Shown piece after piece: positions 1-64,000 of a stretch of 64,000 nucleotides of DNA. The translations under genes and the position numbers were made by a program. The notes below the pieces were generated by a model that ran no database searches, was not told the origin of the DNA, and saw only the letters and a program-made list of their open reading frames with translations. Numbering within the stretch: the stretch's first letter is position 1; each line of letters starts with the position of its first letter. This DNA is from Alitabrizicola rongguiensis (GTDB lineage Bacteria > Pseudomonadota > Alphaproteobacteria > Rhodobacterales > Rhodobacteraceae), in NCBI RefSeq assembly GCF_021491355.1, contig NZ_JAKENF010000002.1:1054001-1118000 (forward strand), given 5' to 3'.

Positions 1-1088
1 TGATCGGGGTCGGGGCTGTGGGTGGCCGGATAGCCGGCAACCTCCGAAGGAGCGCGATCGTAGATCATGTCATGTGTTCCCCAATAGGCTCCTGCGAAGA
101 CCAAAAGCGATGCCGCCATACTAGCCGGTATCTTGACAAGAACACGTGCTGGCCCAGGCTGCCGCCCCGGCTCCTGGCCACGGTCCACCGCGATCACGAT
201 AAGCGCGGCCATGATAAGCCCATGCCCGATAAGATCGACCCGACCGAAGGGGAAGACGGCAGCAGTGAAGATCACCAGCAAGGCAATGGCTGAAAGCCGC
301 CGGATCAGACGGGTCGACAGCAGGCCGAAGCCCAAGGTGAACTCGGCAACGCCGGCCATCGGGATGAATGCATCACGCGGCAGGCCGAACGTCAGGAACG
401 GTTTTTCGACCACGAGGGGGTAGAACCACTCGGGATAGGCGAACTTCTCAAGGCTCGACCACATCAGCGATATGGCGACAGCCCAGCGGAGCAGATCAAA
501 GCGATAGCGCCGCAGATCAGGATTTCGTGCCGAGGCAAGTACTAGATAGCCAGCGACGCCGAGACCGAGGGCGAGGTAGTCAAGCAGATGGAAAAGATCG
601 TAGTCGCGAAGCGCCAGCAGCCATAGCCAGATCACGCCAAGCGCGGAAAGCGGCATCGTGACCCGGAAGAACACACCGACTGCGATCGCAAGCTGCACCC
701 ATGACACAAGGCCACTGTCGGTCTTTAGGTCAGGGGTCAAGTAGATGCCGCCAACGGCAAATATCGCGATGAAGAAGGCCGCGATCGTCGCGCGGATGAA
801 ATCGTCCAGCCGCCACCAAAGCGGCTCGGTTACGCTGTTCAGAACCCGGGTCGGCCTTTCGCCATATCCCAACGCTTCGATCAGCCGGGTTGCGGTGAAG
901 AAGGCAAGCGCAATGGCAATCCCGCTCCAGAAATAGGGATCGGCGAGCGTCGACGAAACTGGCCGTGGAGCCGCGCCAACGATGTAGGGCGCGAACCATT
1001 TGACATGCGCCGCGGCAGGGTTTGCGGCAGAAGCGACCATCAGTCCGGTGATAGCCGGGCACAGGGATCGCAGAGTGATCCGGACCAT
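1..1088 (-). CDS. Polytopic membrane protein of the NO-response locus, 3' end outside window
   Basis: The reading frame is open from an ATG at 1088 to the window edge, so the C-terminus is missing. A GGAG ribosome site lies 8 nt upstream of the ATG. The first residues form a signal-like hydrophobic stretch ending in an Ala-rich segment. At least six further hydrophobic helices follow, and acidic/aromatic loops such as WSSLEKFAYPEW recall DoxX-like membrane proteins. I do not recognise a defined enzymatic function. The gene starts 30 nt after the truncated haemoglobin stop codon on the same strand, so the two are probably co-transcribed from the NsrR-controlled divergent promoter. That suggests a role in nitrosative stress or respiration, which is inference from position only. 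Confidence 0.75.
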   Translation of the reverse strand, partial: MVRITLRSLCPAITGLMVASAANPAAAHVKWFAPYIVGAAPRPVSSTLADPYFWSGIAIALAFFTATRLIEALGYGERPTRVLNSVTEPLWWRLDDFIRATIAAFFIAIFAVGGIYLTPDLKTDSGLVSWVQLAIAVGVFFRVTMPLSALGVIWLWLLALRDYDLFHLLDYLALGLGVAGYLVLASARNPDLRRYRFDLLRWAVAISLMWSSLEKFAYPEWFYPLVVEKPFLTFGLPRDAFIPMAGVAEFTLGFGLLSTRLIRRLSAIALLVIFTAAVFPFGRVDLIGHGLIMAALIVIAVDRGQEPGRQPGPARVLVKIPASMAASLLVFAGAYWGTHDMIYDRAPSEVAGYPATHSPDPD

Positions 1089-1117
1089 GATGAACTCCGT
1101 CAATGATTGAGAGCCGG

Positions 1118-1531
1118 CTAACTGGCCAGCCGGGGAACGTCGTTACTCCGCTGCGCGTCCCGCGCGTAACGGAACGACTCGGCGATACGCTCTGCCTTCG
1201 ACTGGAAGGCAGCCGCCTGATCTGGTGTGCAGACCGCAGCCTGGGCCTTTGCGAACAACGACAGCCACCGGTCGAAATGACCGGCTTCCAGATCGGGCAG
1301 CTGAAGATGAACACGCATCGGCGTGCCGTGATATTCACCCGTCATTAGCAAGACAGACGACCAGAACCGGGTAAGCTTCGCCTCGTGCTCGACCCAATCC
1401 TCGATCCGTGGATTGAAGATCGGTCCAAGCACCGGGTCCCGCCTTACAAGATCGTAGAAGGTCCGGACGACAAGTCCGATCAACGGGCGGTCTATCGCAT
1501 CCGCCCGTTCGGTGGTGCCGCGTTTCTGCAT
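1118..1531 (-). CDS. Group III truncated haemoglobin
   Basis: This 137-residue protein has the size and pattern of class III (P-type) truncated haemoglobins. The stretch VHLQLPDLEAGHFDRWLSLF, residues 74-93, contains the expected proximal histidine (H75) and the HFxxWLxLF signature of the family. Such globins bind NO and O2 in the cytoplasm and are often induced under nitrosative stress. The gene is divergent from an NsrR-type regulator across a 92-bp region holding an NsrR-like operator, which supports NO-responsive control. A membrane-protein gene follows 30 nt downstream. The family call is firm. The physiological role (NO dioxygenation, NO scavenging or O2 delivery) cannot be read from sequence. 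Confidence 0.85.
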   Translation of the reverse strand: MQKRGTTERADAIDRPLIGLVVRTFYDLVRRDPVLGPIFNPRIEDWVEHEAKLTRFWSSVLLMTGEYHGTPMRVHLQLPDLEAGHFDRWLSLFAKAQAAVCTPDQAAAFQSKAERIAESFRYARDAQRSNDVPRLAS

Positions 1532-1586
1532 GCGACTCGCTCCCTTTAGATTCCTTTTCTAAGCATCTTTTCAGATGAACCTGTTT

Positions 1587-1609
1587 AAGATACAAGTCAA
1601 CAGTATCTT
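1587..1609. promoter_or_regulatory. NsrR-type operator (23-bp inverted repeat)
   Basis: Perfect 7-bp arms AAGATAC and GTATCTT are separated by 9 nt, giving exactly the 23-bp span and outer half-site form of the known NsrR consensus (AAGATG-N11-CATCTT type). The site ends 15 nt before the GTG of the NsrR-type gene and lies between it and the divergent globin gene. A second, shorter dyad, CATCT-TTTC-AGATG, lies at about 1564-1577 on the globin side. Autoregulation and control of the globin are inferred. Confidence 0.7.
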
Positions 1610-1623
1610 TAAGGAGGCCAGAT

Positions 1624-2760
1624 GTGCGACTAACCAGCTTCACCGACTACGCCCTGAGGCTACTGCTGATGGTGCAAGAGGCAGATGGGCGCCTTGTAAC
1701 CATCGAACAGGCCGCGACCCGGTTCCAGTTGTCTCGCGCGAACCTGATGAAGGTCGCCAACGAACTGACGGCTTCGGGCTTTCTGACCGGCGTGCGCGGC
1801 CGGTCAGGAGGGCTGAAACTGGCCAGGGAGGCAGGTTCCATTCGGATTGGAGACGTTGTCAGATCCATGGAGCCAGACTTTGCCCTGGTGGAATGCCTCG
1901 GCGGAGCCAATGAGTGCGTCATTTCCGGGGCGTGCCGCCTGCCCCGAGCCTTTCGCAAGGCGCGGCAGGCATTCTTTGACGAATTGGACGCAGTCACACT
2001 CGAGGACGTCGCCATCCGGCCGTTTTCGCCCGCGGATCTTGCCACCCCGACCAGACCGGCAGACGGCGGCAACTCGCATCAGGCCATGGCCGAACGGCAT
2101 GTCACAGACGGTGACTTGACAGATGCTGAATTTCATGTCACTTCAAATGACATGAATGCATCTGATTCCAGACCCTACGAAAGCCCGCTGCGCCGCGCCC
2201 AGGCCGAAGCCACCCGCGAGCGGATCCTGCAGGCGACGGCCGATGTTCTGGATGAAACCGGAGGAGACGAGGTGATGTTCGACGAGATCGCGAAAGCCGC
2301 CGGCGTGGAACGCCGCACGGTCTTTCGCTACTTCCCGAACAAGACCGAGCTTCTGCGGGCATTCTGGCTCTGGATCGGAACGCGGATCAGTCCGCAGATC
2401 CTGCCATCGACGCTGGCGGACCTTCTCGACATGCCCCCGAGGATCTTTGCGGGCTTCGATGCGAATGAGAACCTTATCCGGGCCAGCCTGCACACGGCCT
2501 CCGGGCGGGCCATGCGCCTGCAAACCGTGCCCGCACGGCGCGAGGGATTCGCCCGGGTGGTCGAGACTGGTCTGCCGGACCTTCCGCCCTTCCAGCGGCA
2601 CGAGTTCGAGGCACTGGCCCACCTTCTGGTCAGCGCCTCGGCCTGGGAGACGCTCAAGGACTATGCTGGCCTTTCGGGCGCAGAGGCGGGGAAGACCGTC
2701 TCTCATGCCCTCACGCTCCTGCTGACTGCCATGCGGTCGCAGTCCCGGAGCGCAACCTAG
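1624..2760 (+). CDS. In-frame fusion of an NsrR/Rrf2 regulator and a TetR-family regulator
   Basis: The gene starts at a GTG preceded by AGGAGG. Residues 1-145 form an Rrf2-family domain: a winged helix beginning MRLTSFTDYALRLL and the cluster cysteines C91, C98 and C104, which is the three-cysteine layout of the NO sensor NsrR. Residues from about 177 form a complete TetR-family protein with its helix-turn-helix at about 220-241 (DEIAKAAGVERRTVFRYF) and a roughly 120-residue ligand-binding region. Either regulator alone would be full length, about 150 and 202 residues. I found no stop codon between them. A possible internal start is ATG 2152, in frame as M177, and a 25-bp palindrome overlaps it, so the second half may also be made separately. 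The cupin gene downstream is a likely target of the TetR half. A sequencing error hiding the nsrR stop codon is possible. Confidence 0.75.
   Translation: MRLTSFTDYALRLLLMVQEADGRLVTIEQAATRFQLSRANLMKVANELTASGFLTGVRGRSGGLKLAREAGSIRIGDVVRSMEPDFALVECLGGANECVISGACRLPRAFRKARQAFFDELDAVTLEDVAIRPFSPADLATPTRPADGGNSHQAMAERHVTDGDLTDAEFHVTSNDMNASDSRPYESPLRRAQAEATRERILQATADVLDETGGDEVMFDEIAKAAGVERRTVFRYFPNKTELLRAFWLWIGTRISPQILPSTLADLLDMPPRIFAGFDANENLIRASLHTASGRAMRLQTVPARREGFARVVETGLPDLPPFQRHEFEALAHLLVSASAWETLKDYAGLSGAEAGKTVSHALTLLLTAMRSQSRSAT
2132..2156. promoter_or_regulatory. Perfect palindrome inside the fusion ORF, candidate TetR operator
   Basis: The 9-bp arms TTCATGTCA and TGACATGAA are perfect inverted repeats with a 7-nt spacer. 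The right arm overlaps the in-frame ATG at 2152 where the TetR part would begin on its own. A TTGACA hexamer lies upstream at 2116-2121, but no convincing -10 hexamer follows it. The geometry is that of a TetR autoregulatory operator left inside a continuous reading frame. Confidence 0.55.
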
Positions 2761-2781
2761 ACCGCAAGTGGAGAATGCCAG

Positions 2782-3255
2782 ATGGCATCCGCAATGACAG
2801 AAAGAGTAACTACCGTGGACGAGGCGCCAAGCGTCTGGGTCATCGGCGATCAGGTACGCTTCATGGGCACCGTCGAAGGCGGAAACCTGAGCGTCGTCGA
2901 TGTGACCGTCATGCCCGGCTCGGGCACGCCGCCCCACCGCCATGCCTCGCCCGAGATCTTTCGGGTAACCGAGGGGGAGATCACCTTCGGTATCTTCGCA
3001 GACGGTCCGCCGCGGATCTTTACGGCCGCCGAAGGCACGGTAGTGACGGTGCCGTCCTGGCTTGGCCACAACTACAGCAACCAGTCTGGGCGACCGGCGC
3101 GGTTCACCGCGGTTCTCGAGAATGAAATGATGCAGTTCTTCGAGGAAGTCGGCGTTGCCGACATGCCGCCGGCTGGCCCGCCCTCGGACGAAGTGATTGG
3201 TCAGATCATGGCGGCCTGCGCACGCCATGGGATCGAAGTGCTTGGAGCCAACTGA
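2782..3255 (+). CDS. Small cupin-domain protein
   Basis: This 157-residue single-domain cupin carries the first cupin motif as PGSGTPPHRHASPEIFRVTEG (H52, H54, E58) and the second motif histidine in PSWLGHNYSN (H96). The metal-binding set is therefore complete. There is no signal peptide, so it should be cytoplasmic. It starts 21 nt after the TetR-containing regulator gene with a GGAG site upstream and is probably co-transcribed or controlled by it. Cupins of this size include quercetinase-like and isomerase-like proteins, and the substrate cannot be assigned. Confidence 0.75.
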   Translation: MASAMTERVTTVDEAPSVWVIGDQVRFMGTVEGGNLSVVDVTVMPGSGTPPHRHASPEIFRVTEGEITFGIFADGPPRIFTAAEGTVVTVPSWLGHNYSNQSGRPARFTAVLENEMMQFFEEVGVADMPPAGPPSDEVIGQIMAACARHGIEVLGAN

Positions 3256-3518
3256 TGGCTGCGCGTCCCCTGCGCGACCATCCTGAAATCCGGGGGTGGC
3301 AGATTGACCACCCTCGGACAACAGGCCGCCAAACACGGGTCGAGACCACGCCGGATCAGGTTCTCGACGACTTTCTGCTCCTCATCGGAAGTAGCCTGAT
3401 GGCCGATTCGTTCCCATTCGATCTCTCTCAGAAGTCCGGGCGAACGGAGGCCCTGACAGAACATCCACCGATCCGTACCGCCGCTCGTCCATCGGCCGTT
3501 CAGCGGCGCGCCGCCTAG
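3255..3518 (+). CDS. Doubtful 87-residue ORF after the cupin gene
   Basis: The ATG overlaps the cupin stop codon as TGATG, an arrangement typical of translational coupling, and the frame is open for 87 codons. The predicted protein has no motif that I recognise, no signal peptide and no clear hydrophobic segment. A frame on the opposite strand across the same region is equally open. I cannot tell whether either is real. Up to the GntR gene at 3667 I see nothing else in this stretch. Confidence 0.25.
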   Translation: MAARPLRDHPEIRGWQIDHPRTTGRQTRVETTPDQVLDDFLLLIGSSLMADSFPFDLSQKSGRTEALTEHPPIRTAARPSAVQRRAA

Positions 3519-3666
3519 CACAGTTCGAGCCTTGAGCGGGCGGCCCCCATTCGGCTCACACCAGAGATTTCATGTTCGAGTTGGCCAGGAGGGATGCATC
3601 TCGTTGATGATGCTCAGCGCAACCCTCTGGCCCCAAAGCCTTGCGGGCCAGGCAATACGAAGGTCG

Positions 3667-4401
3667 TCAGACCCCAAGGATCCAATCGCGGTCGATCTTC
3701 AGGACATCCGCCATGACTGACGCCGCTTCCGTGGCGGAGCCGCGCTCGACCGCATCAACAAGCGCTTGGTAGAGCGTTTCCTTCTCCGCTGCGAGGTCGG
3801 TCACGCCGGCTTCAAGCCTGCGAACGGTCGATTGGGCATTCCCAAATTCGACAACCCCAGTGGCGGCGCGCAGGAACGGGTTGTGCGACGCTTCGCAAAT
3901 CGTCCTATGCAGCTCGAACTCGGCCAGGGCAAACGGCTCGGGAAGCGCCGTGACGGCACGGCGTTGCTTCAGCCAGTAATGGAGCATCCGCACATCGTCG
4001 GCATTCCGCTTTTCCGCAGCCTCGCGGGCCGCGGGAATCTCCAAGGCCTCGCGGACCTCGACAAAGCTGCGCAGAAAGGCCGCGTCGGGCCCTGCCTCGT
4101 GGATCCATGACAGCACCTGGCGATCGAAGAGGTTCCAGCGACTCTTTGGCAGGACGCGTGTGCCGACCTTGGCGCGCGCCTCGACCAGGCCTTTGGCCTC
4201 AAGCGTCTTCAATGCCTCGCGCAAGACCGTGCGGGATACGCCGTAGGTGTCCATCATCTCGGCGTCGTTCGGCAGGATCGAACCGACGGGAAGCCTGCCG
4301 GACGCGATGCCGACCCCGATTTCGCTGATCACGTAGGAATGGAAGTTCCTTGCAGACTGACGCCCGGAGAGCGAGCGTATCAGGCTCCCGGGTTCGCTCA
4401 T
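3667..4401 (-). CDS. GntR/FadR-family (FCD) transcriptional regulator
   Basis: The 244-residue protein has an N-terminal winged helix-turn-helix (around GVSRTVLREALKTLEAKGLVEAR) followed by an all-helical FCD ligand domain with conserved Arg, Asp and His residues that usually bind a metal and an organic acid. I chose the ATG at 4401, one base after the stop codon of the permease gene, over an upstream start that would add 43 low-quality residues. It is the last gene of the sugar ABC operon, translated in close coupling with it. It is therefore the likely local regulator responding to the transported sugar or a derivative. Confidence 0.85.
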   Translation of the reverse strand: MSEPGSLIRSLSGRQSARNFHSYVISEIGVGIASGRLPVGSILPNDAEMMDTYGVSRTVLREALKTLEAKGLVEARAKVGTRVLPKSRWNLFDRQVLSWIHEAGPDAAFLRSFVEVREALEIPAAREAAEKRNADDVRMLHYWLKQRRAVTALPEPFALAEFELHRTICEASHNPFLRAATGVVEFGNAQSTVRRLEAGVTDLAAEKETLYQALVDAVERGSATEAASVMADVLKIDRDWILGV

Positions 4402-4402
4402 C

Positions 4403-5380
4403 TCATGTCTTCCAAAGCACCTTCCTGCTGGGTGCCGAAGCAGTGAAGACCAGCCGCTGCAGCAAGATGAACATAAACAACAGTGCACCGATGACAATCT
4501 TCGTCCACCAGCTGGACAGCGATCCATCAAAGACGATGTAGGTCTGCACCAGCCCCTGCAGCATGACGCCCACGAACGTCCCCGCTACGAAGCCGTACCC
4601 CCCTGTCAGCAGCGTTCCACCGATCACCACCGCAGCGATCGCGTCGAGTTCGACCCCAAGGGCGGAAAGCGAATAGCCTGCCGAGGTGTAGAGCGAGAAT
4701 ACGATCCCGGCGAGGCCAGCCAGGGTCGAAGACAGCATGTAAATCTGGATCGTGGTCCGCGCGACGGGAACGCCCATCAGCGCCGCCGAGGTTTCGTTCC
4801 CGCCAAGTGCATAGACGTATGAGCCGAAGCGGGTCCGATGCGCCAGCACGATGCCGAAGAGGAAGACGGCGATCATGATCCCGCCAATGACCGTCAGGCG
4901 CCCCCCCCCGGGCATCAGCAGGTAGCTTTTCGAGATCGTTGAGTAGAACTCGTGTTTGATCCCGATGGAATCCGGCGACAGCACCGAAGCACCGCCACGC
5001 GCCAGGAACATTCCCGCCAAGGTCACGATGAACGATGGCACCTTGAGGTAGTGGATTGCCGCCCCCATGCAGGCACCGAACAGCGCCGACACCGCCAGGG
5101 CGATGGCGAATGCCACCAGCGGATGCAATCCCACCCACATGATGAGGACGGCGATGAGGACCGTGGTGAAGCCGATGACTGCTCCGACCGAAAGGTCGAT
5201 CCCACCCGAAATGATTACGAAGGTCATACCGACGGCGGCGATCCCGAGAAAGGCGTTGTCGGTCAGGAAATTCCCAAGGACGCGGGTCGAAAGCATCCCC
5301 GGATGCTGGCTGACCGCCGCCAGATACGCGAGGACAAAGATGGTCGCCGTCGCGGCGAGAGGGCGCAGGCTGCGGTTCAT
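4403..5380 (-). CDS. yjfF: Sugar ABC transporter permease, YjfF-like
   Basis: This 325-residue inner-membrane permease of the ribose/galactofuranose (RbsC-like, BPD_transp_2) family has about eight to ten hydrophobic helices and the family stretch ISGGIDLSVGAVIG near residue 60. It starts within the last codons of the preceding permease gene (4-nt ATGA overlap) and is followed by the GntR gene. The pair of different permeases plus one fused ATPase and one binding protein is the YtfQ-YtfR-YtfT-YjfF arrangement known for galactofuranose uptake in E. coli. The coding strand carries a run of nine G residues (window 4901-4909) that encodes three glycines. Confidence 0.8.
   Translation of the reverse strand: MNRSLRPLAATATIFVLAYLAAVSQHPGMLSTRVLGNFLTDNAFLGIAAVGMTFVIISGGIDLSVGAVIGFTTVLIAVLIMWVGLHPLVAFAIALAVSALFGACMGAAIHYLKVPSFIVTLAGMFLARGGASVLSPDSIGIKHEFYSTISKSYLLMPGGGRLTVIGGIMIAVFLFGIVLAHRTRFGSYVYALGGNETSAALMGVPVARTTIQIYMLSSTLAGLAGIVFSLYTSAGYSLSALGVELDAIAAVVIGGTLLTGGYGFVAGTFVGVMLQGLVQTYIVFDGSLSSWWTKIVIGALLFMFILLQRLVFTASAPSRKVLWKT
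4901..4909. repeat. C9/G9 homopolymer inside the yjfF reading frame
   Basis: Nine consecutive C residues on the + strand (G on the coding strand) lie inside the permease gene, within MPGGGR. A one-base change would frameshift the protein. This may be a slippage site or a place prone to sequencing error. Confidence 0.8.
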
Positions 5381-6393
5381 GGGGTCGTCCTTGGGGCGGT
5401 GGCAGGCTCGGGTCGGGCATGTCCGCGGCTGAACAGGCGCGCTGCGAGCGGGGATTGCAGGACGAGGATCAGGATGATCACGCCCGATTTGACCACGAGG
5501 TTGAACTCGGGCGAAAAGCCCGAGATGAGGATCCCGGTGTTCATGGCCTGGATGATCATTGCCCCGAGCACCGACATCGGAATCGAGAAACGCCCGCCAA
5601 GAAGCGACGTGCCGCCGATCACGACCGCGAGAATGGCGTCAAGCTCAAGCCAAAGACCTGAATTGTTGGCATCTGCCCCGCGGATGTCGCCCGCTACGAT
5701 CAGGCCGGAAACCGCGGCGCAGAACCCTGCAAAGGCATAGACGAGCAGCAGCAACGCACCGGAGGTGATCCCGGCAAAGCGCGCCGCCGACCGGTTCACG
5801 CCGACCGCTTCGATCAGTAGCCCGAGGGCCGTCCGGCGAACGGCCAGGGTCGATCCGACAAGCAGAACGAACGCAATCACGACCGGCATCGGAAATCCCA
5901 GGAAAGACCCGGTCCCGATAAAGATCAGCAATGGGTCAGAAAAGGTCACGATCGACCCTTCAGTGATCAGCTGCGCCAGACCCCGGCCAGCCACCATAAG
6001 CACGAGGGTCGCGATGATCGGCTGCATGTCGAGCACGGTCACCAGCATGCCGTTCCACAAACCACAGGCCAGGCCGATGCCCAACGCCGCCAGGACCGCG
6101 ATCCACGAGGCAGTCCCCCCTACGACCAGACTTGCCGCAACTGCGCCAGAGATCGCCATGACCGCGCCGACCGACAGATCGACGCCCTTCGTCGCAATTA
6201 CCGCTGTCATGCCGATTGCCAGGATCGCAACGGGAGCGCCGCGGTTCAGCACGTCAATAAGGCTGCCGAACAGGCGCCCATCCTGCCAGGTGATATCGAA
6301 GAAGCCCGGGAACAACAGCCAGTTGATGAAAAGTACCGCAATGAGGGCAGCGAATTGCGGCCGCGCCAGAAAGGAGAAACCCGAACGCTTCAT
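5377..6393 (-). CDS. ytfT: Sugar ABC transporter permease, YtfT-like
   Basis: This is a 338-residue permease of the same family as its downstream neighbour, with the motif ATKGVDLSVGAVMAISG and many membrane helices. It overlaps both the ATPase gene upstream and the second permease downstream by 4 nt (ATGA), so the four transport genes form a tightly coupled unit. By position and similarity it corresponds to YtfT of the galactofuranose importer. The real substrate in this organism could be another sugar in furanose form. Confidence 0.8.
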   Translation of the reverse strand: MKRSGFSFLARPQFAALIAVLFINWLLFPGFFDITWQDGRLFGSLIDVLNRGAPVAILAIGMTAVIATKGVDLSVGAVMAISGAVAASLVVGGTASWIAVLAALGIGLACGLWNGMLVTVLDMQPIIATLVLMVAGRGLAQLITEGSIVTFSDPLLIFIGTGSFLGFPMPVVIAFVLLVGSTLAVRRTALGLLIEAVGVNRSAARFAGITSGALLLLVYAFAGFCAAVSGLIVAGDIRGADANNSGLWLELDAILAVVIGGTSLLGGRFSIPMSVLGAMIIQAMNTGILISGFSPEFNLVVKSGVIILILVLQSPLAARLFSRGHARPEPATAPRTTP

Positions 6394-7922
6394 GATGCCG
6401 ACCGTGTCTTGTTTTCTGCAATGGCGTTGACGATGACCGCGGGCGAGATGTCTTCTCCGGTCAGTTCGGCAACCATTTCCCGATCGCGCATCACGACGAC
6501 GCGATTGGAATAGGCGACCACTTCATCAAGTTCCGAAGAGATCACAAGCAAGGCGAGACCGTCTTCACGCAACCGATTGATCGTGCGTACGATTTCGGCA
6601 TGGGCGCCCACATCGATGCCACGTGTCGGTTCGTCCAGGATCAGGAAACCCGGGTCTATGGCCAGCCAGCGGGCAAGAATGACCTTCTGCTGGTTGCCGC
6701 CCGACAAAAGCTTCACCGGCATGTCATGGCTGGCCGCGCGGATGTCGAGCGCCTCGGCGAAGCGACCGGCGATCTCGATCTGCTCGTCGCGGTTCAGCGC
6801 CTTGAACCAGCCGAGTTTGGCCTGAAGGGCGATGATGATGTTCTCCCTCACCGAAAGGTCACCAAAGATGCCATCAATCTTGCGATCCTCGGGGCAGAAG
6901 CCGAAGCCGGCGGCAACAGCCTGGGACGGATTGGAGATCGTCACAGGCTTCCCGCCGACCCGAACCCTGCCACTGTCGGCGGCATCGACCCCGAACATCA
7001 GTCGCGCCATCTCGGTGCGGCCCGAACCCAGAAGTCCGGCGACGCCGACCACTTCTCCCTCGTGCAACGTCAGCGAGAAGGGAGCAACCTTGCCGGACTT
7101 TCCAAGATCGGTGAACTCTACCCGCGCCGGCCCTGTCTCGGCCTCCCCGATCCGGGTGGGCTGGTGGCCAAAGGCAATGTCCTTGCCCAGCATCATCCGC
7201 ACCACATCGGTCGCGGTGACGTCCGCCAGGTTCTCGGTGCCTACCTTGCGGCCGTTGCGCAGCACGGTCACGCGGTCGGCGATCTCGAAGACCTGGTCAA
7301 GGAAATGGGTGATGAAGACGATGGCAAGACCGCGCGCCTTGAGACGCTCGACCACCTCGAACATTTTGCGCACTTCGTTGTGGTCGAGGCTTGCCGTGGG
7401 CTCGTCGAGCACCAGGACCTTGCCAGAAAGCTCTACGGCGCGTGCGATAGCGACAACTTGCTGGACAGCGACCGAATAGCTGCCCAGTTCAGCGCGCACG
7501 TCAATTTCCAGACCGTAGGTCGCAAGGACGTCACGGGCCTTCGCCTCGATCGCCTTGCGCTGGACGATGCCAAAGCGCGTGGGTTGATGGCCCAGAAACA
7601 GGTTCTCGGCCACCGAACGGTTCGGCAGCAGGTTCACTTCCTGATAGACAGTGCCGATGCCCTTGGCTTGCGCCTGCAACGGATCGCGGAAAGATACCGG
7701 TTGCCCCGCCAGAAGGATCTCGCCCTCGTCAGGCTGATAGGCGCCTGTCAGGATCTTGATAAGCGTGGATTTTCCGGCTCCGTTCTCGCCCAGAAGCGCG
7801 TGCACTTCTCCCCCGTAGATGTCGAAGTCGACATCGTCGAGCGCGCGGTGCCGGCCGAAGATCTTGGTGATCTTGCGGGCCCGCAAAACGGGTTCCAGGC
7901 CATCCCTCGGGATGTTTGGCAC
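6390..7922 (-). CDS. ytfR: Sugar ABC transporter ATP-binding protein with two nucleotide-binding domains, YtfR-like
   Basis: The protein has two ABC domains in tandem, as in RbsA and YtfR. The first has Walker A GENGAGKST, and the second has the degenerate Walker A (GLLGSGRTE) with signature LSGGNQQKVILARWL. I chose a GTG at 7922 because a purine-rich site (AGGGGGGAAA) sits just before it. An upstream in-frame start would add 15 residues with no recognisable ABC-domain sequence. It energises the two permeases encoded downstream. About 510 residues is the normal length for this family. Confidence 0.85.
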   Translation of the reverse strand: MPNIPRDGLEPVLRARKITKIFGRHRALDDVDFDIYGGEVHALLGENGAGKSTLIKILTGAYQPDEGEILLAGQPVSFRDPLQAQAKGIGTVYQEVNLLPNRSVAENLFLGHQPTRFGIVQRKAIEAKARDVLATYGLEIDVRAELGSYSVAVQQVVAIARAVELSGKVLVLDEPTASLDHNEVRKMFEVVERLKARGLAIVFITHFLDQVFEIADRVTVLRNGRKVGTENLADVTATDVVRMMLGKDIAFGHQPTRIGEAETGPARVEFTDLGKSGKVAPFSLTLHEGEVVGVAGLLGSGRTEMARLMFGVDAADSGRVRVGGKPVTISNPSQAVAAGFGFCPEDRKIDGIFGDLSVRENIIIALQAKLGWFKALNRDEQIEIAGRFAEALDIRAASHDMPVKLLSGGNQQKVILARWLAIDPGFLILDEPTRGIDVGAHAEIVRTINRLREDGLALLVISSELDEVVAYSNRVVVMRDREMVAELTGEDISPAVIVNAIAENKTRSAS

Positions 7923-7976
7923 GATTTCCCCCCTTATTGTCGTGACGCTTCCGCTGTCGGCCCTCAACCGAAACGA

Positions 7977-8007
7977 GTCCGCCGGCCGGATCTCCCGGTC
8001 GGCGGAC
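7977..8007 (-). terminator. GC-rich hairpin between binding-protein and ATPase genes
   Basis: Thirteen base pairs (one G-U) close a 5-nt loop, starting GTCCGCCG and ending CGGCGGAC. The hairpin lies 20 nt after the binding-protein stop codon and has no T-run. It is probably a 3'-protecting or partial-termination structure that raises the binding protein over the membrane parts. That role is inferred from position. Confidence 0.65.
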
Positions 8008-8027
8008 AGGCTACCACCAGGGAGGGG

Positions 8028-8999
8028 TCAGTAGCCAAGACCCTTGCGAGCTTCGTACTGCCCTTTCGGATCATCTGCGGCGGTGTACAGCTTCGACTCG
8101 GTAATGATGAACTTCTCGGGCACCTTGCCGCCGTTCAGGTAGCCGTCGAGCGCGACGAAGGCGGGACCAGCCATGTCAGGCGTCAGTTCGACCGTAGCAT
8201 TGGCTTCGCCCGCCGCCATCGCGGCGAAGATGTCGGGAACAGCGTCGATCGACACGGTCAGGATATCGGTGCCAGGCTTCAGGCCGGCATCCTTCATCGC
8301 CTGGATCGCGCCAACCATCATGTCGTCGTTATGGGCGTAGACAGCGCAGATATCCTTCCCGCCGTTCTCGGCCTTGATGAAGCCTTCCATCACTTCCTTG
8401 CCCTTCGAACGGGTGAAGTCACCCGTTTGGCTGCGGACGATGGTAATGTTGCCGTGACCGGCAATCGCTTCTTCGAAGCCCTTTTTGCGGTTATTGGCTG
8501 GCGACGAGCCGACAGTGCCTTCCAGTTGCACCACCTTGCAATCCTTGTCGCCGACCGTCGCCACCAGCCATTCGCCAGCAACACGACCTTCCTTGACCTG
8601 ATCAGACGCCACCGAGGTCAGGTAGAGATCCTCGGGCGCATCGATGCCACGGTCGAGCAGCACGACCGGGATGTTGGCGTCCTTCGCCTCTCCCAGCACC
8701 TCGTCCCAGCCGGTCGAGACGACGGGCGCGACCAGGATCGCGTCTACGCCCTGCGCAATGAAGCCACGGATCGCCTTGATCTGGTTCTCCTGCTTCTGCT
8801 GCGCATCGGCAAACTTCAGATCGATGCCGGCTTTCTCTGCCTGCTGCTTGGTCACCGAGGTTTCGGCGGCGCGCCAACCGGACTCAGACCCGATCTGCGA
8901 AAACCCGATCACCTTGCCCTGCAGGCCGTCCGCAAAGGCAACGGTAGACAACAAAGCTCCGATACCCGCGCCAAGCGCGAGCTTCCTGATGATTGACAT
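8028..8999 (-). CDS. ytfQ: Sugar ABC transporter periplasmic binding protein, YtfQ-like
   Basis: An N-terminal signal peptide (MSIIRKLALGAGIGALLSTVAFA) is followed by a periplasmic-binding-protein type I fold. Stretches such as GFSQIGSESGWRAA, QQKQENQIKAIRGFI and VAPVVSTGWDEVL closely match what I recall of E. coli YtfQ, the galactofuranose-binding protein. I placed the start at the ATG at 8999, with GGAGG directly upstream. It is the first gene of the operon and is followed by a strong hairpin. Other furanose-form sugars are possible ligands. Confidence 0.85.
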   Translation of the reverse strand: MSIIRKLALGAGIGALLSTVAFADGLQGKVIGFSQIGSESGWRAAETSVTKQQAEKAGIDLKFADAQQKQENQIKAIRGFIAQGVDAILVAPVVSTGWDEVLGEAKDANIPVVLLDRGIDAPEDLYLTSVASDQVKEGRVAGEWLVATVGDKDCKVVQLEGTVGSSPANNRKKGFEEAIAGHGNITIVRSQTGDFTRSKGKEVMEGFIKAENGGKDICAVYAHNDDMMVGAIQAMKDAGLKPGTDILTVSIDAVPDIFAAMAAGEANATVELTPDMAGPAFVALDGYLNGGKVPEKFIITESKLYTAADDPKGQYEARKGLGY

Positions 9000-9368
9000 A
9001 TTTCCTCCCACAGATTTCGGCCCAACCTCTCCTCAGGGCTGGCCTGCAATGACGCTAGCAAAAGTAATACTATATGTAAAATGCAAATGTGACCTCAGAC
9101 ATTTCCGATTAATGTTGTTATAACTCCATAACTTGGATAAAAATCCCTGATGCCGCGCCAGGACGGAAATCGCCTGAAGTCACGACGGCTTACTCCTCCC
9201 GCAGCGATGATTCCGCGACCTTTCCGCCTGCCGCACACCCCTGAGAAAATGCCCGTAACAGGATCTGACGAGAGTCAGTGCGGGTCTCCCACGTCGATTG
9301 CCGGGCGGAGGCGCAGGCACTAAGAGGGAATCTTACGGGGTCGCGGTGGACCTCACTTGGGGGATCCT
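9000..9368. promoter_or_regulatory. Divergent intergenic region, AT-rich promoter zone for the sugar operon
   Basis: No gene is visible here. Bases about 9058-9140 are markedly AT-rich compared with the surroundings and contain TATA-like stretches on the minus strand (TATAGT, TATTAC) about 60-70 nt upstream of the ytfQ start. I take this as the operon promoter zone. I found no convincing GntR-type palindrome. Confidence 0.4.
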
Positions 9369-9629
9369 ATGTCAAGCAATGCCACCTGCTCGGACATGTT
9401 CACCCTGCGCGGCGATCTCGGCGCGCCTTCATTCTTGCCGTGGATCGCGCGCCATGCCGGCAGGCTTGGCATCATCGGAAGGGTAACAGCGGCCAGCGCT
9501 GATGAGGTGAGTCTGCTTGTAGAAGGCCCCCCCGATCTGGTCGATGCGATGGAACTGGGCGTTTCGCTCGGCCCGATCGACGTTTGGGTGGAGTCGATCA
9601 AACGCGAGCGCCTCCTCTCGCGACCCTGA
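9369..9629 (+). CDS. Acylphosphatase-like protein lacking the catalytic residues
   Basis: This 86-residue protein aligns by pattern with acylphosphatases: FLPWIARHAGRLGIIGRV corresponds to the usual FRxWVxxxAxxLGLxGWV, followed by VSLLVEGPPDLVDAM and a late DVWVESI strand. The catalytic arginine position (FR in the family) is leucine here and the catalytic asparagine after GWV is absent. The protein is therefore probably a non-catalytic ferredoxin-like-fold relative. The ATG at 9369 has a GGGGG site upstream. The GACCC-tgac-GGGTC dyad at the end of the gene is a weak hairpin. The function is unknown, and it is not clearly part of the following operon. Confidence 0.6.
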   Translation: MSSNATCSDMFTLRGDLGAPSFLPWIARHAGRLGIIGRVTAASADEVSLLVEGPPDLVDAMELGVSLGPIDVWVESIKRERLLSRP

Positions 9630-9775
9630 CGGGTCGTCGCGACAGGTAGCGCTGGCCTTTGCCCAATTGCTAGGCAATCATGAACACAAACGAACCGTTT
9701 CTGCCCTGACCTTAGGCGCGACGGCTTGCGTTCCGGTATGCTGCCAAGACATTCCGGGAGTCGTGCCGAGGGTCG

Positions 9776-10441
9776 GTGCAGAACGATAGCCGGGGACAGA
9801 CACCTCAAATGCCGCAAAACTGGACAGCCGTGGCCCTATCTCGCGACGTGCCGCCACAGGTCGTCATTCCTACGTTCGTCGACGGGCGCGAACTCGCCGT
9901 TTGGCGCAGCCAGTCGGGCCGCATTGCCGCCTGGGATGACCGTTGTCCGCATCGAGGCATGCGCCTTTCCCACGGCTTCGTCCGGGGCGAGTCGCTTTCC
10001 TGCATCTACCATGGCTGGAGCTACAACGAGGCGGGACTTTGCCAACGCATCCCTGCCCATCCTGATCTCGTGCCGCCGGAGGCGATCCGTGTACCAACCG
10101 TCGCCGCTGTCGAGTCCGACGGTATCATCTGGGTCGCTTCAGAGCCCGCCAGCCAGCCACCGCCAACGCTAACCGGCCTCGTCGCGCTGCGGTCGCTGAC
10201 CGTCGAGGCACCGGCCACCGCAATCGCCACGGCGGCCGGAATGCCGATCGACCAGGATGGAGCGCTGCGTCCCGATCTGGCCGGCATCGCCTGCGTGCTG
10301 CTCGTGCAGCCGATTCCGGGCGACAGGACGGTACTGCATGTGCTGGTCGCATCGAATGCGTCCCCGGCCGCGCAGGCCGCTGTGTCCCGCGCCCTGGAAG
10401 ATCTCCGCCGTAGGGTTGAAAGCGAAAGGCTGGCCGCATGA
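9776..10441 (+). CDS. Stand-alone Rieske [2Fe-2S] protein, NdmD N-terminal-like
   Basis: This 221-residue protein has one complete Rieske motif, C57-x-H59 (CPHRG) and C76-x2-H79 (CIYHGW), in the ring-hydroxylating-oxygenase style. The C-terminal part of about 110 residues is poorly conserved and has no reductase or ferredoxin domain. A GTG start at 9776 fits the frame, and ATG 9809 is an alternative. It overlaps the next gene by 4 nt. That gene encodes an oxygenase catalytic subunit lacking a Rieske cluster, so this protein most likely supplies the cluster in trans. In the caffeine pathway this role is played by the N-terminal Rieske domain of NdmD, whose C-terminal reductase part is missing here. 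Confidence 0.75.
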   Translation: MQNDSRGQTPQMPQNWTAVALSRDVPPQVVIPTFVDGRELAVWRSQSGRIAAWDDRCPHRGMRLSHGFVRGESLSCIYHGWSYNEAGLCQRIPAHPDLVPPEAIRVPTVAAVESDGIIWVASEPASQPPPTLTGLVALRSLTVEAPATAIATAAGMPIDQDGALRPDLAGIACVLLVQPIPGDRTVLHVLVASNASPAAQAAVSRALEDLRRRVESERLAA

Positions 10442-11283
10442 CCGACACACCGATGCTCAACGAATGGTATCCGGTCGGCATCCTGACCCAACTGACCAAG
10501 GCCGGCCGTGATACGCTGCTCATGGGCGAAGCGATCAACGTTGCTTGCGACAGTTTGGGCGCGCCGGTTGTCAGCGCAGAAGATGGCCGCACCCTGCCGG
10601 TGCGCGCCCGCTACGGCCATGTCTGGACCTCGCTCGGGTCTCCGACGAAGGAACTCTTCGACATTCCCGAGGCCGATCAGCCCGGCCGCCGCCTTGTCGA
10701 TGTGGGCGTCGTGCGGGTGAAATGCTCGCCGCTTCGCGCCGTCGAAAACTTCCTCGACATCGCGCATTTCCCTTTCGTCCATACCGACATCCTCGGCGCC
10801 GAACCCCATACCGAGGTCCAGCGCTACGAGGTGCAGATCCGCGAGGAGGTGGACGAGGTCTGGGCGACCAAGGTGAAATTCTACCAGCCGCAGGCAGCGA
10901 AATCGGCCGCAGGGGGGATCACGACCGATTACATGTACCGGGTTCCGGCGCCGACCGTCTCGATCCTGTACAAGACCTGCCCGCCGCGCCCCGGCGAATG
11001 GGATGTCATCACCCTGTTCGTGCAGCCGATGGCCGAAGACCTGTGCCAGGTCTGGCCGTGGATGGCGCTGTTCGATGACCAGACGCCGATGACCGACCTC
11101 ATCCATTTCCAGCAGATGATCTTCCTGCAGGACCGCTCAATCCTGGAGAACCAGCTGCCACGGCTGCTCCCGCTGGACCCAGGAATGGAGATCCCGACAC
11201 GCGCCGACATGACCTCGGTCGCCTATCGCCGCTGGCTGAAGCGCCACGGCTTCACCTATGGCGCGCAACTGGTGGCGGCATGA
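10438..11283 (+). CDS. Rieske-less non-haem iron oxygenase catalytic subunit, NdmC-like
   Basis: The start MLNEWYPVG and the later YGHVWTSLG are standard Rieske-oxygenase landmarks. The segment between them (residues about 30-58) is short and has no CxH or CxxH, so the Rieske cluster is missing. The mononuclear iron site is intact: ENFLDIAHFPFVH gives H110 and H115, and FLQDRSILENQ gives D232 as third ligand. NdmC, the 7-methylxanthine N7-demethylase subunit of Pseudomonas putida CBB5, has this same architecture and works with NdmD and the GST-like NdmE. Here a Rieske protein gene lies directly upstream and a GST-like gene directly downstream, both with 4-nt overlaps. The substrate is inferred, and a methylated purine is the leading candidate. 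Confidence 0.7.
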   Translation: MTDTPMLNEWYPVGILTQLTKAGRDTLLMGEAINVACDSLGAPVVSAEDGRTLPVRARYGHVWTSLGSPTKELFDIPEADQPGRRLVDVGVVRVKCSPLRAVENFLDIAHFPFVHTDILGAEPHTEVQRYEVQIREEVDEVWATKVKFYQPQAAKSAAGGITTDYMYRVPAPTVSILYKTCPPRPGEWDVITLFVQPMAEDLCQVWPWMALFDDQTPMTDLIHFQQMIFLQDRSILENQLPRLLPLDPGMEIPTRADMTSVAYRRWLKRHGFTYGAQLVAA

Positions 11284-11939
11284 TCCTGTACGATTACATC
11301 CTCAGCCCAGACTGCTACAAGGTGCGCCTGCTGGCCGCGCTGACCGGGGCGAGGATCACGCTGCGCCCCGTCGATTTTCACCCCGGCGGTGAGCACAAGA
11401 CCGCGCCGTTTCTGGCGATGAACCCCTCTGGCACCATCCCGATCTTCGAGGATGACGGGCTGATCCTGACGGAATCCTCGGCGATCCTGACCTATCTTGC
11501 CGCCAAGGCCGGGCCTGCATGGCTCGGCGACGACACGCCGGCGATGCGGGGACGGGTGGCGCAATGGCTGGCCTTCTCGCAGCGCCTGTCGGCCTCAATC
11601 GGCAAGGCCCGCGTCCATGACATGCTGAACAAGCCCGCCGATATCCAGGCCTGCCGCAGGGCCGGCACCCAGTGCCTGCGCGAGATCGAGGCGGCGCTGG
11701 TCGAGCAGCGGCTGGCGGGACACGCCTTCCTTGCGGGCGATCGCCCGACCATCGCCGACATCGCCTGTTTCCCGCATTCGATGCTGGCGCCCGACGGTGG
11801 CATCTCGGTCGATCCTTATCCGTCAATCCGGCTCTGGACCCGGTCGATCCGGGCACTGCCGGGCTTCATCGAGATGCCGGGCATCCACCGCCTGCACGAC
11901 CTCAAGCCCGAACCGGGCCCGATCCCGGAGCGGGTGTGA
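11280..11939 (+). CDS. Glutathione S-transferase-like protein, NdmE-like
   Basis: This 219-residue protein has a thioredoxin-like N-terminal half (YDYILSPDCYKVRL at the start, then NPSGTIPIFEDDGLILTES with the conserved SGTIP and ES) and a helical C-terminal GST half (LAGDRPTIADIACFP). The usual N-terminal catalytic Ser/Tyr/Cys is not certain, although S9 and C11 are close. It overlaps the oxygenase gene by 4 nt. In the NdmCDE system a GST-like protein (NdmE) acts as a structural link between the catalytic and Rieske proteins, which would explain the tight linkage here. A genuine glutathione transferase remains possible. Confidence 0.7.
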   Translation: MILYDYILSPDCYKVRLLAALTGARITLRPVDFHPGGEHKTAPFLAMNPSGTIPIFEDDGLILTESSAILTYLAAKAGPAWLGDDTPAMRGRVAQWLAFSQRLSASIGKARVHDMLNKPADIQACRRAGTQCLREIEAALVEQRLAGHAFLAGDRPTIADIACFPHSMLAPDGGISVDPYPSIRLWTRSIRALPGFIEMPGIHRLHDLKPEPGPIPERV

Positions 11940-13309
11940 TGCCGAACTACCTGTTTCGCGGCTGCGCGGCTGTTGTCACCGATCCCGGTGCGGCGGACGG
12001 CGTGCTGCGCGACGTGAATCTGCTGACGGAAGGCCCGGCGATCCGCGCCATCGGCCGCGATCTGGTGGCGCCCGCCGGAACCGAGGTGATCGACGCACGC
12101 GGCTGGTTCCTGTACCCCGGCCTCGTCAACACCCACCATCACTTCTTCCAGTGTTTCGTGCGTAACCGGGCAGAGCTGGACTGGACGAAGCTTTCGGTCA
12201 TCGAATGGCTCGACCTGATCTACCCGATCTTTTCACGCCTGACCGAGGAGTGTTTCTACCATTCCTCGCTGACCGCGATGGCAGAACTGGCCAAGCACGG
12301 CTGCACAACCGCTTTCGACCACCAGTACAACTTCCCCCGCCATGCCGGGAAACGCATCGTCGACCGCCAGTTCGAGGCGGCCGGGAAGATCGGCCTGCGC
12401 TTTCATGCCGGGCGGGGCGGGAACACCCTGCCGAAGTCGGAAGGCTCGACCATCCCCGATGCGATGCTGGAGACGACCGACGAGTTCATTGCCGACTGCG
12501 CGCGCCTGATCGACGCCTACCACGACGCGTCGCCCTTCGGCCTGCGGCAGGTCGTGGTGTCGCCCTGCCAGCCGGTCAACTGCTACCGCGAGACCTTCAC
12601 GGAATCTGTGGCGCTGGCACGTGACAAGGGCGTGTTCCTGCATACCCATGTCGGCGAGGGCGAAAGCCCTGTGATCGCGGCGCGCCACGGGATGCGGACG
12701 GTGGATTACCTTGAGGAAATCGGCTTTGCCGGGCCGGACACCTTCTATGCCCATTGCTGGGAACTGACGCATGACGAACTGCGCAAGATGGCGGCGTCGG
12801 GCACCGGCGTCGCCCATTGCCCCGAGCCGGTCTATCTGGTGGGCGCAGAAGTGACGGACATCCCGGCGATGGCGGCTTTCGGGCTGCGGGTGGGCCTCGG
12901 CTGCGACGGTTCGGCGTCGAACGACAATTCGAACCTGATGCACTGCGTCCATTCCGCCTACATGCTGCAATGCCTTGCCGCCTCGACCCGCGCCCATCCG
13001 GTGCCGGAGCCGCGCGATTTTCTCGCTTATGGGACAACTGGGGGCGCCGCCCTTCTGGGGCGCAGCGACATCGGCCGTCTGGCGCCCGGCATGGCGGCTG
13101 ACCTTTTTGCCATCGACAGCCGGCGGATGGACTATGTCGGCACAAGGCACGACCCGGCGAGCCTGATCCCCAAGGTCGGCATCGGCATGGCGACCGACCT
13201 GACGATGGTCAACGGACGGATCGTCTGGGCCAAGGGGGAGTTCCCCGGCCTTGACGAGGCGCAGATGGCGGCCGAGGCCGAAGCTGCGCTGGCAACGATA
13301 AACCTCTGA
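11939..13309 (+). CDS. Oxopurine (8-oxoguanine/guanine-type) deaminase, amidohydrolase superfamily
   Basis: This 456-residue protein belongs to the TrzA/8-oxoguanine-deaminase branch of amidohydrolases. Metal-site and catalytic motifs are present: NTHHHFFQ after strand 1, HTHVGEGES, the HCWELTHDE stretch, and GCDGSASNDNSNL, the latter typical of 8-oxoguanine deaminases. The ATG overlaps the upstream stop codon as TGATG. Members of this branch deaminate 8-oxoguanine, guanine derivatives, isoxanthopterin or related heterocycles. In this operon it could convert an imported modified guanine (for example 7-methylguanine) to the matching xanthine before oxidation. That last step is inference. Confidence 0.75.
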   Translation: MPNYLFRGCAAVVTDPGAADGVLRDVNLLTEGPAIRAIGRDLVAPAGTEVIDARGWFLYPGLVNTHHHFFQCFVRNRAELDWTKLSVIEWLDLIYPIFSRLTEECFYHSSLTAMAELAKHGCTTAFDHQYNFPRHAGKRIVDRQFEAAGKIGLRFHAGRGGNTLPKSEGSTIPDAMLETTDEFIADCARLIDAYHDASPFGLRQVVVSPCQPVNCYRETFTESVALARDKGVFLHTHVGEGESPVIAARHGMRTVDYLEEIGFAGPDTFYAHCWELTHDELRKMAASGTGVAHCPEPVYLVGAEVTDIPAMAAFGLRVGLGCDGSASNDNSNLMHCVHSAYMLQCLAASTRAHPVPEPRDFLAYGTTGGAALLGRSDIGRLAPGMAADLFAIDSRRMDYVGTRHDPASLIPKVGIGMATDLTMVNGRIVWAKGEFPGLDEAQMAAEAEAALATINL

Positions 13310-13332
13310 AAAAGCGCAACAGGAGAGCCCAG

Positions 13333-14418
13333 ATGATCGACAGACGCACCTTCCTTCAGACCACCGCCCTTGGCGCCATCGCCGCCGCGATCGGCGCGCG
13401 TGCCCATGCGGCCGAGCCGCTCGGCATCGCGCTGATCCTGCCGTCGCCGAATGGCGATGTGGGTTGGTCGCACAGCCTCGTCGCAGGCCTCGACCCCGTG
13501 AAGGCCGCCTATGGCGACGCGGTCAAGATCACCATCGTCGAGAACATCCCCGAAGGCCCGGATGCTGACCGGATCATGAACAAGGCCGTGGCAGACGGGA
13601 ACAAGGTCCTGATCGCCGGTTCCTTCGGATACCAGAACGGCGCGATGCAGATCGCCAAGCGCGATCCCTCGGTCACGGTCCTGCATGCTTCGGGCTTCAT
13701 GGTCGCCCCGAACTTCTCGCCCTTCGCGGCCAAGTATTTCCAGGGCACCTACCTGATGGGCATGGCCGCCGCCGCGCTGTCGAAATCCGGCAAGCTCGGC
13801 TCGGTCTCGGCCTTTGCCATTCCGGAACTCATCACATCGATCAACGCCTTCACCCTTGGTGCGCAGGCGGTGAACCCGAACATCGAGGTTTCCGTGGTTT
13901 GGGTGAACTCGTGGTTCGACCCGGCCAAGGAACAGGAAGCCGCCAAGGCGCTGCTGGCGCAGGGCTGCGACGTGATCTTCTCGAACGCGCAGGACACGCC
14001 TTCGGTCATTTCGGTCTGCGAGGAAGCGGGCGTTCCCTCGTTCAACCTCAACTCCTCGATGAAGTCCTACGCACCCAAGACCTACCTCGGCTGCGTCGCC
14101 ACCGACTGGTCGCCCTTCTTTAAGGCCTCCGTCGATGCCCATGTCGCCGGAACCTTCCAGGGGGCGAACGCCTTCCTCGGCGTAGCGGACAAGGTAGTCG
14201 AGGTGGTGGACTGGAGCCCGAACGTGCCCGCCGATCTGATGGCCAAGATCAAGGAAGTCGAAGCCACGATCGCCGATGGCAGCTTCTCGCCCTTCACCGG
14301 CCCGATCACGAAGGCCGACGGCAGCGAAGGCGTCGCGGCCGGCACTACCCTGACCGACGATCAGATCGTCGCGATGGACTGGCATGTGAAGGGCGTGGCC
14401 ACGCCGCTGCCGCAGTAA
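13333..14418 (+). CDS. BMP/Med-family periplasmic binding protein for nucleosides or nucleobases
   Basis: A twin-arginine signal (R4, R5 in IDRRTFLQ, then a hydrophobic Ala/Gly-rich segment ending AHA) leads into a periplasmic-binding fold of the PnrA/BmpA family, with segments such as FSPFAAKYFQGTYLMGMAA and NSWFDPAKEQEAAKALL. These lipoprotein or soluble receptors bind purine nucleosides or nucleobases. The start follows an AGGAG site 23 nt after the deaminase gene, and the ATPase gene follows 5 nt downstream. The partner ATPase and two permeases are encoded next, giving a complete importer. Confidence 0.85.
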   Translation: MIDRRTFLQTTALGAIAAAIGARAHAAEPLGIALILPSPNGDVGWSHSLVAGLDPVKAAYGDAVKITIVENIPEGPDADRIMNKAVADGNKVLIAGSFGYQNGAMQIAKRDPSVTVLHASGFMVAPNFSPFAAKYFQGTYLMGMAAAALSKSGKLGSVSAFAIPELITSINAFTLGAQAVNPNIEVSVVWVNSWFDPAKEQEAAKALLAQGCDVIFSNAQDTPSVISVCEEAGVPSFNLNSSMKSYAPKTYLGCVATDWSPFFKASVDAHVAGTFQGANAFLGVADKVVEVVDWSPNVPADLMAKIKEVEATIADGSFSPFTGPITKADGSEGVAAGTTLTDDQIVAMDWHVKGVATPLPQ

Positions 14419-14423
14419 CGCTC

Positions 14424-15944
14424 ATGCCCGCGCCGCTTCTGTCCCTTCGCGGAATGACCAAGAGCTATGGTCAGGTCCGAGCCAACCGGGGCATCGACCT
14501 CGACGTGGCTCCGAACTCGATCCATGCGATCCTGGGCGAAAACGGCGCGGGCAAGTCCACGTTGATGAAGCTGATCTATGGGGTTGAACAACCTGACGAG
14601 GGGCAAGTGTTCTGGCAGGGACAGCCTGTTCGCCTGAGTTCGCCCGCCGAGGCACGGCGCCACGGGATCGGCATGGTGTTCCAGCACTTCTCGTTGTTCG
14701 AGACGCTGACTGTTGTCGAGAACATCTCGCTGATCGTGCCGGGAACGAAGCCCGAACTCGCGCGACGCATTCGGGCGCTCGGGCAGGATTTCGGGCTCGA
14801 AGTCGATCCGTCGGCCCATGTCCATTCCCTGTCTGTCGGCGAAAGGCAGCGGGTCGAGATCATCCGCTGCCTGATGACCGAACCGAAACTCCTGATCCTT
14901 GACGAGCCGACCTCGGTCCTGCCGCCGCAATCGGTGGGCCTTCTGTTCGACACCCTCCGGAGGCTGCGCGATACTGGCGTGTCGATCCTGTTCATCTCGC
15001 ACAAGCTCGACGAGATCCATTCGATCTGCGATCGGGCCACCGTGCTGCGGGCTGGTCAGGTGACGGGCAATATCGACCCGCGCGAGCATGATGCCCATGA
15101 GTTGGCGCGCATGATGATCGGACGTGACATGCCGCCGCCCCTTCACGCCGATATCCGCCCCGTGGGCGAGAAACGGCTGGAACTGGCCGGTCTCGACCAT
15201 GTCGAGGACGACCCCTTCGCCGTTTCGCTGCACGGGGTCAGCCTGACGGTCCATGCGGGCGAGATCGTGGGGATCGCCGGCATCTCGGGCAATGGTCAGG
15301 CGGAACTCGCGCGGCTGATCTCGGGCGAGACGCGCCTGGCAGACGGCGAGCGCGACGAGGTGCGGATGATGGATCAGGGCGTCGCCCATCTTGGACCGGC
15401 CGAGCGACGGGCACTAGGCTTTGCCTTTGTCCCCGAAGACCGGCTGGGGCGGGGTGCGGTGCCCGAAATGTCGCTGGCCGACAACAGCCTGCTCACCGCC
15501 CATCCACTTGGTCTGCTGCGTCATGGATTCATCGACCGCATGAAGGAGGCCGAGTTCACCGCCGCCTGCATCAAGGATTTTGACGTCCGGACGCCGGGGC
15601 CTGAGGCCGAGGCCGGCGCGCTTTCGGGGGGCAACCTTCAGAAGTTCATCGTAGGGCGCGAGATCCTCCTGAGGCCGAAGCTCCTTTTCGTCGCACAACC
15701 TACCTGGGGCGTGGATATCGGCGCGGCGACTGCGATCCGCCAGCGCCTGATCGCCATGCGCAACGAAGGCGTGGCCGTGCTGGTGATCTCCGAGGAACTG
15801 GAAGAATTGTTCGAGATCTGCGACCGGATCCAGGTCCTGCACAAGGGACGGCTTTCTCCTTCCCTCGACCCGCGGACATCAGGACCCGAAGAGATCGGCC
15901 GCTACATGATCGGCGCAAACGTTCCGGCCAGCGAGGTCGCCTGA
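14424..15944 (+). CDS. Nucleoside/nucleobase ABC transporter ATPase (two ABC domains)
   Basis: This 506-residue protein has two ABC domains. The first has Walker A GENGAGKST and signature LSVGERQRVEI. The second has a degenerate Walker A (GISGNGQAE) and signature LSGGNLQKFIVGREI. This layout is standard for the BMP-linked nucleoside importers (YufO/NupA type) and for ribose-type systems. It lies between the binding-protein and permease genes, and its stop codon overlaps the permease ATG as TGATG. It energises the importer that probably feeds the deaminase and oxygenase encoded upstream. Confidence 0.85.
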   Translation: MPAPLLSLRGMTKSYGQVRANRGIDLDVAPNSIHAILGENGAGKSTLMKLIYGVEQPDEGQVFWQGQPVRLSSPAEARRHGIGMVFQHFSLFETLTVVENISLIVPGTKPELARRIRALGQDFGLEVDPSAHVHSLSVGERQRVEIIRCLMTEPKLLILDEPTSVLPPQSVGLLFDTLRRLRDTGVSILFISHKLDEIHSICDRATVLRAGQVTGNIDPREHDAHELARMMIGRDMPPPLHADIRPVGEKRLELAGLDHVEDDPFAVSLHGVSLTVHAGEIVGIAGISGNGQAELARLISGETRLADGERDEVRMMDQGVAHLGPAERRALGFAFVPEDRLGRGAVPEMSLADNSLLTAHPLGLLRHGFIDRMKEAEFTAACIKDFDVRTPGPEAEAGALSGGNLQKFIVGREILLRPKLLFVAQPTWGVDIGAATAIRQRLIAMRNEGVAVLVISEELEELFEICDRIQVLHKGRLSPSLDPRTSGPEEIGRYMIGANVPASEVA

Positions 15945-17029
15945 TGTTCGTCCTGCCTCGCCTCATTCGCCGGGAGCGAGCATCGGCCCGGATGGCCGTT
16001 CTGGCGCCCATCATCGCCATTGCGGCAGCCGTCACTGTGAACCTGATTCTCTATCTCGTCATGGGCAAGAACCCAGGCGCAGTCTTCCACGCGATGCTGC
16101 TCGAGCCGTTCATGTCGTGGGCGTCCTTCTCGGAGGTGCTGCTGAAGACCGGGCCGCTTCTGCTGATCGCACAGGGCCTTGCCATCGGTTTCCGCGCCAA
16201 GGTTTTCAACATTGGGGCCGAGGGGCAGTTCATCCTCGGCGCGATCTTTGCGTCTGCCATCCCGGTCTGGTTTCCGCAGGCAACGGGCGGCTGGATCTGG
16301 CCGGCGATGCTGATCCTTGGGGCGATTGGCGGGGCGCTCTGGGCCGTGATCCCGGCTTTCTGGCGGGTGCGGCTCAACGCCAATGAGATCCTCGTCACGC
16401 TGATGATGAGCCTGATCGCCGCTCAGGTGCTCAATTACCTTTTGCTCGGCCCGTGGAAAGATCCGAAGGGCTTCAATTTCCCGCAGTCGGTCATGTTCCA
16501 GTATGACGCGATGGTCCCGATCCTTATCCCGGGCACTCGGGTGAATGTCTCGCTCCTGATCGCGCTTGTGTCGGCCATCCTCGCCTGGGTCTTCATGCAG
16601 AAGAGCTTTCGGGGCTACCAGTTCCTGGTCGGGGGTCTCGCACCCAGGGCGGCCGCATATGCCGGCTTCTCGGAAGCCCGCGCGATCTGGCTGTCGCTAC
16701 TGATCGGCGGATTCGCGGCCGGTCTGGCCGGGGCAGCCGAAGTTGCCGGGCCGATCGGACAGCTCCAGCGTTCGATCTCGACGGGCTATGGCTATGCCGC
16801 GATCATTGTCGCCTATCTCGGCGGGCTCCACCCGATCGGGATCGTTGCTTCGTCGCTTCTTATGGCGGTCCTCTATATCGGCGGGGACAATGCAATGGTC
16901 TCGGCTGACCTGCCGGTTGCGGCCGTGCGGGTCTTCCAGGGAAGTCTTCTGGTCTTCTACCTCGCCGCCACGACCTTCGTCCGCTACCGGCTTGACATCG
17001 GACATGATGCGAAGGGGGGCACGCCATGA
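15944..17029 (+). CDS. Nucleoside/nucleobase ABC transporter permease 1
   Basis: This 361-residue integral membrane protein has the BPD_transp_2 pattern of YufP/NupB-type permeases: KVFNIGAEGQFILGAIFA near residue 85 and RLNANEILVTLMMSLIAAQ near residue 145. It overlaps the second permease gene by 4 nt (ATGA). Two non-identical permeases are normal for BMP-type importers. Confidence 0.85.
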   Translation: MFVLPRLIRRERASARMAVLAPIIAIAAAVTVNLILYLVMGKNPGAVFHAMLLEPFMSWASFSEVLLKTGPLLLIAQGLAIGFRAKVFNIGAEGQFILGAIFASAIPVWFPQATGGWIWPAMLILGAIGGALWAVIPAFWRVRLNANEILVTLMMSLIAAQVLNYLLLGPWKDPKGFNFPQSVMFQYDAMVPILIPGTRVNVSLLIALVSAILAWVFMQKSFRGYQFLVGGLAPRAAAYAGFSEARAIWLSLLIGGFAAGLAGAAEVAGPIGQLQRSISTGYGYAAIIVAYLGGLHPIGIVASSLLMAVLYIGGDNAMVSADLPVAAVRVFQGSLLVFYLAATTFVRYRLDIGHDAKGGTP

Positions 17030-17937
17030 ACGGGATCGAGTTCATCCTGGCCAACATGCTGGCCGCCGCCACACCCTTTCTTCTGGCGGCTCTGGGCGAG
17101 CTTGTCGTTGAACGGTCAGGGGTTCTGAACCTCGGGATCGAGGGGATCATGGCGCTCGGCGCAGTCATCGCCTTCATCATCGTGTATCATGGCGGAAGCC
17201 ATGCCGTGGCCTTCCTTGGCGCAGGCTTTGCTGGGGCTTGCCTCTCGCTCATCTTCGGTGTTCTGGCACTTGGCTTCCGCGCGAACCAGGTCGCTGTCGG
17301 ACTTGCCATCGGCATTCTCGGTCAGGGTCTTTCGGCGCTGATCGGCAACTCCTACGAAGCACTGACCGTCACAGGGCTGTCGAAGATCACCCTGCCGGGC
17401 CTTTCGTCCATCCCAGTGATCGGCGGACTGTTCACCCAGGACGCCATCGTCTGGCTGTCCCTTGTCGCGACGCTGGCCGTGTGGGGCATGTTCCGATTCA
17501 CCCGGCTGGGTCTGGTGATCCGGGCTGTGGGCGAGAACCCGAAGGCCGCGCATGCCATCGGCTATCCGGTCATCGCCCTGCGCTATGGCGCGATCCTTTT
17601 CGGCGGTGCGATGGCAGGCCTGGCGGGCGCCTATGCGGCAACGGTCTATACGCCACTCTGGGCCGACGGAATGATTGCCGGCCGCGGCTGGATCGCGCTG
17701 GCCTTGGTGGTGTTCGGAACCTGGATGACTGGCCGTGTCTTCTTCGGCGCATTGCTGTTCGGGGCTGTCTCCCTGGGCGGTTTGGCCGCACAGGCCCAGG
17801 CTGTGCCGCTGAACTCGCAACTCCTGTCGAGCCTGCCCTATATCGTCACGATCGTGGTTCTGGGGATCATCTCGTCCAACCGGCGACTGCTGAAGATCAA
17901 CGGTGTCGCATCCCTCGGCGAACCCTACGAACGCTGA
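17026..17937 (+). CDS. Nucleoside/nucleobase ABC transporter permease 2
   Basis: This 303-residue membrane protein of the YufQ/NupC type has GVLNLGIEGIMALGAVIAF near residue 31 and ALGFRANQVAVGLAIGILGQGLSALIG near residue 80, cut here only for description. It is the last gene of the operon and is followed after 23 nt by a strong bidirectional terminator. No uric-acid or xanthine oxidation genes are present downstream, so later steps must be encoded elsewhere. Confidence 0.85.
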   Translation: MNGIEFILANMLAAATPFLLAALGELVVERSGVLNLGIEGIMALGAVIAFIIVYHGGSHAVAFLGAGFAGACLSLIFGVLALGFRANQVAVGLAIGILGQGLSALIGNSYEALTVTGLSKITLPGLSSIPVIGGLFTQDAIVWLSLVATLAVWGMFRFTRLGLVIRAVGENPKAAHAIGYPVIALRYGAILFGGAMAGLAGAYAATVYTPLWADGMIAGRGWIALALVVFGTWMTGRVFFGALLFGAVSLGGLAAQAQAVPLNSQLLSSLPYIVTIVVLGIISSNRRLLKINGVASLGEPYER

Positions 17938-17960
17938 CCGCTGCCAGGCCTAGAAATGCA

Positions 17961-17998
17961 AGGGGCGCCCCAGCTGCTGCGGCGCCCCTCGGTTCTTT
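17961..17998. terminator. Bidirectional intrinsic terminator
   Basis: Perfect 9-bp arms AGGGGCGCC and GGCGCCCCT enclose an 11-nt loop and are followed by CGGTTCTTTC. On the other strand the stem runs into TGCATTTCT. It separates the + strand nucleobase operon from a convergent small lipoprotein gene, so it can serve both. Confidence 0.8.
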
Positions 17999-18019
17999 CA
18001 ACCGGACTGTCTGCCTGCG

Positions 18020-18154
18020 TCAGACGCAGTTCGGGTTCGCCCCGCGGTTGGACATGTCCGCGTCCTTCGGGCATTCGGCATTCGGAACGGTTTCCGAAAC
18101 GCAGCCAGAAAGAAGTGGCAGGCTGAGCAAAAGGCAGATGGCAAACTTCTTCAA
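18020..18154 (-). CDS. Small lipoprotein, 44 residues
   Basis: A TTG start with a GGGAGG site 7 nt upstream opens a 44-codon frame. It begins with two lysines, then a hydrophobic stretch ending in the lipobox LSGC (lipidated Cys at 18). The mature part is only about 27 residues and contains two further cysteines (C28, C43). It resembles the tiny entericidin-like or orphan lipoproteins common in Rhodobacterales, but I do not recognise the family. It converges on the purine operon and shares its terminator. Confidence 0.65.
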   Translation of the reverse strand: MKKFAICLLLSLPLLSGCVSETVPNAECPKDADMSNRGANPNCV

Positions 18155-18724
18155 GACGGTCCTCCCGTTGGCCGATGTCCCTTACACACGAGTTTCCAGG
18201 ATCATCGTTCGTCACGGATTGACCTGTCAATCGAAAGCGTTGCAGCGACGCGGCTTGTTCGCGAGTTCTGTTGTCAGCCGGCCGGAGACTCGCCTGCCGA
18301 ACGTTAGGTCGTCCTCGCCGAGACATGGCTTTCGAGCGAAGTGAGGGAACACCCCGGGCGAAGCACAGGCCTCAGGACTTCGGCGCCACGCTCCGGAGGT
18401 ATGACTGACTGGTGCTGTCCCAAGGCCACTCGGTTGCTGAAGGCGCGCGGTCGACCGGTCTGACGCGGTTCATCTCATATCGGGAGCGCCAGGAGCTTGG
18501 TGGCATGAAGACCGATCAGGATCAGCATCTCGGGCATGCCCGAGCGAAGCTCCGGATCTTGGACCGGCTTGCCTTCCGCATCATCCGACAGCGTCTCTCA
18601 ACCCAGAGGAAGAATCCGCATCGGTCCGGCGCGAATGGGTCCGGCGCGCGGCAGACTGCCTTCTTGCTCAGCAGTCACCAACAACCGCCGCATCAAACCC
18701 GCTCGGCAGGCCGCCATCTCGCGT
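18155..18724. other. Gene-poor stretch
   Basis: I see no convincing gene, RNA or repeat here. Short open frames exist on both strands but lack start signals. A minus-strand frame ending at about 18477 (ETLSDDAEGKPVQDPE and onward) looks protein-like over about 40 codons but is preceded by an in-frame stop, so it may be a gene remnant. Confidence 0.4.
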
Positions 18725-20635
18725 TCAGGCGGGGTTGGCGACTTGCTGTTCCTCGCGAAGATCCTCGTAACGCTCGAAGGCGGAGGTAAAGCGCGCCGTC
18801 CCACGGGTGGTGCTGGCCAGCGCCTGGTAGAGCTCCTGCTCAGCGGATTCCGGAAGCAAGGCTTCGAAAACGTCCCAGCCTGCTGCCTCGCTGTCGCCCT
18901 TGAAGCCAAGAACCTGACCGTGAAGCCCCGAAATCAGGGGGACGAGAGCCCCGGAATAAATCGAGGGAACCTCGATCCTGATGCGGCTGATCGGCTGCAG
19001 GACGCGCGTGCCAGCTTCGGCCATCGCCTCGCGCAGGGCATTCTTGCCGGCCGTGCGGAAGGCGAAGTCGGAACTGTCCACCGAATGATGCTTGCCGTCC
19101 TTCAGGGTCACGGCGATGTCGATCACGGGATGCCCGTGTGGCCCCTCGGCCAGAGCATCTCTGGCGCCTGCTTCTACAGAAGGAATGTAGTTGCGGGGGA
19201 CTGCGCCTCCCTTGACCTGCTCGTCGAAGCGGAATCCGGCGCCTCGCTCCAGCGGCGCGGCCTCGATCAGGACATCGGCGAATTGCCCTGCCCCGCCCGA
19301 CTGCTTTCGATGGCGATGGTGCTTTTCGATCGGTCGGGCAAGCGTCTCGCACAGGGCGCGGGGTACTGCTCCGGTTTCGACTTTCACGCCAAACAGGGTA
19401 TCCAGAAGCTCGATAACCTTGCGTAGGTGCAAAGGCCCCTGGCAGCACAGGATCATCCGGCCGCTTTGCGGGTCCTGTCGGGTCGATAGGCCGGGGTCGA
19501 TCTCCATCAGCCGACCCAATGCGGACGACAGCCGAGCCTCGTCCCGCTCGTTGAGAGGGGAAATCACGCTGCGATAGGGTGCACCGGGTGCCGCAGCCCA
19601 TTCGGGCGAGGCAAGAGTTCCGTCCTTGCCATAAATGGGTGAGGTCAGGGTCAGGTGGTCAGACTTCACGGTTATGGCGATGGAACCGGCGGGAACGGGC
19701 CCCATCGGGGTCTTTCCATCCAGATCGACAAGGCTTCCCACCGAGCCCCCGGCCAGTCGCTGACCGGCCGCCATGCCATCGGCAAGGGCGCGGATCAGCA
19801 CGGTCTTTCCCAGATGCTTGGCGTTGTCCGCGAAGGCCCCCACAGCCAGACCGCCCCCTAGCCTGTCGCGCAGCGCATCAACCTTCGGTACCTCGTGTCG
19901 GAGCGACTTCATCAGTCGAAGCAAACCGTTGCCGTGGGCTGCAGAACCCATCAGGGCCGGAACAAGGTCGTGATGCTGAAGAACCCGCGTTGCCACATCA
20001 TAAAGTTCTGCGGCGAGGGGCTTCTTGTCCTCGATCAGCTCTTCCAGAAGCGTGTCGTCGAAATCGGCGAGGTGATCGAGCAGTTCGGACCGCGCCTTTT
20101 GCTCGCCTTCGCGCATCCCTGCCGGTATCTCGACCAGCGAAGACCGCTTTCCTTCGTGATATTCCCAGGCACGTTCCGAAATCAGATCGACCGCGCCCAC
20201 AATCCTGCGCCCCTCCATCATCGGGATCTGCCGCAGCACGATGGCATGGGCACAATAGGCCTGTAGCGCGGCGACGACGTCACTGATCCGGTCGGTCGCG
20301 GCATCGATCTTGTTCAGGAAGATGAAGGTCGGCAGGCCTGCCGCCTCGAGCAGCCGCAGATACGGCGCGGCAAGGACTGCGGCATCGGTTTCCGCCGTCA
20401 CGCAAAGAACCGCGGCATCGCTGGCGGCAAGGGCCGATGGCAGAAGCGGCAAGTTCTGGATTCCGCCCGGGCAATCCAGAATGGCCCAATCCTCCGACAT
20501 GAACTGGAACCGGGAAACGGCGGCTTCGCCGTAGAATCCGGATCGTTGCGGTCGCTCGGTTTCCAGCCCTGCCAAGGCTTGAGACAACGTGGTCTTCCCG
20601 GTGTGCGACGGGCCAAGGACCGAAACGACTCTCAT
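18725..20635 (-). CDS. Elongation-factor-G-like GTPase with altered G motifs
   Basis: The 636-residue protein has the EF-G order of domains: a GTPase domain (1-250), a beta-barrel, domain III/V ferredoxin folds and a domain IV stretch (HHRHRKQSGGAGQFADV; VPRNYIPSVEAGARDAL). G1 is GPSHTGKT, G4 is NKID, but G3 reads DCPGG where translational GTPases have DTPGH, so the catalytic histidine is missing. It is about 60 residues shorter than true EF-G. A GGAGG site precedes the ATG. Such EF-G-like proteins (often labelled FusA-like or EF-G type II) occur beside cyanophycin or stress genes, and their role is unsettled. It is divergent from cyanophycinase. Confidence 0.75.
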   Translation of the reverse strand: MRVVSVLGPSHTGKTTLSQALAGLETERPQRSGFYGEAAVSRFQFMSEDWAILDCPGGIQNLPLLPSALAASDAAVLCVTAETDAAVLAAPYLRLLEAAGLPTFIFLNKIDAATDRISDVVAALQAYCAHAIVLRQIPMMEGRRIVGAVDLISERAWEYHEGKRSSLVEIPAGMREGEQKARSELLDHLADFDDTLLEELIEDKKPLAAELYDVATRVLQHHDLVPALMGSAAHGNGLLRLMKSLRHEVPKVDALRDRLGGGLAVGAFADNAKHLGKTVLIRALADGMAAGQRLAGGSVGSLVDLDGKTPMGPVPAGSIAITVKSDHLTLTSPIYGKDGTLASPEWAAAPGAPYRSVISPLNERDEARLSSALGRLMEIDPGLSTRQDPQSGRMILCCQGPLHLRKVIELLDTLFGVKVETGAVPRALCETLARPIEKHHRHRKQSGGAGQFADVLIEAAPLERGAGFRFDEQVKGGAVPRNYIPSVEAGARDALAEGPHGHPVIDIAVTLKDGKHHSVDSSDFAFRTAGKNALREAMAEAGTRVLQPISRIRIEVPSIYSGALVPLISGLHGQVLGFKGDSEAAGWDVFEALLPESAEQELYQALASTTRGTARFTSAFERYEDLREEQQVANPA

Positions 20636-20895
20636 GGAACCAACCTCCTCGTCTGATGCAACGTCTGGCTGAGCGGGACTCAGATTGGTCCGTTCAGCTT
20701 AAACCGGCTTCGAAAGATTAGAACCGGGAATCTCGCGGGTGCGTCGTCAACGACCATTCACCTAATCGCTTGCGAGGCCACCCGCCTTTCGCCATGGTTG
20801 CTTCATGTGGGGGGCGGAACGTCTTTCAAGGGGCGTGGCCGCGTTTTGGGGGAACTGCAGCTGGCCGATATGGCCAATCCGGGAAATCGTTCGGC

Positions 20896-21768
20896 ATGTC
20901 TCCTGCCCCGCTCAGCGCTAACGCTCCACGTGGCTTCATCATCCCTATCGGAGGTGGCGAGGATCGTCTTAAGGAGCGCCATATCCACCGGCGCTTCGTC
21001 GATCTGTCCGGCGGCGCTGGAGCAGACATCGTCGTTATTCCCACGGCGTCAGAACTCGAAACGACCGGACAGGATTACAATCGCATCTTCCGCGAACTCG
21101 GGGCGGCGCAGGTTGATTTCCTGCCGATCACGCGCCGTGCCGATTGCGAGAATCCGCGCTATCTCGAGATGCTCGACCGGGCGACCGGCATCTTCCTCAC
21201 CGGCGGCAACCAGCTGCGCCTTTCCACCATCCTGGGCGGAACGGGAATTGCCCAGAAGATCCGCCGCCGGAATGCAGCAGGCGTCCATGTCGCGGGGACC
21301 TCTGCGGGGGCCTCGATCATGTCCGAGCACATGATCGCAGGAGGCGAAAGCTATTCTTCCCCGGTCGAAGGGGCCGTTAGCCTCGCCCCCGGCCTCGGGC
21401 TGACCAATGCCGTCATCATTGACCAGCACTTCACCCAAAGGAACCGGCTCGGGCGGCTGCTGTCGGCGTCGTCCTACAATCCTTTCCTGATCGGCCTAGG
21501 AATTGATGAGGATACGGCTGCTTTCATCGGCCCTGACGGCGTCTTTGAAGTGGTGGGATCAGGAACGGTCACGGTCGTTGATGCCTCGGAACTTACCCAT
21601 TCCTCGATGTGGGAGGCCCGCCCCGGGCAGGCGCTTACCCTTCTTGGCCTCAAGGTTCATGTCATGGGCGAAGGCTGCCGCTACGACCTGAACGGACGCC
21701 ATGCCTTCGCGCCCGACGCTCATGCCGCGTTCTGCTCTTTGCCAAACGACTTGACCCGCACTCACTGA
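20896..21768 (+). CDS. cphB: Cyanophycinase
   Basis: This 290-residue serine exopeptidase of the S51-like cyanophycinase family has GFIIPIGGGEDRL at the start, the FLTGGNQLRL loop and the nucleophile motif GTSAGAS at about residue 136. It cleaves cyanophycin (multi-L-arginyl-poly-L-aspartate) to beta-Asp-Arg dipeptides. I placed the start at ATG 20896, since the open frame upstream (to 20770) lacks family sequence. It is followed 29 nt later by cyanophycin synthetase, so breakdown and synthesis are encoded together. The protein has no signal peptide and acts in the cytoplasm. Confidence 0.9.
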   Translation: MSPAPLSANAPRGFIIPIGGGEDRLKERHIHRRFVDLSGGAGADIVVIPTASELETTGQDYNRIFRELGAAQVDFLPITRRADCENPRYLEMLDRATGIFLTGGNQLRLSTILGGTGIAQKIRRRNAAGVHVAGTSAGASIMSEHMIAGGESYSSPVEGAVSLAPGLGLTNAVIIDQHFTQRNRLGRLLSASSYNPFLIGLGIDEDTAAFIGPDGVFEVVGSGTVTVVDASELTHSSMWEARPGQALTLLGLKVHVMGEGCRYDLNGRHAFAPDAHAAFCSLPNDLTRTH

Positions 21769-21797
21769 CCCCAACCCAGCAGGAAGGAGAAACGCCC

Positions 21798-24593
21798 GTG
21801 AAGATCGTCTCGACCAATGTGTTTGTCGGTCCGAACGTTTGGGCGGGATTTCCCGTCATCCGGCATGTCGTTGATCTGGGTGTTCTTGAAGACTGGCCAT
21901 CGGCACGACTGGGTGATGCATGGATCGAAGGGCTGATCGAGGCGCTGCCCGGCCTGCGCGAGCACGGCTGTTCCTATCGTGAGCCGGGCGGGCTGATCCG
22001 GCGGCTGCGTGAAGGGGAAGGGACGTGGCTTGGCCATGTTGCCGAGCATGTCGCGCTCGAGATTCAGGGCGTCGCCGGATCCGACGTGACTTTCGGGCGG
22101 ACACGGGGCACCGGGGTGCCGGGGCAATACAACCTCGTCTACGAATACCGCCAGCGGGACGTGGGGCTCGACGCGGGCCGGCTGGCGATCAAGCTTCTGA
22201 TGCATCTTCTGCCGGAACAGGTGAAGAAGCTTACGGATTACGAGTATGACCCGGAGTTCGACTTTGCTGCCGAGCTGAAAAGCTTTGTCCTGTCGGCGCA
22301 GCGCCGCGAATTCGGGCCCTCGACCGCCTCGCTGGTCAAGGCAGCAGAAGAGCGGGACATCCCCTGGATCCGGCTGAACAACAATTCGCTCGTGCAGTTC
22401 GGCCACGGCAAGTTCCAGCAGCGGATCCAGGCGACGATCACCAGCCAGACCAAGCATATCGCCGTGGAAATCTCCTGTGACAAGGAAGACACCCACAATA
22501 TGCTGAACGATCTTGGCCTGCCGGTGCCGCAGCAGCGCCTCGTCTATTCTCCGGCCGAGGCGATCCGGGCGGCGAAGCGGATCGGATATCCCGTTGTGGT
22601 CAAGCCGCTTGACGGCAACCACGGGCGGGGCGTGTCGATCAACCTGACCGAGGATGCACAGATCGAGGTCGCCTTTGCCGAGGCAAAGGCCCAATCGAAA
22701 AGCCGCGGCATCCTTGTCGAGCAGTTCGTGACTGGCATGGACCACCGCATGCTTGTCGTGAACGGCGAACTCGTGGCGGTGGCCAAGCGCGTGCCCGGCC
22801 ATGTGGTCGGCGACGGCAAACACACCATTGCCCAACTGGTCGACATCGTGAACCAAGACCCGCGCCGCGGGATCGGGCATGAGAAGGTGCTGACGAACCT
22901 GGAGCTTGACGCACAGGCGGAACGGCTGATGGCGGATGCCGGGCATACCGCCGAGACCGTGCTGCCCAAGGGCGAGGTCTTCTACCTGCGCTCGACCGCG
23001 AACCTGTCGACCGGTGGCACGGCGATCGACATGACCGACGTCTGCCATCCCGACAACAAGGACATGGCCGAGCGGACGATCAAGGCGGTTGGATTGGACG
23101 TCGGCGGAGTGGACTTCCTGACCGCCGACATCACCAAAAGCTACAAGGAAATCGGCGGCGCGATCGTCGAGGTGAATGCCGCACCGGGCTTCCGCATGCA
23201 TGTCGCCCCATCCGAGGGCAAGCCGCGCGATGTGTCGGGCAAGGTGATGGATATGCTCTTCCCACCCGGCACCCAATCGCGCATCCCGATCGCCGCGATC
23301 ACTGGGACAAACGGCAAGACCACGACCAGCCGGATGCTCGCCCATATCATGAAGTCGAGCGGCAAGATCGTCGGCATGACCTCGACCGACGGGGTCTATG
23401 TCGACGGAAAGCTGACGGTGAAGGGCGACATGACCGGGCCTGCTTCGGCCCAGATGGTGCTGCGCGATCCGTCCGTGGATTTCGCGGTGATGGAGACGGC
23501 GCGGGGCGGGCTTGTCCGCTCGGGCCTCGGCTACCAGCGCTGCGACGTGTCGGCCTGCCTGAACGTGGCCTCGGACCATCTCGGGATGGGCGGGATCAAC
23601 ACGCTTGAGGAACTGGCTATCGTAAAGCGCGTCGTGGTCGAAACGGCGACCGACACGGTCGTGCTCAACGCAGACGACATGCACTGCCTGCGCATGGCCG
23701 ATTTCTGCCACGCGAGCCACATCTGCTATGTGACGATGAACTCCGACCATCCGCTGGTGAAGGAGCACATTCGGGCGGGCGGTCGGGCCGTCGTTCTGGA
23801 AAAAGCCATGAACGGCGACATGATCACCATCTATTCCAAGGGCCTGCACCTGCCGGTCCTCTGGTCGCACCTCATCCCGGCGACACTTGAGGGCAAGGCG
23901 CTCTACAACGTGCAGAATGCCATGTTCGCCTGCGCGATGGCCTTCGCCTTCGGGCTGGACCTCGACAACATCCGCCACGGGCTGCGGACCTTCGACACAA
24001 GCTTCTTCCAGGCGCCGGGGCGGACGAACGTCTATGATGAACATCCGTTCAAGGTGATCCTCGACTACGGTCACAACCCGGCGGCCATCGCGGCGATGGC
24101 GGGACTCGCTGACCGGCTGGACGTGAAGGGCCGCCGCCTGGTCGTGGCTGCAATGCCTGGCGACAGGCGCAACGAAGACATCGTCGCTGCGGGCAAGGAG
24201 CTCGCGGGGCATTTCGACCACTATTTCCTCAAGCCCGACGACGACCGCCGCGGTCGGGGTGAAATGGAGGTGCCGCAGATGCTGCGCGAGGTGCTTCTCG
24301 CCGCAGGCGTCAAGGAGACCCAGATCACCCTGATGACCAGCGAGGTAGAGGCCATCGACCGCGCGCTCGAATCCGCTCTTCCGGGAGACCTGCTGGTCGT
24401 CTTCGCCGACGAGCTGACCCGGTCGTGGAAACAGATCATCTACTTCAAGAAGGCCGAGCGCGAAGCCGCCGCTGTAACGCCGGTCAAGAGCGAACCGAGC
24501 GTCGGCTTCGAAGAGCTGCTGGCCGGTGGTGACACTCTGATCCGCGACGAGCGCGGGGTCCGTCTTGCGCGGGGGGGCGAGGAAGGCGACTGA
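21798..24593 (+). CDS. cphA: Cyanophycin synthetase
   Basis: This 931-residue enzyme makes the Asp-Arg polymer cyanophycin from ATP, aspartate and arginine. It shows the expected order: an N-terminal CphA domain (to about 160), an ATP-grasp domain (about 190-480, beginning at the FGPSTASLVKAAEERDIPW region), and a Mur-ligase-like domain with P-loop GTNGKTTTSRM near residue 503 and a C-terminal DYGHNPAAIAAM stretch. The start is a GTG preceded by AGGAAGGAG. The gene lies between cyanophycinase and a CphA paralogue that begins 3 nt after its stop codon, so the three form one operon. Confidence 0.92.
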   Translation: MKIVSTNVFVGPNVWAGFPVIRHVVDLGVLEDWPSARLGDAWIEGLIEALPGLREHGCSYREPGGLIRRLREGEGTWLGHVAEHVALEIQGVAGSDVTFGRTRGTGVPGQYNLVYEYRQRDVGLDAGRLAIKLLMHLLPEQVKKLTDYEYDPEFDFAAELKSFVLSAQRREFGPSTASLVKAAEERDIPWIRLNNNSLVQFGHGKFQQRIQATITSQTKHIAVEISCDKEDTHNMLNDLGLPVPQQRLVYSPAEAIRAAKRIGYPVVVKPLDGNHGRGVSINLTEDAQIEVAFAEAKAQSKSRGILVEQFVTGMDHRMLVVNGELVAVAKRVPGHVVGDGKHTIAQLVDIVNQDPRRGIGHEKVLTNLELDAQAERLMADAGHTAETVLPKGEVFYLRSTANLSTGGTAIDMTDVCHPDNKDMAERTIKAVGLDVGGVDFLTADITKSYKEIGGAIVEVNAAPGFRMHVAPSEGKPRDVSGKVMDMLFPPGTQSRIPIAAITGTNGKTTTSRMLAHIMKSSGKIVGMTSTDGVYVDGKLTVKGDMTGPASAQMVLRDPSVDFAVMETARGGLVRSGLGYQRCDVSACLNVASDHLGMGGINTLEELAIVKRVVVETATDTVVLNADDMHCLRMADFCHASHICYVTMNSDHPLVKEHIRAGGRAVVLEKAMNGDMITIYSKGLHLPVLWSHLIPATLEGKALYNVQNAMFACAMAFAFGLDLDNIRHGLRTFDTSFFQAPGRTNVYDEHPFKVILDYGHNPAAIAAMAGLADRLDVKGRRLVVAAMPGDRRNEDIVAAGKELAGHFDHYFLKPDDDRRGRGEMEVPQMLREVLLAAGVKETQITLMTSEVEAIDRALESALPGDLLVVFADELTRSWKQIIYFKKAEREAAAVTPVKSEPSVGFEELLAGGDTLIRDERGVRLARGGEEGD

Positions 24594-24596
24594 GCT

Positions 24597-26345
24597 ATGG
24601 GTGCCCGGTTCGACGAGCTCGCCGAAGCGCTGGTTATTCCGGTCCCCGAGGACCCGGAACTGGTATTGGATGGGTGCCGGAGGTTGCTTGGGCCGAACCT
24701 CTATTCCGATCGCCCCGGCGCCGTGGGTGACGGCTTGGCGCCGAACGGCGATACCGAACGGATGCTCACGCTATGGCAGGCCCATGCCCGCGAACTTCTG
24801 CAAGGTCTGGGCCGGCGCCCGGGCTTCGTGCTGCGGCCCTTCGACGGAGGGGCAAGCCTGTTCTTCGAGGCGCCCGTCGATCAACTCCTGACCGCAGCAT
24901 ATGTGATCGAGGCAGCCTGGTACTTCACGGCCTGCGAGATGCTTGGACGCGACTCCTGGCCCCTGCCCCGGATGCAGGAGGAACTGAGCCGCATCGCAGC
25001 CCTCGAAGCAAATCCCGCGCTGGTCCGACTTGTCGACGAGGCTGACGCGCGCGGGATCGACCGGCTTCTCGACGACGATGCGATCACCCTCGGCCACGGC
25101 ACAGGAACGCGGACATGGAGCCTTGACGACCTGCCGCAGGCACCTGACTGGCGCGCACTTCATGACGTGCCGTTGGCGCTGGTGACCGGGACGAACGGCA
25201 AGACCACGACCACCCGGCTGATCGCAGCCATGGGGCAGGCAGCCGGCAAGGTCGCGGGACTGTCCTCGACCGATTTCGTCCGCGTCGGGAACGAGATCCT
25301 GGACCGAGGTGACTATTCCGGCCCTGCCGGGGCGCGGCTACTGCTGCGCGATCCGCGGCTTGAACTCGGCGTTCTTGAGGTCGCCCGTGGGGGAATACTG
25401 CGGCGCGGTCTTCCCGTGACACGCGCCCGTGCTGCGGTCGTCACGAATGTGGCAGCCGACCATCTGGGGCAATACGGGATCAACACGGTGCCCGAACTGG
25501 CAGAGGTCAAGCTTTCAGTCCGTCGCGCGCTTGGCCCCGGTGGCTCACTGATCCTGAATGCCGGGGACGCAACGCTTCGTCAGATCGCGGCAGAGCATCA
25601 CCTCTCGGCGGTCTGGTTCGCCCTCGATCCGATGGCCGGAGAAATCCGCACGGCGCGGACCACCGGACAGGCCTGCGCCTGGCTGGAGGCGGGAATGCTC
25701 CATCTCTTCGACGGAAAGACGGATACCGCGCTGTTGGCCGCAGCGGATATCCCCCTGACGCTTGGCGGAGTGGCCCGCTACAACATCGAGAATGCCCTCG
25801 CGGCGGCACTTGCCGCTCGGGCGCTCGATATTCCGGACAGCGCCATCCGGGATGTCCTGTCGACGTTCCGCAGCGATGCCAGAGACAATCCCGGCCGAGC
25901 CAACGAGTTCGTGGTGAACGGCGCCCGGGTCTTCGTCGACTTTGCCCATAACCCTCATTCGATTGCAGCGGTCACCTCGGCTCTGGCCGCACTTCCGGCG
26001 CGTCGGCGCTTCGTCCTGCTCAGCCACGCGGGCGACAGATCGGACGCGGACATTCGCGCGCTGGCGAGCGGCGCCTTTGCCTTGGCCCCGGATGTGGTCG
26101 TGGCGGCGGAGAACCCCAAGTATCTGCGCGGACGGGCGCCGGGCGAGGTGTCCGGGCTGCTGCGGCAGGCGAGCCTGGACCTCGGCCTTGCACCGGAACA
26201 TGTCCTTCTTGCCGCCAGCCCGGCCGACGGGGCCGACAAGATCTTGCGCATGGTTGGCCCCGGCGACTTGGCGTTGCTGCTCGTTCACGATGAACGCGCC
26301 AAGATCTTCGACATGCTTGCTGGCACCGAAGCTGCCGCGACCTGA
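24597..26345 (+). CDS. CphA paralogue without the ATP-grasp domain (Mur-ligase-like)
   Basis: The 582-residue protein keeps a CphA-like N-terminal part (LLGPNLYSDRPGAV) and the full Mur-ligase part (P-loop VTGTNGKTTTTRL near residue 200, FVDFAHNPHSIAAV near the C-terminus). The ATP-grasp domain is gone: the stretch NPALVRLVDEADARGIDR...LGHGTG aligns with the entry of that domain in its neighbour, then sequence resumes at the Mur domain. It starts 3 nt after cphA with no separate ribosome site, so translation should be coupled. It could ligate one of the two amino acids, use the dipeptide as substrate, or act as a partner of CphA. None of these is shown by sequence. Confidence 0.8.
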   Translation: MGARFDELAEALVIPVPEDPELVLDGCRRLLGPNLYSDRPGAVGDGLAPNGDTERMLTLWQAHARELLQGLGRRPGFVLRPFDGGASLFFEAPVDQLLTAAYVIEAAWYFTACEMLGRDSWPLPRMQEELSRIAALEANPALVRLVDEADARGIDRLLDDDAITLGHGTGTRTWSLDDLPQAPDWRALHDVPLALVTGTNGKTTTTRLIAAMGQAAGKVAGLSSTDFVRVGNEILDRGDYSGPAGARLLLRDPRLELGVLEVARGGILRRGLPVTRARAAVVTNVAADHLGQYGINTVPELAEVKLSVRRALGPGGSLILNAGDATLRQIAAEHHLSAVWFALDPMAGEIRTARTTGQACAWLEAGMLHLFDGKTDTALLAAADIPLTLGGVARYNIENALAAALAARALDIPDSAIRDVLSTFRSDARDNPGRANEFVVNGARVFVDFAHNPHSIAAVTSALAALPARRRFVLLSHAGDRSDADIRALASGAFALAPDVVVAAENPKYLRGRAPGEVSGLLRQASLDLGLAPEHVLLAASPADGADKILRMVGPGDLALLLVHDERAKIFDMLAGTEAAAT

Positions 26346-26443
26346 GCGGCGGGATGCGTGGTGGCGACCCGCGGCCCGTCGCTAACTGGTGCAAAGTGCC
26401 GGATGCGGCCTCGCTGAACCGGCCACGCCATGGCACGAGACGA

Positions 26444-28438
26444 TCAGTTGCGGCCCAGCCGGTCCTGCGGCAGATGGCAGTCGATGACGTGGTCTGGGCC
26501 CAACTGCAGCCGGGGCGGTTCCTGAGTTTCACAGATTGCGCCGATCTTCCGTGGGCAGCGAGAGTGAAAGATGCAGCCAGTCATCGGGCCAGTCGCACTG
26601 GGAATCTCGCCGCTGAGCCTCACACGATGCGCGGGCCGGTCCTCGATAGAGGGGACCGACGAAAGCAGAGCTTCGGTATAAGGGTGGTGGGGGCCCTCGA
26701 ACACCGCCTTTGCCGGACCGACTTCCAACAACCTGCCAAGATAGAGAACCGCGATGCGATCCGAGATGTAGCGCACTACGCCAAGGTCGTGAGAAATGAA
26801 GATGTAGCTGACCCGCTCGCTGCTCTGCAGTTCCACCAGCAGGTTGAGGATCGCCGCCTGCACGGAAACATCCAGCGCCGAAGTCGGCTCGTCGCAGATC
26901 ACAACGCGCGGCTCGCCGGCAAAGGCACGGGCGATCGCGACCCGCTGCTTCAGGCCTCCTGACAATTGCCGTGGCCGCGCGGACAGGTGGCGCGGGGTCA
27001 GCCTGACCGCTCGCGTCAAGTCTTCGATCCGCCGCGTCCGCTCCTCCGGCGACAGGTTCAGCAAGCGCGAGATCGTGCGCCCGATCATGCGCCGAACCGT
27101 ATGCGACCGGTTCAGCGCCGAATCCGGGTTCTGAAACACGATTTGCATCGCCTTGACCTGATCGAGTGATCGGTCCGCCAAGCGGGCGCCGAGCGTCTTG
27201 CCATCCAGAAGGATCGTGCTTTCGGGATCGGGTCGAGTAAGGCCAAGAATAGCGTGGGCCAGCGTGGTCTTGCCGCTGCCGGATTCACCAACCAGGCCCA
27301 GGGTCTCGCCCTCGCGCAGGGTCAAGTCGACCTCGCTGACAGCGCGAATGTGGTGGGCGCTTTGCCCGAAGGTCTTGCTGACCTGGTGCAGTTCCAGAAC
27401 CGGCTCGCCCAGACCGGGCTCGCGGCTGGCTGACGGCAGACCAGTGCCGGTGGCCCGCAACTCTCCGATACGATCTTCGTGGTGACATCGCGACATCCCG
27501 TCACCCGACCACTTCGCCTCGGGGATCACCGCGCGGCAGAGGGGATCAGCAAGCCGGCAGCGCTCCGCGAAGATGCACCCTTGGGTGATGCTGCCGGGCA
27601 GCGGCAGGAAGCCCGGAATCGTTGAGAGCGGCGCATCGGCCTTGCTGCGGTTGCGGTCGGGCAGGCACCGCAGCAACTCCGCCGTATAGGGATGCCGAGG
27701 CGCACGGAACAGTTCGGCAGTGGAGCCCTCTTCGACCAGCTGACCCGCATAAAGAACCCCGACGCGATCGCACATCTGCGCCACGACGGCGAGGTTGTGG
27801 CTGATGAACAGGATCGAGGTCTTCAGATCGTGGCGAAGCTGCCGGATCAGGTCGAGCACCTCTGCCTCGACCGTCGCGTCGAGGCCGGTCGTGGGTTCGT
27901 CAAGGATCAGCAAGGATGGGTTGCTCGCCAGCGCCATGGCAATGCAGACCCGCTGCTGCATCCCCCCCGATAGTTGATGGGGAAACCGCGCCATGACCGA
28001 AAGCGGATCGCGGATCCGCACCCTCTCCAGCATTTCGACGCTGCGGCGTTGCCAGTCCGCACGCTGCTCGCCAAGCAGTTCGAAGACCTCGGCCAGCTGA
28101 CGGCCAGTACGGATCGACGGGTTCAGCGCCCTCCCCGGGTCCTGGTAGACCATCGCGACCGAGCGACGCCGCAGATCCTGAAGCTGTGCGGTATCAAGCG
28201 CATAGACGTCGTGCCCGTCGATCAGTATCCGGCCTGACTCGACCTGACCGTTGCGCGGCAGATAGCGCAATGCAGCAAAGGCGGTTGTCGACTTGCCGCA
28301 GCCGGATTCCCCAACCAGCCCGTAAGCCTCTCCCCGACCGATCTCGATGCTGACATTGTCAAGGATGCGCTGCATCTGGCCCTTGACACTGTAGCCGACC
28401 GACAGTCCCTCGATCCTGAGCGAGGAGGTCTCAGTCAT
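26444..28438 (-). CDS. Dipeptide-type ABC transporter ATPase, fused DppD-DppF
   Basis: The 664-residue protein has two complete ABC domains joined head to tail, each with its own C-terminal oligopeptide-binding cap. The first has Walker A GESGCGKST and LSGGMQQRV. The second has GESGSGKTT and LSGGLKQRV. Cysteine-bearing caps (GCIFAERC and GCIFHSRC) are typical of Dpp/Opp ATPases. I placed the start at ATG 28438, overlapping the permease stop codon by 8 nt. It is the last gene of an operon that starts with two oxygenase genes, so the importer probably supplies their substrate. Confidence 0.88.
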   Translation of the reverse strand: MTETSSLRIEGLSVGYSVKGQMQRILDNVSIEIGRGEAYGLVGESGCGKSTTAFAALRYLPRNGQVESGRILIDGHDVYALDTAQLQDLRRRSVAMVYQDPGRALNPSIRTGRQLAEVFELLGEQRADWQRRSVEMLERVRIRDPLSVMARFPHQLSGGMQQRVCIAMALASNPSLLILDEPTTGLDATVEAEVLDLIRQLRHDLKTSILFISHNLAVVAQMCDRVGVLYAGQLVEEGSTAELFRAPRHPYTAELLRCLPDRNRSKADAPLSTIPGFLPLPGSITQGCIFAERCRLADPLCRAVIPEAKWSGDGMSRCHHEDRIGELRATGTGLPSASREPGLGEPVLELHQVSKTFGQSAHHIRAVSEVDLTLREGETLGLVGESGSGKTTLAHAILGLTRPDPESTILLDGKTLGARLADRSLDQVKAMQIVFQNPDSALNRSHTVRRMIGRTISRLLNLSPEERTRRIEDLTRAVRLTPRHLSARPRQLSGGLKQRVAIARAFAGEPRVVICDEPTSALDVSVQAAILNLLVELQSSERVSYIFISHDLGVVRYISDRIAVLYLGRLLEVGPAKAVFEGPHHPYTEALLSSVPSIEDRPAHRVRLSGEIPSATGPMTGCIFHSRCPRKIGAICETQEPPRLQLGPDHVIDCHLPQDRLGRN

Positions 28439-29303
28439 TGAGGGCCCCCTGCACACTGTCCGCGACCAGGTTCACGCCGATGACAAGCGTAGCAATCGCA
28501 AGGCCATCGAACAGGACTGTCCACCAGTAACCACCGCCGATCAGCCCATAGCTCGACGCGATCGAAAGTCCCCAGTCGGGGGAAGGAGGCTGAATGCCAA
28601 AGCCGATGAAGCTGAGCGTCGCCACGGTAAAGATGGCATAGCCAAGCCGGACCGTCGCCTCGACCAGGATCGCCGGCATGACGTTCGGCAAAATCTCGAC
28701 GAACATGGTATAGAGCGGGTTTTCGCGCCGCAGTTCCGCCGCCGAGACATAATCGAGGCCGCGCTCGCTCAGAACCGCTGCCCGCACAGTGCGGCCGATA
28801 ATGGGCACATAGGTGAAGCCGATCACGAACAAGACGGTGGTGGTCGAGGCACCAAGCGCGGTGAGTGCAAGAAGCGCCACGACCACGGTCGGCAGGGCAA
28901 GGATCGCGTCGACGAGCCGGCTCATCACCTCGTCGAAGACCCCGCCGAAATATCCCATCGCCAGACCAAGCGCCGTCCCCAGGGCTGTGCTCAGGAGCGT
29001 GGCAAGCGGCGCGACCGTAAGGATGTCGCGCGCGCCCACGATCACGCGCGAAAAGATATCCCGACCTAGGTCGTCCGTGCCAAACCAGTGCGCGGCCGAG
29101 GGCGGCATCAGCGTGTTCATCACGTCGGTCTCGAAGGGGTCATAGGGCACGAGCGCCGCACCGAAGATGGCGCAGCCGATCCAGAAAAGCGTGATCGCTG
29201 CGCCGATCACGAAAGAGGGTCGCCGTACGAGACGGCTGGCCAGACTGCGGGGCGCGGACTTTTGTGTCGTGCGATCCTGCTCGGGGGCCGCTGTCGCGGT
29301 CAT
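28431..29303 (-). CDS. Dipeptide-type ABC transporter permease, DppC-like
   Basis: This 290-residue inner-membrane protein has a cytoplasmic N-terminus, one helix, the conserved HWFGTDDLGRDIFSRVIVGAR segment and the permease domain (EAA-like loop around AAELRRENPLYTMFVEILPN, given in parts). It overlaps the DppB-like gene upstream and the ATPase downstream, consistent with a single translation-coupled unit. Confidence 0.88.
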   Translation of the reverse strand: MTATAAPEQDRTTQKSAPRSLASRLVRRPSFVIGAAITLFWIGCAIFGAALVPYDPFETDVMNTLMPPSAAHWFGTDDLGRDIFSRVIVGARDILTVAPLATLLSTALGTALGLAMGYFGGVFDEVMSRLVDAILALPTVVVALLALTALGASTTTVLFVIGFTYVPIIGRTVRAAVLSERGLDYVSAAELRRENPLYTMFVEILPNVMPAILVEATVRLGYAIFTVATLSFIGFGIQPPSPDWGLSIASSYGLIGGGYWWTVLFDGLAIATLVIGVNLVADSVQGALND

Positions 29304-30238
29304 TCGTCACCTCCGTGGCGGATGCGAGGATCCAGCAGGGCATAGAGCAGATCAGCGATCAGCGTCGTTGCCGTGAAGAGGATGCCGATGGACAGGATTC
29401 CCGCCTGGAGCATGGGGAAATCCTTCTTGTTGGCGGCGGTATAGATCAGGCTGCCTATTCCCTGATACTGGAACAGGATCTCGATCACCACCAGACCGCC
29501 GATCAGGTAGACGGTCTGGGTGGCGATGACGCTGATGGTGGGCAGAAGCGCGTTGCGCAACACGTGGCGCCAGATCACGCGGGGATAGCTGAGACCCTTC
29601 AGAACAGCGGTGCGTGTATAGTCGGCGTCGAGCGCCTCGATCATGCCGGCGCGCGCCATCCGGGCGATGTAGCCGAACAGCACCAGAACAAGCGGGATGG
29701 CCGGCAGGATCAGGTGATACACTTGGGTCAGAAGCCCGGCACCCTCCGGTGCGGTGGCCGAGATGGGGAACCAGCGCAACCAGACGCCGAAGATCAGGAT
29801 CAGGATGATCCCGGATACGAATTCCGGCACAATCGTCGCTGCCAGACCAAGCGCCGAAAGAATCCGGTCCGCGGCTCGGTCGCGATACAACGCGGCAATC
29901 GTTCCGCCCAGCAGGCCGAGTGGAACCACCATGAGAAATGCGACCAGCGCCAGCTTGGCCGAGTTGAGCAGCGCTGTCCAAAGGAACGGCGCGACGGGGG
30001 CCCGATAGGCATAGGATTCACCCAGATCGCCGGTCACGAAGCCACCGATCCAGGTTGCATATTGCTCCAGCAACGGCCGATCCGTGCCAAGCTCGTGGTT
30101 CAACTGCTCGACCGCCCGGGCATCTGCAAAGGGACCGAGCATCGCGCGGCCGACATTTCCCGGCAGCATCCGCGCACCTGCGAAGATCAGCACGCTCAGC
30201 AACCAGAGCGTTGCAACCGAAAGCAACAGCCGCTTCAT
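29300..30238 (-). CDS. Dipeptide-type ABC transporter permease, DppB-like
   Basis: This 312-residue permease of the DppB/GsiC family has a first membrane helix, a long periplasmic loop (DRPLLEQYATWIGGFVTGDLGES) and the permease core with the EAA-like segment ALDADYTRTAVLKGLSYPRV in parts. It is preceded by a hairpin-bearing gap after the binding-protein gene and overlaps the DppC-like gene by 4 nt. Confidence 0.88.
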   Translation of the reverse strand: MKRLLLSVATLWLLSVLIFAGARMLPGNVGRAMLGPFADARAVEQLNHELGTDRPLLEQYATWIGGFVTGDLGESYAYRAPVAPFLWTALLNSAKLALVAFLMVVPLGLLGGTIAALYRDRAADRILSALGLAATIVPEFVSGIILILIFGVWLRWFPISATAPEGAGLLTQVYHLILPAIPLVLVLFGYIARMARAGMIEALDADYTRTAVLKGLSYPRVIWRHVLRNALLPTISVIATQTVYLIGGLVVIEILFQYQGIGSLIYTAANKKDFPMLQAGILSIGILFTATTLIADLLYALLDPRIRHGGDE

Positions 30239-30350
30239 CAGGTATCTAGCGATCGGCCTGTCCCCCGCTCGCCAATTGGCTGTAAGCCCAGCCTTCTGCC
30301 ACCATCATCACCTGCTCGCCCGCATCTCTCCGCCCGATCCCCCTGGCGCC

Positions 30351-30381
30351 GGCAGACCCCGGCATAGCGCCGGGGCCTGCC
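30351..30381 (-). terminator. GC-rich hairpin after the binding-protein gene
   Basis: A stem of 12 base pairs with one mismatch (GGCAG-a-CCCCGGC against GCCGGGG-c-CTGCC, 5-nt loop) lies 17 nt after the binding-protein stop codon and 113 nt before the permease start. It has no T-run, so it is more likely an mRNA-protecting or partial-termination element than a full stop. Confidence 0.65.
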
Positions 30382-30397
30382 AAAGGCTGTGTCTTGA

Positions 30398-32056
30398 TCA
30401 GACGCTGGCCCTTTGCAGGAACAGGTGACTCATCGCCGTCGGCTCAACACCAGTGACGCCCTTCCTGGTGGCTGTCAGGAAATCGTAGAAGTAGCCGTAG
30501 ATGATCGGCGTTTCGTCCAGCAGCAGCCGCTGGATCTTGCCGGCCGTGTCCTTTTGCGACTCGAGATCGAGTGAGGCGACGAAGCTCGTGACGAGCCCGT
30601 CATACTCCTTGTTGTTGAAATGTGCCGAGTTCCAGGTCCCGGTGCTGAGCAGAGGTGCCTGCAGGAAGACGTTGGGCACTCCACGGTGACCGTAGTCGGT
30701 AATGCCCATCGTCGAGTCGAGCCAGGGCGAGTTGCCGGGCACAGCATCGCCGTAATAGGCCCCCTGATCCATGATGTTCAGCTTGATGTTGCCGCCGATG
30801 GCCTGCACAGCATTCTGGATCACCTGAGCGTATTGCGGGATTTCGAGGTACTTTTCTGTGGTCAGCTCCACCTCGAAACCGTCCGCCATCCCGGCGGCTT
30901 CCAAGAGTTGTTTGGCCTGAGCGAGGTCGATCTGCCTCTGGGCGACGCTGGTATCGGTCGACGGAAAGGCTGGCATGAACGGGCTGTCATTGCCGATCTG
31001 AGCCTTGCCCCGCATCAGTCCCTCGACCAGCTTCGGCCGGTCGAGCGTCAGCGCCACGGCCTGGCGCACACGCTTGTCAGTAAACGGCGCCATGTCGGTG
31101 CGCATGTGCACTTCCTGATGGGCCGACGACGGGGTGCTGATGATCGTGACATCCGGGTTGCTCAGCAGCGCCGCGCCCTGAAGCACCGGGATCTGCTCGA
31201 TCACGTCAAGCTGACCGCCGAGCATGGCCAGGATCTGAGGCTGGTAGTCCTCGTAGAAGGTGATCTCGACGCGGTCGAGATTTGGAGCACCGCCCCAGTA
31301 GTCGGGGTTCCTCTCAAAGCTAGCACCCTGCTTGGGCACGTATTTGACCATCTTGAACGGCCCGGTGCCGTTCATGTCCTTCTCGAAGTCACCGGCATAG
31401 TCCGCCGGCAGAATGACCGCGTTGTAGTTGTCGGTCGAAACCACATAGGGGAAACCGCCGTTGGGCGCATCCAGGTGGAATTCGACCGTGTAGTCATCGA
31501 CCTTGCGCGTACCGCCCTTGGACAGAACCCCGGTGAAGGCCGACAGCGAGTTCGAGCCATTCTCGGGGTCGGTCAGCCGATCGAACGTTGCAACGACGTC
31601 ATCGGCGGTCATTTCCTTGCCGCTGTGGAACTTGACACCCTGACGCAGCTTGAATGTCCAGACAGAGCCATCGGCATTCGGGGACCAGCTGAGCGCAAGC
31701 AGGGGTTGGGCGGTCAGGTCAGGGGCCGAAAGAACAAGGTTCTCGGCCACTTGAGACAGGACAGTGATACCTCCGCCATCGGCAATCTTCACCGGGTCGA
31801 TGGCGCCCGCCGGCACGATCTGCCCGACGCGGATCGTGCCTCCGGTCGCCGCCCGGGCGGGCGAGGGCAAGAGAAGCTCGAAACCAGCGGCACCTGTGGT
31901 TGCCGAAAGAAGCGGCAGCGAGAGGCCAAGGACAGAACCGTGGCGCATGAAGTCGCGTCGGCTGATCCGTCCATCGACAAGCCCGTCGATCAGGTGGTTC
32001 TCAATCTCGCTCCGCCCCCGGCGCAGCCGGTCGATAAGCCGACGATCCTTAGCCAT
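30398..32056 (-). CDS. Dipeptide-type ABC transporter periplasmic binding protein (SBP family 5)
   Basis: The 552-residue protein starts with about 30 hydrophilic residues, then a twin-arginine signal (RISRRDFMRHG and a hydrophobic core ending in ARA). The mature part has the family 5 pattern (WTFKLRQGVKFHSGKEMTADDV; FERNPDYWGGAP; SPFMPAFPSTD). I chose ATG 32056 because AGGAGAGATCA precedes it. Family 5 receptors bind peptides, opines, heme, nickel or betaine-like compounds. Two oxygenase genes lie upstream, so I expect an N-containing small molecule that is oxidised after uptake. Tat export suggests the receptor folds before export. Confidence 0.87.
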   Translation of the reverse strand: MAKDRRLIDRLRRGRSEIENHLIDGLVDGRISRRDFMRHGSVLGLSLPLLSATTGAAGFELLLPSPARAATGGTIRVGQIVPAGAIDPVKIADGGGITVLSQVAENLVLSAPDLTAQPLLALSWSPNADGSVWTFKLRQGVKFHSGKEMTADDVVATFDRLTDPENGSNSLSAFTGVLSKGGTRKVDDYTVEFHLDAPNGGFPYVVSTDNYNAVILPADYAGDFEKDMNGTGPFKMVKYVPKQGASFERNPDYWGGAPNLDRVEITFYEDYQPQILAMLGGQLDVIEQIPVLQGAALLSNPDVTIISTPSSAHQEVHMRTDMAPFTDKRVRQAVALTLDRPKLVEGLMRGKAQIGNDSPFMPAFPSTDTSVAQRQIDLAQAKQLLEAAGMADGFEVELTTEKYLEIPQYAQVIQNAVQAIGGNIKLNIMDQGAYYGDAVPGNSPWLDSTMGITDYGHRGVPNVFLQAPLLSTGTWNSAHFNNKEYDGLVTSFVASLDLESQKDTAGKIQRLLLDETPIIYGYFYDFLTATRKGVTGVEPTAMSHLFLQRASV

Positions 32057-32187
32057 TGATCTCTCCTGTTGGTTTCCCTTGGTCTTTGCCTGGGTGTCGT
32101 TCCGCGTTTCCTGTACCGTCGCTTTCTGACATTCCGCCGCCAATTCCGCCTCGCGGTCAATCGCGACGTGAGCCGGCGGCGCAAAGT

Positions 32188-33324
32188 TCACGCGCCACTG
32201 AGCGCCTGCTGCATCCGGCGGCTGTAATAGCGGTAGAAATCGAGCACCGGCCCTTCGAAATCGGCTGGGGCCAGCGGCCCGGCGCTGTGATGGGCCGAAG
32301 CCATCCCCGCCATCAGCCCGACAAGCACATCCTTGTCCTCCGCCATGGTGTCGTTGAACAGCGTCACTGCATGGGCAACGGCGTCGTCGGTCCAGCCGTC
32401 GCCATAGAAGATCAGGCCGAGCCGCGCCTTGACACGGTCGATCGCTTCCGGCTGGACGCAGATGAACGAGCTGTAATCACCGCCGCAGCCTGAAACGAGC
32501 CCGGGCGGGATCGCGAACATCACGCAGTTGTCCACTTCGGCCTCGGTCAGATCGGGGTGCCCCTTGTTGGAACGCGGAAGATCAGGAGAATAGCCGGCAT
32601 TGTATCCGAAATAGGCATCCCCCGCCGGAAAATGCGAACAAAGCCGCGTCGGGTTGACCGGATGCAGCGTGGTCTTGTGCAGCGGCGTCAGGTGATAGCC
32701 TTCCATGAAGTTCTCGATCAGGCACTTCCAGTTGGTGTGCCAGATCTCATCGGCGACGTAGCGTAGCTTCATCTCCTCCATGTGATAGTTGCGGATCAGC
32801 GCGCTCAGACCCTCTAGCCGCGGGGTCAGCGGTTCGGGATTGCGGCCAAGATTCGTGAAGAGAAAGCCGTGCCATTCCTCGACCGGAAACTCTGGCAGGC
32901 GGCAGGATTTGCGGTCGAAACTCTTGTGGGACTCCATCCGGGGTGCGCCGGCAAGGCCGCCCTCGAAATCGTAGGACCACTGATGGTAGGGGCAGACAAG
33001 TCGAGACCGGTTCCCGCTGCCTTGGGCAAGCAGCGCGCCACGGTGGCGACAGACATTGGAAAAGACCCTTAGCATCCCATTTTCGCCACGAACGGCTACA
33101 AGCGGTTCGTCGCACAACTGGAAAGCCATGTAGTCCCCAGTCTTGGCAACCTCTTCCGAACGGCCGAAGCACAGCCATTCGCGACCGAACAGACGTTCTC
33201 GTTCAAGTGCCGCGATATCTTCGTCGATGTAGTAGCTGCGCGGCATCGACCAGGCCTGATCGTAATCGAGCACTTCGCTCTGCTTCAGCGCCTGAGCAAG
33301 TTTCTTGAACTTGTCCTGTCCCAT
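32188..33324 (-). CDS. Rieske non-haem iron monooxygenase (GbcA/CntA-like)
   Basis: This 378-residue oxygenase alpha subunit has Rieske motif C92-x-H94 (CRHRG) and C111-x2-H114 (CPYHQW). Its catalytic iron site is in ENFMEGYHLTPLH (H211, H216), with E204 as the likely bridge to the Rieske cluster and acidic residues near 329-332 as the third ligand. The Glu bridge is typical of enzymes acting on quaternary ammonium compounds such as carnitine, glycine betaine or stachydrine, where the first step is N-demethylation or C-N cleavage. No reductase gene is nearby, so electrons must come from elsewhere. The 11-nt gap to the 2OG oxygenase gene indicates one operon. Confidence 0.82.
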   Translation of the reverse strand: MGQDKFKKLAQALKQSEVLDYDQAWSMPRSYYIDEDIAALERERLFGREWLCFGRSEEVAKTGDYMAFQLCDEPLVAVRGENGMLRVFSNVCRHRGALLAQGSGNRSRLVCPYHQWSYDFEGGLAGAPRMESHKSFDRKSCRLPEFPVEEWHGFLFTNLGRNPEPLTPRLEGLSALIRNYHMEEMKLRYVADEIWHTNWKCLIENFMEGYHLTPLHKTTLHPVNPTRLCSHFPAGDAYFGYNAGYSPDLPRSNKGHPDLTEAEVDNCVMFAIPPGLVSGCGGDYSSFICVQPEAIDRVKARLGLIFYGDGWTDDAVAHAVTLFNDTMAEDKDVLVGLMAGMASAHHSAGPLAPADFEGPVLDFYRYYSRRMQQALSGA

Positions 33325-33335
33325 GGTGTCTCCGA

Positions 33336-34124
33336 TCAGGCCGCGCGGCCATAAAATCCGATCTGCTCCTGCTTGCTGAACATCACGCCCGGACGTTCGT
33401 AATACGAGAAGACGGCAATGTAGCGGGACCGGGGGCCCTTGCAGGTCGTGACCCTGTGGAGAGTGTTCTTGCCCTTGAAGACGTTCAATGTGCCCGCGGT
33501 CAGGTGGAGGGTCTTCGTTTCGGGGTCTCGGCCCTCGAGCGTGGCTGCAACACCATCATAGTTGGGATCGGTGTCCGTGCGCAGGTTCGAGCGATACTGA
33601 AAGTCTCCGCCGCCGCTCGGCGCCTGCAGCAGCAGGGTCGTGGTAAATTCAGAACGGTCGAAGTGCCAGTTCAATGCCTCGCCGTCGCCGTAGCGCATGA
33701 CGTTCAGCCGGGCGAGCGGGTCGCGCATGGTGAAAAGCGTGGCCTTTTCCATCGTGGCAGCCAGAAACACGGCGAACTGGGGCCATTCATAGATCCACGC
33801 CGGCACGCTTTCAGCGATCTGGTCGCCGCAAACCGTATGATTGATCGTATTGACCTTGTTCAGCGCCGGGTGCCCTTCGGAAATGCCAGGTACTTCGTCG
33901 CGAAAATAGACGTTGTGAGCGCGCTTGTGGACGAAGGACAGCGTTTCCATGACAGGTTCGATCTGGGTCATGGCCCGCGCCACAGCCTCGGGCTTCACGA
34001 AGCCCTCGAGGTTGAACATGCCTTCCTTGGCGAGGTCGGCCCGGCAACGGGCCACGAGGTCGTTCCAGGCGGGCGAACCGGGTTGGTCGAGCGGGAACCG
34101 GTCAAGATCGAGTATTTCACGCAT
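33336..34124 (-). CDS. 2-oxoglutarate/Fe(II)-dependent oxygenase
   Basis: The 262-residue protein has the double-stranded beta-helix metal triad H154-x-D156 (WHFDRSEF) and H223 (TLHRVT), with R234 suitably placed for 2-oxoglutarate binding (SRYIAVFSYY). It has no signal peptide. It is the first gene of the operon that continues with a Rieske monooxygenase and a dipeptide-type importer, and it is divergent from a LysR gene across a clean palindrome. Two oxygenases of different chemistry in one operon suggests successive hydroxylation or demethylation of one imported compound. The substrate is unknown. Confidence 0.82.
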   Translation of the reverse strand: MREILDLDRFPLDQPGSPAWNDLVARCRADLAKEGMFNLEGFVKPEAVARAMTQIEPVMETLSFVHKRAHNVYFRDEVPGISEGHPALNKVNTINHTVCGDQIAESVPAWIYEWPQFAVFLAATMEKATLFTMRDPLARLNVMRYGDGEALNWHFDRSEFTTTLLLQAPSGGGDFQYRSNLRTDTDPNYDGVAATLEGRDPETKTLHLTAGTLNVFKGKNTLHRVTTCKGPRSRYIAVFSYYERPGVMFSKQEQIGFYGRAA

Positions 34125-34200
34125 CTGGGCCTCTCAGGTTGGTTTCTGAAATCAAGGTGGCTCAGATTCTTCTTTTCACAAGCGGGCAAAATGTTAAGTT

Positions 34201-34219
34201 GGCTTAGAAAATCTAAGCC
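34201..34219. promoter_or_regulatory. LysR-type operator, perfect palindrome
   Basis: Arms GGCTTAGA and TCTAAGCC are perfect inverts around AAA, ending 4 nt before the LysR start codon. It contains a T-N11-A core, the LysR-type binding pattern. A half-site GGCTCAGA lies upstream at 34159-34166, consistent with a recognition and activation site pair for the divergent oxygenase operon. Confidence 0.65.
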
Positions 34220-34223
34220 AGAG

Positions 34224-35153
34224 ATGTCCACCCGCCTTCCCCCTCTCAATGCCCTGCGCGCCTTCGAGGCGGCGGCCCGGACAGGCAGCTATGTCGGCGC
34301 CGCCCGCGAGATTGGCGTATCGCCTGCTGCGATCAGCCAGCAGGTGCGAAACCTCGAGATGTTCTTCGACAAACGCCTGTTCGCACGGCACAACAACCGC
34401 GTAGTGCTGACCGATGCCGGCCATGCGATCTTTGCCGGGACGACCGAGGCTTTGCAGGCGATCTCGACTGTCACCGAGCAGACACTGACCGGTACGACCC
34501 GATCGCGGCTGGTCATCAGCGTGCTCCCCTCGGTTGCCAGACGCTGGCTTGCGCCGCAGCTCTCCACCTTTGTCCAGACAGAACCGCAGATCCGTTTCGC
34601 GCTCCGCGTCGAGGAAGATCCGGTGGATTTCGACAAGGGCGAGATCGACCTGCGGATCTGCTACGGCACCGACCTTTATCCAGAACTGACGCGCATCGAA
34701 CTGCGCCGGGACGAGGTTCTACCAGTTTGCAGCCCTGGCTACCTTGCGCGCAACCCTGCGGCCATGGGCCCGGGCCTCGAGGGTGTTCCGGACGAGGACC
34801 TGATTCACACCGATTGGGGGCCAGGTTTCGGCTCCCTCCCCTCCTGGGAGGCATGGTTCGGCCGCTATGGATTGGTCCGGCCCGGACGATCGAAGGGGTT
34901 CGTCGTCGGCATGTCCGGACTTGCGCTCGATTTCGCTTGCGAAGGTTTGGGTGTCGCCCTTGGCCAGCGCATGCTGGCTGAAGAGGATCTCAGGAACGGG
35001 CGGCTGGTTGCGCTGTCTTCGCTGGCGATGCCCCTCGGCCATCCCTACAGCCTAGTCTACCCCCGCGGACGCAGCCGGAAAACAGGCCTGCAAAAGCTGC
35101 TCGCCTGGTTGCAGCCGCCCAGGACTGGCGGCCGGTCACAGGTGACAACCTGA
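34224..35153 (+). CDS. LysR-family regulator (GcvA-like) of the oxygenase operon
   Basis: The 309-residue protein starts MSTRLPPLNALRAFEAAARTG, the typical GcvA/AmpR-type opening, with the helix-turn-helix at about residues 22-45 (VGAAREIGVSPAAISQQVRNLE) and a C-terminal periplasmic-binding-like effector domain. The frame stays open far upstream, but that part is antisense to the oxygenase gene and should not be included. The start codon is adjacent to the palindrome at 34201, consistent with autoregulation. Confidence 0.85.
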   Translation: MSTRLPPLNALRAFEAAARTGSYVGAAREIGVSPAAISQQVRNLEMFFDKRLFARHNNRVVLTDAGHAIFAGTTEALQAISTVTEQTLTGTTRSRLVISVLPSVARRWLAPQLSTFVQTEPQIRFALRVEEDPVDFDKGEIDLRICYGTDLYPELTRIELRRDEVLPVCSPGYLARNPAAMGPGLEGVPDEDLIHTDWGPGFGSLPSWEAWFGRYGLVRPGRSKGFVVGMSGLALDFACEGLGVALGQRMLAEEDLRNGRLVALSSLAMPLGHPYSLVYPRGRSRKTGLQKLLAWLQPPRTGGRSQVTT

Positions 35154-35221
35154 CTTAAGCGTGCCCCATCGGCAATCGACGCGGCACGACAGCTACCGGC
35201 GACTGGCGGCGGACATCCCGA

Positions 35222-36532
35222 TCAGGAAGCGGTGATGTCGGGTATGAGGTCGAATTTCTCGCCGGGGAAGAACTTGGCCAGACGGATGTCTGCAGACCGA
35301 GCATGCCCTTCCATCCCTTCCAGGCGGGAAATCCGCGCCGTGGCCTCGGCAAGGGGCCGGGTCGCAGCTCGCGTGGCCCGCTGCCAGGTCACCGTCTTCA
35401 TGAACTTGTGGACTGAGAGCCCCCCAGTATAGCGCGCGGCACCCGAGGTCGGCAGCACATGGTTCGGCCCGGAAGTCTTGTCCCCGAAGGCGACCGTGGT
35501 TTCCTCTCCCAGGAACAGCGAACCATAGGCCTTCAGCCGCTGCAGCCACCATTCCAGGTCTCTGGCCTGGACATGCAGGTGCTCGGGCGCATAGCGGTCG
35601 GCCACTTCCGCCATCTCCTCGGGTCCATCACAAAGAATGACCTCGGCCATGCCATCCCAGGCGGCCCGTGCGCTATCGCGGTTCACGGGGGGCAAGGTGT
35701 CGATCAGTCGCGGGACGAGGTCGAGGACCTTTTGCGCGAGCGCCGCATCCGAGGTGACCAGCCAGACCGGCGAGTTATGGCCATGCTCTGCCTGCCCGAC
35801 CAGGTCGAAGGCCACCATCTCGGCATCCGCGCTGGCATCGGCGACGACCATGCTGTCGGTCGGTCCAGCGAACATGTCGATACCGACCTGGCCAAAGAGC
35901 ACCCGCTTCGCCTCTGCGACATACTGGTTGCCGGGCCCCACCAGGATGTCTGCCTTCGGCAAACCGAAAAGCCCATTCGCCATTGCCGCAACACCCTGAA
36001 CGCCGCCCATGTTCAGGATCACATCCGCGCCGCAAAGATCCATGGCAAAGAGGATCGCCGGGGGGATCCCGACGTCGGGTCGGGGCGGAGAGCAGGCGGT
36101 GATGTGCGGAACGCCGGCCACCTTGGCCGTGGTGATGGTCATGATGGCACTGGCAACGTGGCTATAGCGCCCGCCCGGCACATAGCAGCCCGCCGCCGAA
36201 ACCGGGATCTGCCTTTGCCCGGCTGTCAGCCCCGGCAGGATCTCGACCACACAATCGGAAATCGTGGCGCGTTGGGCCTCGGCAAAGCGGCGGATATTGG
36301 CGTGGGAGAACCGGATGTCCTCCTTCAGCCTTTCGGGAACAGCATCAGCCGCCGCCTTGCGCGCCGCTTCCGAAACGACGATCTCACCTGTCCACTTGTC
36401 CAGATCGCGGGCATAGGCCCGGGCCGCCTCTTCGCCGCCGTCAGCTATCCCCTGCAGTATCGCGGCAACGGCAGCGCGCACATCCTGCTGGTCCGTCTCG
36501 GCGGTTCGGTAGGCTTTCTTCAGGTAAATCAT
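35222..36532 (-). CDS. Histidinol-dehydrogenase-family enzyme, likely sulfopropanediol dehydrogenase HpsN-like
   Basis: The 436-residue protein has the HisD fold signatures GPGNQYVAEAKRVLFG, FAGPTDSMV, GQAEHGHNSP (zinc ligands Q/H) and ARYTGGLSVHKFMK. Details such as HANIRRFAEAQ and the context next to cuyA match the HpsN group, which oxidises 2,3-dihydroxypropane-1-sulfonate to sulfolactate with NAD, more than true histidine biosynthesis. I placed the start at ATG 36532, 16 nt after the permease gene. It is the last gene of the operon. A different hydroxylated sulfonate is possible as substrate. Confidence 0.7.
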   Translation of the reverse strand: MIYLKKAYRTAETDQQDVRAAVAAILQGIADGGEEAARAYARDLDKWTGEIVVSEAARKAAADAVPERLKEDIRFSHANIRRFAEAQRATISDCVVEILPGLTAGQRQIPVSAAGCYVPGGRYSHVASAIMTITTAKVAGVPHITACSPPRPDVGIPPAILFAMDLCGADVILNMGGVQGVAAMANGLFGLPKADILVGPGNQYVAEAKRVLFGQVGIDMFAGPTDSMVVADASADAEMVAFDLVGQAEHGHNSPVWLVTSDAALAQKVLDLVPRLIDTLPPVNRDSARAAWDGMAEVILCDGPEEMAEVADRYAPEHLHVQARDLEWWLQRLKAYGSLFLGEETTVAFGDKTSGPNHVLPTSGAARYTGGLSVHKFMKTVTWQRATRAATRPLAEATARISRLEGMEGHARSADIRLAKFFPGEKFDLIPDITAS

Positions 36533-36548
36533 TGGTTTGTCTTTCGGG

Positions 36549-37418
36549 TCACATCCGACCCTTCCAGGGGACAAGGCGGCGTTCGAGAAAGCGCATGAGC
36601 AGGTCGAAACCGAATGCGATAATGGCGATCACAAAGATCCCCATGATGACGACGGGCGTTTGCAGAAACTGGCTGGCAGAGAGCACCATGTAGCCGAGGC
36701 CCTTGGTCGAGGCGACCATTTCGGCGGCCACCAGCGTCGTCCAGCCAAAGCCGATCCCAATGCGCATCGCGGTCAAGATCTCGGGCAGGGCCGCTGGCAT
36801 GATCACATGGCGCATCACCTGCCAGCGCGTCGCGCCGAAGGAATAGGCCGCATGGATCTGTTCGATCGCCGCCGACTTTACGCCCGACCTTGCCCCCAGG
36901 ACGATCGGTGCAAAGATCGACAGGAAGATCAGAAGGACCTTCGACATCTCGCCGATGCCGAACCAGATGATCATGAGTGGCAGATAGGCCAGGGGCGGGA
37001 TCGGTCGATAGAACTCGATGGGCGGATCGAGGATGCCGCGCATCAGCGGGCTCATCCCCATGGCCAGCCCCAGGGGCAGGCCAATGAGACAGGCAAGAAT
37101 GAAGGCGCCGAAGACCCGGAAGGTCGAGATCAGCAGATGGTCCATGAAGGAGGTATTGGTGAAGCCATTCTGCCAGATGGAAATGAACTTGCGGACCACG
37201 TCGACGGGCGACGGGACGAAAAGCGGTTTGACCCAGCCGAGGGCGGTCACCAGCCACCAGACGAACAGAAGCACTGCGATGGATGCAACCGACAGCCAGA
37301 AGGTATTTCCCTGCCCCGGGACACCATAGATCTCGCCCGGCTGGGTCGGTCGTGCGCGGGACAGTCGGGTAATGATCCCCGGCGTCTGCTCTGGTTTCGG
37401 GTCAGGTGCGGAACTCAT
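36549..37418 (-). CDS. Taurine/sulfonate-type ABC transporter permease
   Basis: This 289-residue membrane protein of the TauC/SsuC family has a cytoplasmic N-terminus, six helices, [22 protein letters not shown] (in parts) near the middle and an EAA loop ([24 protein letters not shown] in parts). It overlaps the ATPase gene by 4 nt. Together with the ATPase and binding protein upstream it forms a complete importer in the operon that also carries cuyA. Confidence 0.87.
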
Positions 37419-38203
37419 TCCTCAGCCTCCTCGTCGGCGAAGATGATCTTCAGGACCTTCTCGCGCAGATCGATGAACTCGGGCGAAGCTTTGACTTGTC
37501 GGGCGGGGACGGCAGCCTGAAAGCGCCGCGAGAACGGCAGATCGAAGACATGGGTGATGCGCCCCGGTCGAGGCGACATGACGATCAGCTTGGTGCCCAT
37601 GAACAGGGCCTCTTCGACACTGTGCGTAATGAAGAAGACCGACTTTCCGGTTTCACCCCAGATCTTGAGGATCAGTTCCTGCGCCTTCTCGCGCGTCAGC
37701 GCGTCGAGGGCACCCAGGGGTTCATCCATCAGCAGGATCTTTGGATCGCAGGTCAGGGCCCGAGCGATGCCGACCCGCTGCTGCATCCCGCCGGAAAGCT
37801 TGTAGACAGGAGAGGTCTGGAACCCCTCCAGCCCGAGCAGGCCGATGAAACCATTGGCCGTCTCATAGCGCTCGCGTTTCGGAACCCCCTGGATCTTCAA
37901 ACCGAAGGCGACGTTGTCGAGCACGTTCAGCCAGGGGAGCAGCGCGTGTTTTTGAAAGACCACGGCCCGATCCGCGCCGGGGCCTGAGACGAGCTTGCCA
38001 TCGAGTGTGAGCCGTCCCGAAGTCGGCGCGAGAAATCCCGCGATCAGGTTCAGCAGAGTCGATTTCCCACAGCCAGAGGCACCCAGAGCAACGACGAATT
38101 CGCCTTCGTCGATATCCAGCTTGATTTCGCTGAGCGCGGCCACAGGGGGCCGGCCGTCAGCAGCCGGGTAAACGACAGAAACGGAGTCGATCTTGAGGCC
38201 CAA
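37415..38203 (-). CDS. Taurine/sulfonate-type ABC transporter ATPase
   Basis: This 262-residue single ABC domain has Walker [10 protein letters not shown], signature [15 protein letters not shown] and Walker [14 protein letters not shown]. The sequence around [21 protein letters not shown] is typical of TauB/SsuB. It lies between the binding-protein gene (separated by a hairpin) and the permease gene (4-nt overlap). Confidence 0.88.
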
Positions 38204-38232
38204 ATTGCTCTCCTGCTGCGAGCGCCCGCGCG

Positions 38233-38256
38233 GCCCGGGCCTGCTCCGGCCCGGGC
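38233..38256 (-). terminator. Perfect GC-only hairpin between binding-protein and ATPase genes
   Basis: Perfect 9-bp arms GCCCGGGCC and GGCCCGGGC enclose a 6-nt loop, 15 nt after the binding-protein stop codon, without a T-run. It is the third such hairpin after a binding-protein gene in this window. Confidence 0.7.
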
Positions 38257-38270
38257 AAGTGTCAATCGTG

Positions 38271-39260
38271 TTATTGCGCGGCGGCCTGGGCGTAGCTCGG
38301 GTTCACAAAGGCCGAGTAGTCGTCAATGGTCGTATCGATCCTGCCGGCGGATTTCAGGAATTCGGCCGTCACCTTGATCTTCGGAGCGGCACCGCCAAGC
38401 CAGGTGTCGCTGACCTGTGTCGCCATCGGCAGGAAGGTGAAGCCTTCCAGGATGCCCGGAACCTGAGCCGGATCGGCGCCCGTGGCGGCGGCCAGTGCCT
38501 TGACTTCGGCGCTGTCCGGCGTCCACGCCGCAGGGTTGGCAAGATACATGCCATTGACGCGGTCGATCTCCTTGAGGAAAGCCACGATCTTGTCCTTGTT
38601 GGCTTCGGCGAATTCGCGGTTCACGACCCAGCCATCATAGGTCGGGAAACCCCATTCCGCCGTCTGGTCAGCGCCGACGATCAACTCACCCGTTTTCAGG
38701 ATCTCTGACTGGACCGGCTGCCAGATCCAGGCTGCATCGATCACACCCTGTTCCCAGGAGGCCGCGATCTGATCGGGCGGCATTCCAACGATCGTGACAT
38801 CAGCCTCGGTCAGGCCTTCGTGCTGGAGAGCCCCCATCAGCGAATAATGCGCTGTCGAGCCGATCGGCACGGCGACCCGCTTGCCCTTGAGGTCGGCGAT
38901 GGTCTTGATGCCAGAACCGTTATGGGCAATCAGCGACTCCGCTTTGCCGATCACATCGGAATAAGCGATGAGCTGGATATCCAGCCCGGAGCTTGTGCCA
39001 ATTGCGACCGGGGACGAGCCAAGTTCGGACAGCACGACATCGCCCGAGGCCATGGCGGCGATGACATCCGTGCCGGCATCGAATTTCCGCCATTCGATCT
39101 CCCAGCCGGTTTCCTTTGCCAGCGCGTCGGAGGTCGACAGCAACTGCATGGGCGTGGGGTTGCCGAAATGGCCGATGATGATCTTTTCCGCCAGGGCCTG
39201 CCCGGCCATCAGGGCAGATGCGGCGACACCAAGCAGGACATGTTTCAGTTTGAAGGCCAT
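38271..39260 (-). CDS. Taurine-like ABC transporter periplasmic binding protein
   Basis: The 329-residue protein has a signal peptide (to about residue 24, ALA) and a TauA-like mature domain: [40 protein letters not shown] and [12 protein letters not shown]. TauA-type receptors bind taurine and related alkanesulfonates. Because the neighbours include cuyA and an HpsN-like enzyme, cysteate or a C3 hydroxysulfonate is an attractive ligand. That is inference from context. Confidence 0.82.
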
Positions 39261-39302
39261 GGTCGTCTCCTCTGTTGTTTTGTTGTGGTTGTCTTCTTGT
39301 CT

Positions 39303-40031
39303 TCAGCCGAACCTTTTCTGCGGCTGTTTCTCCGTTCCCCCGGTCGAGAAGGCGAAGTCTCGGATCGCGGCAACCAGGATGTCCAGCGTATCGAATGCCT
39401 CTGCACCTTCGGCCACCGAGTCTGCGATAAGTGAGAACTCGGTGCAGGCGATCATCTGCACACGCGCGCCCTCGCGCAACAGTTCCTCTGATGCCGCCTT
39501 CAATACCTCCCGCGCCTGCAGCCCCGTATCGCCGGCCTTTATGCGTCGGATGGCCGCGAGCATCGCGGCCTCGTCCGAGGGATAGACTGCGGTGAGTTGT
39601 CTTGCCGCCAGAGGCGCGTCGAAAAGCGCGACCTTCCGCACGGCGGGCGATGCAAGGATGCCCACACGTCCCCCCGCATGGACACGCTCTGAAGCATGTG
39701 CGACCGACAGCGCGACCATGTCCAGAAACGGCACGTTCACGGCAGAGGTGATGGACTTGGCATAATGGTGGGCGGTGTTGCAGGGCATCGCCAGAGCCGC
39801 CGCCCCGCCCGCAGCAAGCCGACGGGCCATTTCGGCCAGCACCGGGCCGGGATCCTCGCCGTTCCCTTCGAAAAGATGGCGGATGCGCGAAGGAACCTGC
39901 GGATTTTGATCCACGATCAGCGGAATATGGTCTGCATCGTCGGAGGCCGGCACGGCATCAAGAAGCTTCTGCATGACCAGAATGGTCGCCTGGGGCCCCA
40001 TTCCGCCCAGAATGCCCACCCGCCTGATCAT
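39303..40031 (-). CDS. Aspartate/glutamate-family racemase, candidate cysteate racemase
   Basis: This 242-residue protein of the Asp/Glu racemase family has the opening GILGGMGPQAT and both catalytic cysteines, in MPCNTAH and IACTEFS. I placed the start at ATG 40031, behind an AGGGGG site, rather than 35 residues upstream. It follows cuyA in the same operon. CuyA acts on one cysteate enantiomer, and cysteate is an aspartate analogue, so an Asp-type racemase here could interconvert D- and L-cysteate. Aspartate or glutamate racemisation cannot be excluded. Confidence 0.75.
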   Translation of the reverse strand: MIRRVGILGGMGPQATILVMQKLLDAVPASDDADHIPLIVDQNPQVPSRIRHLFEGNGEDPGPVLAEMARRLAAGGAAALAMPCNTAHHYAKSITSAVNVPFLDMVALSVAHASERVHAGGRVGILASPAVRKVALFDAPLAARQLTAVYPSDEAAMLAAIRRIKAGDTGLQAREVLKAASEELLREGARVQMIACTEFSLIADSVAEGAEAFDTLDILVAAIRDFAFSTGGTEKQPQKRFG

Positions 40032-40211
40032 CGGCGTTCCCCCTGCCTGGCCGATCCAGGGAGCGAACTGTCGTGCAGCCCTGCCCCAAAGACCAGCGAT
40101 GGCAGCTGCGCCCCACCCGAGGCCGTCGCCAAGCATGGCACCACGAGTCCTCGTGGAGTGCGGGCCATTCTTGGGGCCAAACAGTTGGTGGGGCAGCCCA
40201 GACTCATCGGG

Positions 40212-41231
40212 TCAAACCGTCAATCCCTTGCGTTGCTCCGAGAAGATCGCGTCATAACCGAAAAGCGCCGCCGAGCCGCCAGTGTGCAGGAACACGACCC
40301 TCTCTCCCTTCTTGAAGCGACCCTTTCGAATATAGTCGATCAGCCCTGCCGCGCCCTTGCCGGAATAGACAGGGTCCAGAAGGATGCCTTCAAGCTGCGC
40401 GAAAAGCCGGATCGCTTCCAGAGTGTCGTCGCGCGGGATGCCGTAGCCCGCGCCGACATAGCTGCTATCCGCCACCACATCGCCTCGCGTCACGACAGAG
40501 GGGCAGCCAAGCTTCTCGGCCGTGCGGACCGCCAGATTGAAGACGGATTCCTCCTGCTTTTCGCGCGGCGCCCGCACCCCGATCCCCAGAAGCGGGATCC
40601 CTGCGTTGATCGCCTTGAGACCGGTGACAAGCCCGGCCTGAGTACCCGCGCTGCCCGTCGCCGTCACGATATGATCGATGACAAGGCCGCGGTCATTGGC
40701 CTGCGACACAAGTTCGAACGCGCAATTGACATAGCCAAGCGCCCCAGTCGGATTGGAACCGCCCCCCGGAATGATGTAGACCTTCCGCCCCTCGTTGCGA
40801 AGTCGCTGCGCGACAAGCTCCATTTCGGCGGCCATGTCCATACCGCCGGCCCGCTTTGATGTCGTTGCCCCATGGAGATGGTCCAGAAGCACGTTGCCGT
40901 TGGCGTTGTAGTTGGGATCGTTCGATCCGGTGCGGTCTTCGAGGAGGATATGGCAGGCCAAACCCAGTTTGGCCGCGAATGCCGCGGTCTGGCGCGCATG
41001 ATTGGATTGCGTCGCCCCTTGGGTGATCACGGTATCCGCCCCCTGAACCTGGGCCTCGGCCATCAGGAATTCCAGCTTGCGGGTCTTGTTGCCGCCGGTG
41101 GACAGGCCGGTGCAATCGTCCCGCTTTATCCAGATCTCGGGTCCACCAAGTTCCTTCGTGAGCCGGTCGAGCCGCTCGAGAGGCGTGGGCAGATGGGCCA
41201 GGAAAACCCGCGGAAAACGAGCGAGATGCAT
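40212..41231 (-). CDS. cuyA: L-cysteate sulfo-lyase (CuyA) / D-cysteine-desulfhydrase family
   Basis: This 339-residue PLP enzyme has the catalytic lysine in [11 protein letters not shown] and further family segments ([53 protein letters not shown]). The opening MHLARFP and these stretches closely match the Silicibacter/Ruegeria pomeroyi CuyA as I remember it, rather than ACC deaminase. CuyA splits L-cysteate into pyruvate, ammonia and sulfite. I placed the start at ATG 41231. It heads the operon, divergent from a LysR gene. No sulfite exporter or dehydrogenase is in the window, so sulfite must be handled by genes elsewhere. Confidence 0.83.
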
Positions 41232-41349
41232 CTCAGCTGTCCTCATCAAGACTTGCAGAACAAAACTATTGGCTCAGAGTCAATCGATTGCAAATTCGAA
41301 ATTCTCGGATTAACTTGCAAGAATTGCATGATATTGCCGGAGCGACCCC

Positions 41350-42252
41350 GTGCGGCTGGAATGGCTCGAAGATATTCTTGCGATTGCACAGACCGGATCT
41401 TTCAGTGGTGCTGCCGAACGCCGAAGACTTACGCAATCTGCCTTTTCTCGCCGCATCCAGCAGATCGAGGACCATGTCGGGGTCGAGCTTTTCGACCGCA
41501 GCCGCAAGCCGGTTCGCCTGCGACCGACGACGCTGTCGCAGAGCGCACAGATCGAGCAGTTGTCGGCCGCGCTTCGCCAGCTTCTGGTCGATTTGCGCCG
41601 TGGCGACAGGATCGCGTCCAACCGGATTGTCATCGCGAGCCAGCATTCGCTGACGACTTCACTTGCGCCCAAGATCATCCAGGGCATCCAGGACAATGGC
41701 GATGCGATCTATGTCCGTTTGCGCTCGGCCAACCTTGACGAATGCTTTGGCCTGCTCCTGTCGCGTCAGGCGGACTTGGCTATCGTTTACCGCGCGACCG
41801 ACGAGACAGACGCTTTTGCGGGCGACTATCTTGAGACCATGGATATCGGTTCTGACCAGCTGATCCCGGTCATTCGCCGCGATTTGTCCGGCAGGATACT
41901 GGATGGCGCGTCGGACGCTGAGCTTCCCATCATCGCCTATCCCGCCGATGTCTTCCTCGGTCGTGTCATGGCTGACCGGATCCTGCCAAAGCTTGCTGCC
42001 GGGACCGTTCTCTTGCCCAAAGCCGAGACATCGCTGACGATCGCCGCGCTTGAAATGGCTGCAGTGGGGACTGCGGTTGCTTGGGTTCCGCAGTCCCTTG
42101 CCTTGCAGGGCCTGTCGGCCGGACAGATCGCCGACCTGTCCGAAGCCTTGCCCAGCTGTGAGCTGACGATACGAGCCATGCGCCTGCAAACCGAGCCGAG
42201 CCCCGCCGAGGCCGCGGTCTGGGCGCAACTGCCCCTGATCCGAACGACCTGA
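41350..42252 (+). CDS. LysR-family regulator of the organosulfonate operon
   Basis: The 300-residue protein starts at a GTG (VRLEWLEDILAIAQTGSFSGAAERRRLTQSAFSRRI, in parts), with the helix-turn-helix at residues about 17-40 and a LysR substrate domain. It is divergent from cuyA. The 118-bp gap is AT-rich and holds two TTGCAA palindromes at 41288 and 41315 that may be part of its binding sites, though this is weak. The likely role is substrate-responsive activation of the cuyA operon. Confidence 0.82.
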   Translation: MRLEWLEDILAIAQTGSFSGAAERRRLTQSAFSRRIQQIEDHVGVELFDRSRKPVRLRPTTLSQSAQIEQLSAALRQLLVDLRRGDRIASNRIVIASQHSLTTSLAPKIIQGIQDNGDAIYVRLRSANLDECFGLLLSRQADLAIVYRATDETDAFAGDYLETMDIGSDQLIPVIRRDLSGRILDGASDAELPIIAYPADVFLGRVMADRILPKLAAGTVLLPKAETSLTIAALEMAAVGTAVAWVPQSLALQGLSAGQIADLSEALPSCELTIRAMRLQTEPSPAEAAVWAQLPLIRTT

Positions 42253-42368
42253 GCCCCATCCCCTGCTTGCCGCTCGGGCGCGCGACGCCCCAATTCGTGA
42301 CTGCTCGGATTTTTTTGGCGCGGCCCCCAAGGCGCTTCTTGTACCCATCCATGGTCTTGGATTGCCGG

Positions 42369-43739
42369 TCACAGCCGGGCGGCAAGACGCCTCTGGAGCG
42401 AGCTCAGGATGCGGTCAGCCAACGCTTCGTAGTCGCCATCAAAGTGATGCCCACCCTCGATACCGATCAGTTCGATTCCCTTGCCCTTAAGCGTCGGGCA
42501 GGCATCGTCGCTTTCATCGGTGCCATAGATGCACTGGATCAGCCCGGGATCGATCTTCGCGATATCGTCGACCGGATCGCCCGCAGACCCGCTTGAGACA
42601 CCAATCCAACCTGCGACAGAAACCTCGTAGTCGACCTCGTGCGACACAGCCATCAACGTGATCTGGGCCACGCTCGCCTTGTCGGCGTCGGAAAGCAGAT
42701 TGTAGGCTGCCGGAAGGATGTCGGCACCAAAGGAATATCCGATCAGCAGGATGTGATGCACGCCCCAGGCGCTGCGATAGGCTTCGATGATGCGGGAGAG
42801 GTCCTGCGCGGTCTGTCCGGGCGTCTGTTCAGACCAGAAATAGCGCAGCGAGTCTACGCCGATCACCGGCACCCCCTTCTGCTGGAGGACGCCGCCCACT
42901 TCCTTGTCGAGGTCCCGCCACCCCCCGTCGCCGGAATAGATGATGGCCATGGTGTCCATGCTGGGTTTCGCAGGAAGCACCGTGATCGGCAGACCAAGCG
43001 GATCCTCGGTACTGCCCATTGCATCCATCTTGTCAGACAACGCCTGCGACAGCACATCGTTCGCGGCACCGGTCACCTGGCGGACATCCACATCGGGATG
43101 AGACTTCACCAGATCAGCAGCGTGGTCCCGCGCATCCTTCGTGGCAGCGTCGGTGAAAAGGACGGTCATCGGCGCCGGCAAGGGAGCTTTGTCCAGCCCG
43201 TAGACGACGCGATCCCCAATAAGCGCCGATGGCGCGTCGGTACAAAGCGGCTTTCGAATGGGGATGCCGGCCTTGGGATCGACGGCAATCGCCCCGCCAA
43301 TCGTCGCGGCCGGGCTTTGCGCGATCATCGCCAGAGCCAGCGCTCCGCCTTCACCGACACCGGCCAGGATCGGAGCAGAAAGGGTTTTGGCGCCTGCCGC
43401 GCGCTGGACCTGATGCGCCAGTGATTCAATGTCCGAGATGGTATAGACGCAATCTCCCGCGTGCGCCGTCATCGCCGTCAGATACTTTGGAAAATCGATC
43501 CCGATCACAGCAGCCCCGTTTGACGCGAGCTTTTCGGCCTCAGCCTGATCGGTCTGGTTCCAGCCGTCACCGTCGGAGATCAGAACGACATTCGCTCGAA
43601 GATCGCCTTCGGGCAGCAGGATATGTCCTGGAGGCACCATCCCCAGATCGAACTGCGTGTCCGTCTGCGCCAGTGAGGCGAAAGGATGTATAGCCAGCCC
43701 GGCGGCGATGGCTGCGACAAGAAGACCCGTGCGCATCAC
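42369..43739 (-). CDS. acvB: AcvB/VirJ-like lysyl-phosphatidylglycerol hydrolase
   Basis: This 456-residue periplasmic protein has a signal peptide (cleavage near ASLA-Q) and two VirJ-like alpha/beta-hydrolase-type halves. The C-terminal half has the nucleophile elbow GYSFGAD and a late HHFDGDY histidine. AcvB of Agrobacterium hydrolyses lysyl-phosphatidylglycerol, the product of LpiA. The start codon overlaps the lpiA stop by 4 nt, the standard lpiA-acvB arrangement in alphaproteobacteria. The synthesis and turnover pair is linked to acid and cationic-peptide tolerance. Confidence 0.85.
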   Translation of the reverse strand: MMRTGLLVAAIAAGLAIHPFASLAQTDTQFDLGMVPPGHILLPEGDLRANVVLISDGDGWNQTDQAEAEKLASNGAAVIGIDFPKYLTAMTAHAGDCVYTISDIESLAHQVQRAAGAKTLSAPILAGVGEGGALALAMIAQSPAATIGGAIAVDPKAGIPIRKPLCTDAPSALIGDRVVYGLDKAPLPAPMTVLFTDAATKDARDHAADLVKSHPDVDVRQVTGAANDVLSQALSDKMDAMGSTEDPLGLPITVLPAKPSMDTMAIIYSGDGGWRDLDKEVGGVLQQKGVPVIGVDSLRYFWSEQTPGQTAQDLSRIIEAYRSAWGVHHILLIGYSFGADILPAAYNLLSDADKASVAQITLMAVSHEVDYEVSVAGWIGVSSGSAGDPVDDIAKIDPGLIQCIYGTDESDDACPTLKGKGIELIGIEGGHHFDGDYEALADRILSSLQRRLAARL

Positions 43740-46417
43740 TTTCCAACCACTCCCCGAACTCCGCCGCTGATGAGCAGCGTGATGTCCATCAATGCCAGCG
43801 CTGCACCGGTTCCGTTGGTTACCGCCAGATAGCGTGGCACCCAGGTTGGATGGAACTTGGCCTTGAACGCCCTGAGACCCCTGAAATTGTAGAACCGCTC
43901 ACCATGTTCAAACAGCGTGCTTCCGATCCGGTCCCAGACCGGGGCAGCCTCGCGTCGAGACATGCCCGAGAGGGGCGCCATGCCGAGGTTGAACGACCGA
44001 TAGCCGGCATCGCGAGCATGGAGCATGATGCGGACGAAGAGATAATCCATCGCCCCGTTTGGCGCATCTGGATGGAAGCGCATCAGGTCCACGCTGAACT
44101 CAGCCTTCGTTTCGGTTCGCAGCAAGGTCGCGAAGGCCACGATATCCCCATTGCGCCGAAGGATCGCGACCGGGTGCATGCAGACATAGTCCCGGCTGAA
44201 GGCTCCAAGCGAGAACCGCTTCTCCCGCGCCTGGTGCTGTTCAAGCCAGGCATCAGAGATTTCTTGCAGCCGGTCCACGACATCCGCGACGTCCTCCGCT
44301 TCAAGGATTTCGAAGCTGAGCCCCTCGCGCTCGCCCTTGCTGATCGCCTGTCGGAAACCGGCATTGCGCCGCCCCTTCACATCGAAAGAAGCGAGGTCGA
44401 CAGCAGCCAGTTCGCCCAGCTTGAACGCTCGCAGGCCGGCATCGGCACAGCATGACAACAACTGTGGCGAAATCTGGTAGAAGACCGGTCGGCCAGCGTT
44501 GGCGCGAGCCATCTCGATGAAGGACCAGACCAGTTCTTGATGATCGGCCTCGTCCCCGATCGGGTCGAGGAGCGCGATCCACGACCGGCCCTGAATTCCA
44601 TACATCAGGAAGGCGCGCCTGCTTTCGGAGAACAGCAGATGCTTGTCGCCCATCCGAACCAGGTTCGCGTCTGCCTGATCCTGCTGCATGACAATCTCGG
44701 TCGCGGCCCTGATGTCATCGTCCTGTGCGGGATCCGGGCGATGGGCTATTGGCCGCAGCAGACTGCGTAACGCGACCGCCGTGGATACCAGAACCAGCCC
44801 GAGAAGCGCACGAAGGCTGCGGGGGCCTTCCTCCGAAAACTCGAACTGCCACCAGAGTTCGTGGCTGTATTGCGTATCGCGATATATGAACAGCAGAAGG
44901 CCGGCGGCCGCGATGACCAGCACGCCAATCGCTGCCAGCCATGTCGGGCCAAGCACCTGTGCTGTCAGCGAGGCATGTCGGGTAAAGCTCGCGCGGCTCA
45001 GCAACATCGCGGCAATGAAGACGCCAAGCATCACGGCTTCGCCGATCGCCACGGCCTTGGTTACTGCCAGAACAAGCGCAAGCGCCGCTGTCCCGATCGC
45101 AACGGCCCAGGCGCCATCGCTTCGTTGGCCAATCCCGCGCGCCGCGATCACCAGGAGCAGTCCAAGCACGCTGGACAGAAAATGCGATGCTTCAAGGATC
45201 GGAAGCGGGACGTAATACGACAGGAAGACAAGCGCCGCATCATTGGCCGGTGTGACGCTCGAGAAGATCAGCATCGCCCCCAGCACCAGTGCAAAGGCGG
45301 AGAGCAGCGATGGCGCCAGCCGTCCCGCCACCTGACCGGCTTCTCGTACGGCGGCACTGCTGCGGACCTGCTGCATCTCGGTCACTGCCAGCATGGCAAC
45401 GGCAGCCAGTAGCGGCAGGACGTGGTAGATCAGGCGATAGACAACAAGGCTGCCGACCAACTGATCGATCCCGATCGTCTTGCCAAGTGCTGCGATCATC
45501 ACCGTCTCGAACACGCCAAGACCAGCGGGAACGTGGCTTAGTACCCCGATGCCGATCGCAGTGGCATACAAGGCAACAAAGGTCGGCCATCCCAGATGCG
45601 TCTCGGGCAAGAGCACGTAGAGAACCGAAGCCGACGCAGCGATATCAGCAGCCGAGACCAGGAACTGCCGCGACGAGGTACGCGTGTCCGGCAGATTGAG
45701 TGAATGACCAAAGACCCTGACCTCGTGACCGTCGCGGCCAAGGATCAGCAGGACGCCGAGGGCCACCAGAACCGCGACCGCCAGGAACCGGAGCCAGACG
45801 GTATTTGACCCAAGTACCATTGCGATCTGCGGCGCGACGGCAAGTGTTGCAAGGGCGCTGACCGCGACAAGGCCCAAGCCGAATGCCAGCGTCACGAAGG
45901 CGATCACCCGTGCAATCTCGCCAGGGGAAAGGCCCAAGCGCGAATAGGCCCGGAAGCGGATTGCGCCGCCGCTCAGCGCGCCGAAACCGACCGTGTTGCC
46001 CACGGCATAGGCAATGAAGGATGTCGCCACCACCGATGGAACCGGAAGCCGGCGAGCAACGAATTCGAGGGCATTCAGGTCATAGAAGGCAAGCGCGATG
46101 AAGCTGAGGGCGGTAAAGATGACAGCCCATGCGATGGCGGTCCATTGCAGGCTGTCGAGCGCCGCAAGGACGTCTTCATACCGAATCTCGGAGGTCAGTC
46201 GATCTATCGTCAGCGCCATGAGGCAGAAGACAATGATGATCGAAAGCGCACTCAGAACCGTTCGATTGCGGACGAAAAACTGCGATAGCGGCGTCGGTGT
46301 GGCGCCTGTCTCGTCTTCGGTAGGGAGAAATGGTGGCGGGTCTTCGGGCTGACTGGAGTCCGTGGCCTGGGTCCAACCATCGATCGGGGCGGGGACCGCC
46401 AAACCGTCTTGCTGCAT
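43736..46417 (-). CDS. lpiA: Lysyl-phosphatidylglycerol synthase/flippase (MprF/LpiA)
   Basis: The 893-residue protein has an N-terminal multi-helix flippase domain (about 14 membrane helices) and a cytosolic C-terminal GNAT-like domain that transfers lysine from Lys-tRNA to phosphatidylglycerol (LLFSESRRAFLMYGIQGRSW; FNLGMAPLSGMSRREAAPVW in parts). About 60 hydrophilic residues precede the first helix. I chose ATG 46417; an upstream in-frame ATG at 46501 is possible but adds Trp/Arg-rich sequence unlike the family. The downstream acvB gene overlaps by 4 nt. Confidence 0.88.
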   Translation of the reverse strand: MQQDGLAVPAPIDGWTQATDSSQPEDPPPFLPTEDETGATPTPLSQFFVRNRTVLSALSIIIVFCLMALTIDRLTSEIRYEDVLAALDSLQWTAIAWAVIFTALSFIALAFYDLNALEFVARRLPVPSVVATSFIAYAVGNTVGFGALSGGAIRFRAYSRLGLSPGEIARVIAFVTLAFGLGLVAVSALATLAVAPQIAMVLGSNTVWLRFLAVAVLVALGVLLILGRDGHEVRVFGHSLNLPDTRTSSRQFLVSAADIAASASVLYVLLPETHLGWPTFVALYATAIGIGVLSHVPAGLGVFETVMIAALGKTIGIDQLVGSLVVYRLIYHVLPLLAAVAMLAVTEMQQVRSSAAVREAGQVAGRLAPSLLSAFALVLGAMLIFSSVTPANDAALVFLSYYVPLPILEASHFLSSVLGLLLVIAARGIGQRSDGAWAVAIGTAALALVLAVTKAVAIGEAVMLGVFIAAMLLSRASFTRHASLTAQVLGPTWLAAIGVLVIAAAGLLLFIYRDTQYSHELWWQFEFSEEGPRSLRALLGLVLVSTAVALRSLLRPIAHRPDPAQDDDIRAATEIVMQQDQADANLVRMGDKHLLFSESRRAFLMYGIQGRSWIALLDPIGDEADHQELVWSFIEMARANAGRPVFYQISPQLLSCCADAGLRAFKLGELAAVDLASFDVKGRRNAGFRQAISKGEREGLSFEILEAEDVADVVDRLQEISDAWLEQHQAREKRFSLGAFSRDYVCMHPVAILRRNGDIVAFATLLRTETKAEFSVDLMRFHPDAPNGAMDYLFVRIMLHARDAGYRSFNLGMAPLSGMSRREAAPVWDRIGSTLFEHGERFYNFRGLRAFKAKFHPTWVPRYLAVTNGTGAALALMDITLLISGGVRGVVGK

Positions 46418-46589
46418 GGTGCCGTTGACCTGAGCGATGTCCAAATCGTGACGCCACAATCGTCCACCCGCTCCGGAAGTCCAGCACCTGACCGATGACA
46501 TTCCGCTCCGGCTGCATCACAACTTTGCGCTTGCAGCATCCGCCTGGTGTTGTCGCCCAACCGCTGCTTCGAAGTCTAGCGCATTGCAG

Positions 46590-46711
46590 TCATTGCCCCG
46601 TCGGCAAACGCTCCGCCTCGACCGGCAACCGAAGTTGGAACCCATTGGGGTCGGCATACACGGCGACAAAAACATGAACTCGCCCAGTTTCGGCGCAGCT
46701 TCCCGCCTTGG
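46590..46711 (-). pseudogene. Possible C-terminal remnant of a VOC/glyoxalase-type protein
   Basis: A minus-strand frame encodes VHVFVAVYADPNGFQLRLPV followed by about ten residues and a stop at 46590. This resembles the final strand of glyoxalase/bleomycin-resistance-type proteins (xxxDPxGxxxEL). No start codon or N-terminal part is visible; the frame runs into the cytochrome gene. It may be a decayed fragment or a chance match. Confidence 0.25.
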
Positions 46712-47089
46712 TCAGTTCGTCGTGGCTGCTGCCAGATAGGCAATTAGATCTTCCACCTCGCCTGGACGCTTCAGACCGTTGAAATTCATCTTGGTCTTGG
46801 GAACCATCGCCCGCGGATTTGGCAGATACTGAGTTAGAGTCTCAGCCCCCCAGACAATGCCAGCCGCCTTCATGGCATCGGAGTAGGCGAAGCCGGGCCA
46901 ACTGCCAGAGACGCGACCGAAGAGACCGGTCAGTGGTGGACCGATCTTGACCTGGTCGCCCGTAACCGCATGGCATTCGACACATCGGTTCTGGAATACA
47001 CCCTCGCCTTTTGCAGCGTCGCCGTCTGCAAGGCTCGGATGAGGAATTAGCGCAAAGAACAACACGGCAGAGAGACGCAAACCAGCCAC
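46712..47089 (-). CDS. Class I c-type cytochrome, periplasmic
   Basis: The 125-residue precursor has a short signal peptide (to about SLA-DG), one haem motif CVECH with the preceding FQNRC, and the methionine ligand in the VPKTKMNF segment, as in cytochrome c2/c550-type proteins. I chose a GTG at 47089 with GGAGGA before it; the open frame continues upstream into the next gene but is not coding there. It lies 26 nt after a secreted-protein gene on the same strand, and the two may act together in periplasmic electron transfer. The partner oxidoreductase is not identified. Confidence 0.85.
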   Translation of the reverse strand: MAGLRLSAVLFFALIPHPSLADGDAAKGEGVFQNRCVECHAVTGDQVKIGPPLTGLFGRVSGSWPGFAYSDAMKAAGIVWGAETLTQYLPNPRAMVPKTKMNFNGLKRPGEVEDLIAYLAAATTN

Positions 47090-47115
47090 GACTTCCTCCA
47101 TCATCCTGAACTGAA

Positions 47116-47616
47116 CTAACCGCGGCTGAGCGATCCTTCGTAGAAGTAGTGTGGCGCTCCTTCGCCTTGCATCACGTCGTAGAACCGGATCATGCCGATC
47201 AAGCCGTCCGCCGTAACGTGGTGGCTGCATCCGCCGACAATTTCCTTTTCGGCTGCCGGGGCGGGGCACGAACCCTTCGGGTAGATGCCAGTGAAGGTGT
47301 ACTGGGTATCGAACTTGATCGCCTCGCCTTCGAGCTTTCCGTCGAACTCCTCGCGGCCGATCTCCGTGTAAAGAGAGAACCCGTTCATTTCCTGACAGTT
47401 GTAGTGGCTGACGAATGTCGCCCAGCATCCCGCAAGGCTGCCACTCAGTTCGATGGAGTAATCCGCCTTCTTGGCCGATCCGCAGTCCGATGGCTTGCTG
47501 TCCCCAGACACGCTTGTCATCGTTACGCCTGAAAAGCCGGGACCGACGGACGCCACCGCAAATGCGCCGGACAGCAACATTGCATTGCGAAATGTTCTCG
47601 AAATTCCGGTCTTCAT
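47116..47616 (-). CDS. Secreted protein of unknown function, six cysteines
   Basis: The 166-residue protein has a signal peptide (MKTGISRTFRNAMLLSGAFAVA and on) and a mature part with several cysteines (in PSDCGS, AGCWAT, YNCQE, GSCPAP, GGCSHH), which suggests disulfides. I placed the start at ATG 47616 behind GGGAGGACC. I do not recognise the family. Its downstream neighbour, 26 nt away, is a class I cytochrome c, so a periplasmic redox partner is possible. Confidence 0.65.
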   Translation of the reverse strand: MKTGISRTFRNAMLLSGAFAVASVGPGFSGVTMTSVSGDSKPSDCGSAKKADYSIELSGSLAGCWATFVSHYNCQEMNGFSLYTEIGREEFDGKLEGEAIKFDTQYTFTGIYPKGSCPAPAAEKEIVGGCSHHVTADGLIGMIRFYDVMQGEGAPHYFYEGSLSRG

Positions 47617-48067
47617 CTTCGGTCCTCCCAAGAAATGTCTCGAACAATGCGTCCGGAAGGAACTGATCCAGCCGTCGCATCCAGCTTCGAAAGCTACGCT
47701 GATTGCCGACCATCCACTAAAGCTGAAGGTGCCAGGAGGCGGTCATTCCTGCCATGTTGACGGAGGCCAGGAGCGCCTTCCTTGGACGCACGTTTGCGAA
47801 GCCATCCGTAGGGGGCGCAACCGATTGACCACTACCTTGCGGAAGTTGACGACCGCGGATCCCGGTGCGGATCGCCTTCGCATTCGTGAGAGCGACGCCG
47901 CAGGGTACCTCGTTAGACTGTCACCCAAGGTCTGCGCCACACCGGCCCTCCGGGGTGACCGGCTGCCGGAGCGTCCCTAACGGCCAAAGAAGGCAACATA
48001 GCCGCAAGAATGGCCGTCCTGCGGATGACTACCAGCCGCAGGACCTACCCTTGCCGCTTAGCTGAGG
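47617..48067. other. Intergenic stretch with the ppsA terminator hairpin
   Basis: No gene is visible. The only clear structure is a perfect 9-bp inverted repeat at 48016-48044 (GTCCTGCGG and CCGCAGGAC, 11-nt loop), 24 nt after the ppsA stop codon on the minus strand. It has few following T residues and may act as a terminator. Confidence 0.55.
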
Positions 48068-50461
48068 TCAGTGCTTCTCGCCTTCCGCAACATGCCTCTT
48101 TACGGCCAGGAAGCTGTCAGGTGTGACCGAGATGGTGTCGATGCCCGCCTTGACCAGAAGACGGGCAAAAGCCGGGTTATTGCTGGGGGCCTGGCCGCAC
48201 AGGCCCACCTTCGAACCCGCGGCGTGGGCCCGCGAAATCAGGCTTTCGATCATCCACAGCACTGCAGGATCCGTTTCCGCAAAGAGCGAAGCCAGTTCCT
48301 CGGAGTCACGGTCCACACCGAGCGTGAGTTGCGTCAGGTCGTTCGAGCCGATGGAAAAGCCGTCGAACCGCTTGGCGAAGTCCTCGGCCAGGATGACGTT
48401 CGACGGAATCTCCCCCATCACATAGACCTTTAGCCCGTCCCGACCGCGCTCAAGACCATTCTCCTTCATGACCGCGAGGACCTTGTCAGCTTCGGCCGGA
48501 GACCGACAGAACGGGATCATCACGATCACGTTGTCGAAGCCGAGAACATTCCGAAGCCGACGGATCGCCTGGCATTCAAGCGCGAAGCCCGCCTTGTAGC
48601 GTGGCGAATAATACCGCGAAGCGCCGCGGAACCCGATCATCGGATTTTCCTCGACCGGTTCGAACTCGCGCCCGCCAAGAAGTTCTGCGTATTCGTTGGT
48701 CTTGAAGTCGCTCATGCGGACGATGACAGGCTTGGGGTAGAAAACCGCGGCAATCCGCGCGAGGCCGCGCGCCAGCCCCTCGACGAAGAACAGGGTCTTG
48801 TCGTCGTAGCCACGCGTGAGAGCAGCTATCTGCTCTTTGGCTTCGACATCCTTCAGACGGTCGTAGTTGACCAAAGCCATGGGATGAACCCTGAGCGCCG
48901 AATTCACGACAAACTCCATACGGGCCAGTCCCACCCCATCGGCGGGGAGCCGCCACCAACGGAAGGCCGCACTCGGATTGGCAAGGTTGAGCATGATGCC
49001 CGTCCGCGTTCGGGGAACATCGTCAAGCCTCAGTTCCTCGACCGAGATATCGGCGAGTCCCTCATAGATCACGCCCTCCTCGCCCTCGACGCAAGACACG
49101 GTGATTTCCTGCTCGTCATGGAGGATATGCGTGGCGTTGCCTGTCCCCACGATGGCGGGCAGACCCAGTTCGCGGCTGACAATCGCCGCGTGCGATGTGC
49201 GGCCTCCGTGGTCGGTCACGATTGCCGAGGCGCGCCGCATGATCGGCACCCAGTCCGGATCAGTTGTCGAGGTGACGAGAATTGAGCCGTCGACGAACTG
49301 GTCGATGTCGCGGGCGTTTTCGATCAGGCTGACCCGCCCCGTCGCCGCGGCACTTCCGACGCTAAGCCCCTCAAGAATCGGCTTGCCTGCATTGGCCACC
49401 TTGTAGGATTTCAGCGCCCCGGCATCAGCACGCGACTGCACGGTTTCCGGACGCGCCTGGACGATGAAGAGTTCGCCGGTTTCGCCGTCGCGCGCCCATT
49501 CCATGTCCATCGGCCTGCCGTAGTGCTTTTCGATCGTGACCGCCATCCGCGCCAGTTCGAGGATCTCGGGATCACCAAGCACGAAGGACTCGCGTTCCGC
49601 CTTCGAGGTCGGAACATTGCGTGTTTCTCCGCCGGATCGTCCGGCATAGATCATCTTCTTTTCTTTGCCGCCGAGCTTCTTCTCGACAATCGGCGCAAGC
49701 TCCGGTCGAGCGAGAAGCGGCTTGAACACCTCGTATTCGTCTGGGTTCACCGCACCCTGAACGACGTTTTCACCAAGCCCCCAGGCGGCATTGATCAGAA
49801 CGACCTTGTCAAAGCCGGACTCCGTGTCGATCGAGAACATCACGCCCGATCCGCCTAGGTCTGATCGCACCATCCGCTGGACGCCGATCGACAGGGCCAC
49901 CTTCTGATGATCGAAGCCCTTGAGCTGGCGGTAGGTGATGGCGCGGTCGGTAAAGAGCGACGCAAAGCACCGGCGGCAGGCAACGAGGAGTGCTTCCTCG
50001 CCACGCACGTTGAGGAAGGTTTCCTGCTGACCGGCAAAGCTCGCATCGGGCAGGTCCTCGGCTGTCGCGCTTGAACGCACGGCGACGGAAACCTGATCCG
50101 AGCCGGAGCGGCGGGACAGTTCCCGGTAGCTCTCGACGATCGCGGCACGGATCGATTCAGGCCAATCTCCTCCGGCGATCCGGCTGCGGATGGTCGTCCC
50201 CGCCTCATGAAGCGTGATCTTGCCCTCCTGCAAGCGGCGGAGGTTATCCGCGATTTCCGCGTTCAGGTCGTTGGCGACGAGGAAGGCGCGGTAGGCATCC
50301 GCCGTCGTGGCAAAGCCAGGCGGGACACGAATGCCTTTCGGGCCAAGTTGGCGGACCATCTCGCCCAGCGAACTGTTCTTGCCGCCGACGATTGGGGTAT
50401 CATTGAGTGACAGGTCTTCGAACCAAAGAACTGGACGAGACGCAGCCGATGCGGAAACCAT
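48068..50461 (-). CDS. ppsA: Phosphoenolpyruvate synthase
   Basis: This 797-residue enzyme turns pyruvate and ATP into phosphoenolpyruvate, AMP and phosphate. It shows the N-terminal ATP-binding domain (WFEDLSLNDTPIVGGKNSSLGEM in parts; RSSATAEDLPDASFAGQQ), the swivelling His domain with TDHGGRTSHAAIVSRELG (catalytic His near residue 426) and the C-terminal PEP-binding barrel with VGLCGQAPSN. Length is normal. It starts at ATG 50461 and no operon partner is adjacent. The enzyme would support growth on the C3 and C4 acids made by the surrounding catabolic operons. Confidence 0.92.
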   Translation of the reverse strand: MVSASAASRPVLWFEDLSLNDTPIVGGKNSSLGEMVRQLGPKGIRVPPGFATTADAYRAFLVANDLNAEIADNLRRLQEGKITLHEAGTTIRSRIAGGDWPESIRAAIVESYRELSRRSGSDQVSVAVRSSATAEDLPDASFAGQQETFLNVRGEEALLVACRRCFASLFTDRAITYRQLKGFDHQKVALSIGVQRMVRSDLGGSGVMFSIDTESGFDKVVLINAAWGLGENVVQGAVNPDEYEVFKPLLARPELAPIVEKKLGGKEKKMIYAGRSGGETRNVPTSKAERESFVLGDPEILELARMAVTIEKHYGRPMDMEWARDGETGELFIVQARPETVQSRADAGALKSYKVANAGKPILEGLSVGSAAATGRVSLIENARDIDQFVDGSILVTSTTDPDWVPIMRRASAIVTDHGGRTSHAAIVSRELGLPAIVGTGNATHILHDEQEITVSCVEGEEGVIYEGLADISVEELRLDDVPRTRTGIMLNLANPSAAFRWWRLPADGVGLARMEFVVNSALRVHPMALVNYDRLKDVEAKEQIAALTRGYDDKTLFFVEGLARGLARIAAVFYPKPVIVRMSDFKTNEYAELLGGREFEPVEENPMIGFRGASRYYSPRYKAGFALECQAIRRLRNVLGFDNVIVMIPFCRSPAEADKVLAVMKENGLERGRDGLKVYVMGEIPSNVILAEDFAKRFDGFSIGSNDLTQLTLGVDRDSEELASLFAETDPAVLWMIESLISRAHAAGSKVGLCGQAPSNNPAFARLLVKAGIDTISVTPDSFLAVKRHVAEGEKH

Positions 50462-50588
50462 GTCGCTCTCCCATGCTCACATTTCGATATTGAGTGTGAG
50501 GCATCGGCGCCGCGATGGTATTGACCTTGATCAACGACGAACGGAGGCAGGCGGACTTGTCTTGATACGGAAAGAGGGGGATGACGAC

Positions 50589-50951
50589 ATGAGCAAGGCG
50601 ATGATCGAGGCACTGTCGAAAAAGGCCGCGTGTGTGGGAGCTCTGGACGAAGGGACGCTCGCAGATGCAAGGGCAGTGTTGCAGCAGGTTTTCCCCAGAG
50701 CGAAACTCGAAACCGATCGGACAGCAGACCTCACGGAGACTGTTCTTCACATGGTCGATCAATGTCTGCCTCTGTGGACGATCCAGCTGACGGGGAAAGC
50801 GCACGAACCAGATGGCCACTGGCGTTGCACCTTGCGCGAAACCTCGTCCCGCGACAGCGACGAAGTGATCGGGATCGGCTCGGCCCCCACGGTTTCGATG
50901 GCTCTGCTCCGAGCCCTCCTCCGCGTTGCGTCGATGCAAGCCAGTTCCTAG
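50589..50951 (+). CDS. Small protein of unknown function, 120 residues
   Basis: The frame opens at ATG 50589 with GAGGGGG about 8 nt upstream. The predicted protein is soluble, with helical ends and a middle LWTIQLTGKAHEPDGHWRC segment that could form a beta hairpin. The end is Ala/Leu-rich. I do not recognise the family. It is divergent from ppsA and 95 nt before a GAF-domain gene, so it may share regulation with either. Confidence 0.55.
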   Translation: MSKAMIEALSKKAACVGALDEGTLADARAVLQQVFPRAKLETDRTADLTETVLHMVDQCLPLWTIQLTGKAHEPDGHWRCTLRETSSRDSDEVIGIGSAPTVSMALLRALLRVASMQASS

Positions 50952-51046
50952 GCCATTCGCTGGATTGCCAAGGAAGAACGCCCCTAGCGCAAGGAAATCC
51001 GGTCTGGAAAGATCGGAAAGAACCGTCCTTTCGAGAAGCGCGCCCG

Positions 51047-51487
51047 ATGTCCGATTATACTGCTGCCGTCTTTGACTCCCTCTGCCAGCGGGCGGGGGTG
51101 ATCCTGTTCACGGTCACCGTTGTTGACAGGAAAGCCGGGCTGGCGCGGCGTTGCTATTCGTCGCATCCGGAAGCCTATCCCGTGACGGGAACAAAGCCGA
51201 TCGGATCGGACGCTTGGAGCATCCAAGTCCTCGAAAAGGCCCTGCCCTTCGTCGCGAACGACACCGCTGGTTTCGCCGTCTATTTTTCGGATCATGCCCT
51301 GATCAACTCGCTTGGGTGCGAAGCGGCATTGAACATTCCGGTTCTCAAGGACGGGGTTGTCGCAGGAACGGTGAACTTGCTCGACAAGGCTGGCCATTTC
51401 ACACCGGCTCGCGTCGCCGAACTGCAAGGTCTCGTTCAGTCCGAAACGCCCCTATTGCTTGCAGCATTCGCAGCAACGGGTGTCTAG
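51047..51487 (+). CDS. Stand-alone GAF-domain protein
   Basis: The 146-residue protein is a single GAF-like domain (FTVTVVDRKAGLARRCYSSHPEAYPVTGTK at the start in parts, SLGCEAALNIPVLKDGVVAGTVNLLDKAGHFT at the end in parts). The late NIPV...GTVNLLD segment is the classic GAF strand pair. It carries no output domain and no signal peptide. Proteins of this type bind small ligands, and the ligand cannot be assigned. Confidence 0.7.
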   Translation: MSDYTAAVFDSLCQRAGVILFTVTVVDRKAGLARRCYSSHPEAYPVTGTKPIGSDAWSIQVLEKALPFVANDTAGFAVYFSDHALINSLGCEAALNIPVLKDGVVAGTVNLLDKAGHFTPARVAELQGLVQSETPLLLAAFAATGV

Positions 51488-51592
51488 CGACGGCGCCGTC
51501 TCGAGGAAAAGCATGAAGTCCCGCGCTGCAGGCCAAGAGAGCTGCGCTTCCGCTTGCAGTCCAGCACGTGAGCAAGACAGGTCCGAAGCCGG

Positions 51593-51748
51593 TCAGAGAC
51601 GGATACGGGCGAAAGCGTCCTGCGGCACGCCCAGGCGACGAAGATCGGCGGTGACTGGTTGGCGATGCGCTTTGGCTGCGGCGGACGCTGTGACCGCTGC
51701 ACCGAAAACCATCAAGAGATTGAGGGCGGCGTGAAAGACCTGCGACAT
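51593..51748 (-). CDS. Small hydrophobic protein, 51 residues
   Basis: ATG 51748 is preceded by AAAGGGG at the correct spacing. The predicted 51-residue protein has a hydrophobic N-terminal half that could be a signal or one membrane helix, then a basic end (DLRRLGVPQDAFARIRL). It is downstream of tctA on the same strand. I recognise no family, and it may be a small membrane or exported peptide. Confidence 0.4.
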   Translation of the reverse strand: MSQVFHAALNLLMVFGAAVTASAAAKAHRQPVTADLRRLGVPQDAFARIRL

Positions 51749-51875
51749 GTGAAGCCCCTTTCGAACATCGTATTGACGATGCTGGAAAGATTGGGTTGGC
51801 TGGCCCGACCGACAACAGGCGCCAGAGCAGTCCAGCCATGTCTCCATCGCATGGGATGAACCCCATGCGGGCTGA

Positions 51876-53393
51876 CTAGTCCTCATCCCCCGCCAGTTGC
51901 GACAACACTTCACCCTTGCCGCTCTGGCGCAAGATCAGCGGCACGATGAAGGCCAATGCGGCGATGCCAAGAAGTATTGCCGCGATCGGAGACTGCACCA
52001 AAGTCATCCAGTCTCCTTGGCTGATCGACAGGGCCCGGCGCAATTGCTGTTCCGCCATCGGTCCCAGGATCAGCCCGACTACGACCGGCGCGATCGGATA
52101 CCCAAAGAGCCGCATCACATAGCCCAGCAGACCGAAACCAAGCAGCATGCCCAGTTCGAAGGTCGAGGGGTTTGCCCCGATCGTACCGAGCGTCGCGAAC
52201 AGCAGGATGCCGGCATAAAGCCAATGACGCGGGATTGTCAGCAGTCGGACCCAGAGGCCGATCAGCGGCAGGTTCAGGATCAGCAGCATGGCGTTGGCGA
52301 TCAGAAGGCTCGCGATCAGGCCCCAGACGAGCGTCGGGTTCGTTGCAAACAGAAGCGGCCCCGGTTGCAGGCCGAATTGCTGGAAACCGGCAAGCATGAT
52401 CGCTGCCGTCGCGCTGGTCGGAAGGCCAAGCGTCAAAAGCGGCACGAGTGTTCCGGCAGCAGAGGCGTTATTGGCGGCTTCCGGGCCTGCGACACCTTCG
52501 ATCGCACCCTTGCCAAATTCCTCGGGATGCTTGGTCAGACGCTTTTCGGTCGCGTAGGATAGAAAGGTACCGATCTCGGCTCCGCCCGCCGGCATGGCGC
52601 CGATGGGAAAACCGATGGCGGTGCCCCGCAGCCAGGGTTTCCAGGACCGCGACCAGTCTTTCGCTGTCATCCAGACCGAACCCTTGACGGGGATCACCTC
52701 ATCTGCCGCACGTGATCCAAGACCTGCGATTGCGAGCGCCTCGCCCACGGCAAACATGGCGACGGCGAGCGTCGTGACCTCAACCCCGTCCAGCAACTCT
52801 GGCACGCCGAAGGCCATCCGTGCCTGACCGGTCAGCTGGTCGATGCCGACGCAGGCAAGGCCCAATCCGATAAAGAGCGACGTGAGCCCGCGCAGAGTGG
52901 AATCTCCGAAGGCTGACGAGACGGTCACGAAGGCCAGCACCATCAGGGCGAAGTATTCGCGTGGTCCGAAGGCCAGGGCAGCCTTGACGATCCAGGGCGC
53001 CAGGAAGGCCAGGAAAAGTGTTGCGATCAGCCCGGCAATGAAGGAGCCGATTGCTGCGGTCGCAAGAGCTGGTCCGCCCCTGCCCGCCCGCGCCATCTTG
53101 TTCCCTTCCAACGCCGTGATGATCGATGAGCTTTCACCAGGCGTATTCAGCAGGATCGAAGTGGTCGATCCGCCATACATGCCGCCGTAGTAGATACCGC
53201 AGAACATGATGAGCGATCCCGCCGGGTCGAGGTGATAGGTCACCGGCAATAGAAGCGCCACAGTCAGCGCCGGGCCGATCCCCGGAAGAACCCCCACCGC
53301 CGTGCCAAGTGTCACCCCGATCAGGGCGTAAAGCAGCATTGCGGGCTGGAGAGCCGTTCCCAGGCCCTGGATCAGAAACTCGAAAGCGCCCAT
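51876..53393 (-). CDS. tctA: Tripartite tricarboxylate transporter, large membrane subunit TctA
   Basis: This 505-residue protein has about twelve membrane helices and the TctA signatures: [20 protein letters not shown] in the first part, [16 protein letters not shown], and [21 protein letters not shown] (given in parts). TctA is the translocating subunit of the proton- or sodium-driven TTT system that takes up tricarboxylates and related acids delivered by TctC. It starts 3 nt after tctB. The operon is next to its own TctDE regulators. Confidence 0.9.
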
Positions 53394-53396
53394 GGC

Positions 53397-53891
53397 TTAG
53401 CCTTTCGGGAAGAAGACACGTTCCAGCGGACCGGCCGGAAGATGCAGGCTTAGAAGTTGCGAGAAGACGGCCCAGACGAAGAAGGACAGGACGATGCCGA
53501 TCCCAACCGTCAGAGCCAGGTTGCGCTTGCCAAAGCCGCGCGCGGTCAGTCCAAAGAGGAGACCCGTCGCGATCGAGAAGCCGGCAACGTTCAAGAGAAG
53601 AAGCTGGGCGACAAGGCCCCCGACCACCCAGAGAACCGGCCCGGCATGTTGTTCCGGCCGTTCGGGAAAGTCACCGCGCCAGGCCTCGGCTGCGGTCCAG
53701 ATCGCCAGCCCGAGCAGGGCAAGACCGATGATCCGCGGCATGCTGGCCGGTCCAACGCCGGAATAGCCTCCCAGATCGGCCAGTCGCGCGCTGTCCCACA
53801 GCAGGACGGCGCCAAACAGCGCCAGACCCAGAGCGATGACCAGCGCCGCGCGGTCGGCGCGGCGCTGGTTGTTCTGATCGGCCTGGCTCAT
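53397..53891 (-). CDS. tctB: Tripartite tricarboxylate transporter, small membrane subunit TctB
   Basis: The 164-residue protein has four predicted membrane helices, starting with a hydrophilic stretch and SALVIALGLALFGAVLL-like first helix. This is the usual topology and length of TctB. It overlaps the tctC stop codon by 4 nt and is followed by tctA after 3 nt. It is poorly conserved in sequence, as is common for this subunit. Confidence 0.85.
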   Translation of the reverse strand: MSQADQNNQRRADRAALVIALGLALFGAVLLWDSARLADLGGYSGVGPASMPRIIGLALLGLAIWTAAEAWRGDFPERPEQHAGPVLWVVGGLVAQLLLLNVAGFSIATGLLFGLTARGFGKRNLALTVGIGIVLSFFVWAVFSQLLSLHLPAGPLERVFFPKG

Positions 53892-54829
53892 TTCACCAGG
53901 CCAATGGCTTTGAGCACGGCCTCGGTCGAGGCAATGTCAGCCGCAAGCTGTTCCTGGAAGGCGGGACCGGCAAGATAGGTGTCCGACCAGCCCTTGTCGG
54001 CAAGCTGCTTCTGCCAGGCTTCGGATTTCACCATCTTCTCGATGTCGGCCGAGACTTTTGCTTTCTGCTCGTCGGTCAGGCCCGGGGCTGCTGCGACCAT
54101 GCGCCAGTTCTGAAGCTGGACGTCCAGCCCGGATTCCTTCAGCGTCGGGGCATCGACGCCCTTGATCCGTTCTGGCGCCGTCACGGCCAGCAAGCGCAGC
54201 GTTCCGGCTTTCACCTGTTCCTCGAACTCGCCGACGGACGAGACGCCCGCAGTTACCTGATTGCCGAGGATGGCGGCCAGTGCCTCGCCACCGCCCGAAT
54301 AGGCGATGTAGTTGATCTTCGTCGGATCAACGCCCGCCGCCTTGGCAAGAAGGCCGACGGCGATATGGTCGGTGCCGCCCGCAGACCCGCCGGCCCAGCT
54401 GACTGCGCCGGGATCGGCCTTGAGCGCCTCGATCAGCCCGTTGATATCGGCAATGGGCGACGCTGCCGGGACTACGATCGCCTCGTATTCGCCGGTCAGG
54501 CGGGCAATCGGCGTAACATCGGCAAGCGTCACCGGAGAGGCGTTGGTCAGGATCGCACCGACCATGACGAAGCCGCCGACGATCAGCGCGTCGGGATTGC
54601 CGGCGGACTGGCTTGCGAACTGGGCAAGACCGATGGTGCCACCCGCGCCCGGAACGTTCTGGACCTGGACAGAGGGCGAGATGCCTTCGCCCTGCATCAC
54701 CGTTTGCATGGTGCGTGCGGTCTGGTCCCAGCCGCCGCCCGGCGCTGCCGGTGCGATGATCGTGTAATCCGCCGCCGCAGGCAGGGCGGTCAGGCCAGCC
54801 ATCAGGCCGGCAAGAATGAAAGTCTTCAT
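53888..54829 (-). CDS. tctC: Tripartite tricarboxylate transporter, periplasmic binding protein TctC
   Basis: This 313-residue precursor has a signal peptide ([20 protein letters not shown]) and a Bug-type mature receptor: [34 protein letters not shown] and the [20 protein letters not shown] segment in parts. I placed the start at ATG 54829, where GCGGAGGAAAAC precedes it; an upstream ATG adds 43 residues without family sequence. It is the first gene of tctCBA and delivers the acid substrate to TctA. Confidence 0.9.
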
Positions 54830-55019
54830 GTTTTCCTCCGCACATGATCGCCCGCCGGTGAAGGCGTCGATCCGTCCTTGTTTCTTGCGATTGACCCGCG
54901 CCTCTCCCAAAGCGCGGATGCCTTGCCTGCCTCCACAGGCACAACACGTTTCCAGCACAGAAAGCTGTCACGGACCTGACATCCGACGCACTTCGCGAAA
55001 AAACAATCGGAAGACAGGA

Positions 55020-56108
55020 TCAGTTCCCGGCCAGGGCATCATTCCAGCGATCGATCAGCCGCTTGCGCGTCGCCTGGTCGAGATAGGCCAGAAGACCGGG
55101 GCTGACGGGCACAGGACGCAGCTTCATCGTGCCGATGTCCATCGCGCCCCCGGAAGACCCGCCTCGCCCCGCCACCTCGAGGCTGACTGCAGGCAGCCGC
55201 AGCTCGCGAGACAGAAGGCTCTGCCCCTCGGGCGACATCAGGAAAGAAAGGAATTCGGCGCCAAGGTCGGGCGATGCTGCGGCAGTCGGCACAAGAGCCA
55301 CACGCGAGACGACGACGGTGAAGTCCCTCGGCAGGACCAGTCCGACTTCGGGATGCTGCCTCGCGGCCTCCGCCACATATGAGCCGAGCAGGTTGTAACC
55401 GAAGATCAGCCGGCCGTCCGCGATCCGGTCAAGCAGGTCGCCCGAGGTGGCAAACTGCTGCACATCCGCCTTGCCAAGCGCTTCGACTACAGCCCAGATT
55501 CCCGGATAGAGTTCCTGATCACGTGCAAGAAACAGGTAACCCACCCCCGACTGGGTAATGTCATAGGTGCCGATCCGCGCGTGGACCCCTGCCGGATTCT
55601 CGCCCAGCCAAGCGATCAGATCGGCACGCGTATCGGGCACCTTCCGGCCGACAAAACTTGGCTTGTGATAAGCAAAAACTGCCGGTTCGAAGGTCAGCGC
55701 ATAGGCCGTATCGCGCCAATTGGCCCAGGCCGGCCAGTCTGCGGTGTCGGGCGTCAAGACCGGTCGGGCATATCCGTCATTCGCCAGTTTCACCTGAAGG
55801 TCCATGGCCGAGGAAAAGGCGAAATCCGCTGTCTTCCCGCCAGCCCGGCTTTCCTTGACGATGCGGTCATGCAGCTCGCCGGTCAGCAGATCCTCGTAGC
55901 GCACAGCGATGTCCGGATGTGCGACCTGGAATGCCGCGACCAGTGGGGCCGCAAGATCGGTGTCCAGCGAGGAATAGACGACCATCTGCCGCGCCGCGCC
56001 CCCGGCAGGAGCAGGAAAGTCGGCCACCTCCCCCGACAGCGCCGATCCGGGCGCGACAAAGGCCGCGCCGATGACAAGAAGCAGAAAGCGAAGGTCCCCA
56101 AGGCACAT
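55020..56108 (-). CDS. AfuA-like periplasmic binding protein linked to TctDE
   Basis: This 362-residue secreted protein of the iron/phosphonate-type receptor family has VVYSSLDTDLAAPLVAAFQ at the start of the mature part and FAYHKPSFVGRKVPDTRADLIAWL later on. It is encoded divergently from the tctDE regulators with a 79-bp gap. No ABC ATPase or permease is nearby, so it is probably a sensor accessory for the TctE kinase rather than an iron importer. Such receptor-plus-TctDE sets are known in proteobacteria. The signal peptide runs to about residue 24. Confidence 0.75.
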   Translation of the reverse strand: MCLGDLRFLLLVIGAAFVAPGSALSGEVADFPAPAGGAARQMVVYSSLDTDLAAPLVAAFQVAHPDIAVRYEDLLTGELHDRIVKESRAGGKTADFAFSSAMDLQVKLANDGYARPVLTPDTADWPAWANWRDTAYALTFEPAVFAYHKPSFVGRKVPDTRADLIAWLGENPAGVHARIGTYDITQSGVGYLFLARDQELYPGIWAVVEALGKADVQQFATSGDLLDRIADGRLIFGYNLLGSYVAEAARQHPEVGLVLPRDFTVVVSRVALVPTAAASPDLGAEFLSFLMSPEGQSLLSRELRLPAVSLEVAGRGGSSGGAMDIGTMKLRPVPVSPGLLAYLDQATRKRLIDRWNDALAGN

Positions 56109-56187
56109 GCCCGGCAGCTTGCAGCAGCACCTCTTGGTTCACAAGGTTGCTGACGCCCGTTAGGCTTGGACCCAAGGAGGGACCAGT

Positions 56188-56859
56188 TTGCGCATCCTGC
56201 TGGTGGAAGACAACCTGTCGCTTGCCGAGGGCCTTGCAGCCCTGCTTCGGCATACGGGCTATGCCGTGGACGTTGTAAATGACGGCGCCTCGGCCGAGGC
56301 TCTGGCAGCGGCGGAAAACTTCGACCTCGTTGTGCTCGACCTGAACCTGCCTCAGATGGATGGCCTGGAAGTGTTGCGCGCCATGCGGGCCCGCCGGAAC
56401 GCCGCCGCAGTCATGATCCTGACGGCACGGGGCGCGCCGGAGGAAAGGGTGAAAGGCCTCGACCTTGGAGCCGATGACTACCTCATCAAGCCCTTTGACA
56501 TCGGCGAGTTCGAGGCGCGGGTTCGATCGCTCCTGCGGCGGCAGGCGGGGCTCAAGACATCGACTATCAGTTTTGGCTCGCTGAGCTTCGATCTGACCGG
56601 CCGCAGCTTCGCCCTTTCGGATCAGCCGCTGGACCTGCCGGCGCGCGAACGGAGCCTGCTCGAACTCCTGATCCTGCGCGCAGGCAAGGTGGTGGCGCGG
56701 GAAGCCATCGTTCAATCCCTCACTTCGCTGGAAGACGAGCTTTCTGCAAATGCGATCGAGCAGTATGTCAGCCGCCTGAGAAAGCGCCTCGCCGCCTCCG
56801 GCCTCACTGTCAAGACCGCGCGCGGGATTGGCTATTTCCTCGACCGGACCGAAACGTGA
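56188..56859 (+). CDS. tctD: Two-component response regulator TctD
   Basis: This 223-residue OmpR-type regulator has a receiver domain with D51 (VVLDLNLPQMDG) and the conserved lysine in ADDYLIKPF, then a C-terminal winged-helix DNA-binding domain (LEDELSANAIEQYVSRLRKRL). The start is a TTG with AAGGAGGG before it. The gene overlaps the kinase gene by 4 nt. In this context it should switch on tctCBA. Confidence 0.87.
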   Translation: MRILLVEDNLSLAEGLAALLRHTGYAVDVVNDGASAEALAAAENFDLVVLDLNLPQMDGLEVLRAMRARRNAAAVMILTARGAPEERVKGLDLGADDYLIKPFDIGEFEARVRSLLRRQAGLKTSTISFGSLSFDLTGRSFALSDQPLDLPARERSLLELLILRAGKVVAREAIVQSLTSLEDELSANAIEQYVSRLRKRLAASGLTVKTARGIGYFLDRTET

Positions 56860-58238
56860 GAGGCCAGCCGCTCTCGCTGCGAGCGCGCCTGCTTGCCTGG
56901 CTTCTGATCGCAACCGCCGTAATGGGTGCCGCCGCGCTGGTCGACACCTGGCGCGAGGCTGTGCGGACGGCCAACGATCTTGCCGACCGGGTTCTGGCGG
57001 GATCGGCGCTGGTGATCGCTGAACATGCCGGTCTCGACAGCGAGGGGAACCTTGCGATCGACATCCCCTATGGGGCACTCGAAATGCTCAGTTCCGCCGC
57101 CCAGGACCGCGTATTCTATCGCGTCGACGGGCCGACGGGCGAACTGGTCACCGGCTATGCCGATCTGCCGGTTGCCGAAGCTGCGCAAGGCGGCCCACCG
57201 GCGTTTGCGGACGGCCAATTGCAGGGAACGCCCGTGCGGGTCGCCAGCCTGGCGCGGGCGACATCGACCGGGATCGACGAGTTGCCATTCGTGGTGACGG
57301 TGGCCGAGACAACGGGCGCGCGACAGGCACTTTCACAGGCGATCCTTGTTCGATCGGCGCTCCGCCTGCTCGGGATGATCGCGGGCGCAGCCGCCATCGT
57401 CTGGATCGCGGTAACCTTGTCGCTGCGCCCACTCTACCGGCTGGGCGAAGCGATTGCGGAACGCAGCCCCGACGACCTTTCGCCCCTAGACACCGCTGTT
57501 CCCTCCGAGGTGAGGGCGCTGGTTGAAACGGAGAACTCCTTCATGGCCCGGCTCAAGGCTTCCCTTGATGGGCTGCGGAACTTTACTGGCAATGCCGGTC
57601 ACCAGCTGCGTACACCCTTGACCATCGTCAGGACCCAACTCGCGCTCGCAGCCCGCGCCCCAACGATCGACGCCGCGCGAGATGCGGTCGCGAAGGGCGA
57701 TGCGGCACTTGGCCATGCCGAAAGAGTTCTGGCGCAGCTCTTGCTGCTCGCAAGGGTCGATGCTGCAGGGGGAACCCGGCCGGCACTTGGTCTGGTCGAC
57801 GCGACGACCCTCGCCCGCGACCTGACCGCAGAGCATATTCCGGCGGCGACCGACGCGGGGATAGACCTTGGATTCGAGTCAGAAGATCAGGCTCTCCCCC
57901 CGATCCGCGCCGAGCCACTTCTCCTGTCCGAAGCCTTGCGGAACCTTTTGTCCAACGCGATCCTTCACGCGGGCAAAGGCGCGGTCGTCACCGTCCGCCT
58001 GCGTCGTGACGGCAACGCGTTGTGCGTCGAGGTCGAAGACAACGGCCCGGGCATTCCTGCAGATACGCGTGGTGCCGTCACAACACGCTTCGAACGGGGC
58101 GCGACGCTTGGCCCGGGCATGGGCCTTGGCCTTGCCGTGGTGGTCGAGATCGCCGCGCTGTTCGGCGGCCATCTTGACCTAAAGGCGGGAGCCGGAGGAA
58201 AGGGCTTGTGTGCCTGCCTGCATCTGCCGGCGGCTTAG
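56856..58238 (+). CDS. tctE: Two-component sensor histidine kinase TctE
   Basis: The 460-residue kinase has two membrane helices (near 20 and 170), a periplasmic domain of about 130 residues between them, a linker with the phospho-accepting H249 in AGHQLRTPLT, and an ATP-binding domain with N, G1 and G2 boxes (LRNLLSNAILHAG; VEDNGPGIP; GPGMGLGLAVV). It starts at a GTG overlapping the tctD stop codon. The periplasmic domain may dock the AfuA-like receptor encoded upstream. Confidence 0.87.
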   Translation: MRGQPLSLRARLLAWLLIATAVMGAAALVDTWREAVRTANDLADRVLAGSALVIAEHAGLDSEGNLAIDIPYGALEMLSSAAQDRVFYRVDGPTGELVTGYADLPVAEAAQGGPPAFADGQLQGTPVRVASLARATSTGIDELPFVVTVAETTGARQALSQAILVRSALRLLGMIAGAAAIVWIAVTLSLRPLYRLGEAIAERSPDDLSPLDTAVPSEVRALVETENSFMARLKASLDGLRNFTGNAGHQLRTPLTIVRTQLALAARAPTIDAARDAVAKGDAALGHAERVLAQLLLLARVDAAGGTRPALGLVDATTLARDLTAEHIPAATDAGIDLGFESEDQALPPIRAEPLLLSEALRNLLSNAILHAGKGAVVTVRLRRDGNALCVEVEDNGPGIPADTRGAVTTRFERGATLGPGMGLGLAVVVEIAALFGGHLDLKAGAGGKGLCACLHLPAA

Positions 58239-58412
58239 GCCGCGCGCACTTGGCACCGGGACATCGCCCACCAGTTCCCGAGCTCATTCAGTGGCGGGCT
58301 TCGCCATCCGGAGCCGCTTCGCCGGCCACCCAGTTGTAGCGCATGGATTCGTCATGCACTAAGATCGCAGACGGACCAGTCATTCGGGGCCGGCCAAGAC
58401 ATGCAAGCGGGA

Positions 58413-58462
58413 TGAAATCCGCATTTCACCTAACGCAGCAGACCGAATTCTTGGGTGAATTC
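58413..58462. promoter_or_regulatory. Two inverted repeats upstream of the lgoD operon
   Basis: At 58413-58428 TGAAAT and ATTTCA are perfect inverts around CCGC. At 58445-58462 GAATTC occurs twice around TTGGGT. Both lie within 100 nt before the lgoD start, where a repressor of GntR or LacI type would bind. An AAGGAG at 58468 precedes the start by more than 30 nt and may belong to an upstream start choice. Confidence 0.4.
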
Positions 58463-58506
58463 AGCATAAGGAGAATCGGCTTGGGAGTTTGGTCGTGCCC
58501 GCAACC

Positions 58507-59523
58507 ATGAGATCGGTCGTCTGCGAGGCGCCTGGTCGGATCACTGTTCAAGAACGGACAAGCGCTCCCCTCCAGCCGGGCGAAGTGAAGCTGAGGATCA
58601 GGCGAGCCGGAATCTGTGGAACCGACTATCATATCTATTCGGGCCTTCATCCGTTCCTGACCTATCCAAGAGTGATCGGGCATGAACTGTCCGGAGTGAT
58701 CGAAGCATGCCCGTCCGAGAGCGAATGGCAGGTCGGGCAACTCGTCGCGGTCAACCCGTACATTGCTTGCGGAACATGTCACGCCTGCCGGACGGGCAAG
58801 CCCAACTGCTGCATGAACATAGCCGTTCTTGGCGTTCACCGCGACGGCGGGATGTCGGACTTTCTGAACGTGCCGGAACGCAATCTTATCCGCGCAGACG
58901 GGCTTTCCGAGGATCAGGCAGCCTCAGTAGAATTTCTGGCTATCGGGGCCCATGCCGTCCGGCGCGGATCCGTCAGTGCCGGAACCCGAGCGCTGGTTGT
59001 TGGAGCCGGCCCAATCGGTATCGGCGCTGCAATCTTTGCACAGATTGCCGGGGCGAAGGTCACGATCGTGGACCAAGATCCAGACCGCCTTGCCCTGGTA
59101 TCCTCTGCGATCGGAATCAAGGATGTCATCCGGTCGGAAGACAAGATCGCATCTCGGCTATCTGACGCGACCAATGGAGACGGCTTTGACGTGGTCTTTG
59201 ATGCGACAGGAAATCAGGCGTCCATGGAGGCAAGCTTTTCCTATGTCGCCCATGGCGGCGTGATGGTTCTGGTGGGCCTTCTCAAGGCCAGGATCAGTTT
59301 CGACGACCCAGAGTTCCATCGCCGCGAGATGACGTTGATGGCCAGTCGAAACGCCACGCAAACGGACTTCGATCACGTCATCTCGGCAATCCGCGACGGA
59401 CGGGCCGACGTCGATCGCCTTATCACACATCGCTCCTCGCTTTCGCAGGTCTGCGCGGACCTGCCGAGATGGGCCAAGGACAAGACCGGCCTGATCAAGG
59501 CCATGGTCTCTTTCGACGGATGA
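58507..59523 (+). CDS. lgoD: L-galactonate 5-dehydrogenase-like zinc alcohol dehydrogenase
   Basis: This 338-residue MDR-family dehydrogenase has catalytic zinc ligands in GICGTD and VIGHE, four structural-zinc cysteines in CGTCHACRTGKPNCC and the NAD motif VGAGPIGIG. Segments such as YPRVIGHE, LGVHRDGGMSDFLNVP and REMTLMASRNAT closely follow E. coli LgoD (YjjN), which oxidises L-galactonate to D-tagaturonate. I chose ATG 58507 because it aligns with LgoD; TTG 58489 and GTG 58495 are alternatives. The next gene, overlapping by 4 nt, is a tagaturonate-reductase-like enzyme, the expected next step. Confidence 0.75.
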   Translation: MRSVVCEAPGRITVQERTSAPLQPGEVKLRIRRAGICGTDYHIYSGLHPFLTYPRVIGHELSGVIEACPSESEWQVGQLVAVNPYIACGTCHACRTGKPNCCMNIAVLGVHRDGGMSDFLNVPERNLIRADGLSEDQAASVEFLAIGAHAVRRGSVSAGTRALVVGAGPIGIGAAIFAQIAGAKVTIVDQDPDRLALVSSAIGIKDVIRSEDKIASRLSDATNGDGFDVVFDATGNQASMEASFSYVAHGGVMVLVGLLKARISFDDPEFHRREMTLMASRNATQTDFDHVISAIRDGRADVDRLITHRSSLSQVCADLPRWAKDKTGLIKAMVSFDG

Positions 59524-60647
59524 ACCGCCGAATTCTTCAGTTCGGGACCAGCAGGTTTCTGCAGGCTCATGTGGATCTTTTTGTCCATGAAGCGCGCGAG
59601 GCCGGTCAGCAGATTGGTCCGATAACCATAGTGAAGTCCACCCCCGGAGCCGAACGCGCGGGACGCGTCCGTGCCTTTGCCGATCCTTCGGGATTTCCGG
59701 TGATCATTCGCGGCCTAGAGGCCGGACGAACGATAGAACGACAGGTAATGGTCAAGAGCGTTAGCCGTGCGATTGACGCCTCTTGCGACTGGCAACTGGT
59801 CGAGCGCATCTTCGCCGAAGAAACCGATATCGTCGTCAGTAACGTGGGCGAACTGGGCTTTTCGGTAGCAGACGAGGACAGGGACCCTGGCCTAGTCCTG
59901 TCAGGCGCGCCTCCTGCCAGTTTTCCCGCGAAACTCTTGCGCCTCCTTCGCAATCGCTACGACAGAGGCGCCGCTCCGTTGCTCATCCTGCCGTGCGAGC
60001 TTATTTCGAATAACGGCCAGGAGTTGCGCCGCATCCTGTTCCAACTCGGGCGCGATTGGAATGAGCGTCAGGATTTCCTCGATTGGTTCGCGCATTCCGT
60101 CACGATCTGCGACACACTCGTCGACCGGATCGTTTCGGAGCCCCTGGATCCCGTGGGGGCCGTGGCGGAGCCCTATGCGCTTTGGGCTATTCGGCGTGTT
60201 CCACAGTTTGTCGAGCCCTTCGCTCATCCCAGTGTCGTTTACACCGATGATCTCACCCCCTTCTTGCGGCTGAAGCTTCATATCCTGAATCTCGGACATA
60301 CCTGGCTTGCTGCGCAGTGGCTGGATCAGCAGCGCAAGCCTGACGAGACCGTACGTGAAATGCTGTCAGTTCCGCGGATCCGGAATGGTCTTCTCACGCT
60401 CTATCGGGACGAAGTCATACCCGGGTTCTTCGCACACGATATGGGCGATCAGGCAGAAGCGTACGTTGTCCAGACTATGGAGCGGTTCGATAACCCCTTC
60501 CTCAATCACCGACTTTCAGACATCGCCCAGAACCACTCGATCAAGATCCAGAATCGGGTCCGGGCATTTCTGGATTGGGTGCATCAGTCCCAGCCTGAAC
60601 TCTGGTTTCCGCAACTCGAGCGATTAGCGGAAGCCGGTCGAACATAG
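59520..60647 (+). CDS. uxaB: Mannitol dehydrogenase family, candidate tagaturonate reductase (UxaB-like)
   Basis: The 375-residue protein opens with ILQFGTSRFLQAHVD, the nucleotide-binding start of the UxaB/UxuB/mannitol dehydrogenase family, and has the catalytic-type LKLHILNLGHTWLA segment, where K, N and H are the family residues. It is about 100 residues shorter than E. coli UxaB (483). It overlaps lgoD by 4 nt. With LgoD it would take L-galactonate to D-tagaturonate and then D-altronate. Another hexuronate or alditol is possible. Confidence 0.65.
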   Translation: MNRRILQFGTSRFLQAHVDLFVHEAREAGQQIGPITIVKSTPGAERAGRVRAFADPSGFPVIIRGLEAGRTIERQVMVKSVSRAIDASCDWQLVERIFAEETDIVVSNVGELGFSVADEDRDPGLVLSGAPPASFPAKLLRLLRNRYDRGAAPLLILPCELISNNGQELRRILFQLGRDWNERQDFLDWFAHSVTICDTLVDRIVSEPLDPVGAVAEPYALWAIRRVPQFVEPFAHPSVVYTDDLTPFLRLKLHILNLGHTWLAAQWLDQQRKPDETVREMLSVPRIRNGLLTLYRDEVIPGFFAHDMGDQAEAYVVQTMERFDNPFLNHRLSDIAQNHSIKIQNRVRAFLDWVHQSQPELWFPQLERLAEAGRT

Positions 60648-60689
60648 GCTCGCGTCCCGATTTCGGCTCTGGCGCTGGGCGATCTGCTG

Positions 60690-61616
60690 TCAACAACCGT
60701 CGGAGTACGCATTTCGAAGCTGCTGCATATCGCAGAGCGCACCCCGCTGCTGAACCACCCGCCCCGCAACAGACTGCGCCTTTCGCACTGCGTCCCGTAT
60801 TCGTTCGCCGCGCAGGCGCGCTGCCAGATAGGCCCCGTTGAAACTATCCCCCGCACCCGTTGTGTCCACGACGCTTGCAGATGGCTGGACCGGAACAGCG
60901 CCTTCCAGGCACTTCTCATGGAAGAGGGTAGGATGTGTTCCATTCTTGACGATGACTTCGCCCGCTCCAAGAGCGTAGTACCGCTTGAGGGTTACCTCGG
61001 GTGTTTTGTCGCCAAACCCCGCCGCCTCGTCATCAAAGGTCGGCAGCAAGATATCGCAGACCGAAGCGGCGGCCGTGATTGTCTCTCGCATGACGGTCGC
61101 ATTCTCCCAGAGGCGCGAGCGGATGTTGGGATCCATAGCGACACGGAACGGGCGATCGTCCCTCTGACCCAATACTTCGATAAGGGCCTTGCGGCGGTCG
61201 GGCTCAAGGATGGCGAGGGTGATGCCGGAGAGGTAGACCAGGCCAGCGGATGAGACAGCTCCTGCGATCCATTCCGGGTCGTCCGCCAAGTGGCGAGCGG
61301 CCGAACTGGACCGCCAATAGGTGAAGAACCGCTCACCGGTCGCGTCATTGGCGATCGTGTAGAGGCCCGGGATCAGTTTCGGGTGACGGGCAATCTGTCG
61401 CGTTTCGATGCCGGCCGATGCAATGAAATCTAACATCTGGTCGGAAATCCTGTCCGTCCCAATCATCGTCAGATAATGGACCTGCCATTCGGACGACAGG
61501 AGTGCGCGCATGGCCCAGGCTACGTTCATCGTGTCGCCCGCGAAGCCTTGGCGCCAAAGACCGTTGTCGCTCTGCTGCAACTCGACCATGCATTCGCCGA
61601 TGGAGATCACTTGCAT
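60690..61616 (-). CDS. kdgK: 2-keto-3-deoxygluconate kinase
   Basis: This 308-residue PfkB-family sugar kinase has the N-terminal GECMVEL and GDTMNVAWAM (the GD-x-x-N of KDG kinases) and the active-site DTTGAGDSFNGAY near residue 258. KdgK makes 2-keto-3-deoxy-6-phosphogluconate, the entry to the Entner-Doudoroff pathway. It converges on the uxaB-like gene, with 42 nt between the stops, and completes the L-galactonate route except for altronate dehydratase. The kinase could also serve other aldonic acids. Confidence 0.8.
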   Translation of the reverse strand: MQVISIGECMVELQQSDNGLWRQGFAGDTMNVAWAMRALLSSEWQVHYLTMIGTDRISDQMLDFIASAGIETRQIARHPKLIPGLYTIANDATGERFFTYWRSSSAARHLADDPEWIAGAVSSAGLVYLSGITLAILEPDRRKALIEVLGQRDDRPFRVAMDPNIRSRLWENATVMRETITAAASVCDILLPTFDDEAAGFGDKTPEVTLKRYYALGAGEVIVKNGTHPTLFHEKCLEGAVPVQPSASVVDTTGAGDSFNGAYLAARLRGERIRDAVRKAQSVAGRVVQQRGALCDMQQLRNAYSDGC

Positions 61617-61648
61617 TTAGCGCCGCCTAGATTGTGCTTGATTGCTTT

Positions 61649-62885
<1,237 letters not shown>

Positions 62886-64000
62886 ATGGATTTTATCGGC
62901 GGGAGCAGTGCGGAAGCAATCGATGGCACCGAAGACGGTGATTACATTGAAGGTAATGGCGGCAACGACACCCTGAAAGGCCTCGGAGGCGAGGACGACA
63001 TTCTTGGCGGAAACGGTAACGACTCAATCTTTGGCGGAGACGAGGGCGACTACCTGATTGGAGGAGCCGGCAATGACACGATCGACGGCGGATCAGGTGG
63101 CGACGATGAAGACGAACTCGCCAACGACGAAGCACTATCAGGCGTCAACGTCAATCTTAGTACCGGAATTGCAACTGACGGGTTGGGCGGCACGGATGTC
63201 GTCAGCGAAATCGAACGGGTGCGCGGCAGCAGGTTTGGAGATTCCATCGTCGGTGATGACGAATGGAACAATATCATGGGCCTCGCCGGCAACGACACGC
63301 TCAATGGTGGCGGCGGAGGGAACCGGGTAGATTATATTCGAGATGATCGATATGGCGCCAAGCAAGGCGTAATCGTCGATCTTGGGACGGGCGTTGCGAG
63401 GGATGGATTCGGCAACACGGATACCTTGCTGAATTTTGCAGATGCCCGCGGCTCTGTTTTCTCTGACGTGTTGCGCGGCAATGGTGGCAACAACACCCTA
63501 CAGGGCCGTCAAGGCAATGACAGCTTTGTCGGACGAGGCGGTGATGACAATTTTCGTGGCGGCACCGGAAGCGACACTTTCGATGGCGGCACGGGCTGGG
63601 ATCGGGTCGACTACTTCGATGATGGCGAAGGCAACGGCACCAGAGGGATCCTCGTAAACCTTGCAACCGGAACCGGAATCGACAACTTCGGCTTCGCCGA
63701 GAAGTTCATCTCGATCGAGGCCGTCAATGGATCGATCTTCAACGACTCCGTCTATGGCGGAGCCGGAGATGAGGAGTTTTTCGGCGACGAGGGCAACGAT
63801 TCCCTGATCGGGAACGGTGGGAACGATTACCTCGGCGGCTTCTACGGCAACGACACACTCAATGGAGGAACCGGCGAAGACTACATCGAAGCCGGGGCAG
63901 GTTTTGACGTTGTCTACGGAGGTGCCGACTGGGACACGATGTCCTACAAGGACGACGGCGACGCCGCGACAGGTATCTCGGTTGTGTTTTCGTCGGCCAC
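62886..64000 (+). CDS. RTX/haemolysin-type calcium-binding repeat protein, 3' end outside window
   Basis: The frame is open to the window edge (371 codons). It begins straight with GGxGxDxLxGG nonapeptide repeats (GNGGNDTLKGLGGEDDILGG and so on), and these alternate with a second module of about 100 residues built from a VNLxTGxAxDGxG strand, a TDxxxxxExVxGSxFxDxxxG turn and then further repeats. I count about four alternating blocks. The repeats form calcium-bound beta-rolls and such proteins leave by type I secretion after their C-terminus, which is not in the window. There is no N-terminal signal peptide. A G9 tract and AT-rich DNA precede it. Confidence 0.85.
   Translation, partial: MDFIGGSSAEAIDGTEDGDYIEGNGGNDTLKGLGGEDDILGGNGNDSIFGGDEGDYLIGGAGNDTIDGGSGGDDEDELANDEALSGVNVNLSTGIATDGLGGTDVVSEIERVRGSRFGDSIVGDDEWNNIMGLAGNDTLNGGGGGNRVDYIRDDRYGAKQGVIVDLGTGVARDGFGNTDTLLNFADARGSVFSDVLRGNGGNNTLQGRQGNDSFVGRGGDDNFRGGTGSDTFDGGTGWDRVDYFDDGEGNGTRGILVNLATGTGIDNFGFAEKFISIEAVNGSIFNDSVYGGAGDEEFFGDEGNDSLIGNGGNDYLGGFYGNDTLNGGTGEDYIEAGAGFDVVYGGADWDTMSYKDDGDAATGISVVFSSA

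Follow-up and report, generated by a model that had tools for sequence, protein, structure and literature searches.

A conserved operon joining a split Rieske oxygenase, an NdmH-type hydrolase and a BMP importer is a candidate pathway for N-methylated guanine bases

What might a bacterium consume with an operon that pairs a Rieske protein and a separate oxygenase subunit with a GST, an amidohydrolase and an importer? We addressed this question in a 64,000-nucleotide stretch of the Alitabrizicola rongguiensis genome (hereafter, the window). The original prediction had described these genes as a gapless operon at 9776-17937 on the forward strand, and we recovered all eight of them there, separated by at most 23 bases. 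We lean, with modest confidence and on sequence comparisons, toward an operon that breaks down N-methylated guanine bases and would import the base, hydrolyze it at C2, demethylate a ring nitrogen and pass xanthine onward. Domains were assigned by Pfam for the first six of the eight genes, and the two permeases were scanned against NCBIfam only. Together with an upstream gene, the features are as follows.

9369..9629, +, acylphosphatase-like small protein of 86 aa (weak PF00708)
9776..10441, +, lone Rieske protein of 221 aa, NdmD-like without the reductase (PF00355 Rieske)
10438..11283, +, NdmC-like oxygenase subunit without a Rieske cluster (PF19112 VanA_C)
11280..11939, +, NdmE-like GST (GST_N/GST_C)
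11939..13309, +, AtzB/NdmH-type amidohydrolase, predicted N2,N2-dimethylguanine hydrolase (Amidohydro_1; AtzB homology)
13333..14418, +, BMP-family periplasmic binding protein, predicted modified-guanine binder (PF02608 Bmp)
14424..15944, +, ABC transporter ATP-binding protein with two ABC stretches (ABC_tran x2)
15944..17029, +, ABC permease 1 (NF047929, 174 bits, below the cut-off of 400)
17026..17937, +, ABC permease 2 (NF047928, 161 bits, below the cut-off of 465)

Of 80 homologous loci that were fetched, 76 have the nine genes, including the acylphosphatase-like one, in the same order, which is more than chance. Each permease was found in 78 of the 80 loci, as was the acylphosphatase-like gene upstream of the Rieske gene. 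The product of this ninth gene matches PF00708 weakly (21.1 bits, where the cut-off is 22.5). We take columns 23 and 41 of its alignment, placed by eye from the family motif, to be the catalytic Arg and Asn positions, and neither residue occurs there in any of the 90 rows; the protein probably lacks acylphosphatase activity. The ninth gene (9369-9629) and the subtype of the amidohydrolase had both been overlooked in the original prediction. Here and below, residue counts cover the rows above the score limits set in the counting script.

The amidohydrolase is the most informative member of the operon. Its identity to AtzB is 56%, and the 13 active-site residues that have been named for NdmH are all present in it, located by shifting the published positions of poNdmH (Pleomorphomonas oryzae) uniformly by -2. 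These include the CQNN residues, the catalytic Q/E/H/D and the aromatic pocket residues, and each is kept in 93-94 of 94 hydrolases from these operons; CQNN, found in 94/94 rows, occupies the same four columns as SSII of AtzB. Eight of the 13 are common to 8-oxoguanine-deaminase-type controls (n=4), and the remaining positions (W83, N163, Q212, N215 and P298) differ in all four. Judged by these residues, the protein has the active site of an N2,N2-dimethylguanine hydrolase. The main-text parts of PMC13054789, published in 2026, describe NdmH enzymes as preferring N2,N2-dimethylguanine over guanine 150-3600-fold and as converting it to xanthine in one step; those parts gave us no genomic context for the enzymes and promise follow-up on it.

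The original prediction had called this protein a guanine-type deaminase. The conserved link to a guanine-type amidohydrolase stands, but the enzyme is neither an ordinary guanine deaminase nor an 8-oxoguanine deaminase. The best-scoring NCBIfam model, 8-oxoguanine deaminase (NF006055), gave 370 bits where 532 are required, and guanine deaminase (TIGR02967) gave 117.5 bits against 375.4. Genes outside the operon exceed both cut-offs, with 680 and 507 bits, respectively. Given the missed cut-off, the better-scoring gene elsewhere and the NdmH active site, 8-oxoguanine, one of the substrates initially suggested, is unlikely.

The three genes upstream of the hydrolase resemble NdmCDE, the 7-methylxanthine N7-demethylase complex of Pseudomonas putida CBB5 as presented in the portions of PMC4408171 drawn on here. 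As in that complex, the oxygenase lacks a Rieske cluster, the cluster resides on a second polypeptide, and a GST is the partner. All three proteins are homologous to NdmCDE-type proteins, with labels assigned from the gene content of the reference loci rather than from the CBB5 proteins themselves. The oxygenase is 43-46% identical to four NdmC-type proteins over 274-288 aa (the highest value being for the P. caffeinilytica CF1 plasmid), and the Rieske protein is 33-35% identical to NdmD-type N-terminal parts. The GST is 41-43% identical to two NdmE-type GSTs and 37% identical to an unannotated frame 3' of P. fulva ndmD. The comparison with NdmC, NdmD and NdmE originally proposed was thus well chosen, for NdmD in its Rieske part only.

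The metal ligands singled out beforehand are also conserved. The Rieske ligands C57, H59, C76 and H79 each occur in 123 of 124 aligned rows, the remaining row being a gap. In the oxygenase iron site (D107/H110/H115/D232), H110 and H115 are present in 132/132 aligned oxygenases and D232 in 131/132 (one gap row). Alignment A4 comprised 45 rows, made up of the window plus 44 of the 80 loci, and excluded L035, which has an internal stop in the Rieske frame and still counts among the 80; alignment A5 comprised 38 (the window plus 37 of the 80 loci). An AlphaFold model of the oxygenase was set aside (mean pLDDT 46), and the Rieske gene has an alternative ATG start at 9809. The last ~90 aa of the Rieske protein are probably the remnant of a catalytic domain of the oxygenase kind. 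Profile comparison matched this part to the catalytic domain of the oxygenase weakly (probability 55 over 32 columns); the better evidence is the whole-model structural match, in which the predicted Rieske protein (pLDDT 92) matches complete Rieske oxygenases with a TMq of about 0.7.

The operon also departs from NdmCDE. NdmD is a Rieske domain fused to a reductase, whereas the Rieske donor here is a separate 221-aa protein in which Pfam matched PF00355 alone, bearing out the expectation that the reductase half is missing. An NdmD-reductase search of the 80 fetched loci returned a single weak match (27% over 190 aa), and in L206-L218 none was found. The operon further includes the acylphosphatase-like gene and the amidohydrolase, and its oxygenase lies on a separate branch. 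In the oxygenase tree, built from 12 of the 80 scanned loci plus other loci after dropping hits below 70 bits or 200 aa (and omitting L145, L214, L217 and L218 as duplicates or fragments), the oxygenases of NdmH operons are separate from the fused-NdmD clade; the NdmH label does not form one clade, requiring 4 changes, and L216 stands apart. N7 specificity may not carry over to the oxygenase studied here.

The binding protein of the importer is nearest to a guanine binder, in line with the original proposal. The best PDB match of the BMP protein is AtzT (6pi5, E 2e-79), a BMP-family purine-binding protein that binds guanine (PMC6834077). Besides the fold family, it shares five of eight checked guanine-site residues with AtzT (S97, F98, E165, W194 and N218, kept in 93/93 rows). 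Unlike AtzT, it has W in place of Y45 and D in place of N220, with one inserted residue, in 93/93 rows, and S or T in place of N169. The BMP proteins of other modules mostly have W45 and D221 too. NCBIfam models for a putative vitamin-B6 transporter all scored below their cut-offs, and this identity was rejected.

The cluster is conserved in rhizobia and related bacteria; in Rhizobium johnstonii 3841, for instance, it comprises RL_RS29065 to RL_RS29105. Among 394 genomes of the family, 13 encode the hydrolase, and all 13 also encode the oxygenase; the genes lie together in 12 of them and are interrupted by contig ends in the other. Seventeen of the 394 have the oxygenase without the hydrolase, five of these with a guanine-deaminase-type gene nearby. 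In a plasmid collection, at identities of at least 60%, the hydrolase occurs in 128 records and the oxygenase in 125, counts that were not paired record by record. Across a class-wide sample of 385 genomes, the oxygenase was detected in 8 (E <= 1e-30), and the hydrolase query matched 13 (E <= 1e-80), where the window's own is the sole orthologue and the other matches are 36-41% identical.

Related loci offer a useful comparison. L190, L192 and L110 share the Rieske/oxygenase/GST trio and a BMP importer, but their amidohydrolase is of the TIGR02967 type rather than the NdmH type. Scored over BLAST-hit stretches, L110 passes the 375.4-bit cut-off with 390 bits, and L192, with 363, just misses it. 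In L190 and L192 the guanine-deaminase-type gene lies in the same gene run as the trio; L110 has three amidohydrolases and its Rieske/GST pair on the opposite strand. With the amidohydrolase swapped in L190 and L192, the target of the oxygenase should therefore be common to both types, that is, a ring position.

From the observed gene content, homology, active-site residues, conservation and co-occurrence, we infer the substrate, the order of steps, which ring nitrogen loses its methyl group, what the GST does and where the electrons come from. The BMP transporter would bring a methylated guanine base into the cell, where the NdmH-type hydrolase would remove the C2 substituent (as dimethylamine, or as methylamine or ammonia), giving xanthine or an N-methylxanthine. 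The NdmC-like subunit, with its separate Rieske donor and the GST as tether, would then oxidize a ring N-methyl group, most likely at N7, releasing formaldehyde and drawing electrons from a reductase encoded elsewhere. Xanthine would finally pass to the genome's xanthine dehydrogenase, which is present (1204 bits).

Several observations support this pathway: the NdmH residues, the homology to NdmC, the Rieske part of NdmD and NdmE, the guanine-type contacts of the BMP protein, the co-occurrence, the amidohydrolase swap and the xanthine dehydrogenase. In addition, a frmA-like gene (70%) adjoins the module in L203, a fused-ndmD relative, and the genome has one PF11927 (HODM_asu-like) gene, which we take to be a marker of dimethylamine use. 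Other observations count against it. The one-step NdmH reaction leaves the demethylase needless unless the real substrate carries another methyl group. The modules of L091 and L139 lack the hydrolase and importer, queries with frmA and fghA had no match in L206-L218, and apart from the one weak match no dedicated reductase was found in the 80 loci or in L206-L218; the separate placement of the oxygenase in the tree, the eight shared hydrolase residues and the W45 and D221 of other BMP proteins likewise weaken the case.

Among the alternatives, an unlikely one holds that two parallel routes share one importer, with NdmH serving N2-methylated guanines and the Rieske enzyme serving another purine, such as 7-methylxanthine. 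The NdmH reaction, complete by itself according to the main-text parts of PMC13054789, and the 17 genomes with the oxygenase alone agree with such a division, but among the 394 genomes the hydrolase was not found without the oxygenase, which suggests dependence; the plasmid counts were not paired by record. Rather improbable is the pathway originally proposed, in which the amidohydrolase converts 7-methylguanine to 7-methylxanthine and the NdmC-like enzyme yields xanthine. The NdmC homology and the guanine-deaminase-type genes of related modules make 7-methylguanine a possible substrate, but it is not the best fit given the NdmH active site, the published preference for N2,N2-dimethylguanine (main-text parts of PMC13054789) and the separate guanine deaminase.

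We consider it very unlikely that the Rieske enzyme hydroxylates purine C8, in the manner of HpxD or making 8-oxoguanine, with the amidohydrolase acting on an 8-oxo purine. In its favor, C8 and N7 are neighbors, one 29% match carries the annotation HpxD (Mo-cofactor-independent xanthine hydroxylase), and 8-oxoguanine deaminase is the top NCBIfam model. That model misses its cut-off, however, other genes of the genome encode an 8-oxoguanine deaminase and a xanthine dehydrogenase, five residues of the pocket are unlike those of 8-oxoguanine-deaminase-type proteins, and the nearest oxygenases of known reaction are demethylases. Xanthine C8 hydroxylation was rejected as a reason for the Rieske enzyme, the genome already having a xanthine dehydrogenase. 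A xenobiotic s-triazine pathway is scarcely credible, since despite the AtzB identity and AtzT being the closest solved binding protein, every row has CQNN rather than SSII, and the spread over many genera and the divergence suggest an origin older than herbicides.

If our favored pathway for N-methylated guanines holds, the operon would be a candidate genomic home for the NdmH activity, whose context its discoverers left for follow-up, and likewise for relatives of the rhizobial ndmCDE-like clusters, to which the portions of PMC4408171 drawn on here assign no function. These clusters had already been published; their pairing with this hydrolase was not found in the literature searches. The family that includes the herbicide-degrading enzyme AtzB gains a testable native setting, the split Rieske architecture gains a version without a fused reductase, and the operon points to bacteria, plant-associated ones among them, that feed on a modified nucleobase.

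A bolder version, doubtful as a whole, is a dedicated route for salvaging hypermethylated guanine, chiefly 2,2,7-trimethylguanine, the base that caps small nuclear RNAs and, in nematodes, trans-spliced mRNAs. NdmH would take dimethylamine off N2 to leave 7-methylxanthine, a known NdmCDE substrate, which the split Rieske enzyme would convert to xanthine. Literature searches linking trimethylguanine, a bacterial demethylase and xanthine, or 7-methylguanine, a bacterial deaminase and 7-methylxanthine, found none. In the same version, the atrazine gene atzB, and perhaps atzT as well, would have been recruited from this cluster as its original metabolic setting. The Rieske and oxygenase subunits would go back to a single full-length enzyme that was duplicated, each being a relic that complements the other, and the fusion seen in NdmD would have come later.

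The reading frames of the original prediction were borne out in the window, where eight genes lie on a single strand, overlapping or almost touching (gaps of at most 23 bases), with a smaller gene ahead of them:

9369-9629: small gene with weak resemblance to acylphosphatase, 146 bases before the eight genes
9776-17937, plus strand: genes for a Rieske protein, an oxygenase, a GST, an amidohydrolase ("the hydrolase"), a BMP-type binding protein, an ATPase and two permeases

The first six products of the eight matched the Pfam families Rieske, VanA_C, GST, Amidohydro_1, Bmp and ABC_tran. The catalytic residues usual for acylphosphatase are apparently absent from the small gene's sequence.

The hydrolase fell below the cut-offs of both the 8-oxoguanine deaminase model (370 bits, cut-off 532) and the guanine deaminase model (117.5 bits, cut-off 375.4). 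The window's genome carries a separate guanine deaminase (507 bits) and, adjoining it, a separate 8-oxoguanine deaminase (680 bits), each above its cut-off; these two genes are adjacent on opposite strands (locus L146, contig 6 of the window's genome, G000, 440600-443466). A plasmid search recovered an Arthrobacter pAD51 protein, annotated as an amidohydrolase and 56% identical to the hydrolase, which we identify as AtzB from its position near atzC. AtzB homologues are described in PMC13054789 as N2,N2-dimethylguanine hydrolases (NdmH), with active-site residues named for the Pleomorphomonas oryzae member (poNdmH). The window hydrolase has all 13 of these residues at a constant offset of -2, and AtzB has SSII in the four alignment columns that read CQNN in the operon hydrolases. 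Each residue is kept in 93 or 94 of 94 operon hydrolases, window included, and the missing ones look like a single incomplete row. Eight of the 13 are common to four 8-oxoguanine-deaminase-type controls, while W83, N163, Q212, N215 and P298 differ in all four; a fifth control, another amidohydrolase from the Rhizobium sp. BG6 locus L110, diverges more.

The three proteins upstream had been predicted to resemble the 7-methylxanthine demethylase NdmCDE, and comparison with reference loci, whose NdmC-, NdmD- and NdmE-type labels we assigned from gene content as the records are annotated by family only, revealed homology to all three components (43-46%, 33-35% and 37-43% identity). For the oxygenase, identity to the NdmC-type protein is 46% in P. 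caffeinilytica and 43-45% in P. fulva and S. meliloti. For the GST, the NdmE-type proteins of P. caffeinilytica and S. meliloti give 41-43% and the P. fulva one 37%. The P. caffeinilytica CF1 locus also groups two further Rieske oxygenases, a reductase, a GST, a formaldehyde dehydrogenase and an S-formylglutathione hydrolase. Three NdmD-type proteins match the Rieske protein with their N-terminal parts, in every case beyond the Rieske domain (to residues 194, 219 and 221); the Rieske protein thus corresponds to NdmD without its reductase, the half that the original prediction had reported missing. Searching for an NdmD-type reductase in the best 80 of 220 homologous loci gave one weak match (L095, 27% over 190 aa), and none was found in L206-L218, the loci from hydrolase-bearing genomes of the window's family. 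PMC4408171 describes NdmCDE and 18 further organisms with homologous, function-unassigned clusters, prominently Sinorhizobium and Mesorhizobium.

The predicted structure of the Rieske protein (pLDDT 92) resembles complete Rieske oxygenases, among them SxtT, GxtA, KshA and NdmA (query-length TM-scores of roughly 0.6-0.7), and this match suggests a reduced catalytic domain in its C-terminal part. The oxygenase retains at its N-terminus a Rieske-like stretch that lacks the cluster ligands (profile match over 41 columns, probability 97). Since each protein appears to keep a trace of the other's domain, the two look like complementary remnants of a single ancestral enzyme. In a 63-row oxygenase tree, whose root is uncertain because the outgroup branches are long, fused-NdmD loci formed one branch of 14 rows (support 95/86), of which 12 carry that label; one more row with the label, L105_1, is a distant paralogue. 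The window oxygenase fell in a 23-row set with 22 rows from NdmH operons (support 99/92). NdmH-operon rows L109 and L216 lie outside that set, and the NdmH label requires four changes on the tree. In L109 (Qingshengfaniella, 19670-23673), genes for a YcaQ-type DNA glycosylase, a GntR regulator, a flavin reductase and an allantoinase lie downstream of the operon.

The solved structures nearest to the binding protein are AtzT and a Brucella protein; according to the AtzT paper (PMC6834077), the latter binds purines and the former guanine (KD about 110 nM). Transferring AtzT residue numbers to the window protein through sequence alignment, we found the guanine-site residues S97, F98, E165, W194 and N218 in all 93 NdmH-operon BMP proteins. 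Across the same 93, Y45 is replaced by W throughout, N169 by S (88) or T (5), and N220 by D with an extra Q preceding. Among 15 BMP proteins from other modules, W45 and D221 each occur in 14 and are thus not specific to NdmH operons; E165 occurs in only 7 and N218 in only 2. This residue pattern fits a guanine-like base, without fixing which one.

To assess conservation, we scanned one genome per species, found 220 oxygenase relatives and called gene presence by script limits in the best 80, which are close kin: 79 bear rhizobial titles (Rhizobium, Rhizobiales bacteria, Mesorhizobium, Agrobacterium, Shinella, Ensifer, Mycoplana and similar) and one is a Rhodobacter MAG (L023, 94% identical). 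Among these best 80 of 220, the Rieske, oxygenase and GST genes occur in all 80 loci, the hydrolase in 79, and the acylphosphatase-like gene, BMP, ATPase and both permeases in 78 each; the complete nine-gene set is kept in order in 76. The exceptions are L040 and L095, where the acylphosphatase-like gene was not found, L091, without hydrolase and importer, and L070, where the contig ends. Plasmid pRL10 of R. johnstonii 3841 carries the same nine genes, annotated by family only. Within the window's genus, a close oxygenase (73-94%) occurs in three of seven genomes including the window's own (among 61 near relatives), and all nine genes were seen in the other two (L138, L145). Across 394 genomes of the window's family, the hydrolase was detected in 13 (E <= 1e-110) and the oxygenase in 30 (E <= 1e-50), including all 13 hydrolase genomes. 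The genes of the cluster lie together in 12 of the 13 (L206-L216 and the window), of which L213 and L216 gave no detectable acylphosphatase-like gene; in the thirteenth, contig ends interrupt the cluster (L217, L218). Separate counts in a plasmid collection, at 60% identity or more, gave 128 records for the hydrolase and 125 for the oxygenase. The acylphosphatase-like protein is a near-constant partner of the cluster, possibly a further subunit or chaperone.

The remaining 17 family genomes carry the oxygenase without the hydrolase. Four have a fused ndmC-ndmD-ndmE form (L200, L201, L203, L204), adjoined in L203 by a frmA match (70%). In five (L190, L192, L193, L196, L197), the retrieved stretch includes a gene whose product shares 55-62% identity with the third amidohydrolase of L110; scored over the BLAST-hit stretch, the L110 protein, at 390 bits, exceeds the TIGR02967 cut-off for guanine deaminase and that of L192, at 363 bits, falls just under it. 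In the other eight (L189, L191, L194, L195, L198, L199, L202, L205) our queries gave no amidohydrolase save a distant AllB-like match in L189; Rieske and GST queries were also without match in L195 and L205. Beyond the family, neither hydrolase nor importer accompanies the acylphosphatase-like, Rieske, oxygenase and GST genes of L139. L110, L196 and L197 are larger purine clusters: in L110 and L196 a Rieske/GST pair occurs with a BMP importer, three amidohydrolase-type genes and one (L110) or two (L196) oxygenases, and L197 has two oxygenases and two amidohydrolase-type genes. On a Leptolyngbya boryana plasmid (L111), a related, apparently unsplit Rieske oxygenase lies immediately behind a BMP-type importer.

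Because this oxygenase family is paired alternately with guanine-deaminase-type and dimethylguanine-hydrolase-type enzymes, the most parsimonious reading is that the C2 group falls to the hydrolase and a ring position to the oxygenase; homology to NdmC suggests that this position is N7. In the pathway we propose, the base would be imported by the BMP-type ABC transporter, hydrolyzed at C2 and oxidatively N-demethylated on the ring by the Rieske donor, oxygenase and GST, and the resulting xanthine would pass to xanthine dehydrogenase, which was found in the window's genome. That genome, and one of 14 control genomes, also has a PF11927 gene, which we take to be a marker of dimethylamine use; its product could consume the dimethylamine released. 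Both halves of the system, the split Ndm-type oxygenase and the NdmH-type hydrolase, are already known separately. Our literature search found no paper joining a dimethylguanine hydrolase with a Rieske/NdmC system, which is weak evidence as most subscription journals lay outside it.

Elsewhere in the window we observed:

18725-20635, minus strand: EF-G paralogue (712 bits, cut-off 513)
20902-26345: cyanophycinase, then two ORFs resembling, by eye, cyanophycin synthetase and a Mur-type ligase
32188-33324: second Rieske oxygenase, weakly glycine betaine monooxygenase-like, within a peptide/nickel-type ABC transporter cluster
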